This document shows positions 1-64,000 of a DNA stretch of 64,000 bases, piece after piece (the first letter of the stretch is position 1; each line of letters opens with the position of its first letter). The position numbers and the translations under genes were made by a program. Origin of the DNA: Scatophagus argus (lineage: Eukaryota > Chordata > Actinopteri > Scatophagidae); the NCBI RefSeq assembly GCF_020382885.2, contig NC_058511.1, positions 20,016,504 to 20,080,503 on the forward strand. Reading direction: 5' to 3'. Below the pieces are notes generated by a model. That model did no database searches. It was given only the letters and a program-made list of their open reading frames with translations, and was not told the origin of the DNA.

Positions 1-27
1 GCGGTATAGAAAATGGATGGATGGATG
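1..27 (+). repeat. 3' tail of interspersed tRNA-like fish repeat
   Basis: The window opens inside the end of a common fish element whose terminus reads GCGGTATAGAAAATGGATGG. The same terminus is seen at 21310-21331 and, inverted, at 10260 and 59215. The body of this copy lies left of the window. Confidence 0.75.
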
Positions 28-818
28 TTCTGTATATCTGTACAGACAAAGTGCATACAACTACAGAAATTCTGCTCCCAACTAGGTCCAAAGTTGCAAT
101 ATTACATATATACATATTATACTTACATTATATTTTCCTTAAAACTTACTAAAATGTAAAGAATTTGTATCATAAAGCTGTAAAAAATCTTAATTTCTAC
201 ATCAGAGGCCTCGTAAAACAATATCTGAGAGGTCAAAAATTTTTTTGCTAATTTTTTTCTATATTTGGGTCTTACAGGGATAAGGAGATCATATCACTGA
301 AATATTTTTACATTTAAGTAAATAATGATAATACTGAATTTGTTTGCATTTTTTTGCTGTGCTGTGTGCCAGCCTTGCTGCAACTTTGTCCCATTGGCCA
401 ATGGCAAAAAATCTTCTGCAGCCCAAAAAGCATTTTCCCCATAGACCACTTTTATAAAGAGATGTCTGTAAAAAAAATGAGAAGACACCCTGAGATGCAA
501 AAAAATAATTACTTTGTCAATTCTTTTTTTTCTTTTAACCATGAAGGTTTTATGTTTTTATAATGTTCTTAAAGCATAGGCAGGTGATTGTTATCTGGAT
601 GATATCATCTCAGTATAAAATCTATAGGGTGAGCCAGTGACTTCAAGGAAAAAGACAGTAATAGACAGGTGCAGTGGGTTGCCCATCACATAATAAATCA
701 GGTAGACAGAACACATTTTTGCCATATGAATGAACTAGGTGAGCAAGTTCTCATGAATGAATGATCTTGAAGTCACGAATTCGGTTTACCTAACAGCCCT
801 GGGTCCTTTAAAACTTAC
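28..818. other. AT-rich non-coding sequence
   Basis: No supportable exon, RNA gene or intact mobile element is visible. If the PM20D2-like exon copy at 819-965 belonged to a second gene, its next exons should lie here or further left. Nothing resembling PM20D2 exon 3 is seen in this stretch. Confidence 0.5.
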
Positions 819-965
819 TCATGTTCAGCTACAAGTGGAGCATATGGAGCATCATCCTGCATGGGGTGGGCCATGAAAACCACATCCATATTATCAAAGG
901 CTACCTCCCTTAGCAAGTCTATTTTACCGCCACCATCTTCCTCAGCTGGAGTCCCTAGCTGTCAC
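819..965 (-). pseudogene. Extra diverged copy of PM20D2 exon 2
   Basis: The reverse strand closely matches PM20D2 exon 2 (4293-4441). It keeps the conserved [11 protein letters not shown] segment, the FMAHP segment, an AG acceptor and a strong ATGA|GTAAGT donor at the homologous place. Compared with the working exon it has lost 2 nt near its 5' end, which shifts the frame if the ancestral acceptor is used. A new AG seven bases further in (GACAG|CTAGGG, exon then 819-958, 140 nt) would restore phase and leave about 46 codons with no stop. No exon 1 partner is visible in 966-1816. It is most likely a relic of a partial tandem duplication, but a spliced paralogue running off the left edge is not excluded. 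Confidence 0.7.
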
Positions 966-1270
966 CTGTGGAGATGATTACTGTTATTATTGTTAGCAAT
1001 TATTGTTTATTGAACACAGCCATCATGCAATGAATCAGGTAAGTTGTCACATTGTGTCTTTTCTGTGTAGCAAAGTATGAAATTTATTAAAATCATGTAA
1101 CTAAATAGGTGTTGATTGTTGTCTTGTCATATATAGCTTTTGTCTAATCAAAAGTCAGTCAAGACTCAAAGCCTCAACTTTCGTGTTTCAAAGCAACCCA
1201 ACATGTGCTTAGGAAAATTTAAAAAGTGTTAGTAATTAATTGCTTATTTATTAGGGTTATAATTATATGC

Positions 1271-1410
1271 GGGCGGCACGGTGGTGCAGTGGTTAGCACT
1301 GTCGCCTCATAGCAAGAGGGTTCCAGGTTGGAATCCCGGTCTGGGCCCTTCTATGTGGAGTTTGCATGTTCTCCCTGTGCCTGTGTGGGTTTTCTCCGGG
1401 TACTCCGAAC
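1271..1410 (+). repeat. tRNA-like fish SINE fragment (head)
   Basis: It begins GGGCGGCACGGTGGTGCAGT and continues through the 'tagcactgtcgcctc' and 'gtttgcatgttctcc' blocks. The copy breaks off after 'ctccgggtactcc', so only the 5' half remains. Confidence 0.8.
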
Positions 1411-1595
1411 ATTTTTGATCCCCTTTCAAGAATTTGAAATTCAGTCAGACCCAAACAGAGTGAAGCTGCTTTAAGCTACCATGCAGCACACAAATGGAAC
1501 CAACTTCCTGATTCCTTTCTTTCGAAGCTAAATAAAAACTCTTCACCTGTTATTTGCAACTTATTACTGCACAGCAATTGTCTTTTCAATTTAAT

Positions 1596-1601
1596 TTTAT
1601 T
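1596..1601 (-). terminator. Candidate PM20D2 poly(A) signal
   Basis: AATAAA on the minus strand, about 215 nt after the PM20D2 stop codon. Position and hexamer fit; cleavage evidence is needed to confirm it. Confidence 0.35.
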
Positions 1602-1816
1602 TAATCAAATCTAATTTAAAAAGAGCTTATTCATTAATAACTACTTAATTATTTCTCTTGAATCTTAACTGTTTTAATTGATTTGCCTCTACATTTGAAA
1701 TTCACTGCATTTGCTACGCTTTGCCTAAAATGTAGCAAAGTACTGTTGAACCCTGCACATTGTTTTTTGACAACAGGAACAAGTGTGCAGACAGTGTGCA
1801 GGGAGCATCAGCAGTG

Positions 1817-4800
1817 TTAAGCAGACTGCTCTGTGCTCTTTCTCTGCGTCCTCTCCTCCTTCAGTTTGGCCTCAGTGAACTCCTGCTTCACCCTCTGCAG
1901 CAGCTCCGGATGCAGCAGCACATCCAGGGCCGTCATGGCCAGAGCCTTCGCCGCCCTCAGGGTGAAGAACTGAGCTCTGTCTTCACCTGCATCAACGACA
2001 CAAGCACATTGTCAACCAAATATGTGTTAGACATTTTCCAAAGCAAAAGACGAAACTGTTTTGGAAATTTCTGTATTTTCAAATATTATAATTTTGAGGG
2101 CATACACACCAGCAGCAACAGTGTATTCCTCTGTGTGGTTCAATGCATTAGAACCAATGTAGAAGTATGGATGGATACCAGGTACTACAAATGTCACATT
2201 GCCAAAGTCTGTGGAACCTGAAGATAACAGACAAGAGACAAGTGAAGTGAAACAGAGGAAATCAACGGGGGCATCACGTTCAGCCCAGTAAGTGATCCAT
2301 CCTTCATGTATTTAGACAGTTTCAAAAATGTCCTTATCCTTATCCATGTCAGGGCCTGCATCCGCCATGAGGAACTGCGTTAAGGTGGTCCAGCTGCTCC
2401 CTACCTTACCATGTCTTCATAATGAGATAATAATGACAACTCTCTCAAAATGAGAGAGCTGTGTGTGACCTCGTCCGCTCTTGCATATTTGTTCCTCACT
2501 CTTTGGAAGTACTGATATATCAAGCACAGGGGCTGTTGTCTGACGTCCGCGGAGGACGTAAACGTACCAGATTCATTCCTGAGGACTTCTTCGTCTGTGG
2601 TGAAGTCCATCCCCAGAGCCTTTCCATTTTTCTCATACAGCTCCTCTAGTACAGCATTGCGCAACATGTTGTCATATTTATTTCTTGCAAACTGTACTTC
2701 AACCTGAAAGGAAACTACATGACTTTAAGCAGGACTAGCCTTTAAAATGTTCATATAACAGTTCACATGAAAGCGAATATTCAGCCATTATCTATTTCCT
2801 CCCATGCCAAACATTTCTGGTGCTTCACAGCAAAACAGCAATGCAACATTCCCCCTTAACAACTGAAGTAGATGGGGACTTGTTTACATGTAGGCTATAT
2901 GTCTATGAAGGCTTCTGTAGGCTGGGATAAGCAAGGTGTACAGAGTTATGTTTTAAAACAAATCTCCAGCTTCTTCAATTGTGAGCAGAGGCGTCAGTAT
3001 CCAGAATATAGTGCACCTCGGGGGTTGAGTAGCTAATGACGGGGTTTTCATTATTGGGTGAACTGTTACTTTAATCTAGTCAGATGCAAAGTGACACAGG
3101 CATAGCACCTGTATGTTTAGGATTAGAAAATTAGACAATTCCTCCTAGTGGTAGTATGAAAAAAGACAGTGTGGAAGGCAGCAATATATGTTTCAGTTAT
3201 TACTAGTCACAAACACAGGCCAGAAAAACACTGATCATTTATTCTTTACCTCACAGCCAGTTGCTGCAGCTGCTGATCTAAAACACATCTCAGCCTTTTT
3301 CTTCAGAACAGGAAGCTCAGCACGTGACGGGGTTCTCAGATAGTACTCCAGCTCAGTGTAGGCAGGGATGATATTTGGTTTCACTCCACCATGCTTTATG
3401 ATACCTGCAAAACAGAATGAGGTTTAATCCAAGTTTACTAAACTCCTCGGAGCAACACACAGGTACCAGAAGGTCATCACTTCTTCACCGTGAACTCTCC
3501 AGTCTGGTTTCATCTGCTGTCTGAGCACAGACAAGTTGTTGTAGCACAGCACCGCCGCATCCAATGCGTTGATTCCCTCCCAGGGGTAGGCTGAGGCATG
3601 AGACTCCTTACCGTGATACTTTATGGTTACACTGGAAAACAGAAGACAAACCACATCTCAGTCTCTCTGCTTCTGTACAGAGCGCATGAAAGGTTCCCTG
3701 TGCAGTTACCTCTAGTGGAGGTTTACATGCACGCCAATACACGTTCTGCCAATCACTAATCAGGCAGGGTAGTAGGTGGTAACATGCCATGAGATACAGA
3801 AATGTGTCAGTAAAGACAAGGAAGAAGACTTGAATTGCTGAAAAAAATTATCTAAAATGTTTTATGAGAAAGAAAATGCCTCCAACACATTTGCTACAGT
3901 TCAAGAATACACACAAAGAATTTTGGTGAGTAAAACTAGAGGTGAATATAACTTTTGAGTGTTTACAAGAACACAAATATGACAATAACCAGACTATTTG
4001 TCCATGGAGGCCAAAGCTCCAACATCAGAGGCCCCACATTAACTGCTAATTAGTGTTGCATTCATGCAACACCGCAAGTTCCGTTAATGGTTGTTGCATT
4101 TATGATCTTTTTTGATCTTGAACTGGGATGCCTTACTAATGACATGTGTAACTAAGCAGTAACATAAAACAGAATGTACTGTATCTCATTACCAGGCCGC
4201 TAGTAAAGAACACTGTGTGTTTCCAAGTACAGCAAACACAACAAATAAAAAAAAAATATTAGTGCTGAGATTTTGGACAGTAATAAACATACTCATGCTC
4301 AGCCACGCAGGGCAGGTACGTGGCATCCTCCTTTGATGGGTGGGCCATAAAGACCACATCGAGGTCCTCAAATGCTCCCTCCCTCACCATGTCAATTTTA
4401 CCTCCACCATCCTCCTCAGCTGGGGTCCCCAGCACCATCACCTGTGGGGACAAGTCAACCATATACTTTTGCATCACCACCGCACAGCCTGTAGTTATCA
4501 TTTCTCTTTGACTCTAGTGGATTAAAATGAGCTAAACAAGTGAAAGAGACTAAAGCATTCAATTTTTGATTGATTTCCTACCTTTAAACAGCCATTTGTT
4601 AAATTCATTTCATGAACATAGCACCCTGAATACTCCCTATCTTATCCCATCTCTTTGGTTAGTACTTGGATGAGGGACTGCTTGGGAATAGCAGATGCCT
4701 CTGTCACTTCATTTATGCAATCACTTCTTTTACATTATATATTTTTAATTAACTGATATTACTTGATAGAAATCTGTTTTCACTTTGACATTATAGAGGT

Positions 4801-6500
4801 TTTTTTTTGTAAATTTTGACAAATTGTATTGGCTATGATTACATTTATAAAAACAATAAAAAGGGGAAAACAGGGGTGCATACTTTTTATAGGCACACTA
4901 TATACTGTGGATGCACAGTACCATTACTGCTACCTGTCATGCCTGGTGTTTTTTGTTATGCTTTGTCTTTAGATTTCAGTCCATGTGCCATGTTTCATGT
5001 TTGTCTTGTCATGTGTTTCCATGTATTATGTTCAAGGTTTTTCTCATGTCCTGTTTTATTTTGAAAAGCATCACTTCCCCTGTGTGTCCTGTTTTCAGGT
5101 AGCTTTGCTTTTGGTTTTCTTGATTGCTTTCTCCCTCCTAACGTGTGTCACCTTTGTCTCGTTGTCATGTCTATTTACTCCTTGTCTTCCCAGCCACCTT
5201 TGTCTGAGCGTTTGCATTATGTCTTGAATGTGTTCTTGTCATGCCAGGATCTTTTTGCCTTGCTTTGCCATGCTGTGTTGTGTTTTTGCCAGGAATTTTG
5301 CCACAGTAGGTGTGCTTTTTGAGTTTTTTGCTTTATTAAAATAAAGACTATTGCTTGGACCTCTACCTCGCCTGTCTGCCCTTTTGACTCTGCATCGGGG
5401 TTCAGTCCTTTTTCTGTCAACCAAGATGCCCGATCCGTGACACTATCATTATTACTGTTACTAATACTGCTATCATAATCACTGTAGTACCTCCTGTATA
5501 CTTCATTATCATTATCTACAGTTCCAATATTTCTAATATTATTACTGCTGCTATGCATCTCTGCTTGTGTTCTGCTTCACGCCCACCCACCCCCCCCCAA
5601 ATTCAGAATGAGAAATAAAGATCAATTTGAACATTAAATATATGGTCTTTATACTGTATTCAACTGCATATAGGTTGGAAAGGATTTGCAAATCACTGCA
5701 TTTTGTTTTTATTTACATTGCACACATTTTTGGAATCAAGTCCGAATCAAAGCCAAAAGCCAAAGCCAAAAGTGTAAACTTTATTTCAGTTTATCTTAAT
5801 TTCCCAACTACTTTTGCTTCCTAAAATTGGGAGACTGTGTGTAAACATGGCTAAAATTTCTGCACTGTAATTACCCATTATGATTTGAGTTTTCCTTCAT
5901 TTCCTGGTGGTCAGATTTTGTCCTTTATACCTGTGCTACTTCTTCAGGAGACATTCATATCTACAGGCGTTTATTGTTAAATTGATCTTACTTGTCTGAG
6001 CAGACCAAACTGCAAAACTTCATAACTAAAAAAAGCAGCCTCTGTGGTTGAGCAACAGAAGTGTGAACATTTCACCACAACATATTGTGTAGCTGTCCTA
6101 CCTGCACCTGGACAGGGAGCTTCTGTGTGTTTTCCAGCACAGCTTTGAGCCCTAGAGCTGCAGCAGCTCCAACCTCGGCTATCAAATTGTGTCCACACGC
6201 ATGTCCAATACCAGGCAGGGCGTCATACTCACACAGGAAACCCACATTCACCTTCTCACTGCCGCCGGTTCCCCAAGTGGCTCGAAATGCAGTCTCTAGT
6301 TTGAAGTGACTGTCGACCTTCCAGCCTTCTTCTTGGCTGAAAAATTCTACCAGTCTGTTGTGAGACTGAGTTTCCTCATAAGCCAGCTCTGGACAGCTCC
6401 ATATGTCCTTACTGAGTCTGTGCAACTTTTCTTTGGCTTCATCTATGCAGCAGCCAACTCTCTGTTTCAGCTCCGCCAGTAAGTCTGCTGTGTCAGACAT
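1817..6500 (-). CDS. pm20d2: PM20D2, M20-family dipeptidase
   Basis: Seven exons were read on the minus strand: 6500-6102, 4441-4293, 3631-3489, 3404-3250, 2703-2568, 2217-2110 and 1986-1817. All junctions are GT-AG, phases match (0,2,1,0,1,1) and the total is 1260 nt, or 419 aa; the human protein is about 436. The family is a cytosolic metallopeptidase that hydrolyses unusual dipeptides ending in basic residues (such as beta-alanyl-lysine), a clean-up role in carnosine synthesis. Visible M20 hallmarks are [14 protein letters not shown] (residues about 91-104, metal ligands), [11 protein letters not shown] (about 138-148, catalytic Glu pair) and the dimerisation-domain start [14 protein letters not shown]. 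The C-terminal part carries STDFGNV and IHPYF...NHTE. The start is the first Met of exon 1, directly before the conserved N-terminal helix. Next to CFAP206, as in tetrapods. Confidence 0.93.
4930..5440 (+). repeat. Retroelement-like 3' sequence in PM20D2 intron 1
   Basis: T-rich sequence ('catgcctggtgttttttg...') runs into 'ttattaaaataaagactattgc...tctgcatcggggttcagtcc...gtgaca'. This arrangement, ending just before a LINE fragment, is typical of fish retroelement tails. The family was not identified. Confidence 0.4.
5441..5572 (+). repeat. CR1/L2-type LINE 3' UTR fragment
   Basis: The block 'attattactgttactaatactgc...gtagtacctcctgtatacttc...gctgctatgcatctctgcttg' recurs at 31150-31270, 39940-40065 and, inverted, at 34295-34440. 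It is the 3' UTR of the LINE whose ORF end is seen at 30697-30912. Confidence 0.7.
5625..5832 (+). repeat. MITE-type repeat remnant
   Basis: The segment 'ttcaactgcatataggttggaaaggatttgcaaatcactgcattttg...' up to 'tttcccaactacttttgc' follows the half-sequence of a widespread fish DNA-transposon derivative. A partner terminus is not preserved. Confidence 0.45.
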
Positions 6501-7547
6501 CTTGCTCGGTTTAGAGAAAGTTATGATGTTCTGTTATCACTAACCTTTGTACTCACACGGTCTGTTTTCAAAGCTGGTGTCCTGCAGTTGTACTATCCAG
6601 TTACAGTAAGCGCCGCCCTCAGCGCAAGCGCTAAATTTGTAACAGTCCAGTTTCAAAATAGACCACACATACTGCATAGTGCTTAAACATCGTTTGCCAC
6701 TGACAAATGATTCTTGAAATAATCCTCATGACGGCCCACCTAACTCTGTGCTAGTGTTCGTACAATGGCTTTAGTAGAAATCTGGCTCCATTTCAATCAT
6801 CGTGCAACTGTTTGTAGCATCAGTTCTTAAAGAATGTCCAAGCGGACAGCATAATGGAGGGCAATGACAATATGCATACTATCACTATATATTACTACAA
6901 CCTAATCATTAGAAATACTACAAAAGTTTCAGTCAGGTTTCAGACAGTTCAATAGCACTGCATTTATTAGCATAAAAATGATCTCTCAAGGACAGCTGAT
7001 TCAGGTGAATGCTCAGCTGACATATGGCTAGACCCAACCACATTCTGATACAGCTGAACACAGTTCTCATTAGCACAGTACATCAGTGGGTTGGGCTATC
7101 TGAGATGACTTGTAAGTGGTCTGCCTCCTGCTGGTGAAAATGCAAATACCTCGTTTGTACTGGTGACCATGTTCCTCACATCCTTCAGATAGCCTTTATT
7201 TAATCAGGGGAAAACCAGCTGAGAGCAAAACGTTCATTCACAATGAAGCCCTGCAAATATGATCAACATTCTTGTACAATTTTCATATAAATATTCATAA
7301 AGAACACAATCAAGGTGATGCATTTTGTGAGAGAGAAGTCTTAAGTGATGATAAGTAAAATGGTAGCTTATTAGGAATGGCTTTATAGAAATAATAATAA
7401 ATAAAAATCATAATGTTGTCCTCTTCGACTGATGAGAGATGGCCTGGTGCAGGATAATGGGTTGGGTTCCAAAACTGTTCCCTGATAGAAATCCAAAGGG
7501 TGCTCTGATACATAACATCTTCTTAGTCAATTTTAGTTTTAAAAGAT

Positions 7548-7735
7548 TCTTCATCAGAATCAGAATCAGAACTGTCTTTACTGCCATGTAAGTGAAGAGG
7601 TTTCACATAACTAGAAATGTGTCTTAGTGACTGGTACATACATAGAACATAAGAACGAGTAACATATAATAATAGAATAAAATAAAACAGAATAAGGTTA
7701 AACAAAATAAGATAAGTAAAATAAATATGGTTCTG
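7548..7735 (+). repeat. Interspersed fish repeat fragment
   Basis: It starts with a doubled 'tcagaatcagaatcagaa' motif followed by 'ctgtctttactgccatgtaagtg' and an A/T-rich 'aataaaataaaacag' tail. This layout is common at fish retroelement insertion ends. The family was not resolved. Confidence 0.5.
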
Positions 7736-9780
7736 GAGGTCATTTAACTAAGGTTGAGCACCTTTCACTTTTGAACTGTACAGGTAACTAATGCTACGTT
7801 TTTTTCTTTGTAATAACAGAATTGCTTCAAAGGAGAAAGCTGTTCAAAGCAGCCTGGGAGCAGCAACAGAAACTGTTTTTACTCTGCACATTTCAACTGG
7901 AAACAGCCATATGAACAGGGGACATGGCTTTGAGCCTGTCAGACACAGTGGACTCTTCAGCCTTTAGGTATATTTTGTGTTTGACCAGGTGTTTCCTCAG
8001 GTTGCACATATTGCCCAGGCCAGCTTTGCATGTCGCATCAAGCTGAAGAGTGTATTGTATTAGACAGCCTTGCAGTGAGTGTTGTCTGCACCGGGTTTTG
8101 ATAAGGGCAACCACACCTGCAGAGGTGATGCAGTCTCTCTTTCCATCTGTTGATTTGCTGTCTCACCCAGGTGCGCTCTCAGATCCCAAAAATGGGCACC
8201 AGCTGATTTAACGTGAATCAGTACTTGATGGTAACAGCGTAATTCATTTATTGCTCACAAAGCCAACAAGAGCAGCACCCAACCCTACATCTAGCCATAA
8301 ACCCAGGAACTTTCAACATGCAACTTTTTTAATATGAACCTTTTGTACTGAGAGTAACTTAAAGGATTTTTTATTTGAGGTCTGGTAAAGAGAAAGCAAT
8401 TAGTATTATCATCATGGCCTTTTGATTAGCAAGGGCATTTAAAATCAAATTAGCACAATGAGCCCATACCATTTACGTACAATGGGAACAGGATAAGACC
8501 TCTTATTGAGCATCCCTTTTGTGAGTTCTAGGAAACCAGACTGATGACCATCTGTAAATATTGCATGAGTTCTGCTAGTAAGATAACAATGAAATCAGTT
8601 ACGTGCATTTGTGTCAAAGCCAATCAATCTAGGTCTATGTTGAACGTCTTAAGCAAATCAGCAGGGCAGTCACAGCACCGTCTGAAACCACACCACAAGG
8701 GATTTAACATGTGACACAGAAAGTGACACATTTGAAAGGAGCTTTTCAAAGATTTTGGCTGAACATGACTCTCTGGAAATTGGGTGGTAAGTTATTTGGC
8801 TCACTGCTGCCTTTATGCTGAGGCATGACATGTGCTACTTTCCGGATACAAGAGTTAAATTATAAATATGTTAAAGTTTAAGTCATGATAGCAACATTCG
8901 GTAATGAGAGTCTTACATTCAAAGATCTGCTTCAATAACCATTTTAGGGTCAACTGAGGTCAAGCCATCAAATGTCTCCTTAAATAAACGACCTAAGGGA
9001 AGCTCTTTCTCCCAAAGGGCTATTACAACTGTGCTAAACCTTGAGTTTAGTTTGCAGAAGAGCTTCTGTTACTGTTACTGAGTAATGGTAAGTCTATAAA
9101 CTCTTACATTTTCTTCTATACCTCCTTTGACAATGTTCATTAGGAAATAACAGCAAAAAATTGTATAAAAAAACCCTCATTATATACGGAAAGTTAATGT
9201 TCCATACTGTTGTTTTTCCTTTAACTCTTTTAAAGTGGAATTAAAAGATGATTTTCTTAAAATAAAAAATAAGGGGTTTCAGGGAAGAAATGCTCCATTC
9301 AAGTCTTTTTTCTGCTGTATTTAGGTTCTTATAATGTCTTAAGAAAAAACAAACAAACTATAGTTCATATTCATTATGCATGTTGGCAATTGTACTTATT
9401 TTTGTCTCAGCATATTGACATATAAGCAGTTTAACTATTTTCAATAATCTGCAAAAATGAGAAGGAAGAAAGATCCCCTCACATGCACTCTCACTTTAAT
9501 CTAGCTCAGAACTTTCAAACACTTAATAAAAACAGTAAGATACACACATACACTTCTGTATTTAGGCAAAGTAATAATAAGTCTTCCAACTATTTAATTT
9601 CCCTCTAAAATATCCTTTGAAAAAGTAATTAGAGAGACTCCAATTTAAAAAAAAAAACCAAAGAGAGTCTACTGGCAATATCCCTTTCCACCCAGTTTTC
9701 CTTGTTTTCCTGGACTGCATATGTTAATATAAAGGCTGAGAACAGGTGTTCCTTTCAACCACAAGAGGTCAGGAATTATT

Positions 9781-9786
9781 TTTATT
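9781..9786 (-). terminator. Candidate CFAP206 poly(A) signal
   Basis: AATAAA on the minus strand about 205 nt beyond the CFAP206 stop. It is a plausible hexamer only; no cleavage evidence is available from sequence. Confidence 0.35.
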
Positions 9787-9989
9787 TTCCTGTCTAAACA
9801 GCTTGTTTATGTGCATGCACTTAAAACAGCAGTTAGAAAAATCTCTTAGGGCAATACCTTGCACATACAGTTCTGTTCCACCTCCAGTCCTCATCAAGTA
9901 AATACAGGAGCAAAAGAAAGAAAATAAAATAAAATAATAGCATACTTACATGAACTTTTGTTCTACACTACAACTAATGGGTTCTTTGA

Positions 9990-12900
9990 TTATTCATCAA
10001 CAGGTCTGGTCAGGTTTACTTTTACCATGTCTCGGTCTCTTTGTCCTCTCAGACCTGCCAGGTAGACGTGAGGTTTGGGTACGTTGCTCTCACCGTCTTT
10101 CTTGCTTTGAGAGGCAGCACTCTTGGGTAACCAGGTCTGTGTGACATTTTCCCGCCTCATGTGGCTCAGATCAGTCTGCACTGAGTGTGTCACTTTGGTA
10201 CAGAGATCAGCCTAGAATTGTGAAATACATATCGGTATCAAATTAACAATTAACTGCTTCATCCATCCATTTTCTATACCGCTTATCCGTCAGGGTCGCG
10301 GGGGAGCTGGAGCCTATCCCAGCTGACTACGGGCGAGAGGCGGGGTTCACCCTGGACTGGCCAATCGCAGGGCTGACACACAAAGACAAACAACCACACA
10401 CTCTCACACTCACACCTAGGGGCAATGTAGAGTAGCCAATTAACCTAATGTGCATGTTTTTGGTATTGTGGGAGGAAGTCGGAGTACCCAGAGAAAACCC
10501 ACGCAGGCACAGGGAGAACATGCAAACTGAGGCGACAGGCATAACCACTGCACCACCATGCCGCCCCTTAACTGCTTCATGTATAGTGTTAATATATGTA
10601 ATTCCTGCTTGCTAGAAAAGCTGGAAGGAGTTTTTCTTCCCCACATGCACCCTGGCTTACCAGTTTGATAGCTTTTCTTCGCAGCTCCCACTCATTCCAC
10701 TCATAGGACCTGACAATGTTTGTCTCCACTGGGTGGATGTCAGTCTGTGTGCCGCTCTCAGACATGGTGGCGGGCTTTACCGGTAAACTTTCTCCAGGTT
10801 GCATCTGCAAAACCACAAGACAACAACTAAGTTTGGATCATGAAATGTAGTGGAGTAGAGGGATAAAGTAACAGAAAATAGAAATACTCAAGTAAAGTAC
10901 AAATAAATCAAAATGATAATTAAGTACAAGACTTTAGTAAATGTACTTAGTTAGGTGTCCAAAATATGGAACTATGTTAATAATCAACATGTAAGAGGCT
11001 GCTGACCTCAGAGTATAGACTGACGGAGGAAAAGTGTCGGTCGAGTCTGAGGAGGTGAATGAGTTCAGGGGAGAGATGGGCTTTCTCTGCCACATCTGCA
11101 ATGAAGTCATCTGGACTGGAGGCAAATTTCAAGGCAGCTTCTTTGGAGCTAAAAGCATAGAGCTTTTCTTTGTGTTTAAGGACCCCAATTTGTGGATTAC
11201 CTGCAAGACACGTGTCAGATATTCCAAAATGAACTTCAAACACAATATTAAATTTGCCCTCCGGTCGAAACTGTTTTTCTTTTTCCTACAGTTGAACGTC
11301 TGAGCTTCACTGTGTGGAATGAAGTATATGCAGAGTCTGACACTATAGTCCTGTTTTCACATTGAAGAGTAAATCTGATTAAGAGGCAGAGCCCACAAAC
11401 AAACAGTTCGCAAGCCAGCATACACAAGTGTGACTGGACTTAGCTGTGATGTAGGAGAAATCTTGTGTGTAGCAGTTACACCCAAAATTAAATAAAGTGA
11501 AATTAAGAATATTACATTTTATTTATATTCCTATATATATATATATACATTTAATGCAGGAGAAAGAATGGGTACCATTTTAAGTATTTTCATATGATAA
11601 TTATACTTGTTTTTGGCAATAAAAATGTCTGACACACAGGGTCATTAAAAGCATTATTCGCGAAATAGTGCAGGAGTGTGCCGTGAGAGGAATGCCTTAA
11701 TACAAACATGGAGGGGATCTTTACAATGCATTGAATATATATATATATATATATATGTATAAATGCAACATACTGAATACATGAACGAGAATTGGCAAAT
11801 GTGTACTATACATATTTTTCATAATTTTGTCTTAATTCTTATGGTTTCGGGATAGTTTTGACAAAGTGATTGTTGGATCGTCTCACACAGTTGTGCAGTT
11901 GCTGACAATCCAACCATTAGGGTTCCTGTTCTGTCTGTCTGTTTAGTGGACAGAACTTCGAGGTGCAGTGGATAGGACAGAGAGTGTTCAGTTTGATGAT
12001 CTAACAATATCTGAATATCTGCATTTTGTAGTTTGCAGGAAAGTGTGGCACATCCAAGATAACACCACAATGCAGAAAAAAAAAATGAAGGATGGATGAA
12101 GAACTGGGAGACACGTAGCCAGGTGACAAACTGTGCGACCTGTTCTGTGAAGCATGTTGAGGCCTTTACACATGTCTGAATCTGACAAAGACAGAACATC
12201 CAAATGCCTTTTCTGATATCACAGTACCTGGCAGCAGAAGCCCATCTCTGTTCACAAGCGTATAGCCACAGACTCCATTATATTGTAATGGCAGCTCATT
12301 AAAGCTGCTTGCTGTTTCAGACAGGAGCCACTCCTGTGTCTTCATCTCAGCTGGAGTGATACACTCTCCTGAAAGGAATAATGAAGAAAAACAACCACTT
12401 TTAAGCTTAGCAGTTATGTAAGATTTTGGGAAACCTGGAATTCATGACTTTAGACACTAACATCCCGCCATACCTGAGGATTCAGTCATTCTTTGTTCAT
12501 CTGTTTTCACCTCTAAAGTCTCCAGAAGGCGGTCTAAATAAGCTTCTGAAAATATTTTGGCCTGAGAAGCAACAAAGGGCTGCAGATTAAGCGCGATGCT
12601 ATTGAGGATGTTGAGCAGCTCCAACTCATCCTGAAGATCACACCACAGCTTTGACAGGACTTTGAATAGCGGCTGTAAGACAATGTGAGAAATGAGAGAG
12701 GTGAGGCAGTAGAAATGACTAAACTGAAAAAATATTGTTTTTTCATTTATATAACATATATTATCAAAGATGCAGTTCAATGCACGTGTACAAGAGTAGA
12801 AACTAAGGCAGAAAGGACTAAAGGAACTCTCAAAGAACTTGAACACTGGCAAGGACTCTGCACTGTGGATAGAAACCACACCAGCCCATATCTACTATTA

Positions 12901-15900
12901 TACACACCTAGCAGTTTGTGCACTTAAAGGAATAGTTCAAATTTTTATTTTAATCTCATGTCTGTGTGTCAAGCACAGAGCTGACAGTACACTTAATTCC
13001 ATCCACCCATTATGTCTATGCAGCATCTCTGGCTGGTTGCTGTACAGATGTCATCTTGCCAAAACTGGAAAACTTAGTGTTGACAACAACATTTTGTGAT
13101 TTGCCAAGAAATAGGTCCACCATGTGCAATAATTCCCTCTAAAAATCACAAGTTCTAATTTTTACATGTGTACACATGAGACCAAAGAGATTGCTCTTAT
13201 TTGTTTATTTTTATTCATGGATTTACTTTTATTACTGAGCTTTTGAGGTGTTGGTAGTTTTTAAAGTCAGAGGCTAGCTGTTTCACTCTGATTCCAGTCT
13301 ACATGCCAGGCTTGGCTAACCACATCCTGCAGCTGACACACAGACATGATATCAATATCCATGTCCTCATCTCACTTTCACAATGCAAGCACAAAAATGC
13401 TGAACCCTTTTCTTTAAGAGATCATTTAACAAGACGTAACAGCAGCAGCAACATCAAAGCAGTTACCAGGACACGTACAAAAACTTGTGCAGTGTGTACG
13501 GCTGTCTTTGACTTGACGGTTTCTTTCAGGAGCTTCATCTCTGATGTGAGCTCAGTCTGCAGGATTCCAGCATGTTTGACACATAAGCATGCATCAGCCT
13601 GGTGGTAAACAGATAACACATGATTACTTCATGTTTCACCTGGGAAATAAAATGTGGGCATTCTTGATATAAAATAAAATACAAGAAATCCACATTAGAC
13701 GTTGAACACAATTACCGCCTACTGTTACCTCACCAGTAACATTTTGAGGAAAACTTCATGCTGCCTGACATTGTAGAGAGCCTGTCTGATCAGGGCGATG
13801 GGCACGTCACACTCTCCAGGCTGACTGCCAGGGTCTGTTAGTTTCTCCAGCACAGCCGTGTATTTCCACGCTAGACTCTGTGTTACGCTCAGCTCACTCT
13901 CTATGCTTTCACTGGTGACTGGAAGAGCTTCATTAAGAAGCGCAGGAACTGTTGAGAGAATATATAGGTCCCATGTTTACCAAATGCATTACTGATCATT
14001 AGTGAAGAAGCTAACCTCATTGAATGATGTAGTTGACAACCTGATTTTTATGTCAGTAAAGTGGTGTATGGTACTTATGTTGTTGAGGTCAGTGTCTTCT
14101 TTTTCCTTCTCGCTGGCTTTGTTGAAGAGTCGGATTCCTGTGACAATCATGGTGAGCTCATTGAGCTGCTGCTCCTTGTCCTTCTTCAAGAGCACCACGA
14201 AGGCTGCCAGTTCAGTTCGAGGGAAGACGCTCTGCAGAGCAACTAGGATAAGAGAAGAAGACAAATCAACAGTTCATTAACATTCTCGAAGAACACAGCA
14301 GCTGGCTCAGAGAATTTACATGTTTCTGCATACATCAGTCTTTGTTGTCCCAAAAGATTTTTTGTGGACGTTGCTGTATGCAAATAAGTCTGAAGTTGTT
14401 TTTCTATCTGTTAGAAAGTAAACTTTGGTGAAATTACTCAACATTTTAACCACAGCAAAGATTACAAAGCTCAGAGAAAACTACTGTGCAGCTCCTACAC
14501 GAGCACAGTTCACAGTCATGACAGGTGGGGTGTGGAGGGGCATTGCCCTGAGCATTCCTTATGGATCAAGGACATTGTGAACATTGTTTGACATGTGGGT
14601 GTTGTTGAAGATCTAACTAAATCTAAATTGACTCTAGTTTCCCAGAAAGCCAAACAACAAGTGAGTGTGAAACCTTTGGCCTCTTGCACAGTGTTGACAT
14701 CTGTAGGTGAGCCCATGCTGGAACGCAGCAGGATGTAAGTGATGATCTTCTGGTACAAAGCTTCTAATTCTTCCTGTGTTTTCACCCTGCTGTCAGTGAT
14801 CTCTCTGCTCACTGGGCTCAGCCTGGACGCCACCATCTGGTGGATTTCCTCAAGAAGCTCACCTGCACAAAAAGTTTGTTGCTTGTAAGTATGCAGTATT
14901 TGAAAAGTCAACATAAATATTCAAATTAATTCCAAAACAAACAGCCAGTCAGGGTAAAACATGTCTGAAGCCTGTCCATGGCTTATTGATTCAGGCAGAT
15001 GAAAACAAAGAACAGTGGGATAATCCAAACATGACCAAATGCGGACATGTAAGACTTGTTCAGTGCCTGTAATCTAAGTGTAAATTAAATATTTGCAAAA
15101 GTTTTAAGCTGATTAAAAAAAAGACTTACACAGTTTAGAGACTTAATCATTTAAGCTAGGAGCAAATTTAAGCTACGGGTTTATTGTTATAGGGTAGCAA
15201 TCATATCTAGTTTTGACATCCAGCAGACACTCCTGTACAAAGCAGAATATTATCATGATTCAACAACAAGAAACAATAATTCTCTAGCCTACAGAATGTG
15301 ATGTAAGAGTGGACGTTAGGATTAGTGCAGCAACAATTTTGTGTGAATTTTAAATCCTGCATGTTCCTCATTTCAGAGACAGAGGGCATTAATATGTCAT
15401 TTCATACAGTGACACTTACGTCGGGAGGTGTAAATCATATCAAAATACACTTGCATTTTGATTGTGTCAAGGGATGGACTGCACTCCTCTGTAAGTTTAT
15501 CCAAACACAGCTGTAAGAAATATTACAGATAGGGATTAGAGACGGTGTGCTTTTCAGTGTCAGCATTCACAACATGTTGCTTCATGGTGTGGCCTCATGA
15601 TTTTTCTACTCCTGGCATGAGGGACACAACTAGTGCATGAACTGCCTTAATGACCCGTTGTTTCACAAGTTGAATTACATGATTTAAGGCAGACAAAGAT
15701 TTATGCAAACAAAACTTATTTCTGTTAAACTCTTCTGTTAAAATTCATCCACTTGACAGGTGTGCCACGTCAATATGCTGAGTAAACAACAAGATGATCA
15801 CACAGGTGTGCTTTGGGCTGACTGACCCCTGACCCCAGACTGAACCCCTTAAGGTTTACATGCCAGCCCACGAATACCCCACATGCTATTTTGGGTTAAC

Positions 15901-16391
15901 ATCCAAAAGTATAATGCATGAAAAATGAATGTGAGGAAAGGGGTGGGGGTTAGTGGGGCAGGCTAAAGTCATCTTCATACAGTAACTCACCTCTATAAGT
16001 TTTTGCACGTCTTGTTTGGTCAGCGTCCGATCAACATTAAAAGAATTTCTTGGGTCCAGCACAACAGCTTTCACCTAATGATATTTTAAAAACAATTAGA
16101 GGTACCAAAAGCTGGGTTGAAGAAGTATTTTATTCCAAAGCAGCTCCCAAAACGACTTATCCATTGTATATCACTTTATAGATCTACATTGTATCCTTAC
16201 AGCATGTGTACAAACTGCACTGAACTATGAAGCATTAACATCCAAGCTAGCTACAGGTGACGACCTCAGCTCCAGATACTGACCATGAAAGTGACCAAAG
16301 CGTCCGACACCGCATGTCCTCTCACGGCACACTCCTGCACTATTTCGCGAATAATGCTTTTAATGACCCTTTCCGTGTTAGTTTCAGACAT
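9990..16391 (-). CDS. cfap206: CFAP206, cilia and flagella associated protein
   Basis: Twelve minus-strand exons were read: 16391-16284, 16074-15991, 15510-15420, 14862-14674, 14242-14075, 13948-13734, 13598-13479, 12672-12474, 12368-12228, 11200-11007, 10804-10661 and 10211-9990. All phases agree; the sum is 1875 nt, or 624 aa, against about 622 in human. CFAP206 is an axonemal protein of motile cilia and sperm flagella, linked to radial spokes and the central-pair C1d region. Diagnostic segments are VKAVVLDPRNSFNVDRTLTK, SREITDSRV, LNELTMIVTGIRLFN, GLLLPGNPQIGVLKHKEKLY, the WNEWELRRKAIKL segment, HSVQTDLSHMRREN and the end YLAGLRGQR...LTRPVDE. One exon 5 donor (ATAA|GTACCA) and the exon 4 donor (AAAG|GTTTCA) are weak but fit phase and family. 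An inverted copy of exon 1 lies in intron 9. Confidence 0.95.
10260..10566 (-). mobile_element. Near-complete tRNA-like fish SINE in CFAP206 intron 11
   Basis: Read on the minus strand it begins GGGGCGGCATGGTGGTGCAG and ends GCGGTATAGAAAATGGATGG. It contains the 'tttgcatgttctccctgtgcctg' and 'ggataggctccagctccccc' blocks. It is about 305 bp, with a short deletion in the tRNA-like B-box region. Confidence 0.85.
11639..11691 (+). repeat. Inverted partial copy of CFAP206 exon 1
   Basis: These 53 nt on the plus strand are identical to the coding strand of CFAP206 exon 1 (reverse complement of 16317-16369). The flanking 11625-11638 also resembles the start-codon region, with about 8 nt deleted. 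The copy lies in intron 9, antisense to the gene, so the primary transcript contains both complementary arms. Confidence 0.92.
11733..11757 (+). repeat. (AT)n microsatellite
   Basis: Simple TA dinucleotide run in CFAP206 intron 9. A shorter one lies at 11534-11546. Confidence 0.85.
12920..13140 (+). repeat. Interspersed repeat in CFAP206 intron 7
   Basis: It opens with 'aaaggaatagttcaaattttt', an opening shared by many fish short repeats. It runs through 'gctgtacagatgtcatcttgcc'. The class is uncertain. Confidence 0.45.
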
Positions 16392-16593
16392 TTCTACGGA
16401 CAAAAACTACCTGCTATTTTAACTGAGGTAAAATGGTGCTGGAAAAGCTAGCAAGCTACGGTCTGTTTACAACTGGTTGCCATAGTAACGACGTTAACAG
16501 GGATATGTATTACACGACTGTGTCCACTAGAATGCGCTGTAAGTCAGTCACGTTTCTGTCGTTGTTCCTGAAGGAAGGTTTACACATTATTTA

Positions 16594-17058
16594 CGCACAC
16601 TATATAAACAAAAGTATTGAGACACCATTACGTCTTTGCGGCTGTGGCAGATTCCGCTGTTATGGTTAGGTTTTTCCACCGGATTTTGGAGTGTTTCTAC
16701 ACAGGTTTTTGATCGTTTGCGGGTTCGGGCACTGGTGTTAGACGAAAAGGCCTGGCTCGCGGTCTCTGTTCCGATTCGTCGCGAGGGTGCTTGATGGGGT
16801 TGAGGACGGGGCTCTATGCGGGCCAACACACATCCCCGCCGCGCATTTGTAGCGGTGCTACGGGGGAAGGGGGGCCTTCCCCGGAGTGTTCCTACAAAGT
16901 TCGAAGTATAACATTGTCCAAAATGTCTTGCTATGCTGAAGCATAAAGATTTCCCTTCACTAGAGGTAGGGACCTAACCTAACACCTGATAAACAGCTCC
17001 ACACCAGCATGCAATAATAGAGAGGTTTGTCCCAATAGTTTTGTCTATATAGTGTAAT
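16594..17058. mobile_element. Tc1/mariner-type MITE upstream of CFAP206
   Basis: The ends are imperfect inverted repeats of about 30 bp: the left end starts ACACTATATAAACAAAAGTA, and the right end reads inward TACACTATATAGACAAAACT. They enclose about 400 bp with a GC-rich centre (16690-16880) and no transposase frame. It sits about 200 bp upstream of the CFAP206 start codon. The family is common in fish. Confidence 0.8.
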
Positions 17059-19181
17059 GTAGGTCGTATTTTATTTTAAAAGGCTTACATATGTATTTCA
17101 GGTATTGATAAGATTAATAGCCCAGTAATAATGCTTTAGGCACTGAATTTAACAGTTCTGACTTACTACATAATGTACTGCATTAATGTGGAAATTAACA
17201 CTTATTTGCAACACTAGATGCATTTGACAGGACTAGTATTTCCTTATTTCCTGCATAGAAAGGCTAGGGAATGCATTTACTACAGATACAACACTGAAAA
17301 TACTCTTGAACAAAAAGAAAAAAAAAGCATGGCGATTAAAATATTTATTATAAAACAGATGACATAAATAGCATAGTTTAGGTGAAAATTGCTAGACACA
17401 GTCCACACTGTTACAGTACATCTGGAGGAGGAGAAGGCACAGACCAGGCAGACCCTGTCCTTACACAGGGCTCAGACTGGAGAAGCCAAAGTCTCATTTA
17501 ATGCTTTCCACTTAAGAGTGACATGACAACCCAATGCTTTTAGAGTTCACAAAGATACAAAAAAAACAAAAAACAAAGCAAAAACGTGCAGCCAAAGGAG
17601 TACATGCAACAAGGTGCAACTAAATAACATGCAACAAAAATCATGCAAAGGAGAAAACATCCAAAAAGGAGGCTAAGTAGAAATACACATGGCTGAAGTT
17701 TTTGTTTTTTTTTTCTTTTTGGTTAATGATATAGATGGAAGAGTTTTGACAATACTGGAACACCTTCAAAAATATATATATATGCTACTCTGCAAGTGTT
17801 GGGGAAGAAAATCCACACAAGTATTGTTCTTAGATCATAAGATACTTTTGAAAAAAACAAAAAACAAAACTAGAGGCAAGACGTCACACTCAAATAAAAA
17901 AAGTCTTACAGAGAATTTCAGCTTAGACAAACACTGTACCTGCAGCAGTAGCATTTAACATCATCTGCTTATTCAGAATGAAAATAAGCAATAGGCATTA
18001 CATGAACAATACTGTTCTTCACATCTTTCACCAACCATGAGCTTGAACTTCATTGTTACCAACCACATACTAAGCCTTCACTAACCAAAAACCAACTCGG
18101 GTGGACAACCAACATGCAGGAAAACATGAGTCAGACTTCACATGCTTCAGATGCTCACTTTTCTCCTCTCCAGTTCACATTACTGCAGCAACACTGATGT
18201 TTTACTTGGACTGGGGAGTCACCATATTTTATAGGGGGCCACAGCAAAGGGGCTAATAAAAAACAAAAAAACCCTTCTTTTCAAAATTGTAATGTCATGA
18301 AAAAAGTTCTGAGGGAAAAAAAAATAATTTGAATAAATTACAACAATTTGAAATATTAAGTTTTAAAGTTATTATGTTGTTAAAAAAAGTTTTAACATTT
18401 CAGAAAAGAGTTGTAATATTATGAGTTTTGTTTTGTGTTTGTTTTGATCATTTTATTATCAAGTCATAATATAATGAGAACTATTTTCTTATCCAACAGT
18501 GGCCCAATTAATCCATCATAAAGATCATTAAATGTTGCTCTAATAAAGTAATGTGGTTGTGAACAAAATAAATGCAACTTCACCATGTCTATCATGTAAA
18601 AAGTATTTGTTATACCAAATTTACTTTAAATTTATACATATGATTCTAATATAGTCAGCATATTGATTTTTCAATTGCTTATTCTGAAAACAGTTTTGGC
18701 AGACATCAATTAAAGGCCAGCTTCAATTATTGTCCCTTTACCACAAAAAAATAATATACTTTTGCTTAAATTCTCAGAAAACAGAAATATATTCCCAAAA
18801 TGGGACACTTAAGACACAGTTAAAGGTTGCTGAGGGACAATAAACATTCAGAGACAGGAATTTTATGACTTGCACCAATTTCATCCTTGCCATGTTGATG
18901 GATCTCAGAAGAAAAAAGGAATAAAGCAAACTGCAGGTCAACAGAAACCCCCAGGTGTCAAATAAGAGCTCACTATTCAGGATCCATACTGATGACGAGG
19001 ATAAAACTGACTCCACCGAAGAAAAAATAAACCCTCATCAATACATAAAAAGACAGACAAATATTAAAAAAGGGACCAATCCATGGCACTGTATTAGAGC
19101 TGTAAGTATATTGCACTTTGTAAAATAATATGAATTCATTTATTACTAGAGATCAGCGTGCACACCTTACATCAGTCCGTC
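17059..19181. other. Intergenic / 3' UTR of the Sec14-actin fusion gene
   Basis: AT-rich sequence with poly(A)/poly(T) runs and no supportable exon. The right part is expected to be 3' UTR of the minus-strand fusion gene. Several minus-strand AATAAA hexamers are possible. Confidence 0.5.
19139..19144 (-). terminator. Candidate poly(A) signal of fusion gene
   Basis: AATAAA on the minus strand, only about 40 nt after the stop codon that follows the C-terminal Arg-Lys-Cys-Phe of the actin domain. Other hexamers further left could be used instead. Confidence 0.3.
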
Positions 19182-22100
19182 TCAGAAGCACTTCCTGAAG
19201 ACGATCTGCGGCCCGTACTCCTCGTACTCTTCCCGACTGATCCATGCAGAGCTGAAGGTGGGCAAGTTGGCCAGCACCGCCCCTCCACTCCACACTGAGA
19301 AGTCTCGGTCACGGGGACTGGTAACACGAACAATTTCAGCCATGTCAGTAGAAACCAGTCCTTTGATTTCAGCCTGGAGCCGCTCAGGCATGCCAGCCAG
19401 CAAAGTGTTCCCACCTTCAGCAAGAGATTAAAAAAAAAGAAAAAAAATTTTCAACTGAAACGTGGTCGAATAAAAATCAAAGCATAAAGCAAGCTGTGCT
19501 TTTAATTTACAAGGACGTGCTGCTTGGAGCCCTCAGACCACTGTGTAATGGCTTAACTAAAAAGCACTAGTTACCCGACAGTACAATGTTTCCCAGGAAG
19601 AAGCGCCGCAGGTCCATGTCTGAGCTGAGGATTGACTTGAAGATGCTCTCGTGCATTCCACAATGGTCCCGTCCAATCAGCTCAGGTTTGAAAAGAATTT
19701 CAGGGGCCCTGGATGAGCAAAGAGGTGATTGGTAGACATCTTAGCAGTTGGAAGAAGAAGCTGACTAATTTTGGCATTGCTTTCAATTGAATTCAATTTT
19801 ATGTCAGATTTATGTAGCGCCAAATCAAAAGTCATCTTATGACACTTTCCAAATAGAGCAGGTCTAGACTGTACTCTTTAATTTCAGTTTTAAAAGAGAG
19901 AGGCACAGCATTCCCCCATGAGCAAGCACTTGGTGACAGTGGTGAGGAAAAACTTCCTTTTTAGAGGGCAGAAACCTCAAAGCAGACCCTGGGTGGCCAT
20001 CCTTCAGCCTAATCAGTCATCATTTTATGTACAAGACAGGAGGGTTGCAGTGGTATCTGTTATTAGTTGCACCCACATTTGGTCACAAACCAAACTACTG
20101 GACAGCCTGATGACAGTACTAGATAGAAATAAAAATGATTACAATTCATCATGAGGATGATGCAAATATTATGAAAATTCCATCCAATTATTATTGAAAG
20201 GGTTCACTTCAATCAAAATTTCAATCTTGTGATGGCACTAGAGGAAAAGACAGGATTCATCCGTTTTCATGGCAATTCATTAAGGAAAGGAGGAAAAACA
20301 ATGACTGGAAGTGTTGCAGCTCTTTCTTGAAAGATTATGTCTTAATGCAGAAAGTCAATATCTGCAAAATTAAAACCCAGTTCTTGACATGATCTCTTGA
20401 AACAGTTTTGTAAGGCTGAGCTTTACATTCCTTATGGCTGTTCTAAGCTAGGCTTCTTTGTTTCTTTGCGACATCATAGCAACATCAATTCCACAGGTTA
20501 GAGCTGAATTTCTTCAGTACATCAAAAAGCTGTTTCAGTCTAGACCAGCTGGAAGTCTGCCATTGCCAGAGCCATGCTGAGAGCATGTTTAAAAAGGACA
20601 ATAAGTGGTTTTAGGAGCAGCTGGGGGGCCTTTTACATTTCTCCTTCTGTACTGATAATACAAATGAGATAAGATATGTTACTTAGTGAACAAAGGTTGC
20701 CCTTTGGACAGTCAGGCTAGCTGTTTCCAAAAGAGTCCAGTCATTATGCTCAGCTAGGCTAACCACATGCCAGTTACAGTACAACTCCACACTTAAACAG
20801 TGGTGGTTATCATAGACCTCTGTTTGCTTAGTGTATTTTGCATGTCATTTCCAGCGCAGAGCTACTGAGATTTATTATTAAAACATACACACAAGGCATA
20901 CAAAACACGAAACATAACAGCTGACAAAACTCCAGCGTAAATTCAGATTTCCTTCAAGAAATAAGAATTTAAGAAATCCCGACTGTCCGATAAAACAGGA
21001 CATGATGCGCAGACGGGCGGCACCGTGGTGCAGTGGTTAGCACTGTCGCCTCATAGCAAGAGGGTTCCAGGTTCGGATCCCGGACTGGAAATAAGAATTT
21101 ATTTATTATTAATCCACTAATGTGGATGTGTGCATGTTCTCCCTGTGCCTGCGTGGGTTTTCTCCAGGTACTCCGGCTTCCTCCCACAATACCAAAAACA
21201 TGCACATTAGGTTAATTGGCTACTCTACATTGCCCCTAGGTGAGAGTGTGTGGTTGTCTAGTAGTCAGCTGGGATAGGCTCCAGCTCCCCCGCAACCCTG
21301 ACGGATAAGCGGTATAGAAAATGGATGGATGATGCGCAGACAGCTACCTGAACCTCTCCGTGCTGAGCGTGACGACCTGTCCATCTGGCATGGTGTAATG
21401 CATCTCTCTGCTGGACGTACCCCCCGCGTTCAGCTCAGCTTCATAGTTGAAAGCCACACAGCAGCACTTCTCTTTTATCTCCCTCACTATCTCCATCTCT
21501 GCTGTGGTGCGCATGCACACTCCTTGTTCCTGCAGAAGCTTTAAGCACAGGCACAACAAAACGGTCAACTGACGGAGTGAAGGCGCGGGACATTACTACA
21601 GGTTCACTTACGGTACATCTCAGCAGGACATGTTGATACACCAAAAAAAAAGAACAGACACCACAGTTCATGATCAGCAGTGCTTTTCAGACAAAGTGAT
21701 GGCTTTTTGTCACACAAGGGCTGCATCACTGATGGATTAAAAACTGAGTTGAATCCTTAACAGCAATTTTTGCTCGCTCCACCTCTCACAGTAAATCCTC
21801 TTTTACATTATCTTATCAGTTTCGTTCTGCTGCAGTCCTCACATTAATACAATAATATTCATTTGAGACCTGCTGTGATGTCAATTTTACAGGAATGTTA
21901 TTAGGACAAACCTTGTATGATTGCTGTTGTGACTTTTGCAGTAAAAGTGACTCAGGTGCTTGTTCATCCCTGAATCCTCTTTGCAACAGTAGCTAAACAA
22001 TCACTTAAATGAGCTCTTCTTTTTATTTATTTTTTGACACAAGCTGCAGATTGGAGGCATCACCCATCACTCACTCCCCAGAGAATGAATACCTTTTTAA

Positions 22101-25100
22101 GATGCAGTGTAACGTCTACACCTGCCAGAGGGAAGCGCTGCACTGCATGAGGTAGACAGTATCCGTCAAACACAGGTACGCTGTGGCTCACTCCGTCTCC
22201 AGAGTCAAACACCACACCTACAAATGAAAAAGAAAGCATTATTAGCATGTTTTCTTTAATCCAAGACGAACCTTACAGAACGCTATGCCAAGTTTAACTT
22301 CACATGACTTATGGCTTAATTAAGTATTCATCCATGAGTATCTATCCAACACAGATCCATTCATAAAAAGCCACAGGTTGATGAAATATTACCAGTGTAT
22401 CTCCCTGCTGCATAAAGTGCCAGCACTGCCTGCATGGCCACGTAGGTGAAGGGAACACTGAAACACTCAAACATGACCTCCACCATGCGCTGACGATTCT
22501 CCAAGGGGTTCATGGCTGCCTCAGTCAGCAGAACTGGGTGGTCCTCTGGATCCACACGCAGCTGCTGGAATGTGTGATGCCAAATCTAAAAGAGTACATT
22601 TACAAGTTAGTGAAGGCAACAAGGAAATTTATAGTCACAAACCATTTATTCTGCATCTCAGAAATGTGGGCAGGTATACCGAACTGCAAGCAACTGCACT
22701 CAGTGACCACATGGAAGGAAACCAAAGAAAAGTTCAAGCATGAAAGTGCGAGGCTGCCTTCACTATAGGCAGCTACATAAACAGGTGAATGTAACAGCCT
22801 CATCAATTTATATATTGTTTTTAAATGTGCTCAAATGAACAGCTCATTCAAAAGTAAAAATTTATCTTTATCATTATCTACTCGTCCACACGCTGATGGA
22901 ATATCAGGTGAAGTTTCTTTAGTTCACAAAACATTTATATTGCAGTATTCTCCTAAAAAACTGAGGAGGCTGGGGACCTAACAGCTAAGCTGATCTTAAA
23001 CAGATCAATAAATAAATAAATACATAAATAATAAAATGTACCCATACAGCTCATGAGGCATAATCCAAGTCTGCGATTGACCTGAGATCCTGAGTGATTT
23101 GAGGATGTTTAGACCTTTAAGCTGAAATCTTCACCATAGCTGCTAAGCTAAAAGTGTAAGCGTGCACCCCATGTGAAGTGGGAGCATGAGCTCAAACACA
23201 GCGGCACATGCTTGATGTGCCGCTAGACGAAGTCAACGAGAACTCACAATCACTGCATACCTCAGTGCTTAAGTTTGCATGGCCTTCCATCAGAAGGGGT
23301 GCATGCTAGTGTTTTTAGTCTTAGATATATTTTAGCTAGATTTTGGCATAAGGAGTGTAAATAACATCTTTTCAAATTTTGTCATAATCATTGTTATCAT
23401 TATTTCACATTTTAAATTTACATTTAAGAGAATGCTACAACACTTTTTTTTCTGTGAAGCTCCACAAATATTTTGTGAACTATGAGGCTTTCCTTACCTT
23501 CCATAGGCATGAGGGTGAGTAGAAAAATCACAGAATTTTCATTTTTGAGTGAACTGTTCCTTTAAAGCATGACAATACAGTCTTTGCAGAATGCATGATC
23601 CTGTGTGTCAGGAATGCATCAGCGCCAAAAGAAGTGCAGCGAATAGCACAGAACAAAAACACCTCATCGACATATTTCCTATGTGGTACTGGGAGTTCAG
23701 ATCATTCTGACCCACCCATGAATAGAAAAAGAAACACATTTAAGAGCAATGATCAGTGACATCTCATCTCACGTCATACCTTTTCCATTTCATCCCAGTT
23801 CCGAATGATCCCGTTCTTTATGGGATGCTTCAGAGCCAGGACCCCCCTCATGTGCTGAGCCTCATGTCCAATGTAGGTGTCCCTTTCAAGGTTACTATTC
23901 ATTATTTCCTGCAAAGACAAAACGTCCAATCAGAAAGACCAGCTAGAAGGAAAGCCGCATCACTATTAGAATGCTTTTTGTAAACAATAATTGTAATAAA
24001 ATAAGGATATGCCCTTACCTCATATTTTGGCATCCCAATAATTGTTGGAAATATAACCTTTGGAAGATCTTGATCTGCAAATCCTGCTTTCATTAGACCA
24101 GAGCCTGTATCCAGTACAATGGGGATCCCGAAATCTGTCATCTGCAAAAACATTAAGAAAAACAAATCAAATTGAATCACATGCTGTGTATGCTTACAAG
24201 TGTTTGTGCACAATGCGGTTCTCAAGACTGATTAAGATTTATTCTTGTAGGTGACACATGATGCTGAGTGATATTTTTTCCTGCAATATGTAATATTTTG
24301 GGAATGAAACAATATTCCACATAGCCTCCACATGACAAATAATTTTAGTCAAATTTCACTTAAAGAAATGGTCATATATAATCAACATTGCAGGAAATAA
24401 TCACTTTTTATGTTCCAAGAGTAAGAAGAGAGGACTGATACTGAATCACACATCTGTATGTTATATGTAAGAACTGATCACTTGTTTAATTTATACTCCA
24501 AGAACTACATCCAGTCTTAAGAATGTGTGCTCAAAATGTCATGCAGCAGTGACTTAAGGCACTGGATCTTTTTGGTGTGCGGCTCTCTCTCTCTCTTTTC
24601 CAGCTTTGATTATCACTGCTGCATCATATGTGCACTAACTGATCTCATAATTACTAATTACAACTGTGTAGGCTATGAAACTTAAACCTTATTCTTCGAG
24701 TTCTAGCCCTGGTGGTTTCAAATGTACTTCAGAGTAGTAAATAAAATAAAAATGTAATCCAAAGCAGTAAGTATTGCCTACTTTGTAGACTTAACTACAA
24801 GACTTAATTGCTTCCATTGGTCTCGTGAAATGCAGAGCTGGAGTCAGAATGTGGTTAGGCTGGCTTAGCATAAAAACTGGAAGCAGGGAGAAACAGCTAC
24901 CCTGTCTCTGTTAAAAGTGAAAAAATATGTCTCAACATGCATCTTATTTGTTCAACCTTCAGCGTCTTTCTTCGGAGGGAAGTGCACTGGAATCTCTTAA
25001 TTTCAACTCTAAATATTCACAGTAAGCCTACCAGGTTTGATATATCTTTTGGTATCTACGTATGTACAGATGCCAAACCTGTGCCTCCTGCTTATCTGGC

Positions 25101-28100
25101 AATCTCTGTAACTAGAGATGCTGTAAACAAGTATTAGCCAGATGGATAAATTGGCTGTTTGTGAAGACACAAGTACAGCATGCAACCCCTTCTGAAGATT
25201 CTGTTTATTAACAAATAAGATAAGTAGTAATTAGTAAGCTTTAGATGTGTTGGTAGGTGTACTTTTGAACTCCAAACTGAGCCAGGTTAGTCATTTTCCC
25301 CTGCTTCCAGTCTTTATGGCAAGCTAAAATACAGACATCCTGATCCTGAACTTACATACCACATATAGACTTGAGTTTTATCTTAATTTTTGCTGCACTC
25401 TTAGAAGGGAGGAGAATGAGAATATTTCAAAAAAGTTCTATATCTTAAAAAAAAAAAAAAAAAAAAAAGGTTCTGTGCTATTACTAAGTTTCCAGAAGAG
25501 AACTTGAGGTAAGTTGAATTTAATGATGGTGAGATACACGGAATATGAAGGCTTTCAACTGCAGGAAGAACACAACATTCAACATATTACAGTACAAGGC
25601 GTACCTTTCTCACACTAATGTTTAGCTGGGCCTGAATCCCAGTTGACCCAGAGCCTGATGTCCTCATGTTCTCAGAGTCTTCTTTCTCCTCATCTTGTCC
25701 ACTGGGGTCCAACTCCAGAGGCTGGTCAGGATGCAGCTGGTGTGCCGACTGTTGACGTGGGCACTCATCTACCGGAGATGAAGTCTGAATTTCCTCCGCT
25801 GGGCGTAAATCTATCTGCAGCAAATATTCCGGCACCTCTGATGCACACTCTTTAGCTTTAGTGGTTGTTTCAGACATATGGTCTAATTCCACATTGCATT
25901 TCTCAGGAAGTGAATGGTTATTATTGTTATTGCTGTGTTCTTTTACGTGCGGATTGAGAGCCAAGTTGGGATAGATAGCTGAAGTCACGTTCACCAACGG
26001 TGCATCAAGTGGTCCAAGTGGTTGCACAATACTAGGATTCTGACCAGCTGAGGACAGAGCTGGAATCTGTAGCTCTGGGGAATGACGAGTTTTAGGTTCT
26101 GCAGGGCTGTCATTTGCAGGAAGGAAAGCCTTCCTCGGCTTAGGCACAGGAGGGTGGTGTGATTTCCCACCTGGGTCAAACGCTCCATCACCTGGCTTCA
26201 TTTCAGGGGTTATAGAAGCTTCTGGTTTGCATACGGTAGCATGTTCACCAGATATGTCAAATTCTTTCACACTGATATGTCCCTGAGGTTGGATTCCCCC
26301 TTCTTCAGGAGGTTCCCTCAAAACAGAGGTAGCTCTATTCAATACCGATGACTCGACTTCAGAGCAATGATCCTGACATTGGGAAGTCTGGAAGGCTTGT
26401 GGTGTAGCCTCTTTGGCAACATCACGACCCATTGCTGCTGGAATACATTGAGTTTTACAGATCTCCTGAGCCTGAGAATTAATATGAATCAAAGGTGTTG
26501 AACGTGTTCTCAGCGATTTGTTACTGCTACCCGACAAAAGATCATTACAAAGTGCTTGGTCCTCTTTATTCACAGTTCTAGCTTTCTCCATTATAGAACA
26601 TTTTACAACCTTTCTTGCTCTGTCCTTGTGCTTCTTCACTTTGCACTCTTTGTCCAAACTCTTCTTGAGCTTATCCACTTCCCTCTTCTCCTTTTCTAGT
26701 TGAAACCGAAAAGCCTCCTGCTCTTTGCTCATACTTGACCGTGTGCTTGTATCCGAAGGTTTGCTTTCACAAAGTTCCTCATTGGGTTTTGTGTTGCAGC
26801 GTCTGAACGTATGGATCTTCAAGTTCTCCTCCATGATCAGCTCATCCAGGACGTGGACTTTTCTTAGCTCCGTCAGCAGATCTGGCCTGCGATAAGAAAC
26901 TAAAGTATCTGCTCCTGTGGTAGCGTCAGTGCAGTGGCTGTCGTCGTCAGATGCCTTAGTTTCACTTGCAGATGCAGTTGATCTGGGTTCGCTGAGGTTG
27001 CCAGATTCTGCAGGTACGAGGTAATCCTCGAGGCCAAGAACACCAGCTTCGACCAGCTCACTAGATGACATCTTTAAAAATGAGCAGAAGCATAATGAAA
27101 AACACTGCAAAGCTACACATAATGTTTAACTTCAAAAGATAAACTAACATCAATATGTATGCATTGCTAAAGACACTGTATCACAGCAGTGTCTTTTCCA
27201 CTGTGATTGCCCAGAACAATGCCTGTAACCATGGCATCTCTTCACATTAAAGATTAAGAAAATTTGCATTAAAAAATAAACTAACTAAAAATTCTATAAA
27301 AATTAGACTAAAATATCACTGGTGAAAACTCAGGTTTGTTCACTTAAAAGAGACCTAATTCTTTTTTCACAAGGCAAAACATTTAATTTCTCCCTAGTGG
27401 AAATGTCTCATTTAATTGTAGTCAGTGAACTTATATACAAACTCAGTTACATATATCAGTAATTTGGTTTTGACATGAGATAATTGAAATTAGACTCATC
27501 CACAATGAAAGTTTGACTAATTGCAATTCTAATCAGTGAAATCTACAACTCAGTTCTCATAAGTGGAAATGTCATTTGTTATATCAACAATCCATTTCTC
27601 AGTTTGTACAATTGTTCTTACATTATAGATATAAATGTAATTCTAGATGCCTAAAATCCAGTTCAGACTAGTTCCTTATTGATATGTTGGCATGGAATTG
27701 TAAACTAGAAAGAATGTCATTTCAGATCTAAAACTGCATTTCAATATCTGAAATAAAAATAACTGAAAATTATATTTATAAAAGTCACAATTATACTGAT
27801 GAGAAAGAGATCTATACTTCATTTTAGTAGTTGTGAAATTTCATATATAATAAAAACCAAAAAACAAAACATTTCCTCTGGTCAAAATGGCAACCCAACT
27901 GAAATGGGTTGTTAATATGTTGGACTTATCAGAAGGACAACTATTGATATCTGAAATGGGAAGTTACATTTCACTAGTCAAAATCTTCTCAACATGTGAC
28001 TTATTCTTATTTTTATTATTATTATTATTATTCTTATAAAAAGAATTTCTGATATTTACAACTATATTCATGTCAAAATGTTACATTAAGTTAGTTATTA

Positions 28101-31100
28101 AATATAATTGGGGCTTTCATGGTTAAAAAAAAAAAAACATTAAAAGAAAAAAAAAAAATAAAAAAGTACCACCTTTAAAAATGCAAAGTTTGCTCAGAGA
28201 TTAGGAAAAAGGGAAATGCTGAGCCCGATTTCTAACTTATTTGCAATATGTAATAACTGGCCTCCCCGCATCGTAGTATACACCCTTGAGTTGATCTGCA
28301 GCATGCTTAACGTACCACTCTGAGCTGATCCTCACTGTCCCACAGCCACTGATTGTGCTGGTCCTCAGACCTCAGCAAAGCATCCAGTACAGCCTCTTGA
28401 GCCAGAACTTTTTCTTCTTTCTGTAGAGCAAGACGTTTATTAAGACATTAAGATCCATCATTGGGCTCTCGTAACTCATAATGGGCATCTGATGTCATAT
28501 TTAACGTTTTATGGATCGAAGATTATCACTAGTTTCAGGCCTGCATGGTAACAATCCATCCGTCTACTCAAACAGTGCATTACTTGCCTCCAGAATTTCA
28601 TCAGCCCTGTCAAGGATCTTCTCCACTTCCATTAAACCCTCCTGTTCTTTAACATCCCAGTCCTTTAGGGAGATATCGAGCAGACTGAAGAGGAAAAAGC
28701 ATGAAAATGCCATTGATTTGAGGCAAACCAATCTCACAGTACATACATTATCGAAATTCTACAAACAAGTCAATATTTGAGGCTGTTCCACTTGGCCTCC
28801 TGGAGGAATAAACAACTGATTTCTGCTGTTATCTGGAACGATTTACCAGCAAGAGGAGAGTCTAGAGATACCTTTTATTAAACTTTTGGGATTAAATAGT
28901 AGATATATCTTGGGTCTTGTTTCTCAACCTGTCTGCAGCAGCGAGATGTGCTATATAAGGCTACTGTAATTAATCACTCTCTGGTCTTGCTGACTGGATG
29001 GGGAAGTGTACTTTACTTCATTAATGTAAAAAAGACAGGGGGAAAAGAACATACTGGAGAGAAATAACCGTGTCTCTGATGAGCGATGAGTTCATCAGAG
29101 GCGACATACCCGGCGGTTTGGGGTGAATAAGCACAAATCCACCCATGGGCAAACTCACTTTGGTAATGCAAGTCAAAAATTTGCTTTGCTGTCCGTGTGG
29201 ACACAGGCACAATTTGAACTGCAGTAAAACTAGAAAGTAAGTTAACACTTCATTATCATTCGCAAGTCATCATATACTGATGCTTTGGGTTGATACACAG
29301 GTAATATTTGCCAGAAGTTATTCCATTTTTCCAGGACATAGACTGGTACTAAACAAACTCTGTACATGTGTTTTTTTGGGTTTTGTTTTTTTTTTTTAAA
29401 GAAGGAACAGCCTCTGCCAAACTGAATTCAAAGAGATGCATTACCCATCAACAGAATCCTGTTTCTGGTCATGAAGGTCATAAGAATCCCACAGGAGAGT
29501 GGGGATCCCCTCTGTGGTGTTGATGGACTTATCTCGTCCATCTGTAATGGTGCTGGACAGGATGTTGCAAATGGGGCTTAGTTCAGGATCCTCCAAACTG
29601 CTTTGTGAGTGTAACATCCAGCTGCTGCTCTGTAGGCCTCTGGATTCCATGCTGTTCAACACCTCTGTCTGTGTGGGTTGATCTCGACACCTGTTGGACT
29701 CGTTGGTGGTAGTAGAGGAGTTATCACAGAACAGCAAGTCTCTCTTTTGCGGTGTTGGGTTCTGTGTAATGGTAACCGTGTAAGAGTTTTCAAGATTGTC
29801 TACAGGTAAGCTAAGCCAAGGATTGCTGGGTAAAGCAGCTGTGCGCTTCACTTTGATCTCAAAATTGAGGGACTCCACGGTAACTTTAGGGATGATCTGG
29901 ATGCTAGCCCTTGAGGTGTTTCCCACAGAGCCAAAGTCAAACTCCTCTCTGTGATCATCAGAATCTGAAACACTGCAGATATTCTCTTTGTGGATTTGAT
30001 GCTGGATTAAGACAGGTCTCCCAGTGTCCCTGGTCCCAGTTAATCTAGACAGACCTTCCACTCCTTCCCTCCCCCCTGAGGCCTCCAGCTGGCTGCTCCC
30101 AGCTCCATCAAAGCCTGAGTCGAATGAGCTGAGGGAGGGGGGTTTGCCCTCAGCTGACACCATCCCGGCAGCTGCAGTTGAAGCAGATGTTCTGCAAAGA
30201 TGGGTTGCTTCCTTACCACTTTCACATTTAGTGAAGTCTTTAACATCCTTAGATGCTCTGTTTGCAGCACTGTCAGCAGAAGACTGATTAACATAGCTGC
30301 TCCGCAACAGCTCATACTGCCACTGTAAGGCCAGCTGGAGGTGACCAACAGCCACAGGTCCTGAGGACGTTAGCAGTTTCCTCAAGGTCATGCACCTAAT
30401 AAATAAAAGATTAGCAGAAAATATTCCATTTAACATTAGTTTGTCAACAATCTGACCACCTGGATAGGAATTTCACACGATTTCCTTTTTACAATTGTAG
30501 ATGATGTGACCATATTTTGAGTAAGTGGCACAGACGGAACCAGGTACTGTATCATTGTATGCATATGCAATTTTGTCACAATGTCATAAACTTTTCTGGA
30601 TAATTTGAGAAACTGAAGCAAACTTGGAGGTTCAGAAGCTTTCAACCATTTTACAAGGTAAAACAAGTATGAGACAACACATGAGAAGATAACACAGTGA
30701 GGACTGGATTTATTCAGAGAGCTTTGCGTTCTCAAAATGCAGGACTACTTGTGGTTCCCAGATTCTTCAAAAGTAGATTGGGAACCAGAGCCTTTAGTTA
30801 TCAAGCTCCTCTACTATGGAACCATCTTCCAGTTTTGGTCCAGGAAGTGGACACCCTCTCTACATTTAAGAGTAGACTAAAAACTTTCCTCTTTGATAAA
30901 GCTTATAGTTAGGGCTGGCCTAGCCTGGCCCCTAGTTATGCTGCTATAGACTTAGACTGCTGGGGGTCCTCCCATGATGCACTGAGCTCTTTCTTCCTCT
31001 CCCTCTCCTTCTGCACACAGTCATGTCCCATTAATGCATATCACTAACCCAACTTCTTCCCTGGAGTCCTTGTGCTTTCTCGTCTCGCAGGTTCCCATCG

Positions 31101-34100
31101 ACCGTGGTTGGAGCTCCTGTTGCGGTCCTGCTCGAAACTTACTGCGATTACTACTGTTTAGTCATAATCTATTTATCTATTTTCATCATAGTACCTCCTG
31201 TATACTTCATTATCATTATCTACAGTTCCAATATTTCTAGTATTATTACTGCTGCTATGCATCTCTGCTTGTTTTTTCTCACCTGCTCTAATTGGAAAGT
31301 GTCATGAGATAACTTGGCTCTATATAAATAAATTAATAAACTGAACTGAAACTGAATTGAATTGAAAGCCCCTAGAGATTATGTACTTTGATTTAAAAGT
31401 TGTCTTGTGTAGTGTAGTGTAGTGTAAATGTAGGGCCAAACACACTAAGATTTTACCTTTCTGTAAGAAACCACTATGAGATGACAAATACAAAGACATA
31501 TATACACATGTATATGAAATATAAAACCTCTTTGTGACGTGCAGCTCAACTCACCGCTGAGACATCTGCTTGCCTTCCTGCTGGACTTTCTCATCTGGGA
31601 TAACATTAGACAGGTGAGCCAGATGAAGCAGCTCTTCCCTATCTGGAGGGGGATTCTTTTTCAGGAAAGTGGAGATTTTGTGTTTCCATGGAGGGATCGT
31701 CCCCCAGTTCTTCTGCCTCTGTGTGGGATCACGGTCTCCATTAACATTTGACAGCAGCTCCTGAAGGAAGTTCTCACTTAGGACCAGACTGTACCAGCTG
31801 CTGGCCTGTAAAAGGGACAGGAAATCATACCCTGCTTTATCTTCTATTTTACTCTAAATGGGACCATAATTTAGAATAATCATGTGTGTTAAAAAAGACT
31901 TAAAATTAGTAATGATTGCTGTAAAGAGTTTTGCCCCCAAGCCTGTTTAGCTGTACGCCATTGCCTGTGATTAACTGTCTGCATTCCCAGAGGAGCTTGA
32001 ACTTATCAATAAAGGAGTAAGCTGCTCATATGTGAAACACTGCGGCCACAGGAGGGAAAACGAGGCCAGATATAATTATGTGTTTTCCGAGTTGGTGAGT
32101 TCAGGTTCCACTTAGGCTCAAGTATGGCGCATGTACTGGATAATCAATATGCAAAGAAAATGACAGAAGTCGTTTAAAAGTTAAATAATCACTGACAAGT
32201 TGTAAGAAAGTAACTAAAAAAACTAAAACAGAGCGAAGTAAGAGAGTGATCCAGCAGCAACCAATCAACCACACAGTGCCACACAGAGATGATTAAACAG
32301 TTGCACAGCAATGCCAGTGCAGTTCCATTAAGTGCCCTAGTAACAGTGAACCAGCATGCACAAAAGCAGAACTAAATATTTTCAGATGCTGAGAGCTTGC
32401 CTTGCTGTAGTTACGATGGTAGCTTGAAACCGCTCTTAGGGTTTGGAGAATGAAGTGCACGGCACAGTAGAGTTTCTCCTTCAGCCTCTCCAGATCCAGA
32501 GCCCAGTGCTCCCTTGTCTGACCATCAAAGGGCAGGATCTCTGCTAACGTGTGGATCACATCTTCAGCACAGCGTACGAGGGCCTAGGAGGTGACCGGTG
32601 GGGAGTGAATTAAGGACAACAATGTAAGGCACTACTTACAGGAACAAGAAATAGGACAGGATATAGATTAACCACCAATATAATTAGTACTGCTGATAGA
32701 AAATAAGTATGGATCAGAGTGGACATGTAACTGATATTAGATGTCCAGTCTAATCAGGTACACTTCCAGGACCTTTTATGAACCTAAATTGTGAAAACAA
32801 GAAGAAACATGAGGCAAAAAGCAAAGAAACACATCAAATAAATACGTACCATAGCAGGAGTGTGAACAGATGCCTCAAATTCAGACACTAACATCGCTGC
32901 CTTTGCAGCATCCTTGGCGATCTCTATTTTGTAAGCCTGGAGCTTTTCTTGATGAAGAGTTTTGATCTGTTCTGTGATCTGTAAGGACAAGTAAACACAT
33001 TCAGTTCATACAGGTAGCCTGCCATTTTAACCAGTTATGTTGGTATAAGAAGGGTACTGAAACATTTTAAGAAAATAAACATGATAAACTATTGCATTTT
33101 AGCTGTGGCCCAGTTCATGTTCATATTGGCTTTTTACAAATAAGTTATTCAGACCAGCAAGTAACTCATTCATTCACAGTTTTGGTTATGTCATTGTGCA
33201 TCATCAGCACTGCATGGAGTCAAGGTGATTCTACAATTTGGAGACTGCAACTCAACTCTTCTGAATAATGATGACCATACAGACAAGCTTCTACCATAAT
33301 GTTAAAGAAGGAGACAGTGACAGTGTGGTTGCCTCATTTCACTTGACTTCTCTAAAACATGCACCCCTTCAGATCACTTCCTTGATAATTCACAGCTCAA
33401 AAATGGATAGTTTGGCTTTTTAGCACCCAAAGGCATAAACGCTTTAGTTGTGTCCAGTAACCCACACCTGCAAAGCATTCTCTCGCAGCTGGAACACCTG
33501 CAGCTGGGAACGGGCCTTGGAAAAGGCTTGCTCCCAAAGCAGCTCCACTTTTTCCACAGCTGCAGTTATCCTGGAAAAAAAAAACAAAAAAAAAAACAGA
33601 ACAGGTGGCGGTTTATATTTAGTATAGCATACTGTATGCCATTTAGTGGTTACTTCATCCCAAACACCCTAAAATACAAAAATAAGTTATGTTTGGGTTA
33701 CGGCTTTTATAAAATGCAAAGATGTCCTTGTTAAATGGATGAAATTGAGTGCCTTAAACTGTGACATTTTAAATGCTATTCAGCTTCACAAACAATTGGA
33801 GCGCTAGCTCACTGTGGGCCACAAAAAACAAACAGTTTTTGGTCTAATTTAATGAGTTTAACTACCATAAAGAGGCAGTTGTGATTGTGTAAATGAACAT
33901 TTCTCAGCCAAAAAAAACACCATGCTGGCACTGTTGTTTAGTTGTGTAACACAGGACCAATGGAACATTCCAATTCAATTCAATTCAGTTTATTTATATA
34001 GTACCAATTCACAACAAAAGTCATCTCATGACACTTTCCAATTAGAGCAGGTCTAGACCAAACTCTTTAATTAAATTGTAATACAGAGAGCCCAACATTC

Positions 34101-34228
34101 CCCCTGGGGAAGCACTTGGCAACAGTGGTGAGGAAAAACTGCCTTTTAGAAGGCAGAAACCTCGGAGCAGACCCCCGACTCAAGATGGGCGGCCATCTGC
34201 CTTGACCAGTCGGGTTGAGAGAGAGAGC

Positions 34229-34282
<54 letters not shown>

Positions 34283-35572
34283 ACACAAGCAGAGATGCAT
34301 AGCAGCAGTAATAATACCACAAGTACTGGAACTGTAGATAATGACAATGAAGTATACAGAAGGTACTATGGTGATTATGACAGCAATATTAGTAACAGTA
34401 ATAATGGTAGTAGCTGTACAGAGTAGTAACAGAATTAAAATAGATTATGACTGAACAGTAGTAATCGCAGTAAGTTTCGAGCAGAACCGCAGCAGGCAAC
34501 ATTCCAGTATGGTATGTGTGGGAAATGTTACTACAGAGGCTTAAGGTAAAGGGATTTATAGTCTTATCTTTGACTGAGTACTGTGGGAGCTGACTGCCTG
34601 CAGTACCAGAGAGCTGCCTTAAATGTATCACCTTACAGTTGTAACAAGCACGTTTTCTGCTGCATAAATGTAATCATGTGGCCACTGCAGCACTAAATTT
34701 GACTGAAAAATATCAACACGATTCATCCACTCTGCAGGGAATAGCAGAGTGGCATGAAATCACTGGGGGGGGGGGACTGTTCTCAACTGAAATACTGCCA
34801 GTTTTCAATGATGAATGCTTTTTATCCATGTTACAACCATAGCTCACACTATTACAATTAAGACACGCACACGCTTCACTTATAACATCGTACAGCATCC
34901 ACTTTCAGTTTAATTCCTCAGAACCTGTTTTTTTTTTTTTGTTTTTTTTTTAAATCTATTAAAAAACATTAAGTGGTTTAAAGAAAAACGAAAAATGACT
35001 CTACCTGCTGTGGTTCTGAAGCATCTCAAAGGCAGTGTTAGTGAAGAGGGCAGTGCCAGCCATGGCCTGGTAACACGGCTCCTTCTCAGGGTCACGCAGC
35101 TTCTCCACCACACGCTCACAGTGCCTCAGCAGCTCATCCAAGCCCAGCTCCCTGCAGACAAAAACAGTAATACTGATACAGGTTAGTCAGAGGTGTGGTA
35201 CAAAAGATAATGCACCATGTACTATTTTGTTGATAGGTTTTAGAACCTGCAGTCATGGTGCACGTGTTAAACTGGAGTGAAAAACATTTTCACGCCAAAA
35301 CAATTTCACAGCAATAATTTCCTGCAGCCATCGTGGTGAAAAAGATTCTTCTTTAACTCATAATTTAGAGCAATTTTCAATGGCTATGGCTGCAATGCTC
35401 TTCTGCCTTTTAATGAACTTGTGAGGAATTCAACTTCCAAATATGTTCACATTCAAGTGGTTAAATCCCTGAGAAGAGTGTTACAAAACTGGCAGCAATT
35501 ATCATGATCATGTTTCCCTCCTTTCAAGGCTATGCTGAGGAATAACACGAGCAGACAATAAAAGCGTTCAGA

Positions 35573-35610
<38 letters not shown>

Positions 35611-38600
35611 CAGTGACCAGCTTGGTCTACAGGAGAAAGAGCACAACAACTGGGAGCCTGACCTCCTTAGCTGCTGGAACTTGGCTTCGTTGGTGGAAGT
35701 GAAGAGCTGGAGCTCAGTGAAGGTGGAGGGCAGAGGCAGCCTGGACAGGGCATGCAGGGTGGAGATACATGACGGCAGCCGCTGGACCACAGACAGGAAC
35801 TCTTTGACAAACGCATCGATCTCCTGCAAAGGGCAGCCCAGCCAAAACCCAACAGGGGAGTGATTATTATTATTACCTTACGGCGAAGATTTACAGTTCA
35901 CACCAACTTTCATGAGAATTATTACAATTATAACTAAAATTGACTGAAGTATTTAAGTATTTAACATAAAAATGCTGTTGCCAGGTTGCAGAAACAAAGT
36001 CTCTGAAGCAAATGTTTCTGGGCAGGACCCCCAGACACCCACCTCACTTTGGCATCAAAATCTTTTCTAATGACATCCCAAAGTCTCAAAGTACATTAAG
36101 CATGGGTTGTGTTGTACGAATTTTACCCACTTTTCTTACAAACACAATTCTGAGGACGAGTCCAGCTGAAATAATACAGCTCTTATTAATGCTCAGTAGA
36201 AGCTGATTTGGTGTTTTAACACCCACAACCTGCATCCTAAACAGGTCTGCTATAGACAGAGAGCTGCCATGATTAATAGATACTGTCATGTCCAAATGGC
36301 CCAGTTGAACATGACTGAATGTATAATGTAACAGAAAGAGGGGCTCCTTTCACTTGCTAATAAGGTCAGCTGATTACACGAGGCATTTGCGCAAGCTTCA
36401 CCAAGGTAACAGACAATAGACTGAGGCCGCTTGGACGGGCCTCATGAACGCATTCACAAACACAAACATCTCCTGACCGAGTGAGCCGAGCACGTCCTCA
36501 ATCACAAAGAGGCAATATTTAGTTGGAATAAATCATCTGGCTGTAGTACTGTATGTCAGATAAAACTGCTCAGACGTAAGCAGAATAACAGTGTGTATTT
36601 GTGTGTACACAGACACACACACACACACACACACTCCACAGCTGCTAAAGAGAGCAGGACAATGTTACTTTGTGTTAAGCCCTCTGACTGATCACAAGAC
36701 AGCTTCATAGGTTTTTGCTCTCAGAAAGATACACAAACAGAACTGTTCAGAATGTTATCATCATTTACTGCATATACTTACTGAATACTGACATCAACCC
36801 TGCCCATGATAGTGTATTTGTCAAATTATTATAGGATGTTTTGCCAAGTGAATGGAGGGTAGTGATGCAGAACTCACTAACTGGATCTTTATGTATACTG
36901 TGCCTCATGCAAGAACATACTTGTAATCTTGCTATTGTACTATATATAGTATTTCTTCTACTTTTCTATTGTTTATCCTTATTGTATATAGTACTTTCTG
37001 TGTTCTTGCTGCTAGATGTCTGTTTTGTACTTGAGAGCAAAGTCTAACCAGAGTCAAATTCCTTGTCTGTACACACAAACTTGGCCAATAAAGCCGATTC
37101 TAATTCTGATCTTATCCTTGACCTCTCAAATTTTCCCGTCCGCTTTGTTTATACAAGGGTTCCAGGTCAGATTCAGAAAACCCTAACTGTACATACTTGG
37201 GTTAAATCACTTGTTTAACCTTGATGAATTTCTGTATGAGGAAGATATAATAAATGTATAAGAACTATAGTAAGGATATTTGTTTGGCAAATTTGTCACA
37301 AAAATATCAAAACGAAAAGAAAAAAAGCTTCTGAATTTTGTTTATTTTTATTTTAGATAACTGGAATATCTGCAATTGTAAACTGCTTAAGTCACATTTT
37401 ACAGATTTACATTTTTTAATTAATACACTGGGGTTTTTTGATAATAGATAATCAATAGATTAAGAAAACATTTTCAAAAAAAAAAAAAAAATTAAAAAAA
37501 TACAAAATTTTACCTTAATGAAGGCCACCCAACTCTGATGACAGTAAATAAGGTAGCCACCCAACTGTGCTGGTAGCTGACTTCTGTCAATATAGTTTGA
37601 CAGCTCCGAGATTTCTTTCAAAAGAACTTTCTACAAAAAGATAAGAACAGTGTGAGATCTACTGAGGTCAAACCTAAAACAACAACATGTCAGTGTGCAG
37701 CATATGTTGTTTCATTCACCTTTAAAGAGGGAGTGTAAGCTTTGGACGGAGCCAGGACTTTCAGCAACAGTTTGACAACATCCTTCTTCTTGGGCTGAAT
37801 TATATACACGCTGTGGACCGTCCGCTTGTGCAGCTAGAAGACAGAGAGGTGGACAGAAAACTTCAATGTAACACTGAACGGAAAAAAAGTTGTGTTGCTC
37901 GTGCCGCTGCGTCAGATTGAAAAGGAGTAATCTTGTTTAGTATTTCACATGCACGTAAAGAGGAACTCATTAATACAGATTTAAGAACGGTCAAAATCAA
38001 AGCAGCAAAGACAGGTCAAGCTCCAAAGACAATGGACCCTACACTAACTGCAATACAGACAAGAGCATGTTTTTGTTTGATAAATTCACACATCTTTTAA
38101 TCACACTCCAGGTTAGTTAGTCCCTGCGGAGACAGTAGCAAGGAAACCCCCCTCTTCCCCCAACAGGAGGAAACCCTGAGCAGGACCCTGCCCGCAAGGA
38201 AGAACCACCCCGCCGATAGTCAGTGCACAGAAGAATGGCAGGCAGACGTCAACAGTAGACATTGGGTTGGTCATGGATCAAATTCTGATGACAGTCGTTT
38301 TTGGGGCATTTTAGAGACTCAGGGGGAAAAAAAGGTTTGTTTCTTTGATACACCATTTAAGCACAATATAAGCTAAATAAGATGACAACTACAGTTCTAC
38401 AAAGGGCCCCTCTACGATACACACAGGACCTGCCTTTGTTGACAAACTTAAGTCGTAAGTGGTGACAAGTTCCTTAAACTTGCAGTAAATAAAATGACAC
38501 AAACTCACTGACATTCAGTGAGGCTTTTTCTTTTAGGGTCAGTGAGGGGTTGGTGGGCTCGAGGTAGTTGGGCAGTTGGCCCATCGCTGTCCGTTGGTGA

Positions 38601-38968
38601 GAGGATGGCTGCACATGTGTTAGCTGTTATTGTTAACATAAATCCATCAGCCCTGGAAAGCAAAACAAGTCGCATCAAGTTCTGATGAACCACCGCAAAC
38701 AACTTAAGGCAGGCATTTTTCCTCTAACCCAGCAGTTTGTAATTACTAAATAAAGTGGGCTACATGTCGGCATGCATGTTGACATTGGGCCAGGCAAATA
38801 AGACCACAAAAATTATACAAAAGTTTTTTTAATTAAAGGGAGAGCAGTTGATCTAAATGCAAAATGCAGCATCCCCTACATAGCTGTGCTCATTTAATGT
38901 AACTAAACTGAGGCTTTTCTATTAAATAACCAAGCATGTGACCAGATATTCATGTGACCCCCTCCCCT

Positions 38969-39017
<49 letters not shown>

Positions 39018-40078
39018 AATTCCACTACGAGCATAGACATGACGCACTTGGGATTGTACTTTGGCTACTTTGAAGATCAGTCCAAGCTGAAGCTCTTTGA
39101 ATCAATAAAACAAAGTTGAGCCCATCACAGTGAGGAGCAACTCTTAAGTTCTGACCGCACGTAATTCAGACAGAACCAACAACAGAGACACAAAGCTGCC
39201 GTTTCACAAAGCTCTGCGCCACACATGCTTTCCTCTAGTGAACTTATGTAATACTTTAACTTGCAATATGCAAGTGTGTTATATAAAAAAAACAAAAAAA
39301 CAAAACAAAACTGGTCACACTTTCCTGTAGCATCCTGCTGTCCTCAGTGTGGGACAGATTTCTGTTGTTCGAGTTTTGTTTTTCTTTGAACACTGGAAAT
39401 GGAGCTAATTCCAGTTTAAAAAAAATTAGCCCTTCTTGTTGGCAAATGGAAAGAGCTCTGTGTGCTGTGTTTCTGATCACAAAAGTGTAAAATGTTGAAA
39501 GTACTTCTTGCTGCTTTTTGGGGTGGCCAGCACACAAGAGAACAGTATGCAGTGCAGTTTTAAAGACAGATACCTTTACAGCAGTGATGTGATAACCAAA
39601 GAGACTGCAAAGCCCCGATGCTTCACTCGGATTATTATCTTTCATCATTTAAATATGCCTCTTTATTAACATTTGCATTAATATGGGCTGTGCCCTGGGG
39701 GCCAAGGGGTTTATGAGGCCCTCTATTCACTTATTTCATTACCGTTGGCTCCCTACTGTCCTCGGTCTAAGCAGAAAAAGACCCCCCAAACAACCTTTAA
39801 ACACAAAACTTTCCAATACTGGTCCGGATACTTTATCTACACTGTTTGGACCTCCTGCTGCGGTCCTGCTCGAAACCCACTGCGATTACTACCGTTTAGT
39901 CATAATCTATTTTAATTCAGTTACTACTCTGTACAGTTACTACCATTATTACTGTTACTAATACTGCTATCATAATCACCATAGTACCTCCTGTATACTT
40001 TTTATTATTATCTACAGTTCCAATATTTCTAGTATTTTTACTGCTGCTATGCATCTCTGCTTGTGTGCTCTCTCTCCT

Positions 40079-40118
<40 letters not shown>

Positions 40119-42686
40119 ACCGGTCAAGGCAGATGGCTGCCCATCTTGAGCCGGGGTCTGCTCCGAGGTTTCTGCCTTCTAAAAGGCTGTTTTTCCTCGC
40201 CACTGTCGCCAAGTGCTTGCTCAAGAGGTAATGTTGGGCTCTCTGTATTAAAATTTAATTTAAGAGTTTGGTCTAGATCTGCTCTAATTGGAAAGTGTCA
40301 TGAGATAACTTTTGTTGTGAATTGGTGCTATATAAATAAACTGAATTGAATACTCTGTCCTGAACAAACTTCAGATGATCATCAGTATATTCACACATAC
40401 AGAATGGCCTTCATGTGAGCTGAAAGGGGGGGGGGGGGAAACATGGTGCTGTACCAACAGTGCAAAAAACAAACTGCAATGTATTGATGATTCAAGGATG
40501 TAGTGGTTTTCTACTTCAACTACTCAAAAGAATTTTAAACAAACTTCAATGAGCTTCTGGGACTTGAATTAAAAAAAAAAAAAAAAACACTCCTCAGAAA
40601 CTTATCACATGAGAAATGAACTACTTTGTCGTCGGAGTGGAGCATTTAAACGATACCCTCAACACAAACATGCCTGCAAGCTGCATGCTCGCAAGAGACA
40701 AGAGAGACTCTGTCCCTTAACACACTGCATGATTATCACAAAGATAACTGAAAATGTCAAGTCAGTTTTACAAAGCGCTCTGCATCTTATACCACATTGT
40801 GAAACTCACATATACTGCTGCATCAGGGTTTCTTTTGTACCAATACACCAGTTGAGCGATTTTAACTCAATTTTATTTACTCCGTAATATTGGTTTCTAT
40901 CACAAAAGCCCAGCAAAGGTTGGGCTCTAGAGTGTTCCTGTGGTATATCCACCAAAGGAAATTTTAATTGGGTTTAAAAAAAAAAAAAAAAAAAAAAAGC
41001 TGTTTTGTAGTTTTGAACACGGTGTAAATGCAGACACAAAACAGCACAGACATTAAAGCAGCGATGACGGATGTGGTCCCACTTTGTGACAAGCTGCAAT
41101 ATGTCCAACTGGCTGCTCAGCCAATATGGACATGGATCTGGGTGCAGCTAGTCTAGTCAGCACTCTCAGCTGTGTTGGAATCCCTGCAGCCAAAAGGCAC
41201 TAAGGCACTTTCCCCACAAACTCCAAACTTGTTTTGTTACATTTTTTTGTTAAAGCTAAGTTTCTGAAAATGGTGCCTGATTAGCTCATGTGCTCAACTG
41301 ATAACTCACTCTAGATTCTTTTCGTGACCTAATCTGAGGTAAAATGGGCACTCTTAGAACATGAAAAGGTGGTTGAAAAAATACTTCAGGTCAATCATCA
41401 TACTTCTGACTATGTGATACCAGTGTGAAGTGGACAGTTTGAGTGGGACAAAGGGTGCAAGGCCATGGAGAGGTGTCATACTAACTGTGCAGAAAGCTGC
41501 ACAAGATGGAAACAAACCAGAAAAAGAACATTTTTGCAAAAATCAAAAACACCATTTGATTTTGTTTTATGTAGTACTGCGGAAATCTGGGTGTCTGCAT
41601 GTGGTGGACATCTAGTTTAAGAACAATCACTGGAAACATGCTACAGTATCTACAGCAGCACCACACGGTGCACCTTGCCACAAAATACCTCGAGCAGAAG
41701 CAGAGTCTCCGCGATGAACCTGGTCGTAGGAAGCGACGCATGCCTCAGATCAGCCACCACTGACACCAAACTCTCCTTCTCTTGCTTCTTGCTGTTGGGA
41801 GACAACAGTCCAACCATGAGTACATATTTCACAGCCACACACACACACACACACACACAATAAGCTTCTCTGACACCACATACTTGTGCAGACACAGAAA
41901 GTAATTTATGAAGTCCACCACTTCTGCTTTGCTGAGTTCTGAGGAAAGTTTGAGTTGTCCACCCACTGGGAAAATAATCAAAGGGCAGCCATGTTGATCG
42001 AAGGTACCTGTACAGACAGATAACACAAAGGAAGTTAAGGTCATTTTAGTTTAGCACATCTACTGGAATGTAAGTCAATTCATTTTGGCGTCAGTTTTGC
42101 CAGTATTTTAATCAAGAAACATTGTCACCATCTATCACTTGCAGTGATGCAGTGCAGTGACTCTAGCTTTGAGATATATTCTTTTTTATTCTTAAAAAAA
42201 GTCTTAATTAGCACGTCCCACTCCAGGCCAAGCTTGCCCCTGAACGCACCGAGAGCCACTACTGTAGCTACATGTAAAAGCAGTAACAGGCAGAGCAGTG
42301 TGGATTAATAGCTACCAGGGAAGAGCACCGCTCCAGAGTTGAGCACATGATCAGCAGGCAGAGGCGGGGAGGGGACGCACTCCTGCACCGACTCCTGGAC
42401 GTCTGAAAGCTCTGTGGGAAATGATTATTTTCACTGAAAACACACTCCACAAGAATTTCCAACACATGCTACACGACCGCTCGGTCCAACAAATTCCTCT
42501 CCGCCTCTGAGAAAGGCTGGCTGAGGAACGGCAGCTTATAAAGTGATAAAGACATACGCAACTCAAAATTGTCCATTCGCTCTATGGTGATCAGTGGGTT
42601 AAACAGTTCACAGCCCCTTTAGCCGCGGCGGATAAAGAAGCTGCTCGCGTGCACTTGTCTCTCCTACCTGTTGCGTGGCGGATCAT
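19182..42686 (-). CDS. Predicted Sec14/spectrin-like/actin fusion protein
   Basis: Twenty-three minus-strand exons join in phase into 5286 nt (1761 aa): 42686-42668, 42402-42316, 42007-41884, 41791-41689, 37833-37720, 37630-37514, 35823-35663, 35151-35005, 33570-33468, 32978-32850, 32583-32401, 31805-31555, 30395-29445, 28684-28588, 28420-28316, 27071-25605, 24141-24019, 23908-23780, 22585-22393, 22217-22093, 21538-21348, 19708-19575 and 19414-19182. Residues 1-190 are Sec14-like, about 190-510 helical and spectrin-like, 510-830 disordered, 830-1386 coiled coil plus disordered, and 1387-1761 a full actin-like domain. The N-terminal half resembles KIAA1755/PLEKHG4 but lacks a DH-PH module. Two donors are GC (32400, 28587). 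The first Met follows an in-frame stop in the 5' UTR. If exon 13 is not spliced, a TAA at 29441-29443 ends the first part, so two or three separate genes remain possible. All parts are real coding sequence; single-transcript status is inference. Confidence 0.62.
19786..20010 (-). repeat. CR1/L2-type LINE 3' end
   Basis: It reads 'ttcaattgaattcaattttatg' followed by 'agcgccaaatcaaaagtcatcttatgacactttcc' and 'gagcaagcacttggtgacagtgg'. This is the inverted 3' UTR of the LINE family found at 30680-31360. It lies in the actin-domain intron between exons 21 and 22. Confidence 0.8.
21015..21331 (+). mobile_element. tRNA-like SINE with target-site duplication next to a splice donor
   Basis: It runs from GGGCGGCACCGTGGTGCAGT to GCGGTATAGAAAATGGATGG. 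Direct repeats ATGATGCGCAGAC flank it (21002-21014 and 21329-21341). The tRNA-like head contains GGTTCGGATCCCGG. The right duplication copy ends at intron position +7 of the donor of fusion-gene exon 21 (exon end 21348), leaving the donor intact. Internally about 40 bp after the head do not match other copies and partly resemble 20957-20971. Confidence 0.88.
24845..25335. mobile_element. MITE with long imperfect inverted ends
   Basis: The left part reads GCTTAGCATAAAAACTGGAA, and the right part inverted reads GCTTGCCATAAAGACTGGAA. Similarity continues through 'gcaggg(g)gaaa'. The two arms are about 60 bp and enclose about 380 bp without coding potential. It lies in the intron between the coiled-coil exon and the first actin exon. 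Confidence 0.7.
25605..28684 (-). other. Coiled-coil and disordered block (exons 14-16)
   Basis: Exon 14 (97 nt) and exon 15 (105 nt) encode a helix with [18 protein letters not shown] and [13 protein letters not shown]. Exon 16 is a single 1467-nt exon (489 codons) starting exactly at a Met codon. It holds a helical segment ([19 protein letters not shown]), a highly charged coiled coil (about residues 1010-1053 of the fusion, [19 protein letters not shown]) and a basic KKHKDRARK cluster. A long disordered tail follows, with a proline-rich SH3-ligand-like PPVPKPRK. No catalytic domain was recognised. It ends AGAAAG|GTACGC in phase 0, directly joinable to the actin exons. Confidence 0.78.
27290..28000. 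repeat. AT-rich internally repetitive sequence in intron 15
   Basis: Related short units recur in direct and inverted form, such as 'agtggaaatgtc', 'cagtgaaatctacaactcag', 'gaaattagac' and 'tatctgaaat'. The units are diverged. It looks like a palindromic DNA-transposon derivative, but ends were not defined. Confidence 0.35.
30680..31360 (+). mobile_element. 5'-truncated CR1/L2-type LINE with ORF C-terminus
   Basis: A plus-strand frame (30697-30912) ends with [19 protein letters not shown], then [16 protein letters not shown] and a stop. This is the typical C-terminal end of fish CR1/L2-clade LINE ORFs. About 430 bp of 3' UTR follows, ending in AATAAA/CTGAATTGAATTG-type short tandem repeats as CR1/L2 elements do. 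It lies antisense in intron 12 of the fusion gene. It explains the other 3'-end copies at 5441, 19786, 33969, 39840, 50100, 54676 and 61801. Confidence 0.82.
33969..34510 (-). repeat. CR1/L2-type LINE 3' end with (GA)n expansion
   Basis: Inverted 3' end beginning 'caattcaattcaattcagtttatttatatag'. It runs through 'ggaagcacttggcaacagtgg' and the 'gcatagcagcagtaataatacc' block to 'gcagtaagtttcgagcagaac'. A long GA run (34211-34281) lies where sister copies carry CT runs. Confidence 0.83.
34211..34281 (+). repeat. (GA)n microsatellite
   Basis: Near-pure GA dinucleotide run inside a LINE 3' end. The matching (CT)n of the opposite-strand copy is at 40077-40112. Confidence 0.92.
35571..35611 (+). 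repeat. (GT)n(GA)n microsatellite
   Basis: Compound dinucleotide run immediately 3' of fusion-gene exon 7 (in its intron). Confidence 0.9.
36606..36634 (+). repeat. (CA)n microsatellite
   Basis: Pure ACAC run in fusion-gene intron 6. Confidence 0.9.
36890..37112 (+). repeat. LINE-like 3' tail
   Basis: It ends in 'aaattccttgtctgtacacacaaacttggccaataaagccgattctaattctgat'. This arrangement is typical of fish LINE termini with an AATAAAG-type motif and a TCTGAT repeat. Confidence 0.6.
38115..38235 (-). repeat. Second LINE-like 3' end family, fragment
   Basis: 'ggagacagtagcaaggaaac...gaggaaaccctgagcaggaccctgcccgcaaggaagaacc' matches, in inverted orientation, the repeats at 50764-50998 and 62820-63075. 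Confidence 0.6.
38966..39015 (+). repeat. (CT)n(CA)n microsatellite
   Basis: TCTC run passing into a long CACA run in intron 4 of the fusion gene. Confidence 0.92.
39840..40350 (+). repeat. CR1/L2-type LINE 3' end
   Basis: From 'cctcctgctgcggtcctgctcgaaac' through the 'gctgctatgcatctctgcttg' block and a CT run (40077-40112). It then runs to 'ttggtgctatataaataaactgaattgaat'. Best-preserved copy of this 3' UTR in the window. Confidence 0.85.
41833..41861 (+). repeat. (CA)n microsatellite
   Basis: ACAC run between the two Sec14-like exons 41689-41791 and 41884-42007. Confidence 0.9.
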
Positions 42687-42919
42687 CTCAAATTCCTCAC
42701 ACGCGGCTCATTTCCAGAACAGGTTTTCTTTTGTGTAGCGTCAAACCAAACTGTTCCTTTACCGTGTATCCAGAGACCAGTCCTAATTTAAAACAGTGCT
42801 ACAGCACTGCAGACCCTGTCCGAGCGGTCCGCAGCAATAGTTCGCCGCCTTTCTCCGCCATGTTGCATCCATTCAGCAGCGCCTGTCCGAGCTGACCCTC
42901 CTGCCTGGAGGTTGTTCGG

Positions 42920-42931
42920 CTCATTTATAGA
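42920..42931 (-). promoter_or_regulatory. TATA-like element of fusion gene
   Basis: The minus strand reads CTATAAATGAGC about 235 nt upstream of the predicted start codon, within GC-richer sequence. It could place a start site near 42890. Only motif and position support it. Confidence 0.35.
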
Positions 42932-43507
42932 CTAGACTAGAGAGGGCGGAGGAACCACTGAGGGGGACGGAACACAACTGCGCCAGTTTATCGAGGTCTA
43001 ACCGGTCGGGTGCTTACAAAAAGAGACTGTAATTACTGATAAATTATAAACCCGTCAAGTCTATAACTTGTGAACGTAACACAAAAAATATCTTTAAAAT
43101 CTTTATGAACTGGTTTGATCTTAAATTCTGGCTTCATATTTACATAAAGCCGTCTACATGTCCCAATAATGGCATATTTTTGGAATTTAGCCTGCAACAA
43201 AGACAAGAAAAGTAAGATAAAAACACACTTGTAATTTAATACAAATCATCTTCCATACGTCCCGCCTCCACTAGTACCTGTCAGAGACCGGGAACACAAC
43301 ATACTGTATATAAGAAGGAAAGGCTCAGAGGTGCATTTACACTGGCCTGTTTTGTGTGTTAAAAAAGTGCAAATATTTGTCCAAATTTGAAAAAAATAAA
43401 GATCTTTAAAAAAGGCTTCTAGTTTTGACTAAATCAACAGTGACTGTGGTGCCATCAGCAAACAAACTGTGCCTTTATGTGAGTATATGCTGTCAAATGG
43501 ACTGGTG

Positions 43508-43870
43508 TTTAAAGGGACAGTTCACTCCAAAATCAAAAAAATACATTTTTGTTCTTACCTGTAGTGCTATGTATCCATCTAGATTGTTTTAGTGTGAGGT
43601 GCTGAGTTTTGAAGATATCGACTGTAAAGATGTTTGCCTAGAGGAAATAGATCTCAACTCAACTCAACAATGTCTCTTTCAAGATATCACTACAGGGTTA
43701 CTCGAGATAATCCACAGACCCTATTGGAAGCAGTTTCACATAGGAACTATTTTCTTTCTACTGTACTCCACCATATCACTGCAGAATTAAACATGTATCC
43801 ACTCATGGAGGAGAGACCAGGACGTAAACATACCGTATGTCCTCCTAAGTTGAGCTGTTAGTTAACCTCT
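43508..43870 (+). repeat. Interspersed fish repeat
   Basis: 'aaagggacagttcactccaaaatcaaaaaaatac', 'cttacctgtagtgctatgtatccatctagattg', 'ggtgctgagttttgaagatatcg' and 'ttactcgagataatccacagacc' mark a well-known short fish repeat of DNA-transposon type. Present almost full length. Confidence 0.65.
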
Positions 43871-46680
43871 CGTCCATAATCTTAATATTTTTGAACTCAC
43901 TGAACAAAACAGCATGAACTAAGGGACACCTCACCAAGTTTAGTTCACTTTCCTGGCCCCTGCCGGGTCCTGCTCAAGGTTTCTTCCTTAGAGTTTGAAC
44001 CATGCAGATTTAAACTCAAGATGCTGTGACTTTCAACATTCTTTTAAAATCTATCTCTCACAAGTCCTTCACCCTCTTAGGAATGTAATACTCAATCACT
44101 GGAGCCGCTATACATTCAAAATTTTCCTTTTTCTATATTCAGTGATATTCTTGCATAGCTACAACTCTAAAACTGTACGAATACCATAAAATGCTTGAAT
44201 AACAAAACTTGACAAAGTTTTTTAAAAAAACAACAGCAAATAACAGAAATGAAACAAAATTATTTATTATTGATTATGAAAAAAATAAATAAAATAAAGT
44301 AAAGACAAAGAAATAGTTCTGAGGGAAGTATACTTGGTTGTGGGGCTCTAGGCAGCTAGTTAGATCACTTATGCTGCAAGAATTTCCTGTGTAGGAACAG
44401 ACAAGTGATTCATTACTGTTAATATGCCCAACTGGTCTTACAGCATACCTCATATCGTTCTCAGCCAGAACCTTTGTTTAACTTACAGTAGATCATTATC
44501 AGTTAACTTTGATTTAAGGTAAACTCTCTGACTCAGTAAGAAAGTGCTTTAATTAGGCCACAGAAAACTCCAAACATAAGTGCAAATCAGGAACATCAAT
44601 ATTTTATTTGTTTTGTTCCATCATTAGGAGGCTAAAGAGAAAGAGAAACATGATGGAAGACATTGTTCCCATTGATATGGAGAGACTGCTTCACCATTTC
44701 TAGAGTAATGCTGTTGTTTTCAAAATGTAATCAGAATTACTATCTCTTCCTTCATGCTGTGATTAATACAGTTGATTATTTACTCCAACTTATAACCAGA
44801 TCATCTTGGGATAACAAACAACAGATTATCCCAACATAATGACATGTGCCATCACATCCAAATATTGTGAGAATAATTTGATCTGTGTCAATTTAACCTT
44901 TTAAATATGATATTCACCACCAAATTGGTGATCTGCAAAGGGTCAGTTTTAGAGCACTATTTTTTTTAATTTACATAATCTGCCTAGTGTTTAAATACTG
45001 GCATTTAATATTTGCAAACAACTCTTTATTTTGTTCCTATAAACCATATTAAAGTCACTGCCGTCTTGAATAATCATAGAAACTAAATAGTACATCCGAA
45101 TGGCTTTAAAGTTTACATTTCACATTAAATCAACTTTTACTCATTAAGAAAATCCATGCCTCAAAACATTTAAGTGTTTATGCATATTTGTCACATTTAT
45201 ATGATTTCCTTGAATCTAGCTAAACATATGTATCCAAATAAGTACGATATTACAAGTAATAAATACATGCTGACTTTCACCATTACATATTCATATTTTA
45301 TATGAAATATGTATATACAACAGCGCAAATGATTTATTAGTAATGACAGAGATTTGCTAGAATTTTATTTTTGTAGGTTACAGGGACAAGAAAGATTCCC
45401 TTATCTACCTATTGCTTTCCAAATCAGGTAACTCTGGTTTGTTCATACATGGTCACTTCAAATATCTCTGCCTTCTGTCTTCATGTATCATTACAGCAGA
45501 TTTAACACTGCAGTAGCTGTGTTATTTGTAAAATAGAAAAGTACCATTCATTGATCGGAACATCTACTAAGTTTACAACAGTTTTTCTGCTGAGTGCCCT
45601 GGTGAGTGATCGTGAAGATTTACATACATTTGTATATGGTTCATAGGTCATTTTTAATGATTAACTGATAAACTCTCATTTTGAGTCTTCGGAGCCAACA
45701 ATCAGTCTGGTAGCGATTCTTGACTTTTTGAGCCTTCTCTATTTTTTCAGCGTCTGCCATGCTGACTTGACTTCTTCATGAATTACATTGTTTTTTTGTT
45801 TTTTTTGACACATTCTTTGCAAGCTTCAGTTGCAGTAGAAAGAATGAGTTTCATCCACTGTCTCTATCACACACATCTGGGTCAGGTTCACAGAGGTGCT
45901 AAGCCACTCCGATGCATTTTGGGAACCTTTTTTGCATGATCTACAGTTTTTGTTTTTGTTTTGTTTTTCTACAGGTTGTGATTTCAGATTTCAAAATAAA
46001 ATAAATTTCACATTTTTTTTTAACTCAGTAACGCTTCACTTTGATTTAGTATCGCATAGCATAGCATATATGAATATTAAACAGACTGAGAAAATTAGGT
46101 TTTGAATTAGTTTGATCATTTTGACACACTATTTAATATTTGTATCTCCTAATTGTAACATTCATAACTATTTTAAATTCTTTTTGATGCCTAACGTTTG
46201 TTAATACATTTTGGCGGAAATGGCGCCTCAAAGTTTTATTTTGTAAAATGGCACCGGAAGCTATCTGTCTATTTGCTAGTCCCGTTGAGTTAGGAGGTGC
46301 TGATGTGATGCATTTACGTTCTATATTTTTATAGCATCATTGCGACTAGCTGATTAATTATTGCATTTTTTTCATATAACATAAACAAGCTTCTTTAACT
46401 TTAAAAACCTGTCGTCGGAATATATGGGTGAGGTGTTACATTTTTAACGAGATTATTAAAAGTCGTCACTGTCCTGATATTAGGCTAACATGCTAGCAGT
46501 AAGCGTAACTCGTGTTGTTTTCTGACCTAGGATGATTTACGTGAAGAAACTCAAGTTATGTCCTTGGCATCCCGAGATTCATTACAGGCTGTCGTGGTTA
46601 ATGGCATGGTAATGTGGCTTTTGTAAGTAACCGAAGGTGACCATAGTTAAAAACGTCCTGCGTCTGCGAAGTGTGGAAAA

Positions 46681-49600
46681 ATGAACACGCCGCTCGGAAG
46701 GAACGGGTTAATCGGGCTTGCTGTCGGAGCTACAGCTGGCTTGGGCTTGATTGCCTTCATAATTTACAGAGAGATCAGCAGGAGAAATTCCAGGAGAATG
46801 GTGCTGGAGGCCCGGCCAACTCCCCGCCTGTTCGACGATGCGGATGGAGCTGGGCTGCTGCGGGAGACTCTGGATGCTCAGGGTGGGTTGATTGTGCCTG
46901 TTACGAACACTAGCTAGTTAAAGAGATGTTGTGTTTGACAGAGATGCTTGGTTCCAACCGTGTGATGTCCATCCATCCATCCATCCCCACAGAAAGGCCC
47001 GACAGGTTCGAACACAGAACCTTCTTCATGTGGCCGCCCTTTAACTACGTAATGGCTACGTAAAGGCTTCTGTTAAACTATCAATTGTACTTTTGCACAT
47101 TTAATGAAATGTCTCCTGTCAGTTATGATGAATCATGTGTACCACATGGCAAAAATGTATTAAATATGAGTGAGTTTTTACCTAAACGCATTGCAGTTAG
47201 AACCAACAACAGCTGATAGTAATCAGTTTGAGTCAGTGGTTAGTTATCATTTCATTGGTAGTTAAAAAGACCTGTCTCTTCCCCGATTAAAAAAAAATAA
47301 TATCACAGTCTATTCAATTGCAGTCACAATCCACTATCTAAATTGTGATCTTTTTTATTCTAAAATGCATTTTAGACTATAGCCAGACTTGGAATGATCT
47401 GTATAAAATCTGAATAAAACACAATATTGCAATAAAGATGTTTCTTTTCTGGCACAAGTTTCATCTGCTAGTTATAGCTAATAATGAATTATTTAAAGTG
47501 TGCCATGCATGGAAGAGCAGTGTGCAGGAAATTGTCAGGTTAGCATAGCGATCTAGTTGCCCACATCACTATATTGCTTTTTTGAAGTAGCACAGATCTG
47601 CTTGTCGTTAAGGTTAGGTGAAGTTTGGAGTCAGAAATATGAGCAATATATATATATACATTAAATATTACAATTTGCCTGAAAAGTAATTTCAAGATCA
47701 ATCAAGAAATCAGCATGGTGTTAGCATTACATAGCCCCTGTTTTTGGCTGCAAGGACTGTAGCAATGCACTGGCCTTACACCATCCAAGCCTTGCAAGTT
47801 GGAGGAGCTGGAGGACATTGGTAGGGATAAGGACATCTGGGCTTCCTTTCATAGCCTGCTGCCACTGGAACCAGAGGGAAACAAATAAACAGATGGACTG
47901 ATGTTCATTTTTGGAGAGTGGGACAAGGGCTCAGGATCAAGTCCAAAGCCATATGTCTAACATGTTGTCTCCCTGTTCCTTCCTCCAGAGCTGGAGGCCC
48001 AGCAGCAGGCTCTGGCAGCAGTGGAGGCAGTGGTGCAGGGCCTGTCCCCCGAGCAGCAGATGGAGCTCAGGAACCAGCTGGATCAGGTGCTGAACTGCGT
48101 GGCCTCGCTGCGCTCTGAGGTGGCAGAGCTGAGGGGTGGCCTGCAGGACATTGCCCTGCAGATTATCCAGGATGTCAAGTGAGTGACCCTGAGCCTTCTC
48201 AGAACATGATACTGAATCATATGGTCAGCCAACAGCTGAATTTTTCAGAAAAGTAATCCCAACACTGCTGTGATTCTAAATACTTCACTGCTGTTTTATA
48301 GTAGAGTGTCTCGATCAGTATAGGCATGATATATCCTTAATAATAATACAGTTAATATAAAAAAGAAAGCATACAACAACATCTCATAAAAGCAACTAAA
48401 TACAAATTAAAGAATAAGAGCAATAAAAAGACTACATCACATAAGAGGAAATACATACAGATAAAAAGAACAATTAAAAAAAGGTGGCATTTCAACAAAG
48501 TGAGTTTCCTCAGGCAGGTCGTTCCAAACCACGGTCACCTTTACATTTAAGCCTCAAGTTCAGAATGGTCAGAAGGAGGATCTGGTGATCTCAGGCTGGA
48601 AACTGGCTCATGTGAGGTCAGAATTTCTGTTATGTGGCTTGGGGCTGGACCCAGACAAACCTCAAAAGTGATCAGTGAAATCTTAAAAATCAATTCTAAA
48701 GTGAACGGGATGCCGGAAGAGAAGCCAGGATTGTAAAACCGGTAAGAGGCCTGTGCAGGTCTGACGTCGATACATGCAGTGTGACTTGGTCAGACTGTGT
48801 AGATTTTTTTTTTATTTGAAAACTTCTTTGTATGAAATTGGAAAACCATGAGGGTAACAAACCAAATTTGGTTTGCTGTTTAACGTATTTAGTGGTTCTG
48901 ATGGTTAAACAGATACCTCATAGAATAAACACATGTCCCAATATTAAAAGATAATAGTGAAAATGAAAGTCTGCAGCAAATGAAAAACACACAGTAATGA
49001 TGAAAAATGGTGTTGTTTGGCTGTTCTGAATATGCATTCCTCCTCCACCACATACAGAAAGGGAGTAGAGGACAGTCAGCGGGTACGTCGGCGACGCCAT
49101 GTTGTCCACAGGGAGCGCACCGACTCCACCAGCTCCAGCTCCATCTACTTCACTGCCAGCCAGGGCATGGCCAGCACTTATGAAGAGACCAGTGAAGGAG
49201 GGTATGTCTTTAATCGATGTTGTTACACTCACTCAATTGGTTTTTGGTGTATTATTTATATTGTTCCTGGTGGCATCACCTCGTATACACTACATCAACG
49301 AAAATATCCAGACACACCTCTTTATGGGGGCTGTTTTTCAGTGGTTGGCTTAGGCATGTTACTACCTGTGAAGGAAAATTTTAATGCTTCAGCATACCAA
49401 AACAATGGACAATTGGACAATGCTATGCTTCCAACTTTATGGCAACAGTTTGGGGAAGGCCCTTTTCTTTGCTTTGCACAAAGCAAAGTCCATAAAGACA
49501 TGGCTGGATGAGTTTGCTGTGGAAGAACTTGACTGGTCCACACAGAACCCTGACCTCAACCCCATCCAACACCTTTGGGATGAATTGTTTTTGTTGTTGC

Positions 49601-52600
49601 TAATGACTTAAAATTGTCTGAAGATTTGAGGGCAAAAATCATTTGCTTCCTTGATACCCATAAAGAGGCCTCAAGTAAAGGCTTTTGAGCCCAGTGGTGA
49701 TTTAACATTGTGCACAACTAAGTCAGGCTGAGATCCATGTTTGATAGAAACTTGGACGTTTCTAATAAGCTTTGTAATGAGCTTCATCAGCTAATTCCAG
49801 TTAATCTTTAAGACAATTAGCAACAGTTAACTAGTGCCATGTGTGGCTAATACTAAGCGACTGACTGCCTGACTTACATTCATTCCTACTGGGTGTTTAC
49901 AACAAAATTCGCACTGTGCTGAAAAAAATGCAAGTGACAGCTGCAAAACAACTCTGATCTGTCAGGGGAAGGGACACAGGACAGGGTCACCGACACCATT
50001 TTGTGGTCTGCAATGTTTAGGTTGGTGGTGTGTGTGTCAAAGAACATCCACATGATTGCCAGAACCCGAGGATTCCCCACAGAACATTGCATTGTAAACA
50101 GATGGTCAAGGCAGATGGCCGCCCATCTTGAGCCGGGTTCTGCTCCGAGGTTTCTGCCTTCTAAAAGGCAGTTTTTCCTCACCACTGTCGCCAAGTGCTT
50201 GCTCAAGGGGGAATGTTGGGCTCTCTGTATTACAGTTTAATTAAAGAGTTTGGTCTGGACCTGCTCTAATTGGAAAGTGTCATGAGATAACTTTTGTTGT
50301 GAATTGGCGCTATATAAATAAACTGAATTGAATTGAGTAGATGATTAATGTTATTCACTTCACCTGTCAGTGGTTTTAATGTTGTGGCTGATCGGTGTAT
50401 GAATTGCTCATGGAAACTGACAAGCTACTGTAACTGTTTTCTGATACAACAACGAATGACATATTTATAAAGAAATTAAAGGGAGTATTTCCCCAAATTA
50501 CAAAAGATTATTCTTAGCTTTTTTTGATCTAGACATTTTAACCATACTACTATGTTTAGGTTTTGATTCTCATGCAGAGACACAAAATCACCTTGAGTTC
50601 TGAATATAGAATGAGACTAGTTTCTACCATATCAGCTAAAAAAACAAATACATACAATACATAGTCTTCAGAATTCCAATTATAACAACCTGTCATGTTT
50701 GTCCTTTGTAATAAATGATGTTTATTGCATGTATGTTTCTCTCTCTCTCTCTCTCTCTCTTTCTTTCTTTCATCCTCTCTGTCCTGTCCACCCCCCCCCC
50801 TTCACCCAGCCGACTATCAGCAGGATAGTTCTACCTTGTGAACCGGGTCCTGCTCAAGGTTTCTTCCTGTTAAAAGGGAGTTTTTCCTTGCCACTGTCTG
50901 CTTGCTCGGGGGTTCAGGCTCTGGGTCTCTGTAAAGCGTCTAGAGACAATTTTGATTGTATAAGGTGCTATATAAATAAACTGAATTGAATTCAAAGAAT
51001 AAAGTCCCGCGCATCATCTACTGTAATAGTGACACTGGTTCTGGAAAGTTATGTTGCTGCTGAATTTTTGCAAATGTAAATTTTGAGTGCTGTGATAATT
51101 CTGTTGACCTACGTTTGTGTCCCAGGTACTCAACGGCCTATGCTGAATCCGACTACACAGATCGTGACACAGACAGAGAAGAGGGTGAACGGGAGCCTGA
51201 ACAGGAGTCAGAGGAAGAGGAGGACAGGAGCTGTGCCACTGTCCTCACCCTACGCCAGGAAGACTCCCAGGAAGAAGAGATGGAGGAGAGGGGGCTGGAG
51301 GAGGAGGAGGAGGATGAAAAGGAGGAAGATGAGGGGAGGCTGCAGCTGTTGACTGATGTCCCCAGCGGAGAGTTGGCTCTCCTCCTGGCTCAGAGTGACA
51401 TCCTCCACACAGGAGACGCCAGTTTAAAGGCAGAAGGCTTTCGCCTGCTGCTGGACAACAGAGCAGAGGTGAGGCACAGAGCAGCAATTTGCTACTGCTT
51501 AAACTAATGATGGAATATAAATTATTTATATCACAATTTAGATTTAATTGTAAAAACAAAAAACAGCAACAGCCAAGGAGACACATGTATGAACGTAACT
51601 ATTCCCTATATATAGTACTGTGTAAAGGTTTTAGGCGGGTGTGAAAAAAATGCTGTAAACTAGGAATGCTGTCAAAAATATAAATGATAATTGTTTATCA
51701 ATTTACCAAATGCAAAGTGAGGAAACAAAAGAAAAATCTCAATCAAATCAATATTTGGTGCTACTACCCTTTGCCTTCAAACCAGCATCAATTCTTATAG
51801 GTACACTTGCACAAAGTCATCGATTTCGGAGGATTATAGTCAGGTGTGTGATCAACCAGTTATACCAAACAGATGCTAATGATCATCAATTTCACATGTA
51901 GGTTGAAACTCAGTCATCAACTGAAACAGAAACATATACTTCCATCACTGTCAGTCACTGTCACATCACTGTCGGTAGTCCAAAACCAGGCTGTCCTGAG
52001 GTCCAGTGAATTTCATGAATTGCGTTTTGTGATCACCAAAAATGAGTGGGAAAAAGTAATCTGATCACAGTAAGATGTACTTAAGTAATGCATTAGCCTG
52101 AAGACTGAGTTCTAATACTGTACCTGCAGAACGGAGACAACAGGGAGTTTCTTTGGCGACTGGCTCGAGCTTATAGTGACATGTATGAGTCCACTGAAGA
52201 CAGGCAACAGAAGAAGACCTATGCACAACAAGGTACGGACCACCCCCCAATTTAATTATGATTGCATTACTCATAGTCAAACCGAGACTTTAAGTAAAAC
52301 AAAGGTAGAGTGAGAAGCAACTGCAAGTCACGACTGTTTCCACCTTCAAGACTATTGTGATTTTAGTTAGTGAACTGTGAGCTTGTGTCGCAGGTCGAGA
52401 GGAGGCAGAATTGGCCTTAAAGAAGAATGGCCTAAATGCTGAGTGTCACAAATGGTGAGAAGATTGTGAACAGCTCTTTGTAGATATATTGCTCCCACTG
52501 CTGTTCATCAGTATGACTTTAAAGTCAAAATTCTGTTGTTTTTGGCTTCAGGTTTGCTGTCCTGACGGGTCTTACCTCCCAACATGACAGCATGCACAGC

Positions 52601-55600
52601 AAACTGAAGAGTAGCCACATATTAAAGGTAACACAGGAGCACAACATCTAATACTTAGTTCCAAGTTCAGTTTGGGTTTATTTTCATCTTTAGGAGTATG
52701 TACAGCCTGTGACTGTTTTCTTTTGTGCACTCAGGAGCATCTGGACCGTGCCATGGCCCTCAGAGATGACGATCCCATGTGTTTCTACCTGCTAGGCAGA
52801 TGGTGCTACGAGGTGAGACAAGGGGTGTCGACTCTGCTCTGATCACATGCAATTCCAAATGAATACCAGCACTGTGAATGGCCACTTCAGTGAAAAATGT
52901 GTGTGTGTGTGTCTGCCTGCAGGTAGCCACTCTGGACTGGTTGGAGAAGAAGGCAGCTGCTGCCCTCTACCAGAGCCCTCCCACCTCCACGCTGCATGAT
53001 GCCCTCGAGAACTTCCTCAAGGTACCAGACTATTCCTTATATACTCTGTAACATTACAGCATTACTCACAAAAAGTTAGGGATATTCTACTTTTGGGTAA
53101 AATTTCTGGAAAGTGTAAAAAGTTCGTGCTACAGTGATATTATATCATGAAAGTATTTAAGTAGAAGCATGCAGTGCAAACAGTTTGTTGAAACAAAAGC
53201 TAACTACAGTGGTAGGTAAACCACTCAATGTCATGTGTCCTTGAGCATCAATTACAGCTTGACAACAACATCTCCTGCTGTTCACAAGTTGACTTATTGT
53301 CTGCTGAGGCTGGCATTCCACTCTTCTTGACGAGCTGCGCTCAGCTCATTGAGGTTCCGGGGTGCATGGTTACGACCCTCTACATGACGATTCAGCTGAT
53401 CCCCTGGGTTTTCTATGGGATTCAGGTCTGGAGAAAGTGCAGGCCACTCCATTTGAGGCGCCCCAGCCTCCAGCAGTCGTTCCCTGATGATGCGACCTGG
53501 ATGAGCTGGGCCATTGTCATCCATGAGGATGAAATCAGGCCTGTGTCGCAGACAGTGTTGGCAGCCATCATTTCTGTTAAGTGTGAATCAGTTTTCATCA
53601 GAGAACAGCACTGAGGCCCACTGGTTCCTCGTCCAGCGCAAATGCTCCCTGGCCCATGCAGGACGATTACTCCTGTGCCTGGTGGTGTGGTCAGGTGCCC
53701 TTGCAGGAGGTCTAGCACGCAGACCATGCTGATGTAAGTGGTTTCAAATGGCCTGATGTAACATTCGGGTACCTCTTACCTCCCTTAAACGTGCCTGGAG
53801 TTGCGTGACACTTGTCATCAAGTCCCGCAGGGAACTGTTCACAATGAATGTCACCAGCATGGGATGTGGCCAAAGGACGTCCACTTCTATAGCTTTCTGA
53901 GACTCTTCCAGTCTATCTGTGTCTCTGTTGCAACCTGCTGATGACACTCAGTGACACTCTAAGCTCAGTGGCGACTTCGCTCTGGGAACATCCCGTTTGA
54001 GGCCTCGCAATGGCCAGGTACTGTTGATCAGTACCTGTTGTTGGGTGTCGTCTTGGTCTCATAATGTCAAAATGTTAAACAGCATGATGAAGAGGACTGT
54101 TTAAATACAAACTGTCATTGAACCAGAACATTTAGTGGTCGATTTATGGGTCAGACACTTGTTGATTTTTGCGGTTAATCACCTGTGTGCATTCAGAAGT
54201 TTAGAGAAGGTCAAATTAAGTTCACCTCTAAAGGTTATAGTGCTGTTGAATATCCCTAACTTTTTGTGAGTAGTGTATACCTGGTTTGGAGGAAAGGTGG
54301 AAAGCAAACAAATCATCTCTAAATAATAAGGAATTTATGTGACTGTAATCTCAGAGGTGGGGGATGTAGAAAGAGAAATCCATAAATTACAATAATAATG
54401 TTCATCCACAGCTTGTCCAACCACTGCATCACTTTTCTTTGTCATTTTTTTTCTTTCTTTCCTGAAGGTTTCGGGCAAATGTTGCCCTTTCTTGCATTTT
54501 TTATTTACTCATTTTTGGTCTTTGCCATTTATTTAATTGTTTCAAGTTAAAACTGCACATAATGCCCCCAGTGCTTATTTTTTTGTGGGATTAAAAAAAA
54601 CAACCTATTCTATCTAATATGTATAATATGCAGCAATTATCAGTTGCTGTTTGTAAACACCATTAAGTGATATTTAATTCAATTCAGTTTATTAATATAG
54701 CGCCAATTCACAACAAAAGTTATCTCATGACACTTTCCAGTTAGAGCAGGTCTAGACCAAACTCTTTAATTAAATTGTAAATAGAGAGAGCCCAACATTC
54801 CCCCTTGAGCAAGCACTTGGTGACAGTGGCGAGGAAAAACGGCCTTTTAGAAGGCAGAAACCTCGGAGCAGAACCCAGCTCAAGATGGGCGGCCATCTGC
54901 CTTGACCGGTTGGGGAGAGAGAGAGAGACAGAGAGAGAGAGAGACAAGGAGGTCTTCATCTTTAACAGGCTTTTAATTTTGTATTCAATTTCCATTTTCC
55001 AGATGGGCATGTGACTGTAAAGCGGAATGCTTTGTGTATTAAATGTGTGTTGTTTGAACTTGTAGGCAGAGGAGCTCAGTCCAGGTTTCTCCAAGACATT
55101 GAGGCTATACATCGCAAAGGTAAATGATCAGATCCACTTGTCCCACAGTCATTTAACACAAGACTTGACATACATGCAGGCAATATGGCTCATAGGACTG
55201 CAGCTACACAGAGCCATGCTGAATGTTCAGTGATTTAAAACTGTTCACTGTGATCAATAAATACAATGTAGTATTGACCATGAGACACAGAACACAACTG
55301 ACTCAATTTGGGTCAAAACCTTGAACCCCTTTTTCTAAGAGTTCTGAACACACAAACGGGAATTTGTCTTTCAGCTACAGTGTCCACCGAGGGTAATTTA
55401 ATAAGTCTACTTAAAAAAAATCACAAAAATTAAAAATCAGTTCTTGCCTCTTCATCAGATTTAACATCAACAAAAAGCTACCTCTAACGTGCACACAAAA
55501 CACACACACACGACAAACAAACCGAAAGCCTATGAACTGAGGTACATAGGCTCCGAACACAGCAGCTGAACTGTAAATATACATTTACAGCCTTTCTGTG

Positions 55601-56053
55601 AGGTTAACATTACAGAAACTGCAGAACAATGTTTACTCTGTTTACAATGTTTACAACTGGCTACTGTCCAATCAAAAAAGGCAATCAAATTTGTTTATGT
55701 TGTATGACTTGCAGTGCCACAAGGAGCTGGGGAACATCTCAGAGGCCACAAACTGGACTGAGCTGGCTCTGAAGATGCGCCCAGATAATGATGTAAGAGC
55801 ATGTTTAAGTCACCCTCCTTTCAGCTACATGATACTCACCAAAGATGTATGCCAGTATTTCTGTTGCTAGCTTTGACAACAGTTCTGTGAATCTCGGTGA
55901 CAAACGATGAATTTTTCAGACGCATCCCCGTGAATAAGCGCATGTAACACAATTATTTTCATTCTTCTTTGTTGCCTTTTTGTTTTTCTTAAGGATGAGG
56001 AAACATCTAAACTGGAGGCTCAGCTTCAAGTCTTAACTGTCAGGAAAGTCTGA
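46681..56053 (+). CDS. rmdn3: RMDN3 (PTPIP51), ER-mitochondria tether
   Basis: Twelve plus-strand exons were read: 46681-46882, 47989-48178, 49058-49201, 51126-51468, 52130-52232, 52394-52454, 52552-52627, 52735-52812, 52923-53021, 55066-55119, 55715-55792 and 55994-56053. Phases agree and the sum is 1488 nt, or 495 aa, against about 470 in human. RMDN3 is an outer mitochondrial membrane protein that binds VAP proteins on the ER and carries a lipid-transferring TPR-type domain. Seen here are a hydrophobic anchor (residues about 9-29), a coiled coil (68-130), a basic RVRRRRH patch, and the FFAT-like segment [16 protein letters not shown] after a Ser run. A long acidic Glu/Asp run (about 185-245) is next, then TPR segments such as [25 protein letters not shown] and [11 protein letters not shown]. 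The start is the ATG before the anchor; a nearby ATG at 46671 is out of frame. Confidence 0.95.
49280..49690 (+). mobile_element. Degenerate Tc1-like transposase fragment
   Basis: In rmdn3 intron 3. Translations in shifting frames give [20 protein letters not shown] and [19 protein letters not shown], the C-terminal DDE region of a Tc1-type transposase with frameshifts. No intact reading frame remains. Confidence 0.75.
50100..50340 (+). repeat. CR1/L2-type LINE 3' end
   Basis: From 'agatggtcaaggcagatggccgcccatc' to 'gcgctatataaataaactgaattgaattga'. Same family as 40130-40350. Lies in rmdn3 intron 3 beside the Tc1-like relic. Confidence 0.85.
50764..50998 (+). repeat. Second LINE-like 3' end family
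   Basis: 'cgggtcctgctcaaggtttcttcctgttaaaagggagtttttccttgcc', then 'ctctgtaaagcgtctagagacaattttgattgtataaggtgctatataaataaactgaattgaatt'. The inverted partner copy is at 62820-63075. A CT run precedes it. Confidence 0.8.
51608..51970 (+). mobile_element. Tc1-like element fragment in rmdn3 intron 4
   Basis: 'gtaaaggttttaggcgggtgtg', 'atgctgtaaactaggaatgctgtcaaaaat' and 'tcaatatttggtgctactaccctttgccttcaaaccagcatcaattctt' follow the left end of a common fish Tc1-like element. The transposase part is missing. Confidence 0.7.
53063..54272 (-). mobile_element. Tc1/mariner transposon with near-perfect TIRs
   Basis: Both ends carry the inverted sequence TACTCACAAAAAGTTAGGG (extending through ATATTC), beside TA. 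The roughly 1.2-kb body encodes, on the minus strand, a broken Tc1-type transposase. The segment at 53294-53524 holds [10 protein letters not shown] and [20 protein letters not shown], the second Asp and the last catalytic acidic residue. Upstream parts are in other frames, so it is inactive. It lies in rmdn3 intron 9. Confidence 0.88.
54676..54915 (-). repeat. CR1/L2-type LINE 3' end
   Basis: 'caattcagtttattaatatagcgccaattcacaacaaaag' to 'gggcggccatctgccttgaccgg', followed by a GA run. Inverted copy of the family described at 30680-31360, also in rmdn3 intron 9. Confidence 0.85.
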
Positions 56054-57161
56054 ACAGTTTGTTTTCTACTGATATTCAGCCGATGGTGACGATTGGCTAG
56101 CCTTACAGCCAATCGGTGGTCATCCGGTCACAGGCGTTCGACTAATGGCACACCCATCTTCTTTCTCTTCGTTTGTGGACATCTTTGTCATACTGTCGCT
56201 GTTAGAGTATATGGAGTTTATTGATGTCTATTTCTTTTTTGGCTGACTTTAATACAGCTTGATTGAGCCAGGATCATTCAGTGATATACAGTACTTTATA
56301 ATATTGTTCAATTATGTTTGCTTTTTAACTGAATACGTAGGTTTTGTTTTTCAGCACCATAATCTTAATTTAACCAAAACAAACAAGAAAAACACTTACA
56401 CAGCAGCTCTTTCAACAGTCTGGCAGTATCAGATGATTTTGGTTTGATTTGTCAAGTGACTAATAGCAGAGTGAGATTTACACTAGAGGTTATTATTGTT
56501 GTTGTTGTTTATTTATTTTGGGGTGTTTGTGAGATGTGACCAATGACCAGTGAGACTGAGGACAGGACCATAACCTGCTTCCCCATTGCAAATTTTCTGA
56601 CACTGGTTAATTTATCATCATGGTATAAAAAAAAAAAAAAGCTAGCAACTGGATTTGATCAGGGATGGTATAAGAGCTTTAGGAGAAAGAGGGACTTTGG
56701 GAATCAAGAGAACAAATCTTCAGAATTTTTCATGCTATTGTTTGTATTTATATTGCACACCCTTTCTTCTCCTTCTGTGCTCTCACCTGCTCTTTGACAT
56801 GCGTTTGTCATGTGGAGATAACTGACAATTGATTCGTATAGACGTAGTGATAATGCTGATGTATTTTGATGAGAGTATCAGTCTTGACTTTTTTTTCCAT
56901 CTTTCACTTACTTGATCCCCCCCCTCCTCCCAAAAAAAAAAATGGTGTAAAGCAACAGCACTTTGAGTTTTTGCAGCAGTCTCAGTAAAATGAGTAAAGT
57001 GCACGGAGACTTGTTTGGTTGCAATTGAAGTATTTTAATATTTTTGTATTTTCCTTTGAGTATTTGCTGCCTTGGAACTTTGATCATTGACATTCCTGTT
57101 GTTTTTTTGTTTGTTTTTTTTTTAAGTGAAAGTAAAAATGCAGCATGCTTGCAGGTTATAA

Positions 57162-57568
57162 CAGCCCTGATTCCAAAAAGAAAAAAAAAAGAAAATTAGG
57201 ATGCTGTGTGAAACTGAAAAACAAAGTGCAGTAATTTTCAAATGAACTTAAAAAGTGTTCCTGAGCCCATAAGTAATACCCTTTATAGAATCATGTGAAT
57301 GAGCCTGACTGGCCCTTTAAGGATGCCCCTTTCATACCCAGCTGTGATGCTATCACCTGCTAGCTCGCACTCAGCAGCTTTCCCAGTCTCCTGTTGCTCC
57401 TGTCCCAACTGATTTGAAATATTTTGCTGGCATTAAATTCAGAATAATTTCCTAAGATGTTTTCAATTGAGTATATGTCAAAAAGGATTATCAAATGATC
57501 ACATTTTTTATTATTTATGCTCAACCCAGTGACCCAACTTCTATTTTTTTTTTGGAATCAGGGTTGTA
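57162..57568. mobile_element. MITE with CCCTGATTCCAAAAA termini
   Basis: The left end reads CCCTGATTCCAAAAAG and the right end TTTTGGAATCAGGG, an inverted pair around about 375 bp of non-coding sequence. Just downstream of rmdn3, possibly within its 3' UTR. Confidence 0.75.
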
Positions 57569-57671
57569 CTCAATGATCTGATTTTAATGAGCCTTTGTTT
57601 TCTATTAATGACTCCTGTTTAGGTTAATCTCAAGGTCACTGCTGTTGCTTTCTGACACAGGGGTAACATTT

Positions 57672-57677
57672 AATAAA
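57672..57677 (+). terminator. Candidate rmdn3 poly(A) signal
   Basis: AATAAA on the plus strand about 1.6 kb after the rmdn3 stop codon. It would give a long 3' UTR including the MITE. Confidence 0.3.
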
Positions 57678-58468
57678 ATTCCTTTTTTTCTATTTATGAC
57701 TTGTACTGTCCTTCCTGAATGATGTGTGTGTATCACCCATAAGAACAGCAGCAATACGGTCACAGCTGACACAGTATAAAATCGTTCCGTGATGAAGATG
57801 CTAACAAATACAAAGAAAAGGCAAATTAATAGCAAAGCAAATTTATGAAGCTTATACACAGAAGGTTCTGGTAAAGACAAAGAAAAGGAACATACCAGTT
57901 GTGGAGTAGCTGGCAAGAGACAAAAAACAAAGTTTTCTAGAAATCTGAAAAAAACGGCTTTGTAAGTACACTTCGTATTGAGGATTCTTACAAAAGATTT
58001 TACTGTCAGTCATCCAAACAAAGACACCACTCAAGAGAAACTCTGGAAAAACAAAGTTCAGAGAAAAAAAAATTATTTAAAATAGTTATGATTACATGTC
58101 TTTAAATACATTTTTTGTCCACTCCTTGAATGAAACTGCAGAAGTACATTGCCTTCAACAAATTCAAAAAGTTGGACCTTTTTATGACGAGATCTTCGGT
58201 TTTTCTAGGTTTGTTTGCAGTCGCACCACTGGGCTCCAACAGGACAGACCTGCAGCCTAGAGCATCCTATCCACTCTGTCCCAGGCATCAAACCAAATCA
58301 AACAACCCCTGACCTTCTCTCTCTTCATCAGCCAGCAGTCTAAGGCTTTGCATGAAGGTAGTAGTATGGGTCAAGATGGCACACGCAACACTTCAATCCA
58401 AGAATGAGTCCGCAGGTTTGACAGTAACGTATCCCCATCACACCACCACTTCCTGCCCCTCTGCCAGC

Positions 58469-63220
<4,752 letters not shown>

Positions 63221-63741
63221 TCAAGCGAAACACGATTGGTATCCCTCCTTGTCACGACACAAGAATTTTAAACTTCAGTGCAGTACTACTGTAAAAAAAA
63301 CCCAATTTCCAGCACTTTTTCTGATACCATGAACAAAAAGTGCTCTGCGCACATCATGAAATCTCATTCGTTTATTTAATATGAACCTGCACACGGTGCT
63401 GATACAAAATTGCTGAACATATTACAAATGTGTTGGTATGTTAATGTTAATACCTGCGCAGGTTGAAAGTCTGATCGGAGATCTATGTATATATATATCC
63501 ATCTATCTATAGATGTAGATATAGATATACACCCTAAGGCCTACTTCAGACCAAATGAGGTGTTGTTGCGAAAACATCAGAATTCCCATTCATTTTAAGT
63601 GTAGGTAGTGCATATGGGTGATATGTATGTGTGTGTGTGTGTGTGCGTGGATATATGTACACATGTCCGAACACACACACACTTGAATGTCTTGAATGTC
63701 TACTATTTGAATTACATTTAATATTTAAATGTAAAATGTAA

Positions 63742-64000
63742 AAGCCGTGGCCTAGAGGTTGGAGAAGCAGCTTGTGATCAGAGGGTCACCGGTTCGATTC
63801 CCCCACCGGACGGGCAGGAAAAATTTGAGTGTGGTGGAGTGATTAATGTGACAAATGCTCCCCCCTCCATTAGCTGGCTGATGTGCCCTTGAGCAAGGCA
63901 CTAAACCCCCAATATGCTCCCCGGGCGCTTGATGCTGCCCACTGCTCCTGTGTGTGTTTCACTGCATGTAATTTGCCGGGTGTTGCATGTGTGTGTTCAA
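63742..64000 (+). mobile_element. tRNA-derived SINE (5' part, runs off window)
   Basis: A head with polymerase III promoter boxes is present: A-box-like GTGGCCTAGAGGTTGG near 63747 and B-box GGTTCGATTCC at 63791-63801, with tRNA-like spacing. The body holds 'gatgtgcccttgagcaaggcactaaaccccc', 'gctccccgggcgc' and 'cactgctcctgtgtgtgtttcactgcatgt', typical of a fish SINE. The 3' end is outside the window. Confidence 0.85.

Follow-up and report, generated by a model that had tools for sequence, protein, structure and literature searches.

A conserved, uncharacterised fish gene joining a Sec14/spectrin-like half to a divergent actin domain

Actin is normally a free, highly conserved protomer. Arp1, Arp2, Arp3 and the other Arps are likewise a diverged actin family that keeps the catalytic residues, but they are separate chains, whereas the actin described here is joined to a Sec14/spectrin-like half. 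Kalirin and Trio carry an N-terminal CRAL-TRIO/Sec14 domain followed by nine spectrin repeats (PMC11630257). In POTE-actin, a beta-actin retrogene was taken up in primates by a partner with ankyrin and coiled-coil parts (PMC7073761).

LOC124050094 of Scatophagus argus has a CRAL-TRIO/Sec14 part followed by probable spectrin-like parts, in the same order as Kalirin/Trio, but its helices suffice for about three repeats, and it differs from them by its actin ending and by a Pfam list with no GEF, SH3 or kinase domain. Like POTE-actin, it is a longer protein with an in-frame complete actin at its end. Unlike POTE-actin, its actin has six coding introns, shares about 54% identity with conventional actin and is common to ray-finned fishes.

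Gene model and domain content

The gene lies on the minus strand (42686-19182) of a 64-kb stretch of S. argus DNA, the window, and its frame occupies 23.5 kb. The 23 exons were rebuilt from the sequence; all phases match, every intron has an AG acceptor and the donors are GT, with the exception of the GC donors of exons 11 and 14. The frame of 5295 nt with stop encodes 1764 aa (an estimated ~195 kDa), and the translation is identical, letter for letter, to the public S. argus protein P0001, which is annotated as uncharacterised. The preliminary description had proposed 23 exons with canonical or GC-AG borders and matching phases, and this is confirmed by the rebuild and by the identity with P0001. 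The joints that it singled out (29445/28684, 28316/27071 and 25605/24141) are exact in the rebuilt model. Its frame of 1761 codons has to be corrected to 1764 codons, with exon 2 at 42411-42316. An additional exon of 87 nt was sought with no useful result; the missing piece is exon 2. There had also been a worry that the TAA at 29441-29443 ends the gene. This TAA forms bases 2-4 of a GTAA splice donor. Since a GTAA donor behind a phase-2 exon always gives a stop in that frame, the TAA alone marks no gene end.

The features are as follows; exon borders are from the rebuild, and the remarks on conservation in exons 13 and 16 are from the comparison of relatives.

42201..43100, minus strand: putative promoter around exon 1, CpG-rich (CpG o/e 0.67-0.94 in 500-base windows starting at 42201-42801)
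42668..42686, minus strand: exon 1, coding, with the start ATG (matches P0001)
42316..42411, minus strand: exon 2
41884..42007, minus strand: exon 3, part of Sec14
41689..41791, minus strand: exon 4, part of Sec14
37720..37833, minus strand: exon 5, part of Sec14
37514..37630, minus strand: exon 6, where the Sec14 part ends
35663..35823, minus strand: exon 7, start of the probable spectrin-like helices
35005..35151, minus strand: exon 8, probably spectrin-like
33468..33570, minus strand: exon 9, probably spectrin-like
32850..32978, minus strand: exon 10, probably spectrin-like
32401..32583, minus strand: exon 11, probably spectrin-like, GC donor
31555..31805, minus strand: exon 12, probably spectrin-like
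29445..30395, minus strand: exon 13, final helices and a Ser-rich tail with conserved blocks
28588..28684, minus strand: exon 14, GC donor
28316..28420, minus strand: exon 15
25605..27071, minus strand: exon 16, linker of 489 aa, unevenly conserved with islands
24142..25604, minus strand: intron 16, the linker/actin boundary, CpG-poor, with in-frame stops past the donor and ahead of the acceptor
24019..24141, minus strand: exon 17, actin residues 1-41, first codon exactly ATG
23780..23908, minus strand: exon 18, actin
22393..22585, minus strand: exon 19, actin
22093..22217, minus strand: exon 20, actin
21348..21538, minus strand: exon 21, actin
19575..19708, minus strand: exon 22, actin
19182..19414, minus strand: exon 23, C-terminus of actin (RKCF) and stop
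19139..19144, minus strand: AATAAA, 38 bases past the stop

AATAAA and ATTAAA words are too frequent here to be decisive (21 sites in 12.5 kb). An Rfam scan gave 0 matches.

The CRAL-TRIO/Sec14 domain of the N-terminal half is found by both profile and fold, and the top fold match and best solved relative is the Sec14 domain of Kalirin, which bears out the Sec14 module proposed for this half. The helical repeats proposed along with it are likely spectrin-like, judging from the analysis of exons 7-13 and the fold comparison. A GEF domain (DH-PH), SH3 and kinase are all missing from the precomputed Pfam list of the whole of P0001, which holds PF00022 and PF13716 only. The preliminary description proposed that this half resembles KIAA1755/PLEKHG4. 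Some sources give the names KIAA1755, puratrophin-1 and DBS to N-half models P0250, P0254, P0259, P0263 and P0269, and the N half presumably resembles these proteins further. KIAA1755 is not known to have an actin part. The zebrafish KIAA1755 orthologues quo and si:dkey-65j6.2 are other genes (PMC7367351).

The linker (residues 901-1389) has a majority frequency per 20-residue block of 0.28 to 0.71. The low stretches are 1081-1180 and 1221-1360 (0.28-0.41) and the conserved islands are 961-980, 1021-1040 and 1181-1220, the last with PPVPKPRK. The block spanning the exon 16|17 joint reaches 0.63, half of it being actin. Of 102 full-length relatives, 62 have the pattern P.P.PR, compared with 1 of 102 shuffled tails; this contrast is somewhat flattered by the narrower shuffled stretch.

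Other features of the window lie beside the gene or within its introns. A minus-strand frame at 12457-12891, just downstream, matches Pfam FAP206 (E 1.1e-15) and belongs to a cilia gene, which we take to be CFAP206. The minus-strand frame at 6072-6533 had no match in a Pfam search; it presumably resembles the start of the peptidase M20 family gene PM20D2. CpG-rich stretches at 16301-17100 and 46401-47100 (o/e 0.74-1.14) are perhaps promoters of neighbouring genes. Frames at 5217-5576, 34067-34444, 39906-40349 and 54741-55127 have common translated pieces (e.g. APRFLPSKR, AEMHSSSN) that come from a dispersed repeat, with copies in introns of LOC124050094.

Relatives and products of the locus

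Of 7980 candidates scored in a full-length search, 189 proved to be relatives, and 120 of these were listed. Among the matches listed, all named ones come from ray-finned fishes and Pfam actin is present in 119 of 120; they span perch-like fishes, carps, herrings, eels, bony-tongues, bowfin and gar. An N-half profile search added the bichirs P0270 and P0271, both with actin. The preliminary description had pointed to other fish proteomes for proteins with both a Sec14-like and an actin domain, and this architecture is indeed annotated, though not characterised, across ray-finned fishes, with gar, bowfin and bichirs among them. Tetrapod matches are few, but this is no evidence of loss since the list holds the best 120 of 189 and searches 2 and 3 were restricted by protein length. 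The exon 16|17 joint is crossed in 135 of 186 selected sequences (with at least 60 reference residues ahead of the joint), and 102 of the 186 are near full length. P0082 was counted as N-only since just its first matching piece was reported; actin is present in this protein.

Since gene models may copy one another, evidence less dependent on annotation was sought. The residue at the exon 16|17 joint is Met in 98 of 146 relatives and another residue in 48, and 43 have no Met from 2 residues before to 5 after the joint. The joint Met is missing in gar, bowfin, bichirs, a sturgeon, coelacanth and a lungfish; therefore, it is likely a teleost feature of later origin. A start Met that is not kept argues against translation of the actin half by itself from exon 17. 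P0013, P0056 and P0103 (1768, 1706 and 1677 residues) hold the whole fused frame on contigs of 7099, 6289 and 5417 bases. Their sequence continues through joints 12-22; at 15|16, two of the three are a few residues shorter. Since the whole frame fits into 5.4-7.1 kb, against 23.5 kb of genome in S. argus, these contigs are most likely cDNA. The CpG o/e rises to 0.94 near exon 1 and is 0.06-0.27 in intron 16, with a window mean of 0.32. Values of 0.62-0.68 are also found over exons 21-23 (19101-19700 and 20901-21400), which, lying 3' of the actin start, were rejected as an actin promoter. Annotation in many ray-finned fishes, the unconserved joint Met, the cDNA-like contigs and the CpG-poor intron 16 all back the single gene of the preliminary description, and the locus is very probably one fused gene.

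A single gene may still yield more than one product. Besides the fused protein, these would be an actin-only form begun at an internal start close to the end of exon 16 and a form with Sec14/spectrin alone, in which intron 12 or 13 is retained. Many actin-reaching models without the N-terminus start at reference residues 1356-1392, and P0169, P0134 and P0145 start within exon 16. P0266 and P0259 stop at the donor of exon 12 (31555) and P0267 at that of exon 13 (29445). However, search 2 was restricted to proteins of about 206-656 aa, which over-represents short models, and some actin-only starts, judged from their letters, resemble translated intron. The unconserved joint Met and an intron 16 with no CpG-rich stretch also weigh against separate products, which we regard as a tentative possibility, somewhat on the doubtful side. 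The ends of P0259, P0266 and P0267 at donors are noted as possible intron-retention forms that would leave the Sec14/spectrin half alone. Taken as a whole, the observations are likely best explained by one gene with one long protein that acts by the mechanism proposed below.

The divergent actin domain

The actin half comprises seven coding exons. PF00022 covers the whole domain (385.8 bits, residues 7-375 of 375). The complete actin of the preliminary description therefore stands as a complete actin-family domain, but it is a divergent one, with ~54% identity to conventional actins (e.g. P0233, P0234). The catalytic and phosphate-side residues D11, K18, Q137, D154 and H161 are kept in the S. 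argus protein and, among 145-146 relatives, in 96-100%. In the nucleotide cleft, 18 of 23 positions equal one reference actin; positions 303, 305, 306 and 336 differ. Against an overall identity of 0.59, the cleft has 0.85, the barbed-end positions 0.65 and the lateral contacts 0.56. The pointed-end positions have 0.49 and the myosin front 0.44, values that random sets equal or undercut in 6.8% and 2.6% of cases. As read from the sequence, the phosphate-side and catalytic residues are kept, and certain adenine-side, pointed-end and myosin-face positions are altered.

At 18 positions, at least 97% of relatives are fixed to a residue absent from seven conventional actins; these include R39K, H40Y, Q41E, G42E and K61M, and the D-loop is among the regions with fixed changes. 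Of the relatives, 90% have N at position 73 and 83% have R at 269, the plug position. In a tree of 20 family rows and 15 actins, which was midpoint-rooted and made with Arp and ACTRT left out, the family forms one side of a 100/100 branch. Its inner order is roughly that of the fishes (lungfish, coelacanth, sturgeon with bichirs, bowfin with gar, teleosts), with certain weak forks and long coelacanth and lungfish branches. The coelacanth row is named ACTRT3 by its source, and P0237 bears the tentative label Hemiselmis, after its record code. The low identity, the separating branch and the fixed D-loop changes place the actin half outside the conventional actins. A structure prediction of this half had a mean pLDDT of 39.2, and no reading rests on it.

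If the actin half were an ordinary filament subunit, the protein would insert into F-actin and decorate filaments with Sec14 domains. The profile match over the whole domain, the kept catalytic residues and the C-terminal RKCF of the S. argus protein agree with such a role. The ~54% identity, the fixed changes from R39K to K61M, the residues at 73 and 269 and the low pointed-end and myosin-front identities are against it, so that it seems distinctly unlikely. The actin half is instead predicted to bind nucleotide and to serve as an actin-related module that has partners of its own.

Origin, proposed function and significance

POTE-actin was named in the preliminary description as the nearest idea, with a separate origin. 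This was apt, as POTE-actin derives from a primate beta-actin retrogene (PMC7073761) and the fish actin bears introns. With seven actin exons and no ankyrin in the Pfam lists, LOC124050094 falls outside POTE-actin, and the six introns argue that it is no young retrocopy of that kind. Introns 41/42, 84/85 and 150 are presumably common to vertebrate muscle actins; a literature search on actin intron positions gave nothing relevant. The exon 17 acceptor coincides exactly with the ATG, as though the leader intron of an actin had been taken over by an upstream gene. The coelacanth and lungfish actins of the family clade (P0208, P0217) have no joint Met. The letters ahead of the actin, maybe translated intron, hint at an upstream coding exon there too, though no N half was seen for either. 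The fusion seems to be of great age and to have been well conserved. It is conceivable, though rather unlikely in this full form, that a membrane-tethered actin-related protein arose once, before the split of ray- and lobe-finned fishes, when an upstream Sec14-spectrin gene spliced into the acceptor at the leader intron of an actin gene next to it, and that it has since been a fixed lipid-to-actin coupler or filament-end template.

The proposed mechanism of membrane tethering is tentative. The Sec14/spectrin half would dock on membrane lipids, as in Kalirin/Trio, and the linker may bring in partners through its common PxPxPR, an SH3-type island. The C-terminal domain would bind nucleotide and act as an actin-related module, not as an ordinary filament subunit, since the actin likeness of its barbed-end face is close to the domain average and its pointed-end and myosin faces are altered, partly in a fixed manner. 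The likeliest job would be to keep actin-binding proteins or a filament end at the membrane.

Zebrafish-derived names divide the locus into si:ch211-241j12.4 and si:ch211-241j12.3, and the zebrafish protein P0169 (389 aa) is actin-only. Two adjacent genes, chained by annotation or rare read-through alone, would fit these names, P0169, the models with one half only and the actin exon opening with Met in 98/146, but are highly improbable given the Met missing in 48/146 (bichirs, gar and bowfin included), the whole frame in contigs of 5.4-7.1 kb, N-only models whose ends are dispersed from residue 422 to 1330 and look like annotation breaks, and the end of exon 16 retained by other short models and at the start of P0169, so that even P0169 shows the 16|17 joint. 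In the open literature, no mention of si:ch211-241j12.4 and no description of a Sec14-actin fusion protein were found. One paper there (PMC6555922) names si:ch211-241j12.3 in passing, among listed grass carp genes that are putatively under selection.

The Sec14/spectrin-actin gene is a real, conserved and uncharacterised fusion. It is amenable to study in zebrafish, with the caution that the names derived from zebrafish present it as two genes. Bichirs and teleosts had their common ancestor several hundred million years ago; if the fusion has been kept since then, the lineage would have an in-built link between membrane and cytoskeleton.
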